64,000 nucleotides of DNA from Pythium myriotylum (lineage: Eukaryota; Oomycota; Peronosporomycetes; Pythiales; Pythiaceae): the NCBI GenBank assembly GCA_023091665.1, contig JALJCQ010000009.1:1302001-1366000 (forward strand), given 5' to 3'. Numbering within the stretch: the first letter of the stretch is position 1; each line of letters starts with the position of its first letter. Below the pieces are notes generated by a model. That model did not search any database. It was not told the origin of the DNA and worked only from the letters and a program-made list of their open reading frames with translations. Positions 1 through 64,000 of the stretch are shown piece after piece. Position numbers and translations under genes: made by a program.

Positions 1-66
1 TCTGTCTCTCTCCGCATTCGTGGGGCAGTGCGACTACGAGAGCAGGGGAAGTAATAGCGGATTGGG

Positions 67-126
67 GCGGGGGTGGCGGCGGTGGAGCGGGGGTGGCGGC
101 GGTGGAGCGGGGGTGGCGGCGGTGGA
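67..126. repeat. 20-bp G-rich minisatellite, 3 copies
   Basis: Three direct copies of GCGGGGGTGGCGGCGGTGGA. The G runs make G-quadruplex formation on the + strand plausible. Confidence 0.9.
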
Positions 127-303
127 GCGGGGATGACGCGGGGCCAGGAGCAGGAGCGAGCGCCGGAGAAGGGCGCGAATCGGGTAGAAGAAGAGTGAGA
201 AGAAGAGTTAGAGTTGTGGATGGAAATGGTATCATAGGGCTCTGCAGAGCGTCAGGTAGGGCTGGGTCGTGGCAAAACGTTGTGAAACGTGCTGTAAAGG
301 GGC

Positions 304-307
304 AAAA
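304..307 (-). terminator. Pol III terminator of tRNA-Gly(UCC)
   Basis: A TTTT run on the minus strand lies 3 nt past the tRNA 3' end. The same run is found at this place in the other units with a UCC gene. Confidence 0.8.
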
Positions 308-310
308 CTG

Positions 311-382
311 TGCGCCATCGGGGAATCGAACCCCGACCTCATCCTTGGAAGGGACGAATCCTAACCATTAGACCAATGGCGC
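311..382 (-). tRNA. tRNA-Gly(UCC), copy 1
   Basis: The minus strand folds as a 72-nt cloverleaf. The acceptor GCGCCAU pairs with AUGGCGC, with discriminator A. The anticodon stem CGUCC/GGAUG encloses the loop CUUCCAA, giving anticodon UCC, which reads GGA. The T stem is CGGGG/CCCCG. Internal Pol III promoters are visible: an A box (TGGTCTAATGG) and a B box (GGTTCGATTCC). There is no intron and the CCA end is not encoded. A TTTT terminator follows after 3 nt. The other 21 UCC copies have the same sequence as far as I can see. Confidence 0.96.
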
Positions 383-718
383 GATGCGGACCACGCTCAA
401 ACAGCCACACACACAAACACAACACAACTACCAAACACACAACGGCCAAACGCACACGACAAACAAAACGAATCGCTACGGACACGACCCTCGAACGCCT
501 GACGACACCCCCATCAGAACACAGACACACAGCGGCACACATACACCACCGCTCTTCTACAATCACACTCACACCCAAACAGCCCATCAAACACAAACAC
601 AAACACAAACACACTCACGCTCACACTTACACTTACACTTATACTCACAGTTCAACATCACCCGTCCCACTCCCAGCGACCAATGCGAGCGATCCTTTGT
701 CCCACGCTCCATTTGGGA

Positions 719-732
719 CGAGAGGCCTCTCG
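719..732. repeat. 14-bp perfect palindrome in the inter-tRNA spacer
   Basis: CGAGAGGCCTCTCG is self-complementary throughout. It sits 60 nt downstream of the CCC tRNA gene in its reading direction and recurs in every copy of the spacer. Its function is unknown. Confidence 0.7.
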
Positions 733-778
733 ATCAAGGCGTCGCCATCGTGGTATCGTGCGTGGTGTTGGGTTTCGC

Positions 779-782
779 AAAA
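779..782 (-). terminator. Pol III terminator of tRNA-Gly(CCC)
   Basis: A TTTT run on the minus strand lies 10 nt past the tRNA 3' end and is preserved in the other standard units. Confidence 0.75.
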
Positions 783-792
783 CAAAGAGGAT

Positions 793-864
793 TGCGCCGC
801 CGGGGAATCGAACCCCGACCTCGTCCGTGGGAGGGACGAATCCTAACCATTAGACCAACGGCGC
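793..864 (-). tRNA. tRNA-Gly(CCC), copy 1
   Basis: A 72-nt cloverleaf on the minus strand. The acceptor GCGCCGU pairs with GCGGCGC (one U-G pair at 7-66), with discriminator A. The anticodon stem CGUCC/GGACG encloses CUCCCAC, giving anticodon CCC, which reads GGG. The D-arm, T-arm, A box and B box match the UCC gene, so the two genes are close relatives that differ mainly in the anticodon arm and acceptor pairs 6-67 and 7-66. It is intronless, with no encoded CCA. Confidence 0.96.
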
Positions 865-1713
865 ATCGCGAAACTCGCTTGTAGACGTTTTTTCACCACC
901 CCCAAAAACCCTACCCCGCGCCCCGCAAATTTTCTGGACAGGCTACTGAATCTTTTGAATAGAGTCTATGAGTCTATTAAATTTTAACAGACACGACCTG
1001 CACCACACCCTCTGTCCGATGCTAACACACACTGCATGGTACACTCTCTTTGGCCCATTCTGTCCTTCCCCATCTGCTTACCAATGGCCTGCTTTCGTGG
1101 TGGTCATCTACTCACCACTGCGTTGAGCATCTGCACGCTCTACATCGACTTCCGTGCCTCCAAGGAATCACTATGCTGACCTCGATAGACTCGCTTCGAA
1201 ACGAAGCACTCTCTTTGGCAGTGCATCACCCCTCCCCAACGCCACGCTCTTCTCCACCACTCCACCACCCCGACATTTCAAACGGAACACTACGACAAAA
1301 CAACCAAATCATATCTCCAACCCGCCCCGGGTCCAGTGCATCACGAATACGAATATTGACAACACGAACACGACATGGTCCCAACACACACCCCGAACAC
1401 GACGGATGGCAGTGACACCGCGCGCTCGTTTGTTTGGAACAGCTCGCCTCCCAGGATGATCACACCACAGCCGGTGAGCAACGATAGAGTGCTTATCCAT
1501 GGCTCGACTCGGTTTTGCCTGGCAAGTGGTCTGTCAACTCAGGCCAGACGACTCCTTTGTGCCTGCGGACAGTGTTCAACCCATGCACAGTGAATGGATC
1601 GAACCGATGGGCGTTGGTCCGTCGTGTCGCAACCCCCGAATTGCGCTCTCGCCACCAGCCGGTCGAAGGTCACCGGCGCACTACGCTCGGCCAGCGCCAG
1701 CGCCAGCGCCATC

Positions 1714-1755
1714 TGTCTCTGTCTCTGTCTCTGTCTCTGTCTCTGTCTCTGTCTC
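1714..1755. repeat. TGTCTC microsatellite, 7 copies
   Basis: Perfect hexanucleotide repeat. The copy number in the array ranges from 6 (for example 8590-8625) to 11. Confidence 0.9.
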
Positions 1756-1813
1756 TCTCCGCATTCGTGGGGCAGTGCGACTACGAGAGCAGGGGAAGTA
1801 ATAGCGGATTGGA

Positions 1814-1853
1814 GCGGGGGTGGCGGCGGTGGAGCGGGGGTGGCGGCGGTGGA
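1814..1853. repeat. 20-bp minisatellite, 2 copies
   Basis: Same 20-mer as at 67-126. Most later units have a single copy. Confidence 0.9.
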
Positions 1854-2037
1854 GCGGGGATGACGCGGGGCCAGGAGCAGGAGCGAGCGCCGGAGAAGGG
1901 CGCGAATCGGGTAGAAGAAGAGTGAGAAGAAGAGTTAGAGTTGTGGATGGAAATGGTATCATAGGGCTCTGCAGAGCGTCAGGTAGGGCTGGGTCGTGGC
2001 AAAACGTTGTGAAACGTGCTGTAAAGGGGCAAAACTG

Positions 2038-2109
2038 TGCGCCATCGGGGAATCGAACCCCGACCTCATCCTTGGAAGGGACGAATCCTAACCATTAGAC
2101 CAATGGCGC
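2038..2109 (-). tRNA. tRNA-Gly(UCC), copy 2
   Basis: Same 72-nt sequence as 311-382. Confidence 0.95.
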
Positions 2110-2519
2110 GATGCGGACCACGCTCAAACAGCCACACACACAAACACAACACAACTACCAAACACACAACGGCCAAACGCACACGACAAACAAAACGAAT
2201 CGCTACGGACACGACCCTCGAACGCCTGACGACACCCCCATCAGAACACAGACACACAGCGGCACACATACACCACCGCTCTTCTACAATCACACTCACA
2301 CCCAAACAGCCCATCAAACACAAACACAAACACAAACACACTCACGCTCACACTTACACTTACACTTATACTCACAGTTCAACATCACCCGTCCCACTCC
2401 CAGCGACCAATGCGAGCGATCCTTTGTCCCACGCTCCATTTGGGACGAGAGGCCTCTCGATCAAGGCGTCGCCATCGTGGTATCGTGCGTGGTGTTGGGT
2501 TTCGCAAAACAAAGAGGAT

Positions 2520-2591
2520 TGCGCCGCCGGGGAATCGAACCCCGACCTCGTCCGTGGGAGGGACGAATCCTAACCATTAGACCAACGGCGC
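2520..2591 (-). tRNA. tRNA-Gly(CCC), copy 2
   Basis: Same 72-nt sequence as 793-864. Confidence 0.95.
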
Positions 2592-3770
2592 ATCGCGAAA
2601 CTCGCTTGTAGACGTTTTTTCACCACCCCCAAAAACCCTACCCCGCGCCCCGCAAATTTTCTGGACAGGCTACTGAATCTTTTGAATAGAGTCTATGAGT
2701 CTATTAAATTTTAACAGACACGACCTGCACCACACCCTCTGTCCGATGCTAACACACACTGCATGGTACACTCTCTTTGGCCCATTCTGTCCTTCCCCAT
2801 CTGCTTACCAATGGCCTGCTTTCGTGGTGGTCATCTACTCACCACTGCGTTGAGCATCTGCACGCTCTACATCGACTTCCGTGCCTCCAAGGAATCACTA
2901 TGCTGACCTCGATAGACTCGCTTCGAAACGAAGCACTCTCTTTGGCAGTGCATCACCCCTCCCCAACGCCACGCTCTTCTCCACCACTCCACCACCCCGA
3001 CATTTCAAACGGAACACTACGACAAAACAACCAAATCATATCTCCAACCCGCCCCGGGTCCAGTGCATCACGAATACGAATATTGACAACACGAACACGA
3101 CATGGTCCCAACACACACCCCGAACACGACGGATGGCAGTGACACCGCGCGCTCGTTTGTTTGGAACAGCTCGCCTCCCAGGATGATCACACCACAGCCG
3201 GTGAGCAACGATAGAGTGCTTATCCATGGCTCGACTCGGTTTTGCCTGGCAAGTGGTCTGTCAACTCAGGCCAGACGACTCCTTTGTGCCTGCGGACAGT
3301 GTTCAACCCATGCACAGTGAATGGATCGAACCGATGGGCGTTGGTCCGTCGTGTCGCAACCCCCGAATTGCGCTCTCGCCACCAGCCGGTCGAAGGTCAC
3401 CGGCGCACTACGCTCGGCCAGCGCCAGCGCCAGCGCCATCTGTCTCTGTCTCTGTCTCTGTCTCTGTCTCTGTCTCTGTCTCTGTCTCTCTCCGCATTCG
3501 TGGGGCAGTGCGACTACGAGAGCAGGGGAAGTAATAGCGGATTGGAGCGGGGGTGGCGGCGGTGGAGCGGGGGTGGCGGCGGTGGAGCGGGGATGACGCG
3601 GGGCCAGGAGCAGGAGCGAGCGCCGGAGAAGGGCGCGAATCGGGTAGAAGAAGAGTGAGAAGAAGAGTTAGAGTTGTGGATGGAAATGGTATCATAGGGC
3701 TCTGCAGAGCGTCAGGTAGGGCTGGGTCGTGGCAAAACGTTGTGAAACGTGCTGTAAAGGGGCAAAACTG

Positions 3771-3842
3771 TGCGCCATCGGGGAATCGAACCCCGACCTC
3801 ATCCTTGGAAGGGACGAATCCTAACCATTAGACCAATGGCGC
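3771..3842 (-). tRNA. tRNA-Gly(UCC), copy 3
   Basis: Same sequence as 311-382. The spacer to its right carries a private A-to-G change near 4038. Confidence 0.95.
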
Positions 3843-4252
3843 GATGCGGACCACGCTCAAACAGCCACACACACAAACACAACACAACTACCAAACACAC
3901 AACGGCCAAACGCACACGACAAACAAAACGAATCGCTACGGACACGACCCTCGAACGCCTGACGACACCCCCATCAGAACACAGACACACAGCGGCACAC
4001 ATACACCACCGCTCTTCTACAATCACACTCACACCCAAGCAGCCCATCAAACACAAACACAAACACAAACACACTCACGCTCACACTTACACTTACACTT
4101 ATACTCACAGTTCAACATCACCCGTCCCACTCCCAGCGACCAATGCGAGCGATCCTTTGTCCCACGCTCCATTTGGGACGAGAGGCCTCTCGATCAAGGC
4201 GTCGCCATCGTGGTATCGTGCGTGGTGTTGGGTTTCGCAAAACAAAGAGGAT

Positions 4253-4324
4253 TGCGCCGCCGGGGAATCGAACCCCGACCTCGTCCGTGGGAGGGACGAA
4301 TCCTAACCATTAGACCAACGGCGC
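4253..4324 (-). tRNA. tRNA-Gly(CCC), copy 3
   Basis: Same sequence as 793-864. Confidence 0.95.
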
Positions 4325-5487
4325 ATCGCGAAACTCGCTTGTAGACGTTTTTTCACCACCCCCAAAAACCCTACCCCGCGCCCCGCAAATTTTCTGGACA
4401 GGCTACTGAATCTTTTGAATAGAGTCTATGAGTCTATTAAATTTTAACAGACACGACCTGCACCACACCCTCTGTCCGATGCTAACACACACTGCATGGT
4501 ACACTCTCTTTGGCCCATTCTGTCCTTCCCCATCTGCTTACCAATGGCCTGCTTTCGTGGTGGTCATCTACTCACCACTGCGTTGAGCATCTGCACGCTC
4601 TACATCGACTTCCGTGCCTCCAAGGAATCACTATGCTGACCTCGATAGACTCGCTTCGAAACGAAGCACTCTCTTTGGCAGTGCATCACCCCTCCCCAAC
4701 GCCACGCTCTTCTCCACCACTCCACCACCCCGACATTTCAAACGGAACACTACGACAAAACAACCAAATCATATCTCCAACCCGCCCCGGGTCCAGTGCA
4801 TCACGAATACGAATATTGACAACACGAACACGACATGGTCCCAACACACACCCCGAACACGACGGATGGCAGTGACACCGCGCTCGTTTGTTTGGAACAG
4901 CTCGCCTCCCAGGATGATCACACCACAGCCGGTGAGCAACGATAGAGTGCTTATCCATGGCTCGACTCGGTTTTGCCTGGCAAGTGGTCTGTCAACTCAG
5001 GCCAGACGACTCCTTTGTGCCTGCGGACAGTGTTCAACCCATGCACAGTGAATGGATCGAACCGATGGGCGTTGGTCCGTCGTGTCGCAACCCCCGAATT
5101 GCGCTCTCGCCACCAGCCGGTCGAAGGTCACCGGCGCACTACGCTCGGCCAGCGCCAGCGCCAGCGCCAGCGCCATCTGTCTCTGTCTCTGTCTCTGTCT
5201 CTGTCTCTGTCTCTGTCTCTGTCTCTCTCCGCATTCGTGGGGCAGTGCGACTACGAGAGCAGGGGAAGTAATAGCGGATTGGGGCGGGGGTGGCGGCGGT
5301 GGAGCGGGGATGACGCGGGGCCAGGAGCAGGAGCGAGCGCCGGAGAAGGGCGCGAATCGGGTAGAAGAAGAGTGAGAAGAAGAGTTAGAGTTGTGGATGG
5401 AAATGGTATCATAGGGCTCTGCAGAGCGTCAGGTAGGGCTGGGTCGTGGCAAAACGTTGTGAAACGTGCTGTAAAGGGGCAAAACTG

Positions 5488-5559
5488 TGCGCCATCGGGG
5501 AATCGAACCCCGACCTCATCCTTGGAAGGGACGAATCCTAACCATTAGACCAATGGCGC
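5488..5559 (-). tRNA. tRNA-Gly(UCC), copy 4
   Basis: Same sequence as 311-382. The following spacer is 6 bp shorter than in most units, having lost one ACACAA. Confidence 0.95.
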
Positions 5560-5963
5560 GATGCGGACCACGCTCAAACAGCCACACACACAAACACAAC
5601 ACAACTACCAAACACACAACGGCCAAACGCACACGACAAACAAAACGAATCGCTACGGACACGACCCTCGAACGCCTGACGACACCCCCATCAGAACACA
5701 GACACACAGCGGCACACATACACCACCGCTCTTCTACAATCACACTCACACCCAAACAGCCCATCAAACACAAACACAAACACACTCACGCTCACACTTA
5801 CACTTACACTTATACTCACAGTTCAACATCACCCGTCCCACTCCCAGCGACCAATGCGAGCGATCCTTTGTCCCACGCTCCATTTGGGACGAGAGGCCTC
5901 TCGATCAAGGCGTCGCCATCGTGGTATCGTGCGTGGTGTTGGGTTTCGCAAAACAAAGAGGAT

Positions 5964-6035
5964 TGCGCCGCCGGGGAATCGAACCCCGACCTCGTCCGTG
6001 GGAGGGACGAATCCTAACCATTAGACCAACGGCGC
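5964..6035 (-). tRNA. tRNA-Gly(CCC), copy 4
   Basis: Same sequence as 793-864. Confidence 0.95.
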
Positions 6036-7186
6036 ATCGCGAAACTCGCTTGTAGACGTTTTTTCACCACCCCCAAAAACCCTACCCCGCGCCCCGCAAA
6101 TTTTCTGGACAGGCTACTGAATCTTTTGAATAGAGTCTATGAGTCTATTAAATTTTAACAGACACGACCTGCACCACACCCTCTGTCCGATGCTAACACA
6201 CACTGCATGGTACACTCTCTTTGGCCCATTCTGTCCTTCCCCATCTGCTTACCAATGGCCTGCTTTCGTGGTGGTCATCTACTCACCACTGCGTTGAGCA
6301 TCTGCACGCTCTACATCGACTTCCGTGCCTCCAAGGAATCACTATGCTGACCTCGATAGACTCGCTTCGAAACGAAGCACTCTCTTTGGCAGTGCATCAC
6401 CCCTCCCCAACGCCACGCTCTTCTCCACCACTCCACCACCCCGACATTTCAAACGGAACACTACGACAAAACAACCAAATCATATCTCCAACCCGCCCCG
6501 GGTCCAGTGCATCACGAATACGAATATTGACAACACGAACACGACATGGTCCCAACACACACCCCGAACACGACGGATGGCAGTGACACCGCGCTCGTTT
6601 GTTTGGAACAGCTCGCCTCCCAGGATGATCAAACCACAGCCGGTGAGCAACGATAGAGTGCTTATCCATGGCTCGACTCGGTTTTGCCTGGCAAGTGGTC
6701 TGTCAACTCAGGCCAGACGACTCCTTTGTGCCTGCGGACAGTGTTCAACCCATGCACAGTGAATGGATCGAACCGATGGGCGTTGGTCCGTCGTGTCGCA
6801 ACCCCCGAATTGCGCTCTCGCCACCAGCCGGTCGAAGGTCACCGGCGCACTACGCTCGGCCAGCGCCAGCGCCAGCGCCATCTGTCTCTGTCTCTGTCTC
6901 TGTCTCTGTCTCTGTCTCTGTCTCTCTCCGCATTCGTGGGGCAGTGCGACTACGAGAGCAGGGGAAGTAATAGCGGATTGGGGCGGGGGTGGCGGCGGTG
7001 GAGCGGGGATGACGCGGGGCCAGGAGCAGGAGCGAGCGCCGGAGAAGGGCGCGAATCGGGTAGAAGAAGAGTGAGAAGAAGAGTTAGAGTTGTGGATGGA
7101 AATGGTATCATAGGGCTCTGCAGAGCGTCAGGTAGGGCTGGGTCGTGGCAAAACGTTGTGAAACGTGCTGTAAAGGGGCAAAACTG

Positions 7187-7258
7187 TGCGCCATCGGGGA
7201 ATCGAACCCCGACCTCATCCTTGGAAGGGACGAATCCTAACCATTAGACCAATGGCGC
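7187..7258 (-). tRNA. tRNA-Gly(UCC), copy 5
   Basis: Same sequence as 311-382. Confidence 0.95.
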
Positions 7259-7668
7259 GATGCGGACCACGCTCAAACAGCCACACACACAAACACAACA
7301 CAACTACCAAACACACAACGGCCAAACGCACACGACAAACAAAACGAATCGCTACGGACACGACCCTCGAACGCCTGACGACACCCCCATCAGAACACAG
7401 ACACACAGCGGCACACATACACCACCGCTCTTCTACAATCACACTCACACCCAAACAGCCCATCAAACACAAACACAAACACAAACACACTCACGCTCAC
7501 ACTTACACTTACACTTATACTCACAGTTCAACATCACCCGTCCCACTCCCAGCGACCAATGCGAGCGATCCTTTGTCCCACGCTCCATTTGGGACGAGAG
7601 GCCTCTCGATCAAGGCGTCGCCATCGTGGTATCGTGCGTGGTGTTGGGTTTCGCAAAACAAAGAGGAT

Positions 7669-7740
7669 TGCGCCGCCGGGGAATCGAACCCCGACCTCGT
7701 CCGTGGGAGGGACGAATCCTAACCATTAGACCAACGGCGC
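7669..7740 (-). tRNA. tRNA-Gly(CCC), copy 5
   Basis: Same sequence as 793-864. Confidence 0.95.
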
Positions 7741-8589
7741 ATCGCGAAACTCGCTTGTAGACGTTTTTTCACCACCCCCAAAAACCCTACCCCGCGCCCC
7801 GCAAATTTTCTGGACAGGCTACTGAATCTTTTGAATAGAGTCTATGAGTCTATTAAATTTTAACAGACACGACCTGCACCACACCCTCTGTCCGATGCTA
7901 ACACACACTGCATGGTACACTCTCTTTGGCCCATTCTGTCCTTCCCCATCTGCTTACCAATGGCCTGCTTTCGTGGTGGTCATCTACTCACCACTGCGTT
8001 GAGCATCTGCACGCTCTACATCGACTTCCGTGCCTCCAAGGAATCACTATGCTGACCTCGATAGACTCGCTTCGAAACGAAGCACTCTCTTTGGCAGTGC
8101 ATCACCCCTCCCCAACGCCACGCTCTTCTCCACCACTCCACCACCCCGACATTTCAAACGGAACACTACGACAAAACAACCAAATCATATCTCCAACCCG
8201 CCCCGGGTCCAGTGCATCACGAATACGAATATTGACAACACGAACACGACATGGTCCCAACACACACCCCGAACACGACGGATGGCAGTGACACCGCGCG
8301 CTCGTTTGTTTGGAACAGCTCGCCTCCCAGGATGATCAAACCACAGCCGGTGAGCAACGATAGAGTGCTTATCCATGGCTCGACTCGGTTTTGCCTGGCA
8401 AGTGGTCTGTCAACTCAGGCCAGACGACTCCTTTGTGCCTGCGGACAGTGTTCAACCCATGCACAGTGAATGGATCGAACCGATGGGCGTTGGTCCGTCG
8501 TGTCGCAACCCCCGAATTGCGCTCTCGCCACCAGCCGGTCGAAGGTCACCGGCGCACTACGCTCGGCCAGCGCCAGCGCCAGCGCCATC

Positions 8590-8625
8590 TGTCTCTGTCT
8601 CTGTCTCTGTCTCTGTCTCTGTCTC
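8590..8625. repeat. TGTCTC microsatellite, 6 copies
   Basis: The shortest allele of the hexamer I measured in the array. Confidence 0.88.
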
Positions 8626-8887
8626 TCTCCGCATTCGTGGGGCAGTGCGACTACGAGAGCAGGGGAAGTAATAGCGGATTGGGGCGGGGGTGGCGGCGGT
8701 GGAGCGGGGATGACGCGGGGCCAGGAGCAGGAGCGAGCGCCGGAGAAGGGCGCGAATCGGGTAGAAGAAGAGTGAGAAGAAGAGTTAGAGTTGTGGATGG
8801 AAATGGTATCATAGGGCTCTGCAGAGCGTCAGGTAGGGCTGGGTCGTGGCAAAACGTTGTGAAACGTGCTGTAAAGGGGCAAAACTG

Positions 8888-8959
8888 TGCGCCATCGGGG
8901 AATCGAACCCCGACCTCATCCTTGGAAGGGACGAATCCTAACCATTAGACCAATGGCGC
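8888..8959 (-). tRNA. tRNA-Gly(UCC), copy 6
   Basis: Same sequence as 311-382. Confidence 0.95.
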
Positions 8960-9369
8960 GATGCGGACCACGCTCAAACAGCCACACACACAAACACAAC
9001 ACAACTACCAAACACACAACGGCCAAACGCACACGACAAACAAAACGAATCGCTACGGACACGACCCTCGAACGCCTGACGACACCCCCATCAGAACACA
9101 GACACACAGCGGCACACATACACCACCGCTCTTCTACAATCACACTCACACCCAAACAGCCCATCAAACACAAACACAAACACAAACACACTCACGCTCA
9201 CACTTACACTTACACTTATACTCACAGTTCAACATCACCCGTCCCACTCCCAGCGACCAATGCGAGCGATCCTTTGTCCCACGCTCCATTTGGGACGAGA
9301 GGCCTCTCGATCAAGGCGTCGCCATCGTGGTATCGTGCGTGGTGTTGGGTTTCGCAAAACAAAGAGGAT

Positions 9370-9441
9370 TGCGCCGCCGGGGAATCGAACCCCGACCTCG
9401 TCCGTGGGAGGGACGAATCCTAACCATTAGACCAACGGCGC
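9370..9441 (-). tRNA. tRNA-Gly(CCC), copy 6
   Basis: Same sequence as 793-864. Confidence 0.95.
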
Positions 9442-10588
9442 ATCGCGAAACTCGCTTGTAGACGTTTTTTCACCACCCCCAAAAACCCTACCCCGCGCCC
9501 CGCAAATTTTCTGGACAGGCTACTGAATCTTTTGAATAGAGTCTATGAGTCTATTAAATTTTAACAGACACGACCTGCACCACACCCTCTGTCCGATGCT
9601 AACACACACTGCATGGTACACTCTCTTTGGCCCATTCTGTCCTTCCCCATCTGCTTACCAATGGCCTGCTTTCGTGGTGGTCATCTACTCACCACTGCGT
9701 TGAGCATCTGCACGCTCTACATCGACTTCCGTGCCTCCAAGGAATCACTATGCTGACCTCGATAGACTCGCTTCGAAACGAAGCACTCTCTTTGGCAGTG
9801 CATCACCCCTCCCCAACGCCACGCTCTTCTCCACCACTCCACCACCCCGACATTTCAAACGGAACACTACGACAAAACAACCAAATCATATCTCCAACCC
9901 GCCCCGGGTCCAGTGCATCACGAATACGAATATTGACAACACGAACACGACATGGTCCCAACACACACCCCGAACACGACGGATGGCAGTGACACCGCGC
10001 GCTCGTTTGTTTGGAACAGCTCGCCTCCCAGGATGATCAAACCACAGCCGGTGAGCAACGATAGAGTGCTTATCCATGGCTCGACTCGGTTTTGCCTGGC
10101 AAGTGGTCTGTCAACTCAGGCCAGACGACTCCTTTGTGCCTGCGGACAGTGTTCAACCCATGCACAGTGAATGGATCGAACCGATGGGCGTTGGTCCGTC
10201 GTGTCGCAACCCCCGAATTGCGCTCTCGCCACCAGCCGGTCGAAGGTCACCGGCGCACTACGCTCGGCCAGCGCCAGCGCCAGCGCCATCTGTCTCTGTC
10301 TCTGTCTCTGTCTCTGTCTCTGTCTCTCTCCGCATTCGTGGGGCAGTGCGACTACGAGAGCAGGGGAAGTAATAGCGGATTGGGGCGGGGGTGGCGGCGG
10401 TGGAGCGGGGATGACGCGGGGCCAGGAGCAGGAGCGAGCGCCGGAGAAGGGCGCGAATCGGGTAGAAGAAGAGTGAGAAGAAGAGTTAGAGTTGTGGATG
10501 GAAATGGTATCATAGGGCTCTGCAGAGCGTCAGGTAGGGCTGGGTCGTGGCAAAACGTTGTGAAACGTGCTGTAAAGGGGCAAAACTG

Positions 10589-10660
10589 TGCGCCATCGGG
10601 GAATCGAACCCCGACCTCATCCTTGGAAGGGACGAATCCTAACCATTAGACCAATGGCGC
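10589..10660 (-). tRNA. tRNA-Gly(UCC), copy 7
   Basis: Same sequence as 311-382. This unit and the one before it are both 1701 bp. Confidence 0.95.
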
Positions 10661-11070
10661 GATGCGGACCACGCTCAAACAGCCACACACACAAACACAA
10701 CACAACTACCAAACACACAACGGCCAAACGCACACGACAAACAAAACGAATCGCTACGGACACGACCCTCGAACGCCTGACGACACCCCCATCAGAACAC
10801 AGACACACAGCGGCACACATACACCACCGCTCTTCTACAATCACACTCACACCCAAACAGCCCATCAAACACAAACACAAACACAAACACACTCACGCTC
10901 ACACTTACACTTACACTTATACTCACAGTTCAACATCACCCGTCCCACTCCCAGCGACCAATGCGAGCGATCCTTTGTCCCACGCTCCATTTGGGACGAG
11001 AGGCCTCTCGATCAAGGCGTCGCCATCGTGGTATCGTGCGTGGTGTTGGGTTTCGCAAAACAAAGAGGAT

Positions 11071-11142
11071 TGCGCCGCCGGGGAATCGAACCCCGACCTC
11101 GTCCGTGGGAGGGACGAATCCTAACCATTAGACCAACGGCGC
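11071..11142 (-). tRNA. tRNA-Gly(CCC), copy 7
   Basis: Same sequence as 793-864. Confidence 0.95.
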
Positions 11143-12109
11143 ATCGCGAAACTCGCTTGTAGACGTTTTTTCACCACCCCCAAAAACCCTACCCCGCGCC
11201 CCGCAAATTTTCTGGACAGGCTACTGAATCTTTTGAATAGAGTCTATGAGTCTATTAAATTTTAACAGACACGACCTGCACCACACCCTCTGTCCGATGC
11301 TAACACACACTGCATGGTACACTCTCTTTGGCCCATTCTGTCCTTCCCCATCTGCTTACCAATGGCCTGCTTTCGTGGTGGTCATCTACTCACCACTGCG
11401 TTGAGCATCTGCACGCTCTACATCGACTTCCGTGCCTCCAAGGAATCACTATGCTGACCTCGATAGACTCGCTTCGAAACGAAGCACTCTCTTTGGCAGT
11501 GCATCACCCCTCCCCAACGCCACGCTCTTCTCCACCACTCCACCACCCCGACATTTCAAACGGAACACTACGACAAAACAACCAAATCATATCTCCAACC
11601 CGCCCCGGGTCCAGTGCATCACGAATACGAATATTGACAACACGAACACGACATGGTCCCAACACACACCCCGAACACGACGGATGGCAGTGACACCGCG
11701 CGCTCGTTTGTTTGGAACAGCTCGCCTCCCAGGATGATCAAACCACAGCCGGTGAGCAACGATAGAGTGCTTATCCATGGCTCGACTCGGTTTTGCCTGG
11801 CAAGTGGTCTGTCAACTCAGGCCAGACGACTCCTTTGTGCCTGCGGACAGTGTTCAACCCATGCACAGTGAATGGATCGAACCGATGGGCGTTGGTCCGT
11901 CGTGTCGCAACCCCCGAATTGCGCTCTCGCCACCAGCCGGTCGAAGGTCACCGGCGCACTACGCTCGGCCAGCGCCAGCGCCAGCGCCAGCGCCATCTGT
12001 CTCTGTCTCTGTCTCTGTCTCTGTCTCTGTCTCTGTCTCTGTCTCTGTCTCTCTCCGCATTCGTGGGGCAGTGCGACTACGAGAGCAGGGGAAGTAATAG
12101 CGGATTGGG

Positions 12110-12209
12110 GCGGGGGTGGCGGCGGTGGAGCGGGGGTGGCGGCGGTGGAGCGGGGGTGGCGGCGGTGGAGCGGGGGTGGCGGCGGTGGAGCGGGGGTGGC
12201 GGCGGTGGA
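12110..12209. repeat. 20-bp minisatellite, 5 copies
   Basis: Expanded allele of the GCGGGGGTGGCGGCGGTGGA repeat; accounts for much of the extra length of the 1805-bp unit that starts at 10589. Confidence 0.9.
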
Positions 12210-12393
12210 GCGGGGATGACGCGGGGCCAGGAGCAGGAGCGAGCGCCGGAGAAGGGCGCGAATCGGGTAGAAGAAGAGTGAGAAGAAGAGTTAGAGTTGT
12301 GGATGGAAATGGTATCATAGGGCTCTGCAGAGCGTCAGGTAGGGCTGGGTCGTGGCAAAACGTTGTGAAACGTGCTGTAAAGGGGCAAAACTG

Positions 12394-12465
12394 TGCGCCA
12401 TCGGGGAATCGAACCCCGACCTCATCCTTGGAAGGGACGAATCCTAACCATTAGACCAATGGCGC
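12394..12465 (-). tRNA. tRNA-Gly(UCC), copy 8
   Basis: Same sequence as 311-382. Confidence 0.95.
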
Positions 12466-12875
12466 GATGCGGACCACGCTCAAACAGCCACACACACAAA
12501 CACAACACAACTACCAAACACACAACGGCCAAACGCACACGACAAACAAAACGAATCGCTACGGACACGACCCTCGAACGCCTGACGACACCCCCATCAG
12601 AACACAGACACACAGCGGCACACATACACCACCGCTCTTCTACAATCACACTCACACCCAAACAGCCCATCAAACACAAACACAAACACAAACACACTCA
12701 CGCTCACACTTACACTTACACTTATACTCACAGTTCAACATCACCCGTCCCACTCCCAGCGACCAATGCGAGCGATCCTTTGTCCCACGCTCCATTTGGG
12801 ACGAGAGGCCTCTCGATCAAGGCGTCGCCATCGTGGTATCGTGCGTGGTGTTGGGTTTCGCAAAACAAAGAGGAT

Positions 12876-12947
12876 TGCGCCGCCGGGGAATCGAACCCCG
12901 ACCTCGTCCGTGGGAGGGACGAATCCTAACCATTAGACCAACGGCGC
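12876..12947 (-). tRNA. tRNA-Gly(CCC), copy 8
   Basis: Same sequence as 793-864. Confidence 0.95.
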
Positions 12948-14104
12948 ATCGCGAAACTCGCTTGTAGACGTTTTTTCACCACCCCCAAAAACCCTACCCC
13001 GCGCCCCGCAAATTTTCTGGACAGGCTACTGAATCTTTTGAATAGAGTCTATGAGTCTATTAAATTTTAACAGACACGACCTGCACCACACCCTCTGTCC
13101 GATGCTAACACACACTGCATGGTACACTCTCTTTGGCCCATTCTGTCCTTCCCCATCTGCTTACCAATGGCCTGCTTTCGTGGTGGTCATCTACTCACCA
13201 CTGCGTTGAGCATCTGCACGCTCTACATCGACTTCCGTGCCTCCAAGGAATCACTATGCTGACCTCGATAGACTCGCTTCGAAACGAAGCACTCTCTTTG
13301 GCAGTGCATCACCCCTCCCCAACGCCACGCTCTTCTCCACCACTCCACCACCCCGACATTTCAAACGGAACACTACGACAAAACAACCAAATCATATCTC
13401 CAACCCGCCCCGGGTCCAGTGCATCACGAATACGAATATTGACAACACGAACACGACATGGTCCCAACACACACCCCGAACACGACGGATGGCAGTGACA
13501 CCGCGCTCGTTTGTTTGGAACAGCTCGCCTCCCAGGATGATCAAACCACAGCCGGTGAGCAACGATAGAGTGCTTATCCATGGCTCGACTCGGTTTTGCC
13601 TGGCAAGTGGTCTGTCAACTCAGGCCAGACGACTCCTTTGTGCCTGCGGACAGTGTTCAACCCATGCACAGTGAATGGATCGAACCGATGGGCGTTGGTC
13701 CGTCGTGTCGCAACCCCCGAATTGCGCTCTCGCCACCAGCCGGTCGAAGGTCACCGGCGCACTACGCTCGGCCAGCGCCAGCGCCAGCGCCAGCGCCATC
13801 TGTCTCTGTCTCTGTCTCTGTCTCTGTCTCTGTCTCTGTCTCTCTCCGCATTCGTGGGGCAGTGCGACTACGAGAGCAGGGGAAGTAATAGCGGATTGGG
13901 GCGGGGGTGGCGGCGGTGGAGCGGGGATGACGCGGGGCCAGGAGCAGGAGCGAGCGCCGGAGAAGGGCGCGAATCGGGTAGAAGAAGAGTGAGAAGAAGA
14001 GTTAGAGTTGTGGATGGAAATGGTATCATAGGGCTCTGCAGAGCGTCAGGTAGGGCTGGGTCGTGGCAAAACGTTGTGAAACGTGCTGTAAAGGGGCAAA
14101 ACTG

Positions 14105-14176
14105 TGCGCCATCGGGGAATCGAACCCCGACCTCATCCTTGGAAGGGACGAATCCTAACCATTAGACCAATGGCGC
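14105..14176 (-). tRNA. tRNA-Gly(UCC), copy 9
   Basis: Same sequence as 311-382. Confidence 0.95.
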
Positions 14177-14586
14177 GATGCGGACCACGCTCAAACAGCC
14201 ACACACACAAACACAACACAACTACCAAACACACAACGGCCAAACGCACACGACAAACAAAACGAATCGCTACGGACACGACCCTCGAACGCCTGACGAC
14301 ACCCCCATCAGAACACAGACACACAGCGGCACACATACACCACCGCTCTTCTACAATCACACTCACACCCAAACAGCCCATCAAACACAAACACAAACAC
14401 AAACACACTCACGCTCACACTTACACTTACACTTATACTCACAGTTCAACATCACCCGTCCCACTCCCAGCGACCAATGCGAGCGATCCTTTGTCCCACG
14501 CTCCATTTGGGACGAGAGGCCTCTCGATCAAGGCGTCGCCATCGTGGTATCGTGCGTGGTGTTGGGTTTCGCAAAACAAAGAGGAT

Positions 14587-14658
14587 TGCGCCGCCGGGGA
14601 ATCGAACCCCGACCTCGTCCGTGGGAGGGACGAATCCTAACCATTAGACCAACGGCGC
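14587..14658 (-). tRNA. tRNA-Gly(CCC), copy 9
   Basis: Same sequence as 793-864. Confidence 0.95.
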
Positions 14659-15805
14659 ATCGCGAAACTCGCTTGTAGACGTTTTTTCACCACCCCCAAA
14701 AACCCTACCCCGCGCCCCGCAAATTTTCTGGACAGGCTACTGAATCTTTTGAATAGAGTCTATGAGTCTATTAAATTTTAACAGACACGACCTGCACCAC
14801 ACCCTCTGTCCGATGCTAACACACACTGCATGGTACACTCTCTTTGGCCCATTCTGTCCTTCCCCATCTGCTTACCAATGGCCTGCTTTCGTGGTGGTCA
14901 TCTACTCACCACTGCGTTGAGCATCTGCACGCTCTACATCGACTTCCGTGCCTCCAAGGAATCACTATGCTGACCTCGATAGACTCGCTTCGAAACGAAG
15001 CACTCTCTTTGGCAGTGCATCACCCCTCCCCAACGCCACGCTCTTCTCCACCACTCCACCACCCCGACATTTCAAACGGAACACTACGACAAAACAACCA
15101 AATCATATCTCCAACCCGCCCCGGGTCCAGTGCATCACGAATACGAATATTGACAACACGAACACGACATGGTCCCAACACACACCCCGAACACGACGGA
15201 TGGCAGTGACACCGCGCGCTCGTTTGTTTGGAACAGCTCGCCTCCCAGGATGATCAAACCACAGCCGGTGAGCAACGATAGAGTGCTTATCCATGGCTCG
15301 ACTCGGTTTTGCCTGGCAAGTGGTCTGTCAACTCAGGCCAGACGACTCCTTTGTGCCTGCGGACAGTGTTCAACCCATGCACAGTGAATGGATCGAACCG
15401 ATGGGCGTTGGTCCGTCGTGTCGCAACCCCCGAATTGCGCTCTCGCCACCAGCCGGTCGAAGGTCACCGGCGCACTACGCTCGGCCAGCGCCAGCGCCAG
15501 CGCCATCTGTCTCTGTCTCTGTCTCTGTCTCTGTCTCTGTCTCTCTCCGCATTCGTGGGGCAGTGCGACTACGAGAGCAGGGGAAGTAATAGCGGATTGG
15601 GGCGGGGGTGGCGGCGGTGGAGCGGGGATGACGCGGGGCCAGGAGCAGGAGCGAGCGCCGGAGAAGGGCGCGAATCGGGTAGAAGAAGAGTGAGAAGAAG
15701 AGTTAGAGTTGTGGATGGAAATGGTATCATAGGGCTCTGCAGAGCGTCAGGTAGGGCTGGGTCGTGGCAAAACGTTGTGAAACGTGCTGTAAAGGGGCAA
15801 AACTG

Positions 15806-15877
15806 TGCGCCATCGGGGAATCGAACCCCGACCTCATCCTTGGAAGGGACGAATCCTAACCATTAGACCAATGGCGC
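15806..15877 (-). tRNA. tRNA-Gly(UCC), copy 10
   Basis: Same sequence as 311-382. Confidence 0.95.
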
Positions 15878-16287
15878 GATGCGGACCACGCTCAAACAGC
15901 CACACACACAAACACAACACAACTACCAAACACACAACGGCCAAACGCACACGACAAACAAAACGAATCGCTACGGACACGACCCTCGAACGCCTGACGA
16001 CACCCCCATCAGAACACAGACACACAGCGGCACACATACACCACCGCTCTTCTACAATCACACTCACACCCAAACAGCCCATCAAACACAAACACAAACA
16101 CAAACACACTCACGCTCACACTTACACTTACACTTATACTCACAGTTCAACATCACCCGTCCCACTCCCAGCGACCAATGCGAGCGATCCTTTGTCCCAC
16201 GCTCCATTTGGGACGAGAGGCCTCTCGATCAAGGCGTCGCCATCGTGGTATCGTGCGTGGTGTTGGGTTTCGCAAAACAAAGAGGAT

Positions 16288-16359
16288 TGCGCCGCCGGGG
16301 AATCGAACCCCGACCTCGTCCGTGGGAGGGACGAATCCTAACCATTAGACCAACGGCGC
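16288..16359 (-). tRNA. tRNA-Gly(CCC), copy 10
   Basis: Same sequence as 793-864. Confidence 0.95.
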
Positions 16360-17320
16360 ATCGCGAAACTCGCTTGTAGACGTTTTTTCACCACCCCCAA
16401 AAACCCTACCCCGCGCCCCGCAAATTTTCTGGACAGGCTACTGAATCTTTTGAATAGAGTCTATGAGTCTATTAAATTTTAACAGACACGACCTGCACCA
16501 CACCCTCTGTCCGATGCTAACACACACTGCATGGTACACTCTCTTTGGCCCATTCTGTCCTTCCCCATCTGCTTACCAATGGCCTGCTTTCGTGGTGGTC
16601 ATCTACTCACCACTGCGTTGAGCATCTGCACGCTCTACATCGACTTCCGTGCCTCCAAGGAATCACTATGCTGACCTCGATAGACTCGCTTCGAAACGAA
16701 GCACTCTCTTTGGCAGTGCATCACCCCTCCCCAACGCCACGCTCTTCTCCACCACTCCACCACCCCGACATTTCAAACGGAACACTACGACAAAACAACC
16801 AAATCATATCTCCAACCCGCCCCGGGTCCAGTGCATCACGAATACGAATATTGACAACACGAACACGACATGGTCCCAACACACACCCCGAACACGACGG
16901 ATGGCAGTGACACCGCGCGCTCGTTTGTTTGGAACAGCTCGCCTCCCAGGATGATCAAACCACAGCCGGTGAGCAACGATAGAGTGCTTATCCATGGCTC
17001 GACTCGGTTTTGCCTGGCAAGTGGTCTGTCAACTCAGGCCAGACGACTCCTTTGTGCCTGCGGACAGTGTTCAACCCATGCACAGTGAATGGATCGAACC
17101 GATGGGCGTTGGTCCGTCGTGTCGCAACCCCCGAATTGCGCTCTCGCCACCAGCCGGTCGAAGGTCACCGGCGCACTACGCTCGGCCAGCGCCAGCGCCA
17201 GCGCCAGCGCCATCTGTCTCTGTCTCTGTCTCTGTCTCTGTCTCTGTCTCTGTCTCTGTCTCTCTCCGCATTCGTGGGGCAGTGCGACTACGAGAGCAGG
17301 GGAAGTAATAGCGGATTGGG

Positions 17321-17400
17321 GCGGGGGTGGCGGCGGTGGAGCGGGGGTGGCGGCGGTGGAGCGGGGGTGGCGGCGGTGGAGCGGGGGTGGCGGCGGTGGA
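17321..17400. repeat. 20-bp minisatellite, 4 copies
   Basis: Expanded allele of the G-rich 20-mer. Confidence 0.9.
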
Positions 17401-17584
17401 GCGGGGATGACGCGGGGCCAGGAGCAGGAGCGAGCGCCGGAGAAGGGCGCGAATCGGGTAGAAGAAGAGTGAGAAGAAGAGTTAGAGTTGTGGATGGAAA
17501 TGGTATCATAGGGCTCTGCAGAGCGTCAGGTAGGGCTGGGTCGTGGCAAAACGTTGTGAAACGTGCTGTAAAGGGGCAAAACTG

Positions 17585-17656
17585 TGCGCCATCGGGGAAT
17601 CGAACCCCGACCTCATCCTTGGAAGGGACGAATCCTAACCATTAGACCAATGGCGC
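17585..17656 (-). tRNA. tRNA-Gly(UCC), copy 11
   Basis: Same sequence as 311-382; the adjoining spacer is the 6-bp-shorter form. Confidence 0.95.
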
Positions 17657-18060
17657 GATGCGGACCACGCTCAAACAGCCACACACACAAACACAACACA
17701 ACTACCAAACACACAACGGCCAAACGCACACGACAAACAAAACGAATCGCTACGGACACGACCCTCGAACGCCTGACGACACCCCCATCAGAACACAGAC
17801 ACACAGCGGCACACATACACCACCGCTCTTCTACAATCACACTCACACCCAAACAGCCCATCAAACACAAACACAAACACACTCACGCTCACACTTACAC
17901 TTACACTTATACTCACAGTTCAACATCACCCGTCCCACTCCCAGCGACCAATGCGAGCGATCCTTTGTCCCACGCTCCATTTGGGACGAGAGGCCTCTCG
18001 ATCAAGGCGTCGCCATCGTGGTATCGTGCGTGGTGTTGGGTTTCGCAAAACAAAGAGGAT

Positions 18061-18132
18061 TGCGCCGCCGGGGAATCGAACCCCGACCTCGTCCGTGGGA
18101 GGGACGAATCCTAACCATTAGACCAACGGCGC
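18061..18132 (-). tRNA. tRNA-Gly(CCC), copy 11
   Basis: Same sequence as 793-864. Confidence 0.95.
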
Positions 18133-19087
18133 ATCGCGAAACTCGCTTGTAGACGTTTTTTCACCACCCCCAAAAACCCTACCCCGCGCCCCGCAAATTT
18201 TCTGGACAGGCTACTGAATCTTTTGAATAGAGTCTATGAGTCTATTAAATTTTAACAGACACGACCTGCACCACACCCTCTGTCCGATGCTAACACACAC
18301 TGCATGGTACACTCTCTTTGGCCCATTCTGTCCTTCCCCATCTGCTTACCAATGGCCTGCTTTCGTGGTGGTCATCTACTCACCACTGCGTTGAGCATCT
18401 GCACGCTCTACATCGACTTCCGTGCCTCCAAGGAATCACTATGCTGACCTCGATAGACTCGCTTCGAAACGAAGCACTCTCTTTGGCAGTGCATCACCCC
18501 TCCCCAACGCCACGCTCTTCTCCACCACTCCACCACCCCGACATTTCAAACGGAACACTACGACAAAACAACCAAATCATATCTCCAACCCGCCCCGGGT
18601 CCAGTGCATCACGAATACGAATATTGACAACACGAACACGACATGGTCCCAACACACACCCCGAACACGACGGATGGCAGTGACACCGCGCGCTCGTTTG
18701 TTTGGAACAGCTCGCCTCCCAGGATGATCAAACCACAGCCGGTGAGCAACGATAGAGTGCTTATCCATGGCTCGACTCGGTTTTGCCTGGCAAGTGGTCT
18801 GTCAACTCAGGCCAGACGACTCCTTTGTGCCTGCGGACAGTGTTCAACCCATGCACAGTGAATGGATCGAACCGATGGGCGTTGGTCCGTCGTGTCGCAA
18901 CCCCCGAATTGCGCTCTCGCCACCAGCCGGTCGAAGGTCACCGGCGCACTACGCTCGGCCAGCGCCAGCGCCAGCGCCAGCGCCATCTGTCTCTGTCTCT
19001 GTCTCTGTCTCTGTCTCTGTCTCTGTCTCTCTCCGCATTCGTGGGGCAGTGCGACTACGAGAGCAGGGGAAGTAATAGCGGATTGGG

Positions 19088-19187
19088 GCGGGGGTGGCGG
19101 CGGTGGAGCGGGGGTGGCGGCGGTGGAGCGGGGGTGGCGGCGGTGGAGCGGGGGTGGCGGCGGTGGAGCGGGGGTGGCGGCGGTGGA
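19088..19187. repeat. 20-bp minisatellite, 5 copies
   Basis: Expanded allele of the G-rich 20-mer. Confidence 0.9.
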
Positions 19188-19371
19188 GCGGGGATGACGC
19201 GGGGCCAGGAGCAGGAGCGAGCGCCGGAGAAGGGCGCGAATCGGGTAGAAGAAGAGTGAGAAGAAGAGTTAGAGTTGTGGATGGAAATGGTATCATAGGG
19301 CTCTGCAGAGCGTCAGGTAGGGCTGGGTCGTGGCAAAACGTTGTGAAACGTGCTGTAAAGGGGCAAAACTG

Positions 19372-19443
19372 TGCGCCATCGGGGAATCGAACCCCGACCT
19401 CATCCTTGGAAGGGACGAATCCTAACCATTAGACCAATGGCGC
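19372..19443 (-). tRNA. tRNA-Gly(UCC), copy 12
   Basis: Same sequence as 311-382. Confidence 0.95.
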
Positions 19444-19853
19444 GATGCGGACCACGCTCAAACAGCCACACACACAAACACAACACAACTACCAAACACA
19501 CAACGGCCAAACGCACACGACAAACAAAACGAATCGCTACGGACACGACCCTCGAACGCCTGACGACACCCCCATCAGAACACAGACACACAGCGGCACA
19601 CATACACCACCGCTCTTCTACAATCACACTCACACCCAAACAGCCCATCAAACACAAACACAAACACAAACACACTCACGCTCACACTTACACTTACACT
19701 TATACTCACAGTTCAACATCACCCGTCCCACTCCCAGCGACCAATGCGAGCGATCCTTTGTCCCACGCTCCATTTGGGACGAGAGGCCTCTCGATCAAGG
19801 CGTCGCCATCGTGGTATCGTGCGTGGTGTTGGGTTTCGCAAAACAAAGAGGAT

Positions 19854-19925
19854 TGCGCCGCCGGGGAATCGAACCCCGACCTCGTCCGTGGGAGGGACGA
19901 ATCCTAACCATTAGACCAACGGCGC
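19854..19925 (-). tRNA. tRNA-Gly(CCC), copy 12
   Basis: Same sequence as 793-864. Confidence 0.95.
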
Positions 19926-20880
19926 ATCGCGAAACTCGCTTGTAGACGTTTTTTCACCACCCCCAAAAACCCTACCCCGCGCCCCGCAAATTTTCTGGAC
20001 AGGCTACTGAATCTTTTGAATAGAGTCTATGAGTCTATTAAATTTTAACAGACACGACCTGCACCACACCCTCTGTCCGATGCTAACACACACTGCATGG
20101 TACACTCTCTTTGGCCCATTCTGTCCTTCCCCATCTGCTTACCAATGGCCTGCTTTCGTGGTGGTCATCTACTCACCACTGCGTTGAGCATCTGCACGCT
20201 CTACATCGACTTCCGTGCCTCCAAGGAATCACTATGCTGACCTCGATAGACTCGCTTCGAAACGAAGCACTCTCTTTGGCAGTGCATCACCCCTCCCCAA
20301 CGCCACGCTCTTCTCCACCACTCCACCACCCCGACATTTCAAACGGAACACTACGACAAAACAACCAAATCATATCTCCAACCCGCCCCGGGTCCAGTGC
20401 ATCACGAATACGAATATTGACAACACGAACACGACATGGTCCCAACACACACCCCGAACACGACGGATGGCAGTGACACCGCGCGCTCGTTTGTTTGGAA
20501 CAGCTCGCCTCCCAGGATGATCAAACCACAGCCGGTGAGCAACGATAGAGTGCTTATCCATGGCTCGACTCGGTTTTGCCTGGCAAGTGGTCTGTCAACT
20601 CAGGCCAGACGACTCCTTTGTGCCTGCGGACAGTGTTCAACCCATGCACAGTGAATGGATCGAACCGATGGGCGTTGGTCCGTCGTGTCGCAACCCCCGA
20701 ATTGCGCTCTCGCCACCAGCCGGTCGAAGGTCACCGGCGCACTACGCTCGGCCAGCGCCAGCGCCAGCGCCAGCGCCATCTGTCTCTGTCTCTGTCTCTG
20801 TCTCTGTCTCTGTCTCTGTCTCTCTCCGCATTCGTGGGGCAGTGCGACTACGAGAGCAGGGGAAGTAATAGCGGATTGGG

Positions 20881-21000
20881 GCGGGGGTGGCGGCGGTGGA
20901 GCGGGGGTGGCGGCGGTGGAGCGGGGGTGGCGGCGGTGGAGCGGGGGTGGCGGCGGTGGAGCGGGGGTGGCGGCGGTGGAGCGGGGGTGGCGGCGGTGGA
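20881..21000. repeat. 20-bp minisatellite, 6 copies (longest allele)
   Basis: Six perfect head-to-tail copies. The unit containing it is 1813 bp, the longest standard unit. Confidence 0.92.
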
Positions 21001-21184
21001 GCGGGGATGACGCGGGGCCAGGAGCAGGAGCGAGCGCCGGAGAAGGGCGCGAATCGGGTAGAAGAAGAGTGAGAAGAAGAGTTAGAGTTGTGGATGGAAA
21101 TGGTATCATAGGGCTCTGCAGAGCGTCAGGTAGGGCTGGGTCGTGGCAAAACGTTGTGAAACGTGCTGTAAAGGGGCAAAACTG

Positions 21185-21256
21185 TGCGCCATCGGGGAAT
21201 CGAACCCCGACCTCATCCTTGGAAGGGACGAATCCTAACCATTAGACCAATGGCGC
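21185..21256 (-). tRNA. tRNA-Gly(UCC), copy 13
   Basis: Same sequence as 311-382. Confidence 0.95.
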
Positions 21257-21666
21257 GATGCGGACCACGCTCAAACAGCCACACACACAAACACAACACA
21301 ACTACCAAACACACAACGGCCAAACGCACACGACAAACAAAACGAATCGCTACGGACACGACCCTCGAACGCCTGACGACACCCCCATCAGAACACAGAC
21401 ACACAGCGGCACACATACACCACCGCTCTTCTACAATCACACTCACACCCAAACAGCCCATCAAACACAAACACAAACACAAACACACTCACGCTCACAC
21501 TTACACTTACACTTATACTCACAGTTCAACATCACCCGTCCCACTCCCAGCGACCAATGCGAGCGATCCTTTGTCCCACGCTCCATTTGGGACGAGAGGC
21601 CTCTCGATCAAGGCGTCGCCATCGTGGTATCGTGCGTGGTGTTGGGTTTCGCAAAACAAAGAGGAT

Positions 21667-21738
21667 TGCGCCGCCGGGGAATCGAACCCCGACCTCGTCC
21701 GTGGGAGGGACGAATCCTAACCATTAGACCAACGGCGC
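21667..21738 (-). tRNA. tRNA-Gly(CCC), copy 13
   Basis: Same sequence as 793-864. Confidence 0.95.
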
Positions 21739-22901
21739 ATCGCGAAACTCGCTTGTAGACGTTTTTTCACCACCCCCAAAAACCCTACCCCGCGCCCCGC
21801 AAATTTTCTGGACAGGCTACTGAATCTTTTGAATAGAGTCTATGAGTCTATTAAATTTTAACAGACACGACCTGCACCACACCCTCTGTCCGATGCTAAC
21901 ACACACTGCATGGTACACTCTCTTTGGCCCATTCTGTCCTTCCCCATCTGCTTACCAATGGCCTGCTTTCGTGGTGGTCATCTACTCACCACTGCGTTGA
22001 GCATCTGCACGCTCTACATCGACTTCCGTGCCTCCAAGGAATCACTATGCTGACCTCGATAGACTCGCTTCGAAACGAAGCACTCTCTTTGGCAGTGCAT
22101 CACCCCTCCCCAACGCCACGCTCTTCTCCACCACTCCACCACCCCGACATTTCAAACGGAACACTACGACAAAACAACCAAATCATATCTCCAACCCGCC
22201 CCGGGTCCAGTGCATCACGAATACGAATATTGACAACACGAACACGACATGGTCCCAACACACACCCCGAACACGACGGATGGCAGTGACACCGCGCTCG
22301 TTTGTTTGGAACAGCTCGCCTCCCAGGATGATCAAACCACAGCCGGTGAGCAACGATAGAGTGCTTATCCATGGCTCGACTCGGTTTTGCCTGGCAAGTG
22401 GTCTGTCAACTCAGGCCAGACGACTCCTTTGTGCCTGCGGACAGTGTTCAACCCATGCACAGTGAATGGATCGAACCGATGGGCGTTGGTCCGTCGTGTC
22501 GCAACCCCCGAATTGCGCTCTCGCCACCAGCCGGTCGAAGGTCACCGGCGCACTACGCTCGGCCAGCGCCAGCGCCAGCGCCATCTGTCTCTGTCTCTGT
22601 CTCTGTCTCTGTCTCTGTCTCTGTCTCTGTCTCTGTCTCTCTCCGCATTCGTGGGGCAGTGCGACTACGAGAGCAGGGGAAGTAATAGCGGATTGGGGCG
22701 GGGGTGGCGGCGGTGGAGCGGGGATGACGCGGGGCCAGGAGCAGGAGCGAGCGCCGGAGAAGGGCGCGAATCGGGTAGAAGAAGAGTGAGAAGAAGAGTT
22801 AGAGTTGTGGATGGAAATGGTATCATAGGGCTCTGCAGAGCGTCAGGTAGGGCTGGGTCGTGGCAAAACGTTGTGAAACGTGCTGTAAAGGGGCAAAACT
22901 G

Positions 22902-22973
22902 TGCGCCATCGGGGAATCGAACCCCGACCTCATCCTTGGAAGGGACGAATCCTAACCATTAGACCAATGGCGC
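22902..22973 (-). tRNA. tRNA-Gly(UCC), copy 14
   Basis: Same sequence as 311-382. Confidence 0.95.
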
Positions 22974-23383
22974 GATGCGGACCACGCTCAAACAGCCACA
23001 CACACAAACACAACACAACTACCAAACACACAACGGCCAAACGCACACGACAAACAAAACGAATCGCTACGGACACGACCCTCGAACGCCTGACGACACC
23101 CCCATCAGAACACAGACACACAGCGGCACACATACACCACCGCTCTTCTACAATCACACTCACACCCAAACAGCCCATCAAACACAAACACAAACACAAA
23201 CACACTCACGCTCACACTTACACTTACACTTATACTCACAGTTCAACATCACCCGTCCCACTCCCAGCGACCAATGCGAGCGATCCTTTGTCCCACGCTC
23301 CATTTGGGACGAGAGGCCTCTCGATCAAGGCGTCGCCATCGTGGTATCGTGCGTGGTGTTGGGTTTCGCAAAACAAAGAGGAT

Positions 23384-23455
23384 TGCGCCGCCGGGGAATC
23401 GAACCCCGACCTCGTCCGTGGGAGGGACGAATCCTAACCATTAGACCAACGGCGC
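23384..23455 (-). tRNA. tRNA-Gly(CCC), copy 14
   Basis: Same sequence as 793-864. Confidence 0.95.
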
Positions 23456-24612
23456 ATCGCGAAACTCGCTTGTAGACGTTTTTTCACCACCCCCAAAAAC
23501 CCTACCCCGCGCCCCGCAAATTTTCTGGACAGGCTACTGAATCTTTTGAATAGAGTCTATGAGTCTATTAAATTTTAACAGACACGACCTGCACCACACC
23601 CTCTGTCCGATGCTAACACACACTGCATGGTACACTCTCTTTGGCCCATTCTGTCCTTCCCCATCTGCTTACCAATGGCCTGCTTTCGTGGTGGTCATCT
23701 ACTCACCACTGCGTTGAGCATCTGCACGCTCTACATCGACTTCCGTGCCTCCAAGGAATCACTATGCTGACCTCGATAGACTCGCTTCGAAACGAAGCAC
23801 TCTCTTTGGCAGTGCATCACCCCTCCCCAACGCCACGCTCTTCTCCACCACTCCACCACCCCGACATTTCAAACGGAACACTACGACAAAACAACCAAAT
23901 CATATCTCCAACCCGCCCCGGGTCCAGTGCATCACGGATACGAATATTGACAACACGAACACGACATGGTCCCAACACACACCCCGAACACGACGGATGG
24001 CAGTGACACCGCGCTCGTTTGTTTGGAACAGCTCGCCTCCCAGGATGATCAAACCACAGCCGGTGAGCAACGATAGAGTGCTTATCCATGGCTCGACTCG
24101 GTTTTGCCTGGCAAGTGGTCTGTCAACTCAGGCCAGACGACTCCTTTGTGCCTGCGGACAGTGTTCAACCCATGCACAGTGAATGGATCGAACCGATGGG
24201 CGTTGGTCCGTCGTGTCGCAACCCCCGAATTGCGCTCTCGCCACCAGCCGGTCGAAGGTCACCGGCGCACTACGCTCGGCCAGCGCCAGCGCCAGCGCCA
24301 TCTGTCTCTGTCTCTGTCTCTGTCTCTGTCTCTGTCTCTGTCTCTGTCTCTCTCCGCATTCGTGGGGCAGTGCGACTACGAGAGCAGGGGAAGTAATAGC
24401 GGATTGGGGCGGGGGTGGCGGCGGTGGAGCGGGGATGACGCGGGGCCAGGAGCAGGAGCGAGCGCCGGAGAAGGGCGCGAATCGGGTAGAAGAAGAGTGA
24501 GAAGAAGAGTTAGAGTTGTGGATGGAAATGGTATCATAGGGCTCTGCAGAGCGTCAGGTAGGGCTGGGTCGTGGCAAAACGTTGTGAAACGTGCTGTAAA
24601 GGGGCAAAACTG

Positions 24613-24684
24613 TGCGCCATCGGGGAATCGAACCCCGACCTCATCCTTGGAAGGGACGAATCCTAACCATTAGACCAATGGCGC
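24613..24684 (-). tRNA. tRNA-Gly(UCC), copy 15
   Basis: Same sequence as 311-382; 6-bp-shorter spacer form follows. Confidence 0.95.
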
Positions 24685-25088
24685 GATGCGGACCACGCTC
24701 AAACAGCCACACACACAAACACAACACAACTACCAAACACACAACGGCCAAACGCACACGACAAACAAAACGAATCGCTACGGACACGACCCTCGAACGC
24801 CTGACGACACCCCCATCAGAACACAGACACACAGCGGCACACATACACCACCGCTCTTCTACAATCACACTCACACCCAAACAGCCCATCAAACACAAAC
24901 ACAAACACACTCACGCTCACACTTACACTTACACTTATACTCACAGTTCAACATCACCCGTCCCACTCCCAGCGACCAATGCGAGCGATCCTTTGTCCCA
25001 CGCTCCATTTGGGACGAGAGGCCTCTCGATCAAGGCGTCGCCATCGTGGTATCGTGCGTGGTGTTGGGTTTCGCAAAACAAAGAGGAT

Positions 25089-25160
25089 TGCGCCGCCGGG
25101 GAATCGAACCCCGACCTCGTCCGTGGGAGGGACGAATCCTAACCATTAGACCAACGGCGC
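25089..25160 (-). tRNA. tRNA-Gly(CCC), copy 15
   Basis: Same sequence as 793-864. Confidence 0.95.
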
Positions 25161-26305
25161 ATCGCGAAACTCGCTTGTAGACGTTTTTTCACCACCCCCA
25201 AAAACCCTACCCCGCGCCCCGCAAATTTTCTGGACAGGCTACTGAATCTTTTGAATAGAGTCTATGAGTCTATTAAATTTTAACAGACACGACCTGCACC
25301 ACACCCTCTGTCCGATGCTAACACACACTGCATGGTACACTCTCTTTGGCCCATTCTGTCCTTCCCCATCTGCTTACCAATGGCCTGCTTTCGTGGTGGT
25401 CATCTACTCACCACTGCGTTGAGCATCTGCACGCTCTACATCGACTTCCGTGCCTCCAAGGAATCACTATGCTGACCTCGATAGACTCGCTTCGAAACGA
25501 AACACTCTCTTTGGCAGTGCATCACCCCTCCCCAACGCCACGCTCTTCTCCACCACTCCACCACCCCGACATTTCAAACGGAACACTACGACAAAACAAC
25601 CAAATCATATCTCCAACCCGCCCCGGGTCCAGTGCATCACGAATACGAATATTGACAACACGAACACGACATGGTCCCAACACACACCCCGAACACGACG
25701 GATGGCAGTGACACCGCGCTCGTTTGTTTGGAACAGCTCGCCTCCCAGGATGATCAAACCACAGCCGGTGAGCAACGATAGAGTGCTTATCCATGGCTCG
25801 ACTCGGTTTTGCCTGGCAAGTGGTCTGTCAACTCAGGCCAGACGACTCCTTTGTGCCTGCGGACAGTGTTCAACCCATGCACAGTGAATGGATCGAACCG
25901 ATGGGCGCTGGTCCGTCGTGTCGCAACCCCCGAATTGCGCTCTCGCCACCAGCCGGTCGAAGGTCACCGGCGCACTACGCTCGGCCAGCGCCAGCGCCAT
26001 CTGTCTCTGTCTCTGTCTCTGTCTCTGTCTCTGTCTCTGTCTCTCTCCGCATTCGTGGGGCAGTGCGACTACGAGAGCAGGGGAAGTAATAGCGGATTGG
26101 GGCGGGGGTGGCGGCGGTGGAGCGGGGATGACGCGGGGCCAGGAGCAGGAGCGAGCGCCGGAGAAGGGCGCGAATCGGGTAGAAGAAGAGTGAGAAGAAG
26201 AGTTAGAGTTGTGGATGGAAATGGTATCATAGGGCTCTGCAGAGCGTCAGGTAGGGCTGGGTCGTGGCAAAACGTTGTGAAACGTGCTGTAAAGGGGCAA
26301 AACTG

Positions 26306-26377
26306 TGCGCCATCGGGGAATCGAACCCCGACCTCATCCTTGGAAGGGACGAATCCTAACCATTAGACCAATGGCGC
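26306..26377 (-). tRNA. tRNA-Gly(UCC), copy 16
   Basis: Same sequence as 311-382; 6-bp-shorter spacer form follows. Confidence 0.95.
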
Positions 26378-26781
26378 GATGCGGACCACGCTCAAACAGC
26401 CACACACACAAACACAACACAACTACCAAACACACAACGGCCAAACGCACACGACAAACAAAACGAATCGCTACGGACACGACCCTCGAACGCCTGACGA
26501 CACCCCCATCAGAACACAGACACACAGCGGCACACATACACCACCGCTCTTCTACAATCACACTCACACCCAAACAGCCCATCAAACACAAACACAAACA
26601 CACTCACGCTCACACTTACACTTACACTTATACTCACAGTTCAACATCACCCGTCCCACTCCCAGCGACCAATGCGAGCGATCCTTTGTCCCACGCTCCA
26701 TTTGGGACGAGAGGCCTCTCGATCAAGGCGTCGCCATCGTGGTATCGTGCGTGGTGTTGGGTTTCGCAAAACAAAGAGGAT

Positions 26782-26853
26782 TGCGCCGCCGGGGAATCGA
26801 ACCCCGACCTCGTCCGTGGGAGGGACGAATCCTAACCATTAGACCAACGGCGC
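26782..26853 (-). tRNA. tRNA-Gly(CCC), copy 16
   Basis: Same sequence as 793-864. Confidence 0.95.
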
Positions 26854-27700
26854 ATCGCGAAACTCGCTTGTAGACGTTTTTTCACCACCCCCAAAAACCC
26901 TACCCCGCGCCCCGCAAATTTTCTGGACAGGCTACTGAATCTTTTGAATAGAGTCTATGAGTCTATTAAATTTTAACAGACACGACCTGCACCACACCCT
27001 CTGTCCGATGCTAACACACACTGCATGGTACACTCTCTTTGGCCCATTCTGTCCTTCCCCATCTGCTTACCAATGGCCTGCTTTCGTGGTGGTCATCTAC
27101 TCACCACTGCGTTGAGCATCTGCACGCTCTACATCGACTTCCGTGCCTCCAAGGAATCACTATGCTGACCTCGATAGACTCGCTTCGAAACGAAGCACTC
27201 TCTTTGGCAGTGCATCACCCCTCCCCAACGCCACGCTCTTCTCCACCACTCCACCACCCCGACATTTCAAACGGAACACTACGACAAAACAACCAAATCA
27301 TATCTCCAACCCGCCCCGGGTCCAGTGCATCACGAATACGAATATTGACAACACGAACACGACATGGTCCCAACACACACCCCGAACACGACGGATGGCA
27401 GTGACACCGCGCTCGTTTGTTTGGAACAGCTCGCCTCCCAGGATGATCAAACCACAGCCGGTGAGCAACGATAGAGTGCTTATCCATGGCTCGACTCGGT
27501 TTTGCCTGGCAAGTGGTCTGTCAACTCAGGCCAGACGACTCCTTTGTGCCTGCGGACAGTGTTCAACCCATGCACAGTGAATGGATCGAACCGATGGGCG
27601 TTGGTCCGTCGTGTCGCAACCCCCGAATTGCGCTCTCGCCACCAGCCGGTCGAAGGTCACCGGCGCACTACGCTCGGCCAGCGCCAGCGCCAGCGCCATC

Positions 27701-27766
27701 TGTCTCTGTCTCTGTCTCTGTCTCTGTCTCTGTCTCTGTCTCTGTCTCTGTCTCTGTCTCTGTCTC
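27701..27766. repeat. TGTCTC microsatellite, 11 copies
   Basis: Longest hexamer allele seen; a second 11-copy allele lies at 36264-36329. Confidence 0.9.
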
Positions 27767-28028
27767 TCTCCGCATTCGTGGGGCAGTGCGACTACGAGAG
27801 CAGGGGAAGTAATAGCGGATTGGGGCGGGGGTGGCGGCGGTGGAGCGGGGATGACGCGGGGCCAGGAGCAGGAGCGAGCGCCGGAGAAGGGCGCGAATCG
27901 GGTAGAAGAAGAGTGAGAAGAAGAGTTAGAGTTGTGGATGGAAATGGTATCATAGGGCTCTGCAGAGCGTCAGGTAGGGCTGGGTCGTGGCAAAACGTTG
28001 TGAAACGTGCTGTAAAGGGGCAAAACTG

Positions 28029-28100
28029 TGCGCCATCGGGGAATCGAACCCCGACCTCATCCTTGGAAGGGACGAATCCTAACCATTAGACCAATGGCGC
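28029..28100 (-). tRNA. tRNA-Gly(UCC), copy 17
   Basis: Same sequence as 311-382. Confidence 0.95.
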
Positions 28101-28510
28101 GATGCGGACCACGCTCAAACAGCCACACACACAAACACAACACAACTACCAAACACACAACGGCCAAACGCACACGACAAACAAAACGAATCGCTACGGA
28201 CACGACCCTCGAACGCCTGACGACACCCCCATCAGAACACAGACACACAGCGGCACACATACACCACCGCTCTTCTACAATCACACTCACACCCAAACAG
28301 CCCATCAAACACAAACACAAACACAAACACACTCACGCTCACACTTACACTTACACTTATACTCACAGTTCAACATCACCCGTCCCACTCCCAGCGACCA
28401 ATGCGAGCGATCCTTTGTCCCACGCTCCATTTGGGACGAGAGGCCTCTCGATCAAGGCGTCGCCATCGTGGTATCGTGCGTGGTGTTGGGTTTCGCAAAA
28501 CAAAGAGGAT

Positions 28511-28582
28511 TGCGCCGCCGGGGAATCGAACCCCGACCTCGTCCGTGGGAGGGACGAATCCTAACCATTAGACCAACGGCGC
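28511..28582 (-). tRNA. tRNA-Gly(CCC), copy 17
   Basis: Same sequence as 793-864. Confidence 0.95.
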
Positions 28583-29739
28583 ATCGCGAAACTCGCTTGT
28601 AGACGTTTTTTCACCACCCCCAAAAACCCTACCCCGCGCCCCGCAAATTTTCTGGACAGGCTACTGAATCTTTTGAATAGAGTCTATGAGTCTATTAAAT
28701 TTTAACAGACACGACCTGCACCACACCCTCTGTCCGATGCTAACACACACTGCATGGTACACTCTCTTTGGCCCATTCTGTCCTTCCCCATCTGCTTACC
28801 AATGGCCTGCTTTCGTGGTGGTCATCTACTCACCACTGCGTTGAGCATCTGCACGCTCAACATCGACTTCCGTGCCTCCAAGGAATCACTATGCTGACCT
28901 CGATAGACTCGCTTCGAAACGAAACACTCTCTTTGGCAGTGCATCACCCCTCCCCAACGCCACGCTCTTCTCCACCACTCCACCACCCCGACATTTCAAA
29001 CGGAACACTACGACAAAACAACCAAATCATATCTCCAACCCGCCCCGGGTCCAGTGCATCACGAATACGAATATTGACAACACGAACACGACATGGTCCC
29101 AACACACACCCCGAACACGACGGATGGCAGTGACACCGCGCTCGTTTGTTTGGAACAGCTCGCCTCCCAGGATGATCAAACCACAGCCGGTGAGCAACGA
29201 TAGAGTGCTTATCCATGGCTCGACTCGGTTTTGCCTGGCAAGTGGTCTGTCAACTCAGGCCAGACGACTCCTTTGTGCCTGCGGACAGTGTTCAACCCAT
29301 GCACAGTGAATGGATCGAACCGATGGGCGTTGGTCCGTCGTGTCGCAACCCCCGAATTGCGCTCTCGCCACCAGCCGGTCGAAGGTCACCGGCGCACTAC
29401 GCTCGGCCAGCGCCAGCGCCAGCGCCAGCGCCATCTGTCTCTGTCTCTGTCTCTGTCTCTGTCTCTGTCTCTGTCTCTCTCCGCATTCGTGGGGCAGTGC
29501 GACTACGAGAGCAGGGGAAGTAATAGCGGATTGGGGCGGGGGTGGCGGCGGTGGAGCGGGGATGACGCGGGGCCAGGAGCAGGAGCGAGCGCCGGAGAAG
29601 GGCGCGAATCGGGTAGAAGAAGAGTGAGAAGAAGAGTTAGAGTTGTGGATGGAAATGGTATCATAGGGCTCTGCAGAGCGTCAGGTAGGGCTGGGTCGTG
29701 GCAAAACGTTGTGAAACGTGCTGTAAAGGGGCAAAACTG

Positions 29740-29811
29740 TGCGCCATCGGGGAATCGAACCCCGACCTCATCCTTGGAAGGGACGAATCCTAACCATTAG
29801 ACCAATGGCGC
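29740..29811 (-). tRNA. tRNA-Gly(UCC), copy 18
   Basis: Same sequence as 311-382. Confidence 0.95.
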
Positions 29812-30221
29812 GATGCGGACCACGCTCAAACAGCCACACACACAAACACAACACAACTACCAAACACACAACGGCCAAACGCACACGACAAACAAAACGA
29901 ATCGCTACGGACACGACCCTCGAACGCCTGACGACACCCCCATCAGAACACAGACACACAGCGGCACACATACACCACCGCTCTTCTACAATCACACTCA
30001 CACCCAAACAGCCCATCAAACACAAACACAAACACAAACACACTCACGCTCACACTTACACTTACACTTATACTCACAGTTCAACATCACCCGTCCCACT
30101 CCCAGCGACCAATGCGAGCGATCCTTTGTCCCACGCTCCATTTGGGACGAGAGGCCTCTCGATCAAGGCGTCGCCATCGTGGTATCGTGCGTGGTGTTGG
30201 GTTTCGCAAAACAAAGAGGAT

Positions 30222-30293
30222 TGCGCCGCCGGGGAATCGAACCCCGACCTCGTCCGTGGGAGGGACGAATCCTAACCATTAGACCAACGGCGC
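30222..30293 (-). tRNA. tRNA-Gly(CCC), copy 18
   Basis: Same sequence as 793-864. Confidence 0.95.
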
Positions 30294-31444
30294 ATCGCGA
30301 AACTCGCTTGTAGACGTTTTTTCACCACCCCCAAAAACCCTACCCCGCGCCCCGCAAATTTTCTGGACAGGCTACTGAATCTTTTGAATAGAGTCTATGA
30401 GTCTATTAAATTTTAACAGACACGACCTGCACCACACCCTCTGTCCGATGCTAACACACACTGCATGGTACACTCTCTTTGGCCCATTCTGTCCTTCCCC
30501 ATCTGCTTACCAATGGCCTGCTTTCGTGGTGGTCATCTACTCACCACTGCGTTGAGCATCTGCACGCTCAACATCGACTTCCGTGCCTCCAAGGAATCAC
30601 TATGCTGACCTCGATAGACTCGCTTCGAAACGAAACACTCTCTTTGGCAGTGCATCACCCCTCCCCAACGCCACGCTCTTCTCCACCACTCCACCACCCC
30701 GACATTTCAAACGGAACACTACGACAAAACAACCAAATCATATCTCCAACCCGCCCCGGGTCCAGTGCATCACGAATACGAATATTGACAACACGAACAC
30801 GACATGGTCCCAACACACACCCCGAACACGACGGATGGCAGTGACACCGCGCGCTCGTTTGTTTGGAACAGCTCGCCTCCCAGGATGATCACACCACAGC
30901 CGGTGAGCAACGATAGAGTGCTTATCCATGGCTCGACTCGGTTTTGCCTGGCAAGTGGTCTGTCAACTCAGGCCAGACGACTCCTTTGTGCCTGCGGACA
31001 GTGTTCAACCCATGCACAGTGAATGGATCGAACCGATGGGCGTCGTGTCGCAACCCCCGAATTGCGCTCTCGCCACCAGCCGGTCGAAGGTCACCGGCGC
31101 ACTACGCTCGGCCAGCGCCAGCGCCAGCGCCAGCGCCATCTGTCTCTGTCTCTGTCTCTGTCTCTGTCTCTGTCTCTGTCTCTCTCCGCATTCGTGGGGC
31201 AGTGCGACTACGAGAGCAGGGGAAGTAATAGCGGATTGGGGCGGGGGTGGCGGCGGTGGAGCGGGGATGACGCGGGGCCAGGAGCAGGAGCGAGCGCCGG
31301 AGAAGGGCGCGAATCGGGTAGAAGAAGAGTGAGAAGAAGAGTTAGAGTTGTGGATGGAAATGGTATCATAGGGCTCTGCAGAGCGTCAGGTAGGGCTGGG
31401 TCGTGGCAAAACGTTGTGAAACGTGCTGTAAAGGGGCAAAACTG

Positions 31445-31516
31445 TGCGCCGCCGGGGAATCGAACCCCGACCTCGTCCGTGGGAGGGACGAATCCTAACC
31501 ATTAGACCAACGGCGC
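31445..31516 (-). tRNA. tRNA-Gly(CCC) in the position of a UCC gene (deletion unit)
   Basis: The tRNA itself is a complete CCC copy. Its left flank, including the TTTT terminator, is the one that normally adjoins the UCC gene, and its right flank is the normal CCC 5' flank. The UCC gene and the ~0.4-kb inter-tRNA spacer are absent, so the unit is 1231 bp. The junction lies within or beside the six bases shared at the tRNA 3' ends. This is the expected product of homologous recombination between the two tRNA genes. Confidence 0.95.
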
Positions 31517-32675
31517 ATCGCGAAACTCGCTTGTAGACGTTTTTTCACCACCCCCGAAAACCCTACCCCGCGCCACGCAAATTTTCTGGACAGGCTACTG
31601 AATCTTTTGAATAGAGTCTATGAGTCTATTAAATTTTAACAGACACGACCTGCACCACACCCTCTGTCCGATGCTAACACACACTGCATGGTACACTCTC
31701 TTTGGCCCATTCTGTCCTTCCCCATCTGCTTACCAATGGCCTGCTTTCGTGGTGGTCATCTACTCACCACTGCGTTGAGCATCTGCACGCTCTACATCGA
31801 CTTCCGTGCCTCCAAGGAATCACTATGCTGACCTCGATAGACTCGCTTCGAAACGAAACACTCTCTTTGGCAGTGCATCACCCCTCCCCAACGCCACGCT
31901 CTTCTCCACCACTCCACCACCCCGACATTTCAAACGGAACACTACGACAAAACAACCAAATCATATCTCCAACCCGCCCCGGGTCCAGTGCATCACGAAT
32001 ACGAATATTGACAACACGAACACGACATGGTCCCAACACACACCCCGAACACGACGGATGGCAGTGACACCGCGCGCTCGTTTGTTTGGAACAGCTCGCC
32101 TCCCAGGATGATCAAACCACAGCCGGTGAGCAACGATAGAGTGCTTATCCATGGCTCGACTCGGTTTTGCCTGGCAAGTGGTCTGTCAACTCAGGCCAGA
32201 CGACTCCTTTGTGCCTGCGGACAGTGTTCAACCCATGCACAGTGAATGGATCGAACCGATGGGCGTTGGTCCGTCGTGTCGCAACCCCCGAATTGCGCTC
32301 TCGCCACCAGCCGGTCGAAGGTCACCGGCGCACTACGCTCGGCCAGCGCCAGCGCCAGCGCCAGCGCCATCTGTCTCTGTCTCTGTCTCTGTCTCTGTCT
32401 CTGTCTCTGTCTCTCTCCGCATTCGTGGGGCAGTGCGACTACGAGAGCAGGGGAAGTAATAGCGGATTGGGGCGGGGGTGGCGGCGGTGGAGCGGGGATG
32501 ACGCGGGGCCAGGAGCAGGAGCGAGCGCCGGAGAAGGGCGCGAATCGGGTAGAAGAAGAGTGAGAAGAAGAGTTAGAGTTGTGGATGGAAATGGTATCAT
32601 AGGGCTCTGCAGAGCGTCAGGTAGGGCTGGGTCGTGGCAAAACGTTGTGAAACGTGCTGTAAAGGGGCAAAACTG

Positions 32676-32747
32676 TGCGCCATCGGGGAATCGAACCCCG
32701 ACCTCATCCTTGGAAGGGACGAATCCTAACCATTAGACCAATGGCGC
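32676..32747 (-). tRNA. tRNA-Gly(UCC), copy 19
   Basis: Same sequence as 311-382. Confidence 0.95.
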
Positions 32748-33157
32748 GATGCGGACCACGCTCAAACAGCCACACACACAAACACAACACAACTACCAAA
32801 CACACAACGGCCAAACGCACACGACAAACAAAACGAATCGCTACGGACACGACCCTCGAACGCCTGACGACACCCCCATCAGAACACAGACACACAGCGG
32901 CACACATACACCACCGCTCTTCTACAATCACACTCACACCCAAACAGCCCATCAAACACAAACACAAACACAAACACACTCACGCTCACACTTACACTTA
33001 CACTTATACTCACAGTTCAACATCACCCGTCCCACTCCCAGCGACCAATGCGAGCGATCCTTTGTCCCACGCTCCATTTGGGACGAGAGGCCTCTCGATC
33101 AAGGCGTCGCCATCGTGGTATCGTGCGTGGTGTTGGGTTTCGCAAAACAAAGAGGAT

Positions 33158-33229
33158 TGCGCCGCCGGGGAATCGAACCCCGACCTCGTCCGTGGGAGGG
33201 ACGAATCCTAACCATTAGACCAACGGCGC
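33158..33229 (-). tRNA. tRNA-Gly(CCC), copy 20
   Basis: Same sequence as 793-864. Confidence 0.95.
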
Positions 33230-34386
33230 ATCGCGAAACTCGCTTGTAGACGTTTTTTCACCACCCCCAAAAACCCTACCCCGCGCCCCGCAAATTTTCT
33301 GGACAGGCTACTGAATCTTTTGAATAGAGTCTATGAGTCTATTAAATTTTAACAGACACGACCTGCACCACACCCTCTGTCCGATGCTAACACACACTGC
33401 ATGGTACACTCTCTTTGGCCCATTCTGTCCTTCCCCATCTGCTTACCAATGGCCTGCTTTCGTGGTGGTCATCTACTCACCACTGCGTTGAGCATCTGCA
33501 CGCTCTACATCGACTTCCGTGCCTCCAAGGAATCACTATGCTGACCTCGATAGACTCGCTTCGAAACGAAACACTCTCTTTGGCAGTGCATCACCCCTCC
33601 CCAACGCCACGCTCTTCTCCACCACTCCACCACCCCGACATTTCAAACGGAACACTACGACAAAACAACCAAATCATATCTCCAACCCGCCCCGGGTCCA
33701 GTGCATCACGAATACGAATATTGACAACACGAACACGACATGGTCCCAACACACACCCCGAACACGACGGATGGCAGTGACACCGCGCTCGTTTGTTTGG
33801 AACAGCTCGCCTCCCAGGATGATCAAACCACAGCCGGTGAGCAACGATAGAGTGCTTATCCATGGCTCGACTCGGTTTTGCCTGGCAAGTGGTCTGTCAA
33901 CTCAGGCCAGACGACTCCTTTGTGCCTGCGGACAGTGTTCAACCCATGCACAGTGAATGGATCGAACCGATGGGCGCTGGTCCGTCGTGTCGCAACCCCC
34001 GAATTGCGCTCTCGCCACCAGCCGGTCGAAGGTCACCGGCGCACTACGCTCGGCCAGCGCCAGCGCCAGCGCCAGCGCCATCTGTCTCTGTCTCTGTCTC
34101 TGTCTCTGTCTCTGTCTCTGTCTCTCTCCGCATTCGTGGGGCAGTGCGACTACGAGAGCAGGGGAAGTAATAGCGGATTGGGGCGGGGGTGGCGGCGGTG
34201 GAGCGGGGATGACGCGGGGCCAGGAGCAGGAGCGAGCGCCGGAGAAGGGCGCGAATCGGGTAGAAGAAGAGTGAGAAGAAGAGTTAGAGTTGTGGATGGA
34301 AATGGTATCATAGGGCTCTGCAGAGCGTCAGGTAGGGCTGGGTCGTGGCAAAACGTTGTGAAACGTGCTGTAAAGGGGCAAAACTG

Positions 34387-34458
34387 TGCGCCATCGGGGA
34401 ATCGAACCCCGACCTCATCCTTGGAAGGGACGAATCCTAACCATTAGACCAATGGCGC
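34387..34458 (-). tRNA. tRNA-Gly(UCC), copy 20
   Basis: Same sequence as 311-382. Confidence 0.95.
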
Positions 34459-34862
34459 GATGCGGACCACGCTCAAACAGCCACACACACAAACACAACA
34501 CAACTACCAAACACACAACGGCCAAACGCACACGACAAACAAAACGAATCGCTACGGACACGACCCTCGAACGCCTGACGACACCCCCATCAGAACACAG
34601 ACACACAGCGGCACACATACACCACCGCTCTTCTACAATCACACTCACACCCAAACAGCCCATCAAACACAAACACAAACACACCCACGCTCACACTTAC
34701 ACTTACACTTATACTCACAGTTCAACATCACCCGTCCCACTCCCAGCGACCAATGCGAGCGATCCTTTGTCCCACGCTCCATTTGGGACGAGAGGCCTCT
34801 CGATCAAGGCGTCGCCATCGTGGTATCGTGCGTGGTGTTGGGTTTCGCAAAACAAAGAGGAT

Positions 34863-34934
34863 TGCGCCGCCGGGGAATCGAACCCCGACCTCGTCCGTGG
34901 GAGGGACGAATCCTAACCATTAGACCAATGGCGC
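34863..34934 (-). tRNA. Chimeric tRNA-Gly(CCC), chimera 1
   Basis: The 3' acceptor strand, T-arm and CCC anticodon arm are those of the CCC gene, while the 5' acceptor strand (GCGCCAU) and 5' flank are those of the UCC gene. The acceptor stem therefore has a mismatch A6-C67 beside the U7-G66 wobble, leaving five Watson-Crick pairs. The A and B boxes and the terminator are intact, so it should be transcribed. Whether it folds and is charged stably is open. Confidence 0.93.
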
Positions 34935-35344
34935 GATGCGGACCACGCTCAAACAGCCACACACACAAACACAACACAACTACCAAACACACAACGGCCA
35001 AACGCACACGACAAACAAAACGAATCGCTACGGACACGACCCTCGAACGCCTGACGACACCCCCATCAGAACACAGACACACAGCGGCACACATACACCA
35101 CCGCTCTTCTACAATCACACTCACACCCAAACAGCCCATCAAACACAAACACAAACACAAACACACTCACGCTCACACTTACACTTACACTTATACTCAC
35201 AGTTCAACATCACCCGTCCCACTCCCAGCGACCAATGCGAGCGATCCTTTGTCCCACGCTCCATTTGGGACGAGAGGCCTCTCGATCAAGGCGTCGCCAT
35301 CGTGGTATCGTGCGTGGTGTTGGGTTTCGCAAAACAAAGAGGAT

Positions 35345-35416
35345 TGCGCCGCCGGGGAATCGAACCCCGACCTCGTCCGTGGGAGGGACGAATCCTAACC
35401 ATTAGACCAACGGCGC
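35345..35416 (-). tRNA. tRNA-Gly(CCC), copy 21
   Basis: Same sequence as 793-864. Confidence 0.95.
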
Positions 35417-36263
35417 ATCGCGAAACTCGCTTGTAGACGTTTTTTCACCACCCCCAAAAACCCTACCCCGCGCCACGCAAATTTTCTGGACAGGCTACTG
35501 AATCTTTTGAATAGAGTCTATGAGTCTATTAAATTTTAACAGACACGACCTGCACCACACCCTCTGTCCGATGCTAACACACACTGCATGGTACACTCTC
35601 TTTGGCCCATTCTGTCCTTCCCCATCTGCTTACCAATGGCCTGCTTTCGTGGTGGTCATCTACTCACCACTGCGTTGAGCATCTGCACGCTCTACATCGA
35701 CTTCCGTGCCTCCAAGGAATCACTATGCTGACCTCGATAGACTCGCTTCGAAACGAAACACTCTCTTTGGCAGTGCATCACCCCTCCCCAACGCCACGCT
35801 CTTCTCCACCACTCCACCACCCCGACATTTCAAACGGAACACTACGACAAAACAACCAAATCATATCTCCAACCCGCCCCGGGTCCAGTGCATCACGAAT
35901 ACGAATATTGACAACACGAACACGACATGGTCCCAACACACACCCCGAACACGACGGATGGCAGTGACACCGCGCTCGTTTGTTTGGAACAGCTCGCCTC
36001 CCAGGATGATCAAACCACAGCCGGTGAGCAACGATAGAGTGCTTATCCATGGCTCGACTCGGTTTTGCCTGGCAAGTGGTCTGTCAACTCAGGCCAGACG
36101 ACTCCTTTGTGCCTGCGGACAGTGTTCAACCCATGCACAGTGAATGGATCGAACCGATGGGCGTTGGTCCGTCGTGTCGCAACCCCCGAATTGCGCTCTC
36201 GCCACCAGCCGGTCGAAGGTCACCGGCGCACTACGCTCGGCCAGCGCCAGCGCCAGCGCCATC

Positions 36264-36329
36264 TGTCTCTGTCTCTGTCTCTGTCTCTGTCTCTGTCTCT
36301 GTCTCTGTCTCTGTCTCTGTCTCTGTCTC
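36264..36329. repeat. TGTCTC microsatellite, 11 copies
   Basis: Same length as the allele at 27701-27766, 8.5 kb away in the array. Confidence 0.9.
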
Positions 36330-36591
36330 TCTCCGCATTCGTGGGGCAGTGCGACTACGAGAGCAGGGGAAGTAATAGCGGATTGGGGCGGGGGTGGCGG
36401 CGGTGGAGCGGGGATGACGCGGGGCCAGGAGCAGGAGCGAGCGCCGGAGAAGGGCGCGAATCGGGTAGAAGAAGAGTGAGAAGAAGAGTTAGAGTTGTGG
36501 ATGGAAATGGTATCATAGGGCTCTGCAGAGCGTCAGGTAGGGCTGGGTCGTGGCAAAACGTTGTGAAACGTGCTGTAAAGGGGCAAAACTG

Positions 36592-36663
36592 TGCGCCATC
36601 GGGGAATCGAACCCCGACCTCATCCTTGGAAGGGACGAATCCTAACCATTAGACCAATGGCGC
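36592..36663 (-). tRNA. tRNA-Gly(UCC), copy 21
   Basis: Same sequence as 311-382. Confidence 0.95.
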
Positions 36664-37067
36664 GATGCGGACCACGCTCAAACAGCCACACACACAAACA
36701 CAACACAACTACCAAACACACAACGGCCAAACGCACACGACAAACAAAACGAATCGCTACGGACACGACCCTCGAACGCCTGACGACACCCCCATCAGAA
36801 CACAGACACACAGCGGCACACATACACCACCGCTCTTCTACAATCACACTCACACCCAAACAGCCCATCAAACACAAACACAAACACACCCACGCTCACA
36901 CTTACACTTACACTTATACTCACAGTTCAACATCACCCGTCCCACTCCCAGCGACCAATGCGAGCGATCCTTTGTCCCACGCTCCATTTGGGACGAGAGG
37001 CCTCTCGATCAAGGCGTCGCCATCGTGGTATCGTGCGTGGTGTTGGGTTTCGCAAAACAAAGAGGAT

Positions 37068-37139
37068 TGCGCCGCCGGGGAATCGAACCCCGACCTCGTC
37101 CGTGGGAGGGACGAATCCTAACCATTAGACCAATGGCGC
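37068..37139 (-). tRNA. Chimeric tRNA-Gly(CCC), chimera 2
   Basis: Same junction and same A6-C67 mismatch as 34863-34934. Confidence 0.92.
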
Positions 37140-37543
37140 GATGCGGACCACGCTCAAACAGCCACACACACAAACACAACACAACTACCAAACACACAAC
37201 GGCCAAACGCACACGACAAACAAAACGAATCGCTACGGACACGACCCTCGAACGCCTGACGACACCCCCATCAGAACACAGACACACAGCGGCACACATA
37301 CACCACCGCTCTTCTACAATCACACTCACACCCAAACAGCCCATCAAACACAAACACAAACACACCCACGCTCACACTTACACTTACACTTATACTCACA
37401 GTTCAACATCACCCGTCCCACTCCCAGCGACCAATGCGAGCGATCCTTTGTCCCACGCTCCATTTGGGACGAGAGGCCTCTCGATCAAGGCGTCGCCATC
37501 GTGGTATCGTGCGTGGTGTTGGGTTTCGCAAAACAAAGAGGAT

Positions 37544-37615
37544 TGCGCCGCCGGGGAATCGAACCCCGACCTCGTCCGTGGGAGGGACGAATCCTAACCA
37601 TTAGACCAATGGCGC
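37544..37615 (-). tRNA. Chimeric tRNA-Gly(CCC), chimera 3
   Basis: Same as 34863-34934. Confidence 0.92.
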
Positions 37616-38019
37616 GATGCGGACCACGCTCAAACAGCCACACACACAAACACAACACAACTACCAAACACACAACGGCCAAACGCACACGACAAACAAA
37701 ACGAATCGCTACGGACACGACCCTCGAACGCCTGACGACACCCCCATCAGAACACAGACACACAGCGGCACACATACACCACCGCTCTTCTACAATCACA
37801 CTCACACCCAAACAGCCCATCAAACACAAACACAAACACACCCACGCTCACACTTACACTTACACTTATACTCACAGTTCAACATCACCCGTCCCACTCC
37901 CAGCGACCAATGCGAGCGATCCTTTGTCCCACGCTCCATTTGGGACGAGAGGCCTCTCGATCAAGGCGTCGCCATCGTGGTATCGTGCGTGGTGTTGGGT
38001 TTCGCAAAACAAAGAGGAT

Positions 38020-38091
38020 TGCGCCGCCGGGGAATCGAACCCCGACCTCGTCCGTGGGAGGGACGAATCCTAACCATTAGACCAATGGCGC
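38020..38091 (-). tRNA. Chimeric tRNA-Gly(CCC), chimera 4
   Basis: Same as 34863-34934. Confidence 0.92.
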
Positions 38092-38501
38092 GATGCGGAC
38101 CACGCTCAAACAGCCACACACACAAACACAACACAACTACCAAACACACAACGGCCAAACGCACACGACAAACAAAACGAATCGCTACGGACACGACCCT
38201 CGAACGCCTGACGACACCCCCATCAGAACACAGACACACAGCGGCACACATACACCACCGCTCTTCTACAATCACACTCACACCCAAACAGCCCATCAAA
38301 CACAAACACAAACACAAACACACTCACGCTCACACTTACACTTACACTTATACTCACAGTTCAACATCACCCGTCCCACTCCCAGCGACCAATGCGAGCG
38401 ATCCTTTGTCCCACGCTCCATTTGGGACGAGAGGCCTCTCGATCAAGGCGTCGCCATCGTGGTATCGTGCGTGGTGTTGGGTTTCGCAAAACAAAGAGGA
38501 T

Positions 38502-38573
38502 TGCGCCGCCGGGGAATCGAACCCCGACCTCGTCCGTGGGAGGGACGAATCCTAACCATTAGACCAACGGCGC
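38502..38573 (-). tRNA. tRNA-Gly(CCC), copy 22
   Basis: Same sequence as 793-864. Confidence 0.95.
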
Positions 38574-39742
38574 ATCGCGAAACTCGCTTGTAGACGTTTT
38601 TTCACCACCCCCAAAAACCCTACCCCGCGCCACGCAAATTTTCTGGACAGGCTACTGAATCTTTTGAATAGAGTCTATGAGTCTATTAAATTTTAACAGA
38701 CACGACCTGCACCACACCCTCTGTCCGATGCTAACACACACTGCATGGTACACTCTCTTTGGCCCATTCTGTCCTTCCCCATCTGCTTACCAATGGCCTG
38801 CTTTCGTGGTGGTCATCTACTCACCACTGCGTTGAGCATCTGCACGCTCTACATCGACTTCCGTGCCTCCAAGGAATCACTATGCTGACCTCGATAGACT
38901 CGCTTCGAAACGAAACACTCTCTTTGGCAGTGCATCACCCCTCCCCAACGCCACGCTCTTCTCCACCACTCCACCACCCCGACATTTCAAACGGAACACT
39001 ACGACAAAACAACCAAATCATATCTCCAACCCGCCCCGGGTCCAGTGCATCACGAATACGAATATTGACAACACGAACACGACATGGTCCCAACACACAC
39101 CCCGAACACGACGGATGGCAGTGACACCGCGCTCGTTTGTTTGGAACAGCTCGCCTCCCAGGATGATCAAACCACAGCCGGTGAGCAACGATAGAGTGCT
39201 TATCCATGGCTCGACTCGGTTTTGCCTGGCAAGTGGTCTGTCAACTCAGGCCAGACGACTCCTTTGTGCCTGCGGACAGTGTTCAACCCATGCACAGTGA
39301 ATGGATCGAACCGATGGGCGTTGGTCCGTCGTGTCGCAACCCCCGAATTGCGCTCTCGCCACCAGCCGGTCGAAGGTCACCGGCGCACTACGCTCGGCCA
39401 GCGCCAGCGCCAGCGCCAGCGCCATCTGTCTCTGTCTCTGTCTCTGTCTCTGTCTCTGTCTCTGTCTCTGTCTCTGTCTCTCTCCGCATTCGTGGGGCAG
39501 TGCGACTACGAGAGCAGGGGAAGTAATAGCGGATTGGGGCGGGGGTGGCGGCGGTGGAGCGGGGATGACGCGGGGCCAGGAGCAGGAGCGAGCGCCGGAG
39601 AAGGGCGCGAATCGGGTAGAAGAAGAGTGAGAAGAAGAGTTAGAGTTGTGGATGGAAATGGTATCATAGGGCTCTGCAGAGCGTCAGGTAGGGCTGGGTC
39701 GTGGCAAAACGTTGTGAAACGTGCTGTAAAGGGGCAAAACTG

Positions 39743-39814
39743 TGCGCCATCGGGGAATCGAACCCCGACCTCATCCTTGGAAGGGACGAATCCTAACCAT
39801 TAGACCAATGGCGC
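39743..39814 (-). tRNA. tRNA-Gly(UCC), copy 22 (last)
   Basis: Same sequence as 311-382. The following spacer is the shorter form with the T-to-C change, as in the amplified block. Confidence 0.95.
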
Positions 39815-40218
39815 GATGCGGACCACGCTCAAACAGCCACACACACAAACACAACACAACTACCAAACACACAACGGCCAAACGCACACGACAAACAAAA
39901 CGAATCGCTACGGACACGACCCTCGAACGCCTGACGACACCCCCATCAGAACACAGACACACAGCGGCACACATACACCACCGCTCTTCTACAATCACAC
40001 TCACACCCAAACAGCCCATCAAACACAAACACAAACACACCCACGCTCACACTTACACTTACACTTATACTCACAGTTCAACATCACCCGTCCCACTCCC
40101 AGCGACCAATGCGAGCGATCCTTTGTCCCACGCTCCATTTGGGACGAGAGGCCTCTCGATCAAGGCGTCGCCATCGTGGTATCGTGCGTGGTGTTGGGTT
40201 TCGCAAAACAAAGAGGAT

Positions 40219-40290
40219 TGCGCCGCCGGGGAATCGAACCCCGACCTCGTCCGTGGGAGGGACGAATCCTAACCATTAGACCAACGGCGC
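40219..40290 (-). tRNA. tRNA-Gly(CCC), copy 23 (last)
   Basis: Same sequence as 793-864; the last tRNA gene before the array ends. Confidence 0.95.
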
Positions 40291-40654
40291 ATCGCGAAAC
40301 TCGCTTGTAGACGTTTTTTCACCACCCCCAAAAACCCTACCCCGCGCCCCGCAAATTTTCTGGACAGGCTACTGAATCTTTTGAATAGAGTCTATGAGTC
40401 TATTAAATTTTAACAGACACGACCTGCACCACACCCTCTGTCCGATGCTAACACACACTGCATGGTACACTCTCTTTGGCCCATTCTGTCCTTCCCCATC
40501 TGCTTACCAATGGCCTGCTTTCGTGGTGGTCATCTACTCACCACTGCGTTGAGCATCTGCACGCTCTACATCGACTTCCGTGCCTCCAAGGAATCACTAT
40601 GCTGACCTCGATAGACTCGCTTCGAAACGAAGCACTCTCTTTGGCAGTGCATCA

Positions 40655-40675
40655 CCCCCCCCCCCCCCCCCCCCC
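40655..40675. repeat. Poly-C run of 21 at the array edge
   Basis: In other units this place reads CACCCCTCCCCAACGC; here the interrupted C stretch is an unbroken run of 21 C. Homology to the unit continues for only five more bases (AACGC) and then stops. It may be true expansion or uncertain homopolymer length at an assembly-difficult junction. Confidence 0.85.
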
Positions 40676-40680
40676 AACGC

Positions 40681-44333
<3,653 letters not shown>

Positions 44334-44526
44334 AGGTGGCCAGTTTTGCTTATCTAGTCTGTATTGGTCTTCATATATTCATGTTCAACACGTGATTGTT
44401 CTGTGTCCAAGTGGACTGTAGTCAGACATCTGTAACAAATTCCAACTTCAACGCATTGACCTCCGCGCAAAACGTATAGGCAAGGACTTACAATAGTGTT
44501 ATCAATCTCCAGAAGGTTCCTAAGCT

Positions 44527-47500
44527 CTACCCGATCTTCTGGGGGTTCGCATGGTCTGACTTCAGCAACGAGGGGGCATACGGGGGGACAAGCAACCGAC
44601 GAAGATCATCCGTGGATCCTTGGGTTGTTTCTCCGTATGTCTCCCACACTCTTGATGACACAAGCAAGCTCGCGATGGCGCCGCCACTTCCAGGATTGGA
44701 GGAAAGCACGGAAAGGAACCGTGCCGCATATGATTTCGTCTGTGAACTCTCGTTGAGCTTGGATTTTGGGACCAGGGTCGAGAGCAAACTCAATAGTGTC
44801 GCTGCGAGTTGTGAGTTCACCGAGGCCTTTGCAAACTGTGTGGCTGCTTGCGTGTGCCTCTTAAGAGGGATCATATGAAGGCACAGCAAGAGTTGAACCA
44901 CACCGGGGTCACCAGACCAAACCGAGGGTAGAACAGCTGACAAGCTGACTGGGTCCATTCCCTTGACCATGTTATCCACGCACGCCGGAATCAGACACAA
45001 ATTCCCCAGGAACTGTAGAGTGATACGAGCAAGTTGGCCTTCTGTCGATGCATCCGTCTTGGTCAAGTGCTTATACACGACTTTAAACGCGCTTCTCACG
45101 TACGGGGTGATTAGGGTCGCCAACGGATCCAAACACTTTCCACTGAACGAGAGCATGTGGAGACACTCGATACATCGGAGTTGCAAGAGTGGAGCGGTCG
45201 CGAAAGAGAATCCTTGGGGTTGCGCCTCATGGTCGAGAACGTTGAGCAGCGTCGAGATTCCATCTGATTGGACAATCTGGATATCCGTATCCGGGGTGAA
45301 CTGAATGAGATGGCGCACCGCAGTGGCAATCGGTAGCATTCGATTCAACAATACTGCTTCCAACGCCGATGGTTGAGCCCGCACACCTGATATGTCATTT
45401 GACAACGCAAGGAGCAAGCCATGAACGACTTCACTGGACACAGTCCGCTTCTCAGCTGCCATGGCTGGCACTGCAATGCGTCTGCCTGCAAAGGTTCGTC
45501 TTGTCGGAGCAGCTGTCCTCTCTGTGATGATGGGTGGGGGAGGATTCACTGTTCCTGCGATCTGCTCCTGAATTCCCTTCTGAGGATTCTCGTTGAAAAA
45601 GTTGACGTAGATCCCAGCCACACAAAGCTCCTCCTTCTGCGCAGCGTACATGAAGTTGTCAGGTAATTCGTAAACTTTATGGAGTTCCCTGCCACTTCGT
45701 TCAAGAGTGCCATGAAAATGCACAGCTCGTTGTGCGATATCGATCAATTCTTTTCGCATGCGCTCTGTCCACATGATGTGGGGCTCGCGCACGTCACTTA
45801 CAAGAACATCCAGGAATGTCACTGGGCCCGACTTGCACAAGTAATCGATCAAAGCTCGGGTGAACAAGCTTTCGATCGTGTCCTGCATGCGCTTGACGAA
45901 AACTGCAATCGATTCTTCCTTTGCGCTTGCCCGAAGAATTTGTTCCAAAGCCTTTGCAGCGCCGATACTGATTCGATCGGGCTCACGCTCCTCGTTGCTT
46001 GACTTCGCCTGATAGCGGAATAGCAGGAGGGTCAAATACCACAAAACACCATGCTCTGCTAGCTGAAGCAGTAAGACTTCAGCCATTTCGCCAGTGCTGG
46101 AAGCCATTTCGATGATTATCTGCAGAGACAAATCAGTCGCAAGTTGGTCTTCATCATATCTCAAAAATCGAGTCAAGCACGGGAGCAAGTCGAGTGACTG
46201 AGCTGCAGCAGACACGCGACCGTTTGGCTGATTAAGGACATTCACCAGAGCTTCCAGTACCCAGTGTGTGGTGATCTGTACATCGAAGTTCTTCAGCTCT
46301 CCGAGGACTTCTTGATTGTCAAAAAGCAACTTCAGCGATCCGCAAAGAACTCGAAGCCCTAACCCAGAGCTGCACTCGATGGAGTTCTCCTCTGACAGTG
46401 ATGTGGCTAAGTTGACAACTCGAATCGCGCTAGCGAAAGCTTGGACAACTGCGGTCTTCTTGGCAACGGTATCGCTGAACAGTGTACCAATTGTACGCCG
46501 TAACCCTCGGTTCTCACCTTCGTGGAGTTCACTAACACATTTTTCGAGTGCTTCCAAGATATATCCGAGATTTGTGAAGTTTGTGATGGCTGGTGATTCA
46601 GGAAACCTCCTCAGAAGGAGCGCTGTAGACTCCAACAGCAAAATTGCATCGTTGACGTTCAAAGGCTTCAGCTCGCCCCTTTCACCAACACTACCTCGCC
46701 GGATTGGCTTCACAGTCTCTGGGTGAACCCAATACTTAATTGCCTCCATCAGCGCGTCCAAGAACGCTTCCTCGTCGTTAATTGGCCATCCAGGGAAGTG
46801 CTTCTCATCAAGAAGGTTGTGGAGGTAGTACTGGTAACATTGGAGAGCGTGAACTTCTTTCGGATACTGGATAAGAGCGATGCAGGCGTCATGATCAACG
46901 TCCTCGTCCCGTGAAATCGAGAACATGCCGTAGTTATCCACATGGCGAGACATAAACTTCTCGATATACGAGACCATCTGGCTTCGCATTTTCGCATTCC
47001 ATACAACCTCGGGATTGTTTGACTCAGAGAACAAAGCCTGGGCGAAACGCCGCGGACCATGACGAAGAAGTTGGGCGACCATTGAAACTGGAAGAAGACG
47101 CACCAACCAACTCTTGAGGCATATCTGAGTCAACGGGTCCGGCGAGAAAATGCCTTTCTTGTTTTCACCACCTTGCCTTTCATGGATCGGATCAGGAACG
47201 TCTGGCTTCGACTGCCGGAGATGTATGTGTGATATCAACCTAGCTGCCACCGCCATCTCCTCTGCGTCTTGAGCGAACCGAAGCAAATAATAGAAGAGCC
47301 CAGTTGCGTGAAGGCGCGGGATGATTACTTCATTGTGGCGGACAAGGAGGCGAATCAGCCCAAGGCATTTCTTGAAAACCACACGATTTGGGCAGTCGAG
47401 TAAACTGACCAAAAAGCGCAGCGTTTCATCCTGGCAAAGTCTGTCCTTAATGAAACTTGTCGGATTGACAGCAGTCCCTTCGAAATGTATCAGACGTCCG

Positions 47501-50500
47501 TACTTCGGGAACTTCACATCTTGGTACAAGTTGCCCTCGTCTTCTGCAGTGTGACAATCAATGAGACGACTGAGCACACTCAAGCAAGTTTGCATGATCA
47601 TAGAACCACTCATGGTGCCACAGTGCTCCGCGACGACTGTAAAACGCCGCATGTCGTACGGCACATCCGCTTGCTCAACTTGACTGGGAGAAAGAGTCGG
47701 GGACGTGATGAGAGAACTCTCAACGCCAGACCCCTCTAATGCATCAAGAGTTCTACGGGCGATATCATTCTCTAGGCTATCTTCCGCATCGACGAAATCA
47801 TCGTCGTAGTCTTCGTTATCACCACCTTCTTGATCATCAAAGTCCTCGTCATCTCGAGTGTCAATATCACCGTCAGAATCTTCAATCGCGTAATCAGAAT
47901 CGCTGTCAAGTTGATCTTGTGACAGAACGAGGGGCTTCACTTCACGCAGGAGATTCAGAACCATAAGGATATTTTCTTCTTCGCGCAAGAGTCTGGAGAC
48001 ATTCGTTGCACTCGATAAAACGCGATCGAGGAAAAGGACGATGTTTCCTCGAACAACAAGAGGCCATCGATGATTGCCATCAGCATCTTTTCCCATCATG
48101 CCGACACGAATGAGATGATTCAAAAACAGAAGGGAGTTCAGCTCGGTGTAGTGGCGTTCATACAGCTGAATCATCACCTTCAGGACGAGAAGTCGGATAT
48201 CGGATGAGTCAACGGCAGAAAACGGAGAAGAAAGTGAGCCTCGATGGCCACCATCACCGCTCCCTGAATGATCTTCTTCCGCCAGTAATCGATAATAGAG
48301 CAAGGTCATAAACTTGTTTGCACCTTGAATATCGTCGACCAGAACACCGCGGTCATTCAGAAGGTTCGTCAAGTAGTACGGACCAACCTTCACTTCATGT
48401 TGGAGACAATCGTAGTCTATGCGGAACTCATTCGCATTCCACGACACATACCACCGAGGAACAACCTTAGCTCGTCTCTTCCGCTTCTTTTTCGACTTCA
48501 AATCTTGTCCGTTTGAAATCGCACCTGGAGCTGCATCTTGGGTACCATTCCTTGTCGGAATGAGGTCTCGAACTGGCTTGAGGCTGCTTCGGCGATTGAC
48601 TGCAGGAGTTGTTATCGAGTTTTCATCCCCAGAATTGTAATCACTTTCAAAATTGTCATCTTCCTCGGTGTCACTGTCGTCCAGATCGCTGGTATCTGGA
48701 GTCACTAGAAACGATATCGGCATGTACTGGGCAAATTTGTTGGATGATGAAACTGTTCCGCGCATAACCTCTACAGCAAGTCGGGATTCGCTGCCTGAGT
48801 GAAGGAACTCGAACGGATATGGCTGACGACGGGGCTGGCGGTCTTCGTGTCCACTCTCTCCGACTTCCCACTCGTTTTCGACCCTTTCACCACCCAAAGG
48901 ATCGGTATACAGGTAATGCTGATATCTCAACCGGGCGATGTCGAGGGATGAGATCTCACACTCTAGCTTTCGAATCAACTCCTCCACAGCATTTTGTCCC
49001 CATACAAGATCCTTCGTGGAGTAAGTCATCCAAAGGCGGTCGAAGAATTCTGGAAGCAAAACCACGCACTTGGTGCCCCTGACCAGTCTGGAGCGAGTCG
49101 TAATACCGATATTCATCTTGCTTCGCCCGCTCTCAGTGGCATTCGTCGCGTCGTCTGAGACCACATTCTTCTGGTGTTTCTTGCGAGGTGAAGATGGCCC
49201 AGAGCGAGAAAGTGTCTCACTCGAAACAAACGGGAGATGTCGACCGAACTCGTCATATTCGAGATGATCGATAGGAATGTCGTCAAGTAAGGCATGTGGG
49301 AATATGTTGCGGATGACTGCAGACGATCTGGCGTTCTCGTGAGTCAACAGAGCGACTAATTGAGACGAGATTCGTCTCTGAGCTTTGTCGTGACCGTAAA
49401 GTGACAAATAGAGTTGCCACAGAAGCGCACCGTGTTTCCTCGCAACATCTTGAAGGACTTCAACCACTTCTGAGGCCTGCTCGAGTACGTGAACTTTCAC
49501 CATTATGGAAGAGCATTTCGCGATTGAGAAGCTGAGGCTTCGATTGTACAGGAATAGCGTGTGGTGGCGCATGAACTCGTCGATCTTCATCGCGCGAAGG
49601 AGGTGCACCACAACACCCTCCGGGGAAGCCTTCTTTCCACTTGAGAGACACACTTCCAGTGTCTGGAGCACTAACGCGATGACCAAATAATCTAAGCCCA
49701 TCTGAGAGTACGAGAGTGCACTGGCCATGCTTCGATCTGATCGAGACGATGTACTCTCATCATACGTAAGGTCCACACTCCCCGTTCGATACTGGAGAAG
49801 ATTTTGCCGCGGAATTCTTCCAACACGATTGGTCTTGGATAAGTCGAATGCACGGGATACAAACACCTTGCAGTGATATTTCGTGAACACAGCTCGTCGA
49901 TTCACCTGCTCAGACTTCATGCTGCGCGTTTCAGAGTAGTTGATCACCATGTACTTTATCACACTTGCAGCTGCAAAGCTCACTTCCTCCATTGGAGAGT
50001 GAAGGAGTTCCATGATGATCTCGATGCCTTTCCTGTACTGCGAGTTCGGAATTTCTTCAAATACGGCTCGAGTGCACAATAAGCGCTGGATTGCAAGAAG
50101 AATTGCGACTTGGAACTCAGCTGTTGGGACTGGAGAATCTGAGTTCGAAGGACTTGTAAGTTGCGATACTGCGTACTCCTTGAAGCTCTCGAGTAGTTTC
50201 ATCAAGGCTGCAAATGCCCGGCGATCGCGCTGTCTCAAGCTTCCCAAAGGAACGTTGCGATTAAACTGCTCAAGCTGACGGAAAATAACGTCGAGCGATT
50301 CCTTGGTGACCAAGTTAGGAATCAACGTGAGGTTTACAAGCCTGCGAAGAAAGATATCTTCCAGCTCAGGGTGGAGTTCGGAGCTCCACGTCCCTTCCTT
50401 GCACGCAATTCGAGTTTCTTCAGTAGACCATGACACGTGAAGCTTGTTCATTCGACACATCTCAATCATGTTACACAAGAACAAGCTTCGTGACTCTTTA

Positions 50501-52052
50501 GGACTGAGAAGTGTCGAAGAGCCGGCCACCTTCAACCAAGCTGGCGGTGAGGACTTTCCTCCCACATCACTGATTACGTGGCGAAGCTGTTGCTGATGAG
50601 CTTCCGTGACGCGTTCCAAACCAAGTCCAACTTCTTTGTCACGACGGGAGACAGTCGAGCTGACACAGACAAAGCGACGCGTACGGCCGTGCTTCAACTC
50701 GATTGCAAACTTACCACAGGTACCTTCAGTCTCATCTGCATACTCGTCCAATGAAGACGATAGTGCGGGGTACATGACGACATTGAAAATGTCGTTGAGT
50801 GAATGGCTTGCCAGAGTTCGTCTCGTGACGGGGTCACGTTCAAGTATCGCAGATGACGTTAGTGCTAACAGACGCAGCTGTAGTTTGTTCTTCGAGTTCT
50901 TGCTTATCTTGAACACTGGGATCTCGAATGAGACTGGTTGAGGAATATCACGTGTCGAGGACAAAGCGTCGAATTCGCACGAGTCTGAGACTTCTTCCAC
51001 AAAGAGCGAGACGTTGAGCCAGGAACGCAAGTTGTTCGCAATCGCTTGGATAAACGGCTCACGCGCGTCGCACCAATATCGATGCACACGATTGTTCTCA
51101 AAGTACACCACCAACTCGCTCGAGTTTGTTGTAACACGCTGAACTTTCACTATGTCGATCAAAAGGATTGACGACAATGTCGCGCGCGTTTCTGGGTGCA
51201 AGCGATCCAGGCTCGAGGCTCTGACCGCAAGCACAACGTCAACTCTCACGGGCGAGAGGGCTGTGCTGCGCGTGGTGCTCAGCTTCGTCATCGTAAACGT
51301 CTTACCACAGAGCTGGAAAAGGCTATCAAAGTACATGCCACCAGTATTACCGGCGCCTACCATGGGGGCAGCAGGAATGCCACCGGGGCCCCCAAGCCCT
51401 GGAATCGTGCTTGAGGCTGGGGCCGTGGGGATCGCCATGTCGAGTCCGTCTCGACGCATCGACGACGCGCGCTCACGCAGCTGGTAGTACGCCGAAAGCA
51501 GTTGCTGACGATATCTGCATGTGTACGTCTCCTTGATGTTCTTGCCGATGAAGATCGTGAAGGCTCGGTCGACGTTGGCACCGCCGCCACTCGCCTCAGT
51601 CGCGACCATGATTTCCTTGATGTTGTCGTACGCGTACCGCTCCTTGACTTCGTCCGTATACGGGTCGACGATGGTCAAGTGATGGCTACTGAGCACCATG
51701 ATTCTGCAAATCATCCCATCCCAGTTAGTTTCCAGTCGTGTTCAACCTCTCGGTACGCCGCCTGGCCGACGTACCGGCGCACAGAGCGCAGGAAGCCGAC
51801 GCGCGTGACGAAGAAGCGCGCCGCGTAGACCACGCCGGTGTAACGGTTCGTGCCCACGTCCACGACGTCCGGCTCGTCGGGCGTGAGCACGCTGCTCTCG
51901 ACGTCGGCGGTCGCGAGCGTCACAGCGCCGCGCGGCACGTAGGCGTCGCTGAGCGCCACGGTCGCCGGCCCGAGCACCACGGGCTCGAGCGCGCCCTTGA
52001 GCCGCTGCAGCTCGGCCTCGGCCACGCCGCCGGACGGCCGCCGCGTCGCCAT
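44527..52052 (-). CDS. DNAJC13: RME-8/DNAJC13-like endosomal protein, J domain not detected
   Basis: RME-8 proteins sit on early endosomes, bind PI3P and SNX1/WASH, and recruit Hsc70 for retromer sorting and clathrin uncoating. Exon 1 is 52052-51775 and exon 2 is 51703-44527, joined over a 71-bp intron (GTACGT donor, CTAAC branch motif, CAG acceptor), for 2484 aa (human about 2240). The splice joins FFVTRVGFLRSVRR to IMVLSSHHLT, rebuilding the N-terminal PH-like region of the family. A GYF-like segment (RWYVSWN...VGPYYL) lies near residues 1170-1210. IWN-type repeats (PEVVWN near 1656, PHIMWT near 2064) are each followed by a YPKE- or EELCVAGIY-type block. An acidic stretch rich in D/E lies at about 1357-1402, near where the J domain is expected, and no HPD motif occurs anywhere. 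The assignment rests on the N-terminus and the IWN blocks. The last codons are uncertain, because a weak donor (GTAGAG) near the stop could add a small exon. Confidence 0.85.
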
Positions 52053-53243
52053 CTCTCCTCTCCTTCCCCTCGACTCGTTCGTTTCCCCTGTGCGGCGTTC
52101 CCTCCCTTCCGCCGAAGTCAATTCGCCTGGAGGATCATTTGACCATCATTCTGCCAAGCCCAGCCCAAATGGATTCTCTCTCGATTTAGGACCGTAAACC
52201 CGGAAATAGGTGCAGAATTAGTGCTGGTTTCGATAATCCACCCAATCAGCGGGCAGTCTGTCAAAACGAAGTTGCGCGAGCCCAGATGAGATGGCTTATC
52301 ACGGCGTGATGACGCAGAAGAGAGAGAGACGCAGTTGCATCCCCGTTGCTCTTTCTCCACTGGCCATCTCAGTGCCGAGCGGATCCCACGAGAGGAGTTC
52401 AGCCCTCGGGATGGAACAAGCGGTCTTGTTGCGGCCGACGAGGAACTGCTGAACGATTCCTCTGACCACGACTTCAACTGCCTGAACCGTTCCGGGAGGG
52501 AAGCAGTGGCCTGATTAGTAGACGTGCAAGCCGCTGGCTTGTCTTTGACAAACGCAACATAGCGAACGCGCAACATAAAAGCGGGGTCGTAAAAACACCG
52601 CGTTTGTTTTTACGAGTGCAACCCACCAGCCAACCGTTCGACTGGGCTGTTGATGAGGTCAAAGAGCTCGCCGCCAGAGTCATTCTCCAGATTTCGTTGG
52701 TACTGACGAGACGCGATTATGAGGCGCACGGGCGTACGAAGCACCTTTTCATCGTGTCTGGTGTTTGCGGCCGAGAGTGTGCATTTCTTGCTTGGAAACC
52801 AGTGACGATCTTGCATCAACGGACCAATTCATGTCGATTGCAACTTTTTTCGGGTACCACCTGAGGTTTTCCATTGCGATTCGCGTGTATGAATATTTGC
52901 GTAGTTGACGAGCGCAGTTGACTGCGCTCGTGTGGAATCGTACGTGATGCTTTCTTTCTTGAACAAGCGTATGTCCGACTCGCATGAGGATATTCTCAAG
53001 CCTGATACGATTTCCTATCGATTGCTTGCGACCTTAGTATCGAATGACGAATTCAATTCGATGGTTTCCGCAGTCGCGTGCGAACGTACGCGCCGATGGG
53101 GAAGCTCAATTGATAAGACTACGATGATCCGACGATACGCTCTCTCTTGACCCGACGTCCCCCAATTCGTACTTAGCCGCAACTAATAGAATCAGATTTC
53201 GCCGGTGTGCTGGTATCTGATCTGTAGCTCTCCCGAGTGCAAA
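52053..53243. other. Divergent intergenic region between the RME-8-like and P5A-ATPase genes
   Basis: About 1.2 kb between two divergent starts, so it should hold both promoters. Short frames (up to about 150 codons on the minus strand at 52118-52576) have no recognisable similarity. A perfect inverted repeat is present at 52908-52931. I see no tRNA gene or transposon. Confidence 0.6.
52908..52931. repeat. Perfect inverted repeat, 11-bp arms
   Basis: ACGAGCGCAGT and its exact reverse complement are separated by TG. It could be a dyad protein-binding site or a cruciform. It lies about 310 bp before the P5A-ATPase ATG and about 860 bp from the RME-8-like ATG. Confidence 0.7.
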
Positions 53244-56200
53244 ATGGGACGCGTCACCGTGCGCATTGACGACGCCGAGATCTCGGCCGTGGCTCTCTAT
53301 GCGCCGCTGCCGTGGCTCCAGCGCCTCGATGTGCTTCCCTTCGTCTTTCTCTACACTACCTCTGTCTATCTCTATCTGACGCGCGCTGAAGGCGACGTCG
53401 TGGCTGTGTTGCTGGCCGCCGTCACAGTCTTTTGCAATGCCCTCACGTTCTTACTCGGCGAGTGGAGCGTTGGCATGAGTGCCTGGCTCGGCTTCACCCC
53501 TGTGCAGCGGTTACGCCCTGATTTCGTTAAAGGTTTGTACGTCAAGGTCGAGCCGGCGCGTGCAATACTGCCGAAACAGATCTGCCAATGCGTGATCGTA
53601 CGTGGGGGAGTGGAAGAGAACGAGGTGAGCGGCGGGAATGAGGGGATAAATGGTCCTTGCTGACAAAATCTGTCGTGTACTAGAAGAGCGATGTCCCGCT
53701 GTTGTTCTTTTCGTATCAAAACCTCACGTTCTGCTTGTACGATGACCTAAAAGCCGTCAACGCTGGCCTCGCGACGTTCCGCCGACTGGATTTCCCGACT
53801 CAGCTGCCTCTCCAATGGTATCTTAGTGCAAAAGGCCTCAGCGAACCAGATGTCGAGCGCTCGCAGCTTAAGTGGGGGAAAAACGACTTCGATATACCAG
53901 TACCTCACTTCACTGCGCTGTTGAAAGAGCAGCTCGTTGCTCCATTCTTCGTCTTCCAGTTCTTCTGCATGCTCCTCTGGTGCCTGGATGAGTATGTGTA
54001 CTATTCATTGGTGACTCTCGCTATGCTGGTCATATTTGAGTGCACGGTCGTGAAACAACGCCAGCGCAACATGGAATTACTGAATGGCATGCGCCGTGCC
54101 CCCCAGCCTTTGTTTGTGTATCGGGCCAAACGATGGAGCGAAGTTATGAGTGATCAACTCGTTCCTGGAGATATCTGTTCTATTGGACAGAGACTTCCAG
54201 GAATAATAGTTCGTCCAGACGAAGATAAGCTGACGAGCGTCCCGTGTGATCTACTTGTTCTTCGAGGAAACTGCGTTGTAAACGAGTCCATGCTGACAGG
54301 TGAATCAGTGCCTCTACGAAAGGAAGCAATCACAATCGACAAAGACTCGGGAAATGGAAGTGAGGCAACGCTCTCGTTTGACGAAGGAACCTCTCAAATT
54401 CACAAGAACCACATACTCTTCGGAGGTACCAAGATTTTGCAACACTCCCTCCCGGACAGCGATCTGCAACGGGACACCGTGAAAATTCCAAATGCACCAG
54501 ACAAAGGCTGCCTTGTTTTTGTCTTGCGCACAGGCTTTGGAACAACCCAGGGAAGCTTGATGCGCACGATTCTGCACTCATCCCAACGCGTCACAGCAAA
54601 CACAAGCGAGGCAATGCGGTTCATTCTGCTACTCCTGATTTTTGCTGTTGCGGCGGCTGGTTTTGTACTAGAACAAGGTCTCAGCGATCCGTCGAGAAAC
54701 CGATTCAAGTTATTCCTTCACTGCGTCATGATCGTCACGTCCGTTGTCCCTCCTGAACTGCCAATGGAGCTGTCGCTAGCTGTGACAAACTCTTTGCTCG
54801 CGCTCGTACGGACCAACATCTACTGCACCGAACCATTTCGAATCCCTTTTGCTGGTCGTGTCGACGTTTGCTGTTTTGACAAAACTGGGACACTGACGAG
54901 TGATGAGCTGAAGTTGCACGGAGTTTCAGGTCTCACGATGGCAACTCCAAGCGATTCTGGTCACTTTGGCGGCCACCTCGATCTAATCTCTTCAGATCAG
55001 TTGCCACTGGATACGGAGCTGGTAATGGCCGGTTGCCAGTCGCTGGTGTACTTGAACGGACAGATTATGGGGGATCCGCTCGAGTTGACAGCCCTCCAGA
55101 GTGTTAAATGGACCTTCGCATTCGGCTCGAGAAGAACTGACGGAACGATAGTTGAGCCAACGTTCTTTTCAAAGAGCCGTGGAACTGTTCAGGCGCTACG
55201 CATTCTGCACCGTTATTCGTTCTCGTCGGATCTGAAGCGGATGTCGACAATTGCTACAGTTGTCAAAGGAGACAATGATGAAGTGGACGAGGTGCGAGTA
55301 CTTACAAAGGGTGCCCCTGAGGTCCTCGAACCTCTTTTCTCTAACAAGCCTACTCATTATACCCAAGTGTACCGTCATTTCGCTGCTAAGGGGTGTCGGG
55401 TGCTCGCCCTCGGGTACCGCAACCTCAAAACTGTATCAGAGGCTTCTGTTGCCGAGTTTGTGCGGAACCATCCGCGCGAACAAGTCGAGAGCGGACTCAC
55501 CTTTGTAGGCTTCTTGATACTCGACTGTCCATTGAAGGAAGACACGAAGCGAGTTATCCGCGATCTCGTCGTCTCCAAGCACAGCATCGTTGTAATCACT
55601 GGTGATAATGCACTCACGGCGTGTGAAGCTGCTCGTCAGATCGGACTGAACGGAGCAAACTCCAAGCGACCGTTGATCCTTCAGTCGACCAGTGAGGGCA
55701 ACATTGAGTGGCGAGGAATTGATGTCGACTCGGAAGATATTGTTCGGTTCAGTTTTGACTGCAGTGATGGCGAGAAGCTCAATCGAGATTATGACTTGTG
55801 TGTAACAGGGGAAGCATTGACACTGTTGCAGAAAGTTATCACACAGGAGAAGGATGACGAGTCGCTCGGATTTGACGCATACCAACAAGCTTTGACGGCG
55901 CTCAGCCCGTTCGTGAACGTGTTTGCTCGCACTTCACCCCAACAAAAGGAACATATAATCATGGCCCTCAACCGCGCTGGTAAAACAACTGCAATGTGCG
56001 GCGATGGCACCAACGACGTCGGTGCTCTCAAGAGGGCGCATGTTGGAATATCAATCGTTAACAATCCTGATGCCGAAAACTCACAGAGAACCCTCGCCGC
56101 TCAATTATCCAATGAGAAAAACAGTTCTGTGCAAGAGAGACTGCGTCAAATCCAGGACGAAGAAGAGCGCGCCAGTGCTGTTCGTCTTGGCGATGCGTCG

Positions 56201-57062
56201 ATTGCTTCCCCTTTTACGTCGAAACTATCGAGCATTCGTGTTGTCAAGCAGCTGATTCGGCAAGGACGGTGTACACTCGTCACAACGATCCAGATGTATA
56301 AAATCCTCGGCGTCAACTGCTTGATCACGGCTTATTATCTAAGTTCTCTCTACGTCCACGGAGTCAAGAACGGAGATCAACAGCTCACCGTCGTTGGGGT
56401 TGGTATTGTCAGATATTTTGACTCGTTCTTCGTTGCTAACTCGTGTTGTTGCGATTATTTAGCTGAGTGTCGCCATGTTCTTTCTGTTCTTATCTCGTGC
56501 GAAACCAGCGAAGCGCCTATCCACTCAAAGGCCTCCCTCGGGAGTATTTTGCGGGCCAGTTTTGTTCTCAATCCTCGGCCAATCGTTCATTCATTTGGCA
56601 TTCCTCGTGGTTGGGCTCCATGTTGCGCAGCCTTTCATCGACTATGCAGATCCTTCGATGCACCCGGACGGCAAATTCAGCCCAAACGTGGTCAACACAA
56701 TAATGTTCCTGCTCTCGGCTGTGATGCAACTGAACACGTTTGTCGCCAACTACAAGGGCAAGCCGTTCATGGAAAGTTTCTGGGAGCATAAGTTTTTGTG
56801 CCGAAGTGTGTTCGCCTCCTACGTCGTGCTGACTATAGCGGTATTCGAGTTGATGCCTTCGTTGAACGTATTGCTGGAACTCGCGCCATTTCCCAATAAC
56901 GAGGTAAGTAGCAGGGTTACTGTTTACATCAGTTTTATGTGATGGACTGATCGAGGACATTGGCAGATCGGGTATGTTGTCTTTCAACTAATGGTCGGCG
57001 ATACGTTGGCAGTACTGGGGCTCGAGAGAACGATCGATTACGTTACAGCGGATTGGTACTAG
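53244..57062 (+). CDS. ATP13A1: P5A-type ATPase (Spf1/ATP13A1/CATP-8 family)
   Basis: P5A-ATPases are ER membrane pumps that extract or dislocate mis-inserted transmembrane helices and affect ER Mn and sterol balance. Exons are 53244-53624, 53684-56398, 56463-56903 and 56967-57062, giving 1210 aa (yeast Spf1 and human ATP13A1 are close to 1200). Introns are 59, 64 and 63 bp; their removal is needed to restore the C-terminal helices. Motifs: the actuator TGES (332-335), the P5A-specific PPELP in M4 (483-487), the phosphorylation motif DKTGTLT with Asp526, the hinge GDGTNDVGALK (about 899) and the conserved CTEPFRIPFAG. The order of N-terminal helix pairs, A-domain, M3-M4, P/N-domains and C-terminal helices is complete. 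The start is AAAATGG. It ends 220 bp from the convergent gene at 57283. Confidence 0.95.
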
Positions 57063-57282
57063 AGGTATTATTATGAAAGAGATAATTGGACTGTGTCTGT
57101 TGCGGTCATCGATGCTGTGTGAATTGCGTCTTTCACTGACAGAGCACACGTCCACAGGATATGATGCCTTCTGGTCATTATCCCCTGCAACAGGAATCAT
57201 ATAAGGTCCCGGCACATCTCGAGACAATCACTGAACAAAATGGCAAGAAGTCTGATTTGCTCGGAACTAACAGAGTGATGGA

Positions 57283-59856
57283 TCAGTGTGCCCCACTATC
57301 GGCGGCCACAGCGTATTTGGAGCCTCGACTTGGGCGGAAGACCTGGGCGAGTCCTGAGGAAAAGCGCTGGTCACGGTCTTCGCCTCCGTAGTATGCTGCT
57401 GACCAGCTCAGCGTTGCGCCCTTGAGCTTGCTCCAGTGCGCATGGATCACTTGGTCAGCAACGTACACCACAGGTAGGTCGTTCACGATGTCTCCTGTAT
57501 CCATGAGCTCGAAGATCGTAACAGTCAGGTTAAACATATCGAGTACGCGCTTGGGCAGTACACGTGCCGCGAGGAATTGTGGAAGGTCGCGGTATCGGAA
57601 GAGCATGGTTGTCGCTGGGACGAATCCACAGGCCTCAAGTTGGCCACGCGTGGAGAGCACGTTGCCTCCTGGCAAGCGCACGTAGATCTCGGTGCTACTA
57701 TCGTACATGTCAGTGCTCTGGGAGCGGTCGTCGAGGAAGCGCGTGAACGAGTTGAGGGATTCTTTCCTTACAAGACCCGACTTCGAGTTCTGTTTATGAA
57801 GCTCACGCAGGATGTTCTCGTCGCGGGTTATGGCTTGTAACATTGTTTGAATGACCCACCCAGTCATGGCTGCTGCTCCGATGATGATGAGTAGCATGAG
57901 GCTGTAATTCTGCAGAGATGCCTGAGCCGCACACACGAAAGACCCCCGGCAGCCCGAGAACTTCGTAACCTCAGCAGCGGCCAATGTGTGCATCCCTGAA
58001 GCCAGCATCGTGCGCACGGATGCTGCGATCGAATCAGACCAAGTCAGAAGGTAGAGGATGAGTGAAGCGACGAAGCCCACGACGTGAGCAAAGCTCGGCT
58101 CCATCTCCTGCATCTTGAGATCACCTGCGCGGGCGAAGAGAATGTTGATGGAGAGGACGACTACAAGCGTGCCGCAGCCTGTGGCACGCAGGACAGCCTG
58201 ACGCGTATCAGCTCCTACGAGGAGGTCAACCGTGAGTTGTTTGCGCCACTGAAAGATGCCCACTAGTAGCTGGGCTGCAAGGATGAAGTTGTAGCTGCTG
58301 CGCACGACCTTTGCAATAGTGCATGATGTCGTAGCATTGGCAAACTTCGACCACGGGGACACAATTGCACTGTGGATGCTATACCAACCGCGTACACTTG
58401 TGAGGTAGGCCGTGACAACGAGCGCTAAAATCTGCATGCTAATAAGCAGCCGCAGGCTGAAGGTGCCGTCCACAGTCACTTCATTGACCTTGTGATTGAT
58501 AAAGTTGTGACGCAGCGCCTGACCAGCCGCTGTGTCTTGTACCGTCCACTCGGAGAGCCACAGCTGTGTGAACAAGAGAGAGCTGCACTCGCCCGCGACG
58601 GTGCACTGGATCATTCGCCACGGAGCAGGGTACGAGTACTGCCTCTGCGGGCCGTCCGCAAGCAAGTTGGCTGTGGCTCCAGACGCGCCGATGGCCGAAT
58701 AGGCGCAACCGAAAGTATCGCGAGACCCTCCGAACAGATTAAATGAGTCGCACTTTTCGCTCACAAGCAAGCGTGTTGAGTAGACTGAGACGAGGCGTAT
58801 GTAGTCCAGCCGAGACTGGGTCGCTGCGTACCGGTCCTTGCGTGTGGTGTAGAAGCACGTGCTCATGACGGGCATGAGCGATTCGTCAACGAGCGACACG
58901 ATGAGCATCGCTCCGGGAATTCGCGCGGGGTTAAGCTCGCCCATGGTGTCTGGACTGAAGAACTCGGTCGACTGCAGCCGCAATCGCAGGTGCGTCGCCC
59001 TGCCCTGGATGCAGGATGCATCCACGCCAGTCCACGCGGCATCCTGGGCACTCACCAAAGCCTCGATCTGCACGGAGCCTTCGTCGTCCACGCCTCCAAA
59101 GCAAAGACTACGGTCCTTAGACAAACTGAGAATTGCTGTGCTTACCGAAAGCACTGTGGCCGCGTCACCAGTCGTTTGGTTGACGACGACGGCGCGAGCA
59201 GCCGTGAAGGCATCGTTCGGCACCGCGCGTAGGAGATCTGTCGTCACTGTGGGCGTCGCCGATCCAAAGAGAGCCTTCTGGAGGTCTCGGCACTCGACCT
59301 TGCGAGGCAACAGCACCTGGTAGTGGTCGGTTTCGCGAGCATAGTACGAGACCTGCTCGTACCGATCGCCATGGCCGTCACCGAACACGCTCTGCGGAAC
59401 GATCACAGCCTGAAGGAAAAGAGGCCAGAGGCCCATAGCCGCAATCGCAAATAACGCGAGCAGTCGGAGGCCGCCGCAAGCGACAAAAGCAGTGGCGACG
59501 GGGCCAGACACGGGTTGTGGTCTGTGGGCAGACGCGTCGATGGTCTGGTTCATTGGCTTCGACTTGCGCTTGGTCGGGCTCGAGAGATCGGAGAGTTCGG
59601 CTTCGATCGGTGGGGGCATCCCTGAAGGGATGAGAGAAGCTCTGGATCTTGAGGTTGCGGCTGGTGAGTAGTGGCACTCCGATTGCAGAGTGCAAGACTC
59701 GCAGAACGAGTCTGCCCCAGCGTTGATAGGTCGAGGACGAACCCCAAAACCTCTCTGGGGCCAGAGGCAGTCGAGTACGATCCTCCACACAATCGAAACT
59801 TCGAACAGCGATGTGCAGAGCTCACGAGGTCTGGCAGTATGCGACGGGTACATCAT
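57283..59856 (-). CDS. Large multi-pass membrane protein, unknown function
   Basis: A single open frame of 857 codons. I do not recognise the family. Visible parts are a Pro/Ser-rich polar N-terminus, a first helix at about 123-150 (LLALFAIAAMGLWPLF), a region of about 320 residues with several Cys that is probably lumenal or extracellular, a cluster of about six helices from about residue 480 to 690, and a soluble C-terminal tail of about 160 residues. In-frame ATGs at 59856, 59853, 59619 (MPPPIEAEL) and 59553 (MNQTIDAS) are all possible starts. The stretch before 59619 looks less constrained, so 59619 may be the true start. No intron is needed. It lies upstream of, and in the same direction as, nothing obviously related; the two tandem genes to its right belong to another membrane family. 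Confidence 0.65.
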   Translation of the reverse strand: MMYPSHTARPRELCTSLFEVSIVWRIVLDCLWPQRGFGVRPRPINAGADSFCESCTLQSECHYSPAATSRSRASLIPSGMPPPIEAELSDLSSPTKRKSKPMNQTIDASAHRPQPVSGPVATAFVACGGLRLLALFAIAAMGLWPLFLQAVIVPQSVFGDGHGDRYEQVSYYARETDHYQVLLPRKVECRDLQKALFGSATPTVTTDLLRAVPNDAFTAARAVVVNQTTGDAATVLSVSTAILSLSKDRSLCFGGVDDEGSVQIEALVSAQDAAWTGVDASCIQGRATHLRLRLQSTEFFSPDTMGELNPARIPGAMLIVSLVDESLMPVMSTCFYTTRKDRYAATQSRLDYIRLVSVYSTRLLVSEKCDSFNLFGGSRDTFGCAYSAIGASGATANLLADGPQRQYSYPAPWRMIQCTVAGECSSLLFTQLWLSEWTVQDTAAGQALRHNFINHKVNEVTVDGTFSLRLLISMQILALVVTAYLTSVRGWYSIHSAIVSPWSKFANATTSCTIAKVVRSSYNFILAAQLLVGIFQWRKQLTVDLLVGADTRQAVLRATGCGTLVVVLSINILFARAGDLKMQEMEPSFAHVVGFVASLILYLLTWSDSIAASVRTMLASGMHTLAAAEVTKFSGCRGSFVCAAQASLQNYSLMLLIIIGAAAMTGWVIQTMLQAITRDENILRELHKQNSKSGLVRKESLNSFTRFLDDRSQSTDMYDSSTEIYVRLPGGNVLSTRGQLEACGFVPATTMLFRYRDLPQFLAARVLPKRVLDMFNLTVTIFELMDTGDIVNDLPVVYVADQVIHAHWSKLKGATLSWSAAYYGGEDRDQRFSSGLAQVFRPSRGSKYAVAADSGAH

Positions 59857-60074
59857 CGCAGGGCCGACGTTCTGACCGGAGGTTTCATCAGCTTAGCCGT
59901 ACAGTCCAATCCCTATTCGATGCACCTGAAAAAGTCCAATAATAGCCGACCCACAGTAATGACCTGAGTGACAGAGACAACTTCAACATCCGAGTCGGCC
60001 AGCCAATGAATGCGAAGACGTGAATCGTGATGTACAAGGTGAGATCATGTGTCCCTCTGAGTTCACCGCGTTCT

Positions 60075-61786
60075 TCATGGGGCCGCTAGCCACTTGAACT
60101 GGAAGCTGTAGTCGTTGCCTGTTGAGAGCGTAGTCAACGGTTCGTTTCTTGTAAGACGACGACGAACGAGAGTTCCTACCGTTGTGTTCCAGCGACATTT
60201 GGACAACAAAGAAGACCCAGAGAACGAGCAGTGCCTGGACCAACCTCCACTCTTTGGCCAGTGTGAACGCGAGCTATTTGAATGTGGAAATGCGAGCGAC
60301 ACGCTTGAGGACCGCAATCAGGACCAGGAACGATAACAGCTCGGAAAGGGCGTACTTGGCCACAAGTCCGATAGTTGTGTTGAGCTGCTCGTTCGTCATG
60401 TATCGGAGCTGCAAGTAGTACCTGCGGTTCGGAAGCCGTGACATTGCTGTCAAGTACACGGCTACGATACAGAGGCCATTAAAAACTTTATGGAGAGGGC
60501 GTCCGATATCGAGTTCAAGCGTACCGTAGACGAGGGCGATGATGAGCTCGGTGAACTCGACGAGCACGTAAAACTCGACCATATAGAGTACTCGCTGAGT
60601 GAGCTGAACGCCCTTAACGCGCATGCGATTGGTCGACGAGAGTGCTGGCTCCTTCAGAGGCTCATCGTGCTTCCGTGCGGTGGATCCAACGCGGATGATC
60701 TGAACAGTCGAACTGCGCGACAACAGGCTCGCAAATGCGGAGAGGCGTCGGGGTGCGGCTGCAGTTTTGGGGCTCTCGATGTGGCTCACCAGCTCAGGAT
60801 GGGCAAGAAGAGTTGCGCATGCTTCTCGGAGGGGATCCTGCAGATGCTCACTACACGTTTGCGTGGAATGATCAGCGACGCTTATGCGGTGAGCTAGTCG
60901 ATCGATGCGCGCCATTACGATAACGACCTCGCCGACTGCGACTGCTCCTTGGAGAAAGTCCACAGCCATTGCGACCAAAAAGGTGCCGATGCTTGTCGAG
61001 GCTTGCATTGCGCTTGAAAGGAACAGAGCGTGGAAGACGTCGACGCTGAAGACGATGTAGACGGACGCGAGGTCTCTCACTCGCTGCACACCGTGGAAAG
61101 CCCAATTGCGAAGCGCCAGCTTGAGCAAAGGCATAACCATAGCAACCGCAGTCTGGCCTTTCCCGTTGAGAACGCTGAAGGCGTAGCTGAGCACAGGGTA
61201 CACAAGAATCATTGCGACCTGACTGGTAAACAACCAAAGAAACTGAATGAGATCTTGCCGCACTGAAGTGTTGTACCGAAGCGGTTGCTTCCACAGTGTC
61301 CACAGCGCCACGCTCAGCTGCGTCATCCAAAACGGTGACACCGCTTGGAATGTGAACGGCATCGGAAAGCCCACGAGCAGGCCCAGCAAGAACATTATGA
61401 GCGTCGTTCCGATCGAGACGCAAAGAGTCACGAAGAAAGCACGGATCTTCGGCAGAGGCAGCGTGGGAGACGCGTGATGGAACTCGATGATCACCGTGCT
61501 TGTAATGATCAGCGACGATAAAACATCTTGACCAGTACGTGATGCCTTGATGATACACACCGAGATTGGGAACTTGAAGCGGGAGCGCATCCGTGCCAGC
61601 GATCGCGAGCAGGCATGGGATGGGTGTGGTGACAAGCAAAGCCAAGATATGGAGAAAGCTGACACTCTCCGAGTACTGGAGTAGATTTTGAAGGCGATCG
61701 AGCGAGTACTGACCACGCAACTCGACCTGTAGCGAGTCCCATGCGCGGATAGACGCTCGGAGTGAGCTCGGAATCGCTGGTGGCAT
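60075..61786 (-). pseudogene. Multi-pass membrane family, copy A (interrupted)
   Basis: Paralogue of the gene at 62033-63797. It starts at an ATG (MPPAIPSSLRA) and shares the blocks YSLDRL, DALPL, LGVYHQG, TVIIEF, FSVDVFHALFLS, LVEFTE and MSRLPNR with its neighbour. Two introns are supported by the paralogue: 60462-60524 (63 bp, in frame without a stop) and 60119-60179 (61 bp). After removing them two lesions remain. One is a frameshift at 61519-61520, where two bases are missing relative to the paralogue between CF and SSL. The other is an amber codon at 60274-60276 where the paralogue has Gln (LKQLAF). Past these the frame continues to GNDYSFQF and a TGA. About ten helices are predicted by eye with a polar loop in the middle. 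It is most likely a pseudogene; the frameshift alone could be a base-calling error beside an A run. Function unknown. Confidence 0.72.
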
Positions 61787-62032
61787 TCGTCAAAGCTATC
61801 AGCAAGGCGCTTTTCTGGCAGAGCACCTTCGCTGGAGGGGGTTCCTCGTGATTTTTGTGCGATCTATATTAAGGTATCGGGTCGAGAGATTCGTTCGACC
61901 TGCAGGAGAGAGCATCACGCGGTCAACATTTGGCTTGTTTGTTTCTGTGATGACCAATCTGAGATGTGCCGTTTTCCCGTCATCTCCATGTTGAAGTTAC
62001 GGCTTGTTTATGCACAACCGCAGAAAAGCGTG
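61787..62032. other. Short intergenic spacer between the two paralogues
   Basis: About 250 bp that should hold the promoter of copy A and the 3' end of copy B. An AT-rich patch (TCTATATTAAGG on the + strand) lies near 61863. Nothing else is evident. Confidence 0.5.
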
Positions 62033-63797
62033 CTACACCCTTGGGTGATTGAGCCATGCAAAGTGAAAGGTGTAGTCGTTGCCTAGAGAGACAACAAAGT
62101 CAGAGAGACAATATGTCGGTGCAGAACTCCCATCCTCACCAAAGTGGTCCAGGGATAGCTGGATGACAAAGAACACCCATAGTACGAGCAGCGCCTGCAC
62201 GAGCACCCACTGTTTCTCAAGGGCGAAGGCAAGCTGCTTGAGCGTCGAGAAGTAAACCAGCCGGTCAAGGGCGTAGCTGAGCATGACGAACGAGAGCAAC
62301 TCGAGGCTGGCGAACTTTGCGACGGCGCCGACCGTCCTTTGGAGCTGGGCGTCCGTCATCTCACGCAATTGCACGTAGTATGCACGATTCGGCAGTCTAG
62401 ACATGACCATTAAGTACACGGCTGCTCCAGTGTCAAATGGCCGCCGTCAATCATCAGTTCAAGAGCTGTGTAGCAGGTTTTTACTGACCGTAAACCACAG
62501 CGACGATAAACTCGGTGAACTCGACGAGCATATAAAACTCCACCATGTGGAGCAGCCGAAGGGTGAGCCGCACGTACTCGACTCGCACACGTTCGTCCGC
62601 GACCGGGATGCCGATCGAGCCACTCGGTGATGGATGATGTGGCACGACGACGCGAGAGCGGACGACCGGTTCGAACTGCATCGACGCGAATCCTGACGAC
62701 CGCCGACGCGAGAGCGAACGGATGATTATATCAATCAACGCGTGCTCATTCTGACGACGCTGGTGCTTCGGAAGAGCCACATCTGCGTGCTCTCGAACGT
62801 GCTGGTTCTCGATGGCAAGTGCGCTCGCAACACAAATGACACTCGATGAGAGGTTCTTCACAGTTCGCCTTGGTGTCCGATTGGATTTGTTAATTCGGTC
62901 AGCCAGTTGGCGAAGCCGCTTGGCGATGATGAAGACCTCGAAGACGGCGACGCCATTCTGCACAACGTCCACGACCGTCGCCACGAGGAATGTGCCAATG
63001 CCTGTAGAAAGCTGCATGGCGCAGGAGAGGAAGAGCGCGTGAAAGACATCGACGCTAAATACAACATAGACCGGCGTAAGGTCTTCGGCGCGGGCAGCTC
63101 CAAAGCCAGCCCAGTTTCGCAGCGCGAGCTTTAGCATGGGCATCGACATGGTGATGGCAGTCTGACTTGTTCCGCTGAGGATGCTGAAGACGTAGCTGAT
63201 CAGCGGGTAGACGAGAATCATCGCAAACTGACTCAAGAAGAGAGCGACGAACTGGAAAAAGTCTGCTCTCGCGGTCGAACTGGAACGAAGCGCCGCCATC
63301 CACATCGCCAACAACGCGGCTGCAAGCTGGGTGATCCAGAATGGAGCCACTGCCTGGAACAAGAATGGCACCGGAAAGCCTACAAAAACTCCGAGTAGAA
63401 ACATCGTCAGCGTTGTGCCGACAGTGACGCACAGCGTCGCTAAGAAGAACTGCGCTCTACCCATGGGTAGCAGCACAGATGAGTGATAGAACTCGATGAT
63501 GACAGTGCCAGTCACGATAACTGACGAGAAGAAACAGCGAGCCCAGTAGCTAAGTCCTTGGTGGTAGACACCGAGACCGGGCACTCGGAGAGGGAGTGCA
63601 TCTGCACCTATAATCGAAAGGAGACATGGCATCGGAGTAACGACGAGCACAGAAGCGACATGAAACCAACGGACGCCCTGCGAGTACTTGACGAGAGCGT
63701 GAAGTCGATCGAGCGAGTACTAACCATGGAGCTCGACCTGCAGCGCTTGCCACAAGCGCAGCGGCGCATGGAGCGCGTGGGGAATACCCGCGGGCAT
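62033..63797 (-). pseudogene. Multi-pass membrane family, copy B (early amber codon)
   Basis: Exons are 63797-62489, 62421-62140 and 62082-62033, with introns of 67 bp (62422-62488, GTCAGT...GAGCAG) and 57 bp (62083-62139, GTGAGG...CTCTAG) at the same places as in copy A. This gives 546 codons. Codon 26 is TAG (63720-63722), where copy A has CAG (VELRGQYSLDRL). The reading frame resumes with strong similarity straight after it, so the site was once coding. An internal start at Met56 (63630-63632) would lose most of the first helix. The rest is open and well conserved: about seven helices, a polar loop of about 110 residues rich in Arg and Ser, then three more helices ending in NDYTFHFAWL. It is either a recent pseudogene, a polymorphic null allele or a shortened protein. 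Function unknown. Confidence 0.6.
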
Positions 63798-63966
63798 TTC
63801 CAAGAGAGAGGCAAGGTTTGCTATAAAGTTGTAGTCACAAAGTGGGAACCGTGGTGACCAGACCGCATCACATCGACATCTCCAAGGCTATTTCTGTCAG
63901 TGACCCAGACACCTTCTGTTGACAGGACCTGTGGGGTACTTACTCCGAATCTAATTTAGCCATACT

Positions 63967-63991
63967 CGCGAACACCAGCGAGGTGTTCGCG
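63967..63991. repeat. Perfect inverted repeat at the window end
   Basis: CGCGAACACC and its exact reverse complement are separated by AGCGA, followed directly by a GT run that reaches the edge of the window. It could form a 10-bp hairpin. Context to the right is missing. Confidence 0.7.
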
Positions 63992-64000
63992 TGTGTGTGT

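What the first reader, a model, noticed from the sequence alone, without database searches (positions are those of the whole stretch)
34863..38091. Chimeric tRNA-Gly(CCC) genes with an A6-C67 acceptor mismatch
Four tRNA genes (34863, 37068, 37544, 38020) join a CCC body to the UCC 5' end. The 5' strand GCGCCAU no longer matches the 3' strand GCGGCGC at pair 6-67. New tRNA alleles have thus arisen by exchange between isoacceptor genes and were then multiplied. They may be poorly processed, or they may be tolerated variants.
Basis: partly seen in the sequence, partly recalled or inferred. Interest (0 to 1): 0.78.

Follow-up and report, generated by a model that had tools for sequence, protein, structure and literature searches.

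The report
Hybrid glycine tRNA genes from array crossover
In a long tandem array of glycine tRNA genes of an oomycete (water mould), two sister tRNA types have recombined inside the gene, leaving four identical hybrid genes with one mispaired base in the acceptor stem: a clear example of how repeated tRNA genes reshuffle, but of a kind of process already known.

Summary
Four identical genes at 34863, 37068, 37544 and 38020 (minus strand) carry the leader and at least nt 1-6 of tRNA-Gly(UCC), then the body and trailer of tRNA-Gly(CCC), giving A6-C67 beside a U7-G66 wobble. They lie in one array of 59 genes (27 UCC, 28 CCC, 4 hybrids), 49 of them in this window. No other copy was found in the 58.7 Mb genome, which mitochondrial cox1 places in the oomycetes.

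Both flanks are exchanged along with the sequence, so this is a crossover, not a point mutation or simple gene conversion. All 4 hybrids are followed by a spacer variant otherwise seen only in the array-edge unit (1 of 27), so they probably share one origin and were multiplied. A CCC gene at 31444 is a product of the opposite flank type, from a different event.

Function cannot be told from sequence. Pol III box regions, terminator, anticodon and glycine identity positions match the parents, and normal copies abound; I expect tolerated, partly functional variants. Tandem isoacceptor tRNA arrays, and variants grouped near one array edge, are already reported in Phytophthora.

The parts
34863..34934 (-). 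hybrid tRNA-Gly(CCC), UCC 5' end, A6-C67; single copy between a CCC and a UCC gene
37068..37139 (-). hybrid tRNA-Gly(CCC), third of three tandem copies in transcription order
37544..37615 (-). hybrid tRNA-Gly(CCC), second of three tandem copies, 476-bp period
38020..38091 (-). hybrid tRNA-Gly(CCC), first of three tandem copies
31444..31516 (-). opposite-type recombinant: CCC leader and body with the UCC trailer, between two long spacers; breakpoint in the last 6 nt of the gene, so the tRNA body is a normal CCC
40219..40290 (-). array-edge CCC gene; the only CCC gene followed by the 405a spacer, so the likeliest 3' parent type of the hybrids
39815..40219 (-). short spacer variant 405a of the edge unit, identical to those downstream of all four hybrids
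36664..37068 (-). 405a short spacer downstream of the third tandem hybrid, leading to the UCC gene at 36591
310..40291 (-). window part of the tRNA-Gly UCC/CCC array (49 of 59 genes; 10 more lie left of the window, two of them beyond an 18.7-kb expanded spacer)

Best explanation
The four genes descend from an unequal crossover, most likely one, between a tRNA-Gly(UCC) and a tRNA-Gly(CCC) gene, inside a shared 27-bp stretch between gene positions 6 and 34, in a tandem dimeric tRNA array. The two strands of the acceptor stem lie at opposite ends of the gene, so most internal crossovers in this direction join A6 to C67. The new 476-bp unit was then copied by further misaligned exchange. The hybrids are most likely transcribed and at least partly usable as tRNA-Gly(CCC), and are kept because 28 normal CCC genes make them dispensable. 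Shown: sequence, flank exchange, shared spacer variant, copy number. Inferred: single origin, order of events, expression, tolerance.
For: Hybrids have the UCC 5' flank, the CCC 3' flank and a switch of body type between positions 6 and 34. No detectable conversion without flank exchange among 59 genes: every body is an exact UCC, CCC or hybrid copy in the flanks expected for it. 4 of 4 hybrids are followed by spacer variant 405a, against 1 of 27 CCC genes followed by a short spacer. An opposite-type recombinant at 31444 shows that UCC/CCC misalignment happened in both senses. Of 66 positions identical in the two genes (nt 1 to the discriminator), 55 lie where a UCC-to-CCC crossover yields A6-C67. 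For usability: Rfam tRNA score 50.4 bits against 56.0 for CCC and a cut-off of 29; G1-C72, C2-G71, G3-C70, C35, C36 and A73 are kept, which include the yeast glycine identity positions named in passages of PMC9976931; a T4 run lies at +11 as in normal CCC genes; the minimum free energy is -32.9 kcal/mol for both CCC and hybrid, in a fold where positions 6 and 7 are unpaired in both.
Against: In the standard cloverleaf the hybrid is 5.4 kcal/mol weaker than CCC (-25.6 against -31.0), so a processing or stability defect is quite possible. The long spacers after the two hybrid blocks differ at 7 columns and 1 indel, although 5 of the 7 lie within six columns and may be one event; so the second block is not a plain copy of the first, and either more exchanges followed or there were two origins. 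The spacer variant 405a rests on one substitution plus a 6-bp deletion that another variant shares. No expression data. The assembly was not checked against reads.
Confidence: 0.8

Rival explanations
1. The hybrids are expressed poorly or not at all as mature tRNA: A6-C67 next to U7-G66 weakens the acceptor/T-stem stack, so the precursor is badly processed or the tRNA is removed by quality control. They are young pseudogenes drifting in a redundant array. (This rivals only the functional half of the best explanation.)
For: Cloverleaf energy 5.4 kcal/mol weaker than CCC; Rfam score 5.6 bits lower. Yeast rapid tRNA decay mainly monitors the acceptor and T stems (title of Whipple 2011, seen only in the reference list of PMC4284800).
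Against: No further mutation in 4 of 4 copies, though they are probably too young for this to count. An alternative fold costs nothing. Only one pair is mispaired.
Confidence: 0.35
2. Point mutation: a CCC gene mutated G6 to A and was then multiplied.
For: Only one base of the gene body differs from CCC (98.6% identity over 71 bases).
Against: The 5' flank of all four is that of UCC genes, not of CCC genes. A crossover upstream of position 6 plus a mutation that happens to give the UCC letter would be needed.
Confidence: 0.04
3. Assembly or read artefact: collapse or chimeric reads in a 59-gene tandem array created the junctions.
For: Oomycete tRNA gene counts are known to be assembly-sensitive (section 9 of PMC9584435 read in full).
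Against: Two separate hybrid blocks with different long-spacer haplotypes, three tandem copies, one consistent downstream spacer variant, and a separate opposite-type recombinant are more than one bad join would give.
Confidence: 0.1
4. Simple intrachromatid deletion (slippage or single-strand annealing) between a UCC gene and the next CCC gene, rather than exchange between chromatids.
For: It also removes the long spacer and leaves short spacer - hybrid - short spacer.
Against: The hybrid blocks begin with spacer 411 and continue with 405a (2 of 2 blocks); a deletion in the present array order would put the edge-unit 405a before the hybrid. This assumes that 405a was confined to the edge unit at the time.
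Confidence: 0.2

Closest known systems
Dimeric and trimeric tandem tRNA arrays of Phytophthora infestans (PMC9584435; section 9 read in full, other passages seen)
   Same: Oomycete; large tandem arrays, some of two isoacceptors of one amino acid; growth by unequal crossing-over proposed in its Discussion (passage); [quoted passage not shown]
   Different: Section 9 does not describe hybrids between isoacceptors or broken acceptor pairs. It describes dimeric and trimeric arrays as much more diverse; here the gene bodies are nearly uniform. Its figures and supplements were not seen.
Concerted evolution of tRNA genes by intergenic conversion in S. pombe (Amstutz 1985; seen only as cited in passages of PMC4981973)
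   Same: Sequence exchange between related tRNA genes.
   Different: There unlinked genes and conversion; here a tandem array with exchanged flanks, hence crossover.
Isoacceptor tRNA remolding (PMC4981973, passages seen including parts of the abstract)
   Same: New tRNA alleles within one amino-acid class; mostly young and thought to be often non-functional.
   Different: Remolding is anticodon mutation; here the anticodon arm is inherited intact and the 5' end is exchanged.
tRNA acceptor-stem editing (PMC4284800, start of abstract and passages seen)
   Same: Deals with tRNAs whose genes encode acceptor-stem mismatches.
   Different: The title and passages concern terminal positions, especially in mitochondria; there is no evidence of editing here.

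Membership tests
tRNA-Gly gene | Fits the tRNA covariance model with a Gly anticodon | tested here: met
   ARAGORN Gly(ccc) for 4 of 4; Rfam RF00005 50.4 bits against a cut-off of 29 for 4 of 4
tRNA-Gly gene | Fully paired 7-bp acceptor stem | tested here: not met
   A6-C67 in 4 of 4
tRNA-Gly gene | Glycine identity positions kept | tested here: met
   G1-C72, C2-G71, G3-C70, C35, C36, A73 against the determinants in passages of PMC9976931; the set is not known for oomycete enzymes
tRNA-Gly gene | Transcribed, processed, charged | not testable with these tools
   no RNA data
Unequal-crossover hybrid in a tandem array | Switch of parental type inside the gene with exchange of both flanks | tested here: met
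Unequal-crossover hybrid in a tandem array | Repeat spacing altered as crossover predicts | tested here: met
   short-short spacers around the 4 hybrids, long-long around 31444
Unequal-crossover hybrid in a tandem array | Reciprocal product of the same event present | tested here: not met
   31444 has opposite flanks but its breakpoint is in the last 6 nt, a different interval, so it is a separate event; the reciprocal need not survive in one genome

The most novel reading that the evidence does not exclude
The hybrid is a working, distinct tRNA-Gly(CCC) allele whose A6-C67 is either used as is or repaired in the RNA (A-to-I at 6 or C-to-U at 67), so that isoacceptor arrays act as generators of new tRNA alleles that are tested in redundancy and amplified when harmless or useful.
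Probability: 0.07. Interest if true: 0.7.

Novelty: new member of a known kind. Interest (0 to 1): 0.35.

Why it matters
It shows within a single array that crossing-over between sister tRNA genes makes hybrid tRNAs, and why such hybrids tend to carry a broken acceptor pair: the two acceptor strands sit at opposite ends of the gene. That gives a clean natural test of how much acceptor-stem damage a redundant tRNA family tolerates.

Tried and rejected
Point mutation of a CCC gene: rejected because the UCC 5' flank is joined. Gene conversion without crossover: rejected because both flanks are exchanged, and no converted gene with unswapped flanks is detectable among 59. Treating 31444 as the exact reciprocal of the hybrid: rejected because the breakpoint interval differs. 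Plain duplication of the whole hybrid block with its long spacer: not supported, as the following long spacers differ at 7 columns, 5 of them clustered, and 1 indel.

Searches that led nowhere: the hybrid pattern in viral contigs (0 matches) and a UCC/CCC degenerate pattern in bacterial and archaeal genomes (0 matches), both expected. The weak Tymovirus tRNA-like hits (22-23.7 bits, cut-off 40) are taken as chance. Literature searches: (1 paper listed; 12 of 13 listed; 20 of 68; 20 of 72; 7; 0; 20 of 50; 4; 10 of 17), 45 (6). Among the titles and abstract starts listed I saw no report of an isoacceptor hybrid in an oomycete array; this is limited to open-licence papers in this library and to the papers listed. 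A 'chimeric tRNA gene' in a passage of PMC2791219 is a bacterial junction of a tra cluster, not this. Other isolates and metagenomes could not be searched. Arrays of other isoacceptors in this genome were not searched for hybrids beyond listing the tRNAs in two 10-kb stretches.

Full report
ARAGORN finds 49 tRNA-Gly genes on the minus strand between 310 and 40291. They fall into 22 UCC genes, 22 CCC genes, 4 identical hybrids (34863, 37068, 37544, 38020) and one CCC gene with an unusual 3' flank (31444). Fetching the genome to the left adds 5 UCC and 5 CCC genes, so the array holds 59 genes: 27 UCC, 28 CCC, 4 hybrids. A pattern search of the whole 58.7 Mb genome with the last 21 nt of these genes found the same 59 places and no others; the DNA search reported 40 matches, and both tools mark counts of repeats as lower bounds. 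More distant Gly paralogues are not excluded.

UCC and CCC genes differ at six positions, 6, 34, 38, 42, 65 and 66 along the gene. All 27 UCC and all 28 CCC bodies are exact copies of their type. The hybrid carries the UCC letter at 6 and CCC letters at the other five. In standard numbering the acceptor stem therefore has A6-C67 and U7-G66, where UCC has A-U and U-A and CCC has G-C and U-G.

The array alternates CCC, a short spacer (405 or 411 bp), UCC, a long spacer (1146-1260 bp in 26 of 27 cases, 18.7 kb in one), CCC and so on. Around each hybrid both neighbours are short spacers; around 31444 both are long spacers. This is what crossover between a UCC and a CCC gene gives in its two senses. 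A mutation, or a conversion tract without crossover, would leave the flanks in place, and none of 59 genes shows that. The breakpoint of the hybrids lies in a 27-bp identical run after position 6; that of 31444 lies in the last 6 nt, so 31444 is a separate event and its body is a normal CCC.

The 31 short spacers fall into four sequences with 18, 7, 5 and 1 copies. The five-copy variant, 405a, has one substitution beside a 6-bp repeat-unit deletion that the seven-copy variant shares. It follows 4 of 4 hybrids and 1 of the 27 CCC genes followed by a short spacer, the array-edge gene at 40219 (Fisher p = 1.6e-4; an association only, since copies are not independent). This favours one origin with an edge-type CCC gene as 3' parent. 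Both hybrid blocks begin with a 411 spacer and continue with 405a, the reverse of what a local deletion would give in the present array order, so exchange between misaligned chromatids or homologues is preferred; this is inference. Against a simple history, the long spacers after the two blocks differ at 7 columns and 1 indel, though 5 of the 7 lie within six columns and may be one event. The array edge is near: a truncated long spacer (372 bp, 99.2% identical) lies upstream of 40219.

Why a mismatch? The acceptor strands are encoded at the two ends of the gene. Of the 66 positions from nt 1 to the discriminator that are identical in the two genes, 55 lie between the differences at 6 and 66, and a UCC-to-CCC crossover in any of them joins A6 to C67. 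The opposite sense would give G6-U67, a wobble (hypothetical hybrid). The mispair is thus the expected by-product, not a sign of selection for it.

Function is open. In favour of use: Rfam score 50.4 bits (CCC 56.0, UCC 63.9, cut-off 29); the D-arm and T-arm regions in which the pol III A and B boxes lie (recalled, not tested) hold none of the six differences; a T4 run lies at +11 as in CCC; the glycine positions listed for yeast in passages of PMC9976931 are intact. Against: the cloverleaf is 5.4 kcal/mol weaker than CCC and 1.8 weaker than UCC (-25.6, -31.0, -27.4). ViennaRNA puts CCC and the hybrid at the same minimum energy, -32.9 kcal/mol, in a fold with a 5-bp acceptor stem and a longer T stem, with ensemble energies -34.47 and -33.84; its best fold for the UCC gene is not a cloverleaf at all, so such folding of unmodified tRNA is a weak guide. 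GGG made up 30 of 196 Gly codons in the four ORFs of this window that I counted, so a CCC tRNA is in some demand, and 28 normal genes serve it.

The host is an oomycete: its mitochondrial cox1 is 90-92% identical to named Phytophthora and Peronosporaceae proteins and up to 99% identical to unnamed ones (120 of 7999 matches listed, and only the 7999 best candidates were scored). The genus was not determined. P. infestans is reported to have 7,519 chromosomal tRNA genes, with tandem arrays including isoacceptor dimers, and variants grouped often near one edge of monomeric arrays (section 9 of PMC9584435). The Thr(CGT)-Ser(GCT)-Trp(CCA) array on contig C11 involves the same three tRNAs as a trimeric array named there. 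What I add is a hybrid between isoacceptors with a broken acceptor pair, a spacer marker of its origin, and an opposite-type recombinant in the same array. It is a good example of a known process; interest 0.35. On checking, I lowered confidence in the best explanation from 0.82 to 0.80 because 5 of the 7 long-spacer differences may be one event and the spacer test is not on independent copies.

Noticed in passing
G000:C9:1276688-1295362, left of the window (L030, L031, start of L032): One long spacer of the array is expanded to 18.7 kb and holds several long ORFs (one of 1210 aa), perhaps mobile-element insertions; no family search was made on them.
   Followed up: partly
L038 (G000:C11:1613001-1623000): Trimeric array Thr(CGT)-Ser(GCT)-Trp(CCA), the same three tRNAs as a trimeric array reported in P. 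infestans.
   Followed up: partly
L037 (G000:C12:818001-828000): Seven tandem tRNA-Lys(TTT) genes with uneven spacing: 1138 bp in 3 of 6 intervals, 1795, 1948 and 1988 bp in the others.
   Followed up: no
G000:C2: Mitochondrial contig that repeats every 72,126 bases, with cox1 in both orientations within one period, which points to a large inverted repeat.
   Followed up: partly
window 60274-63650, minus strand: Two neighbouring, similar-looking ORFs (480 and 389 aa) that may be a tandem pair of membrane proteins; the first had no Pfam match at E 0.001, the second was not searched.
   Followed up: no
long spacers of the array, window 25161-39743: One T allele of the long spacer occurs in 7 of the 8 rightmost long spacers and in none of the other 18 of normal length, so repeat variants are regionally clustered.
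   Followed up: partly
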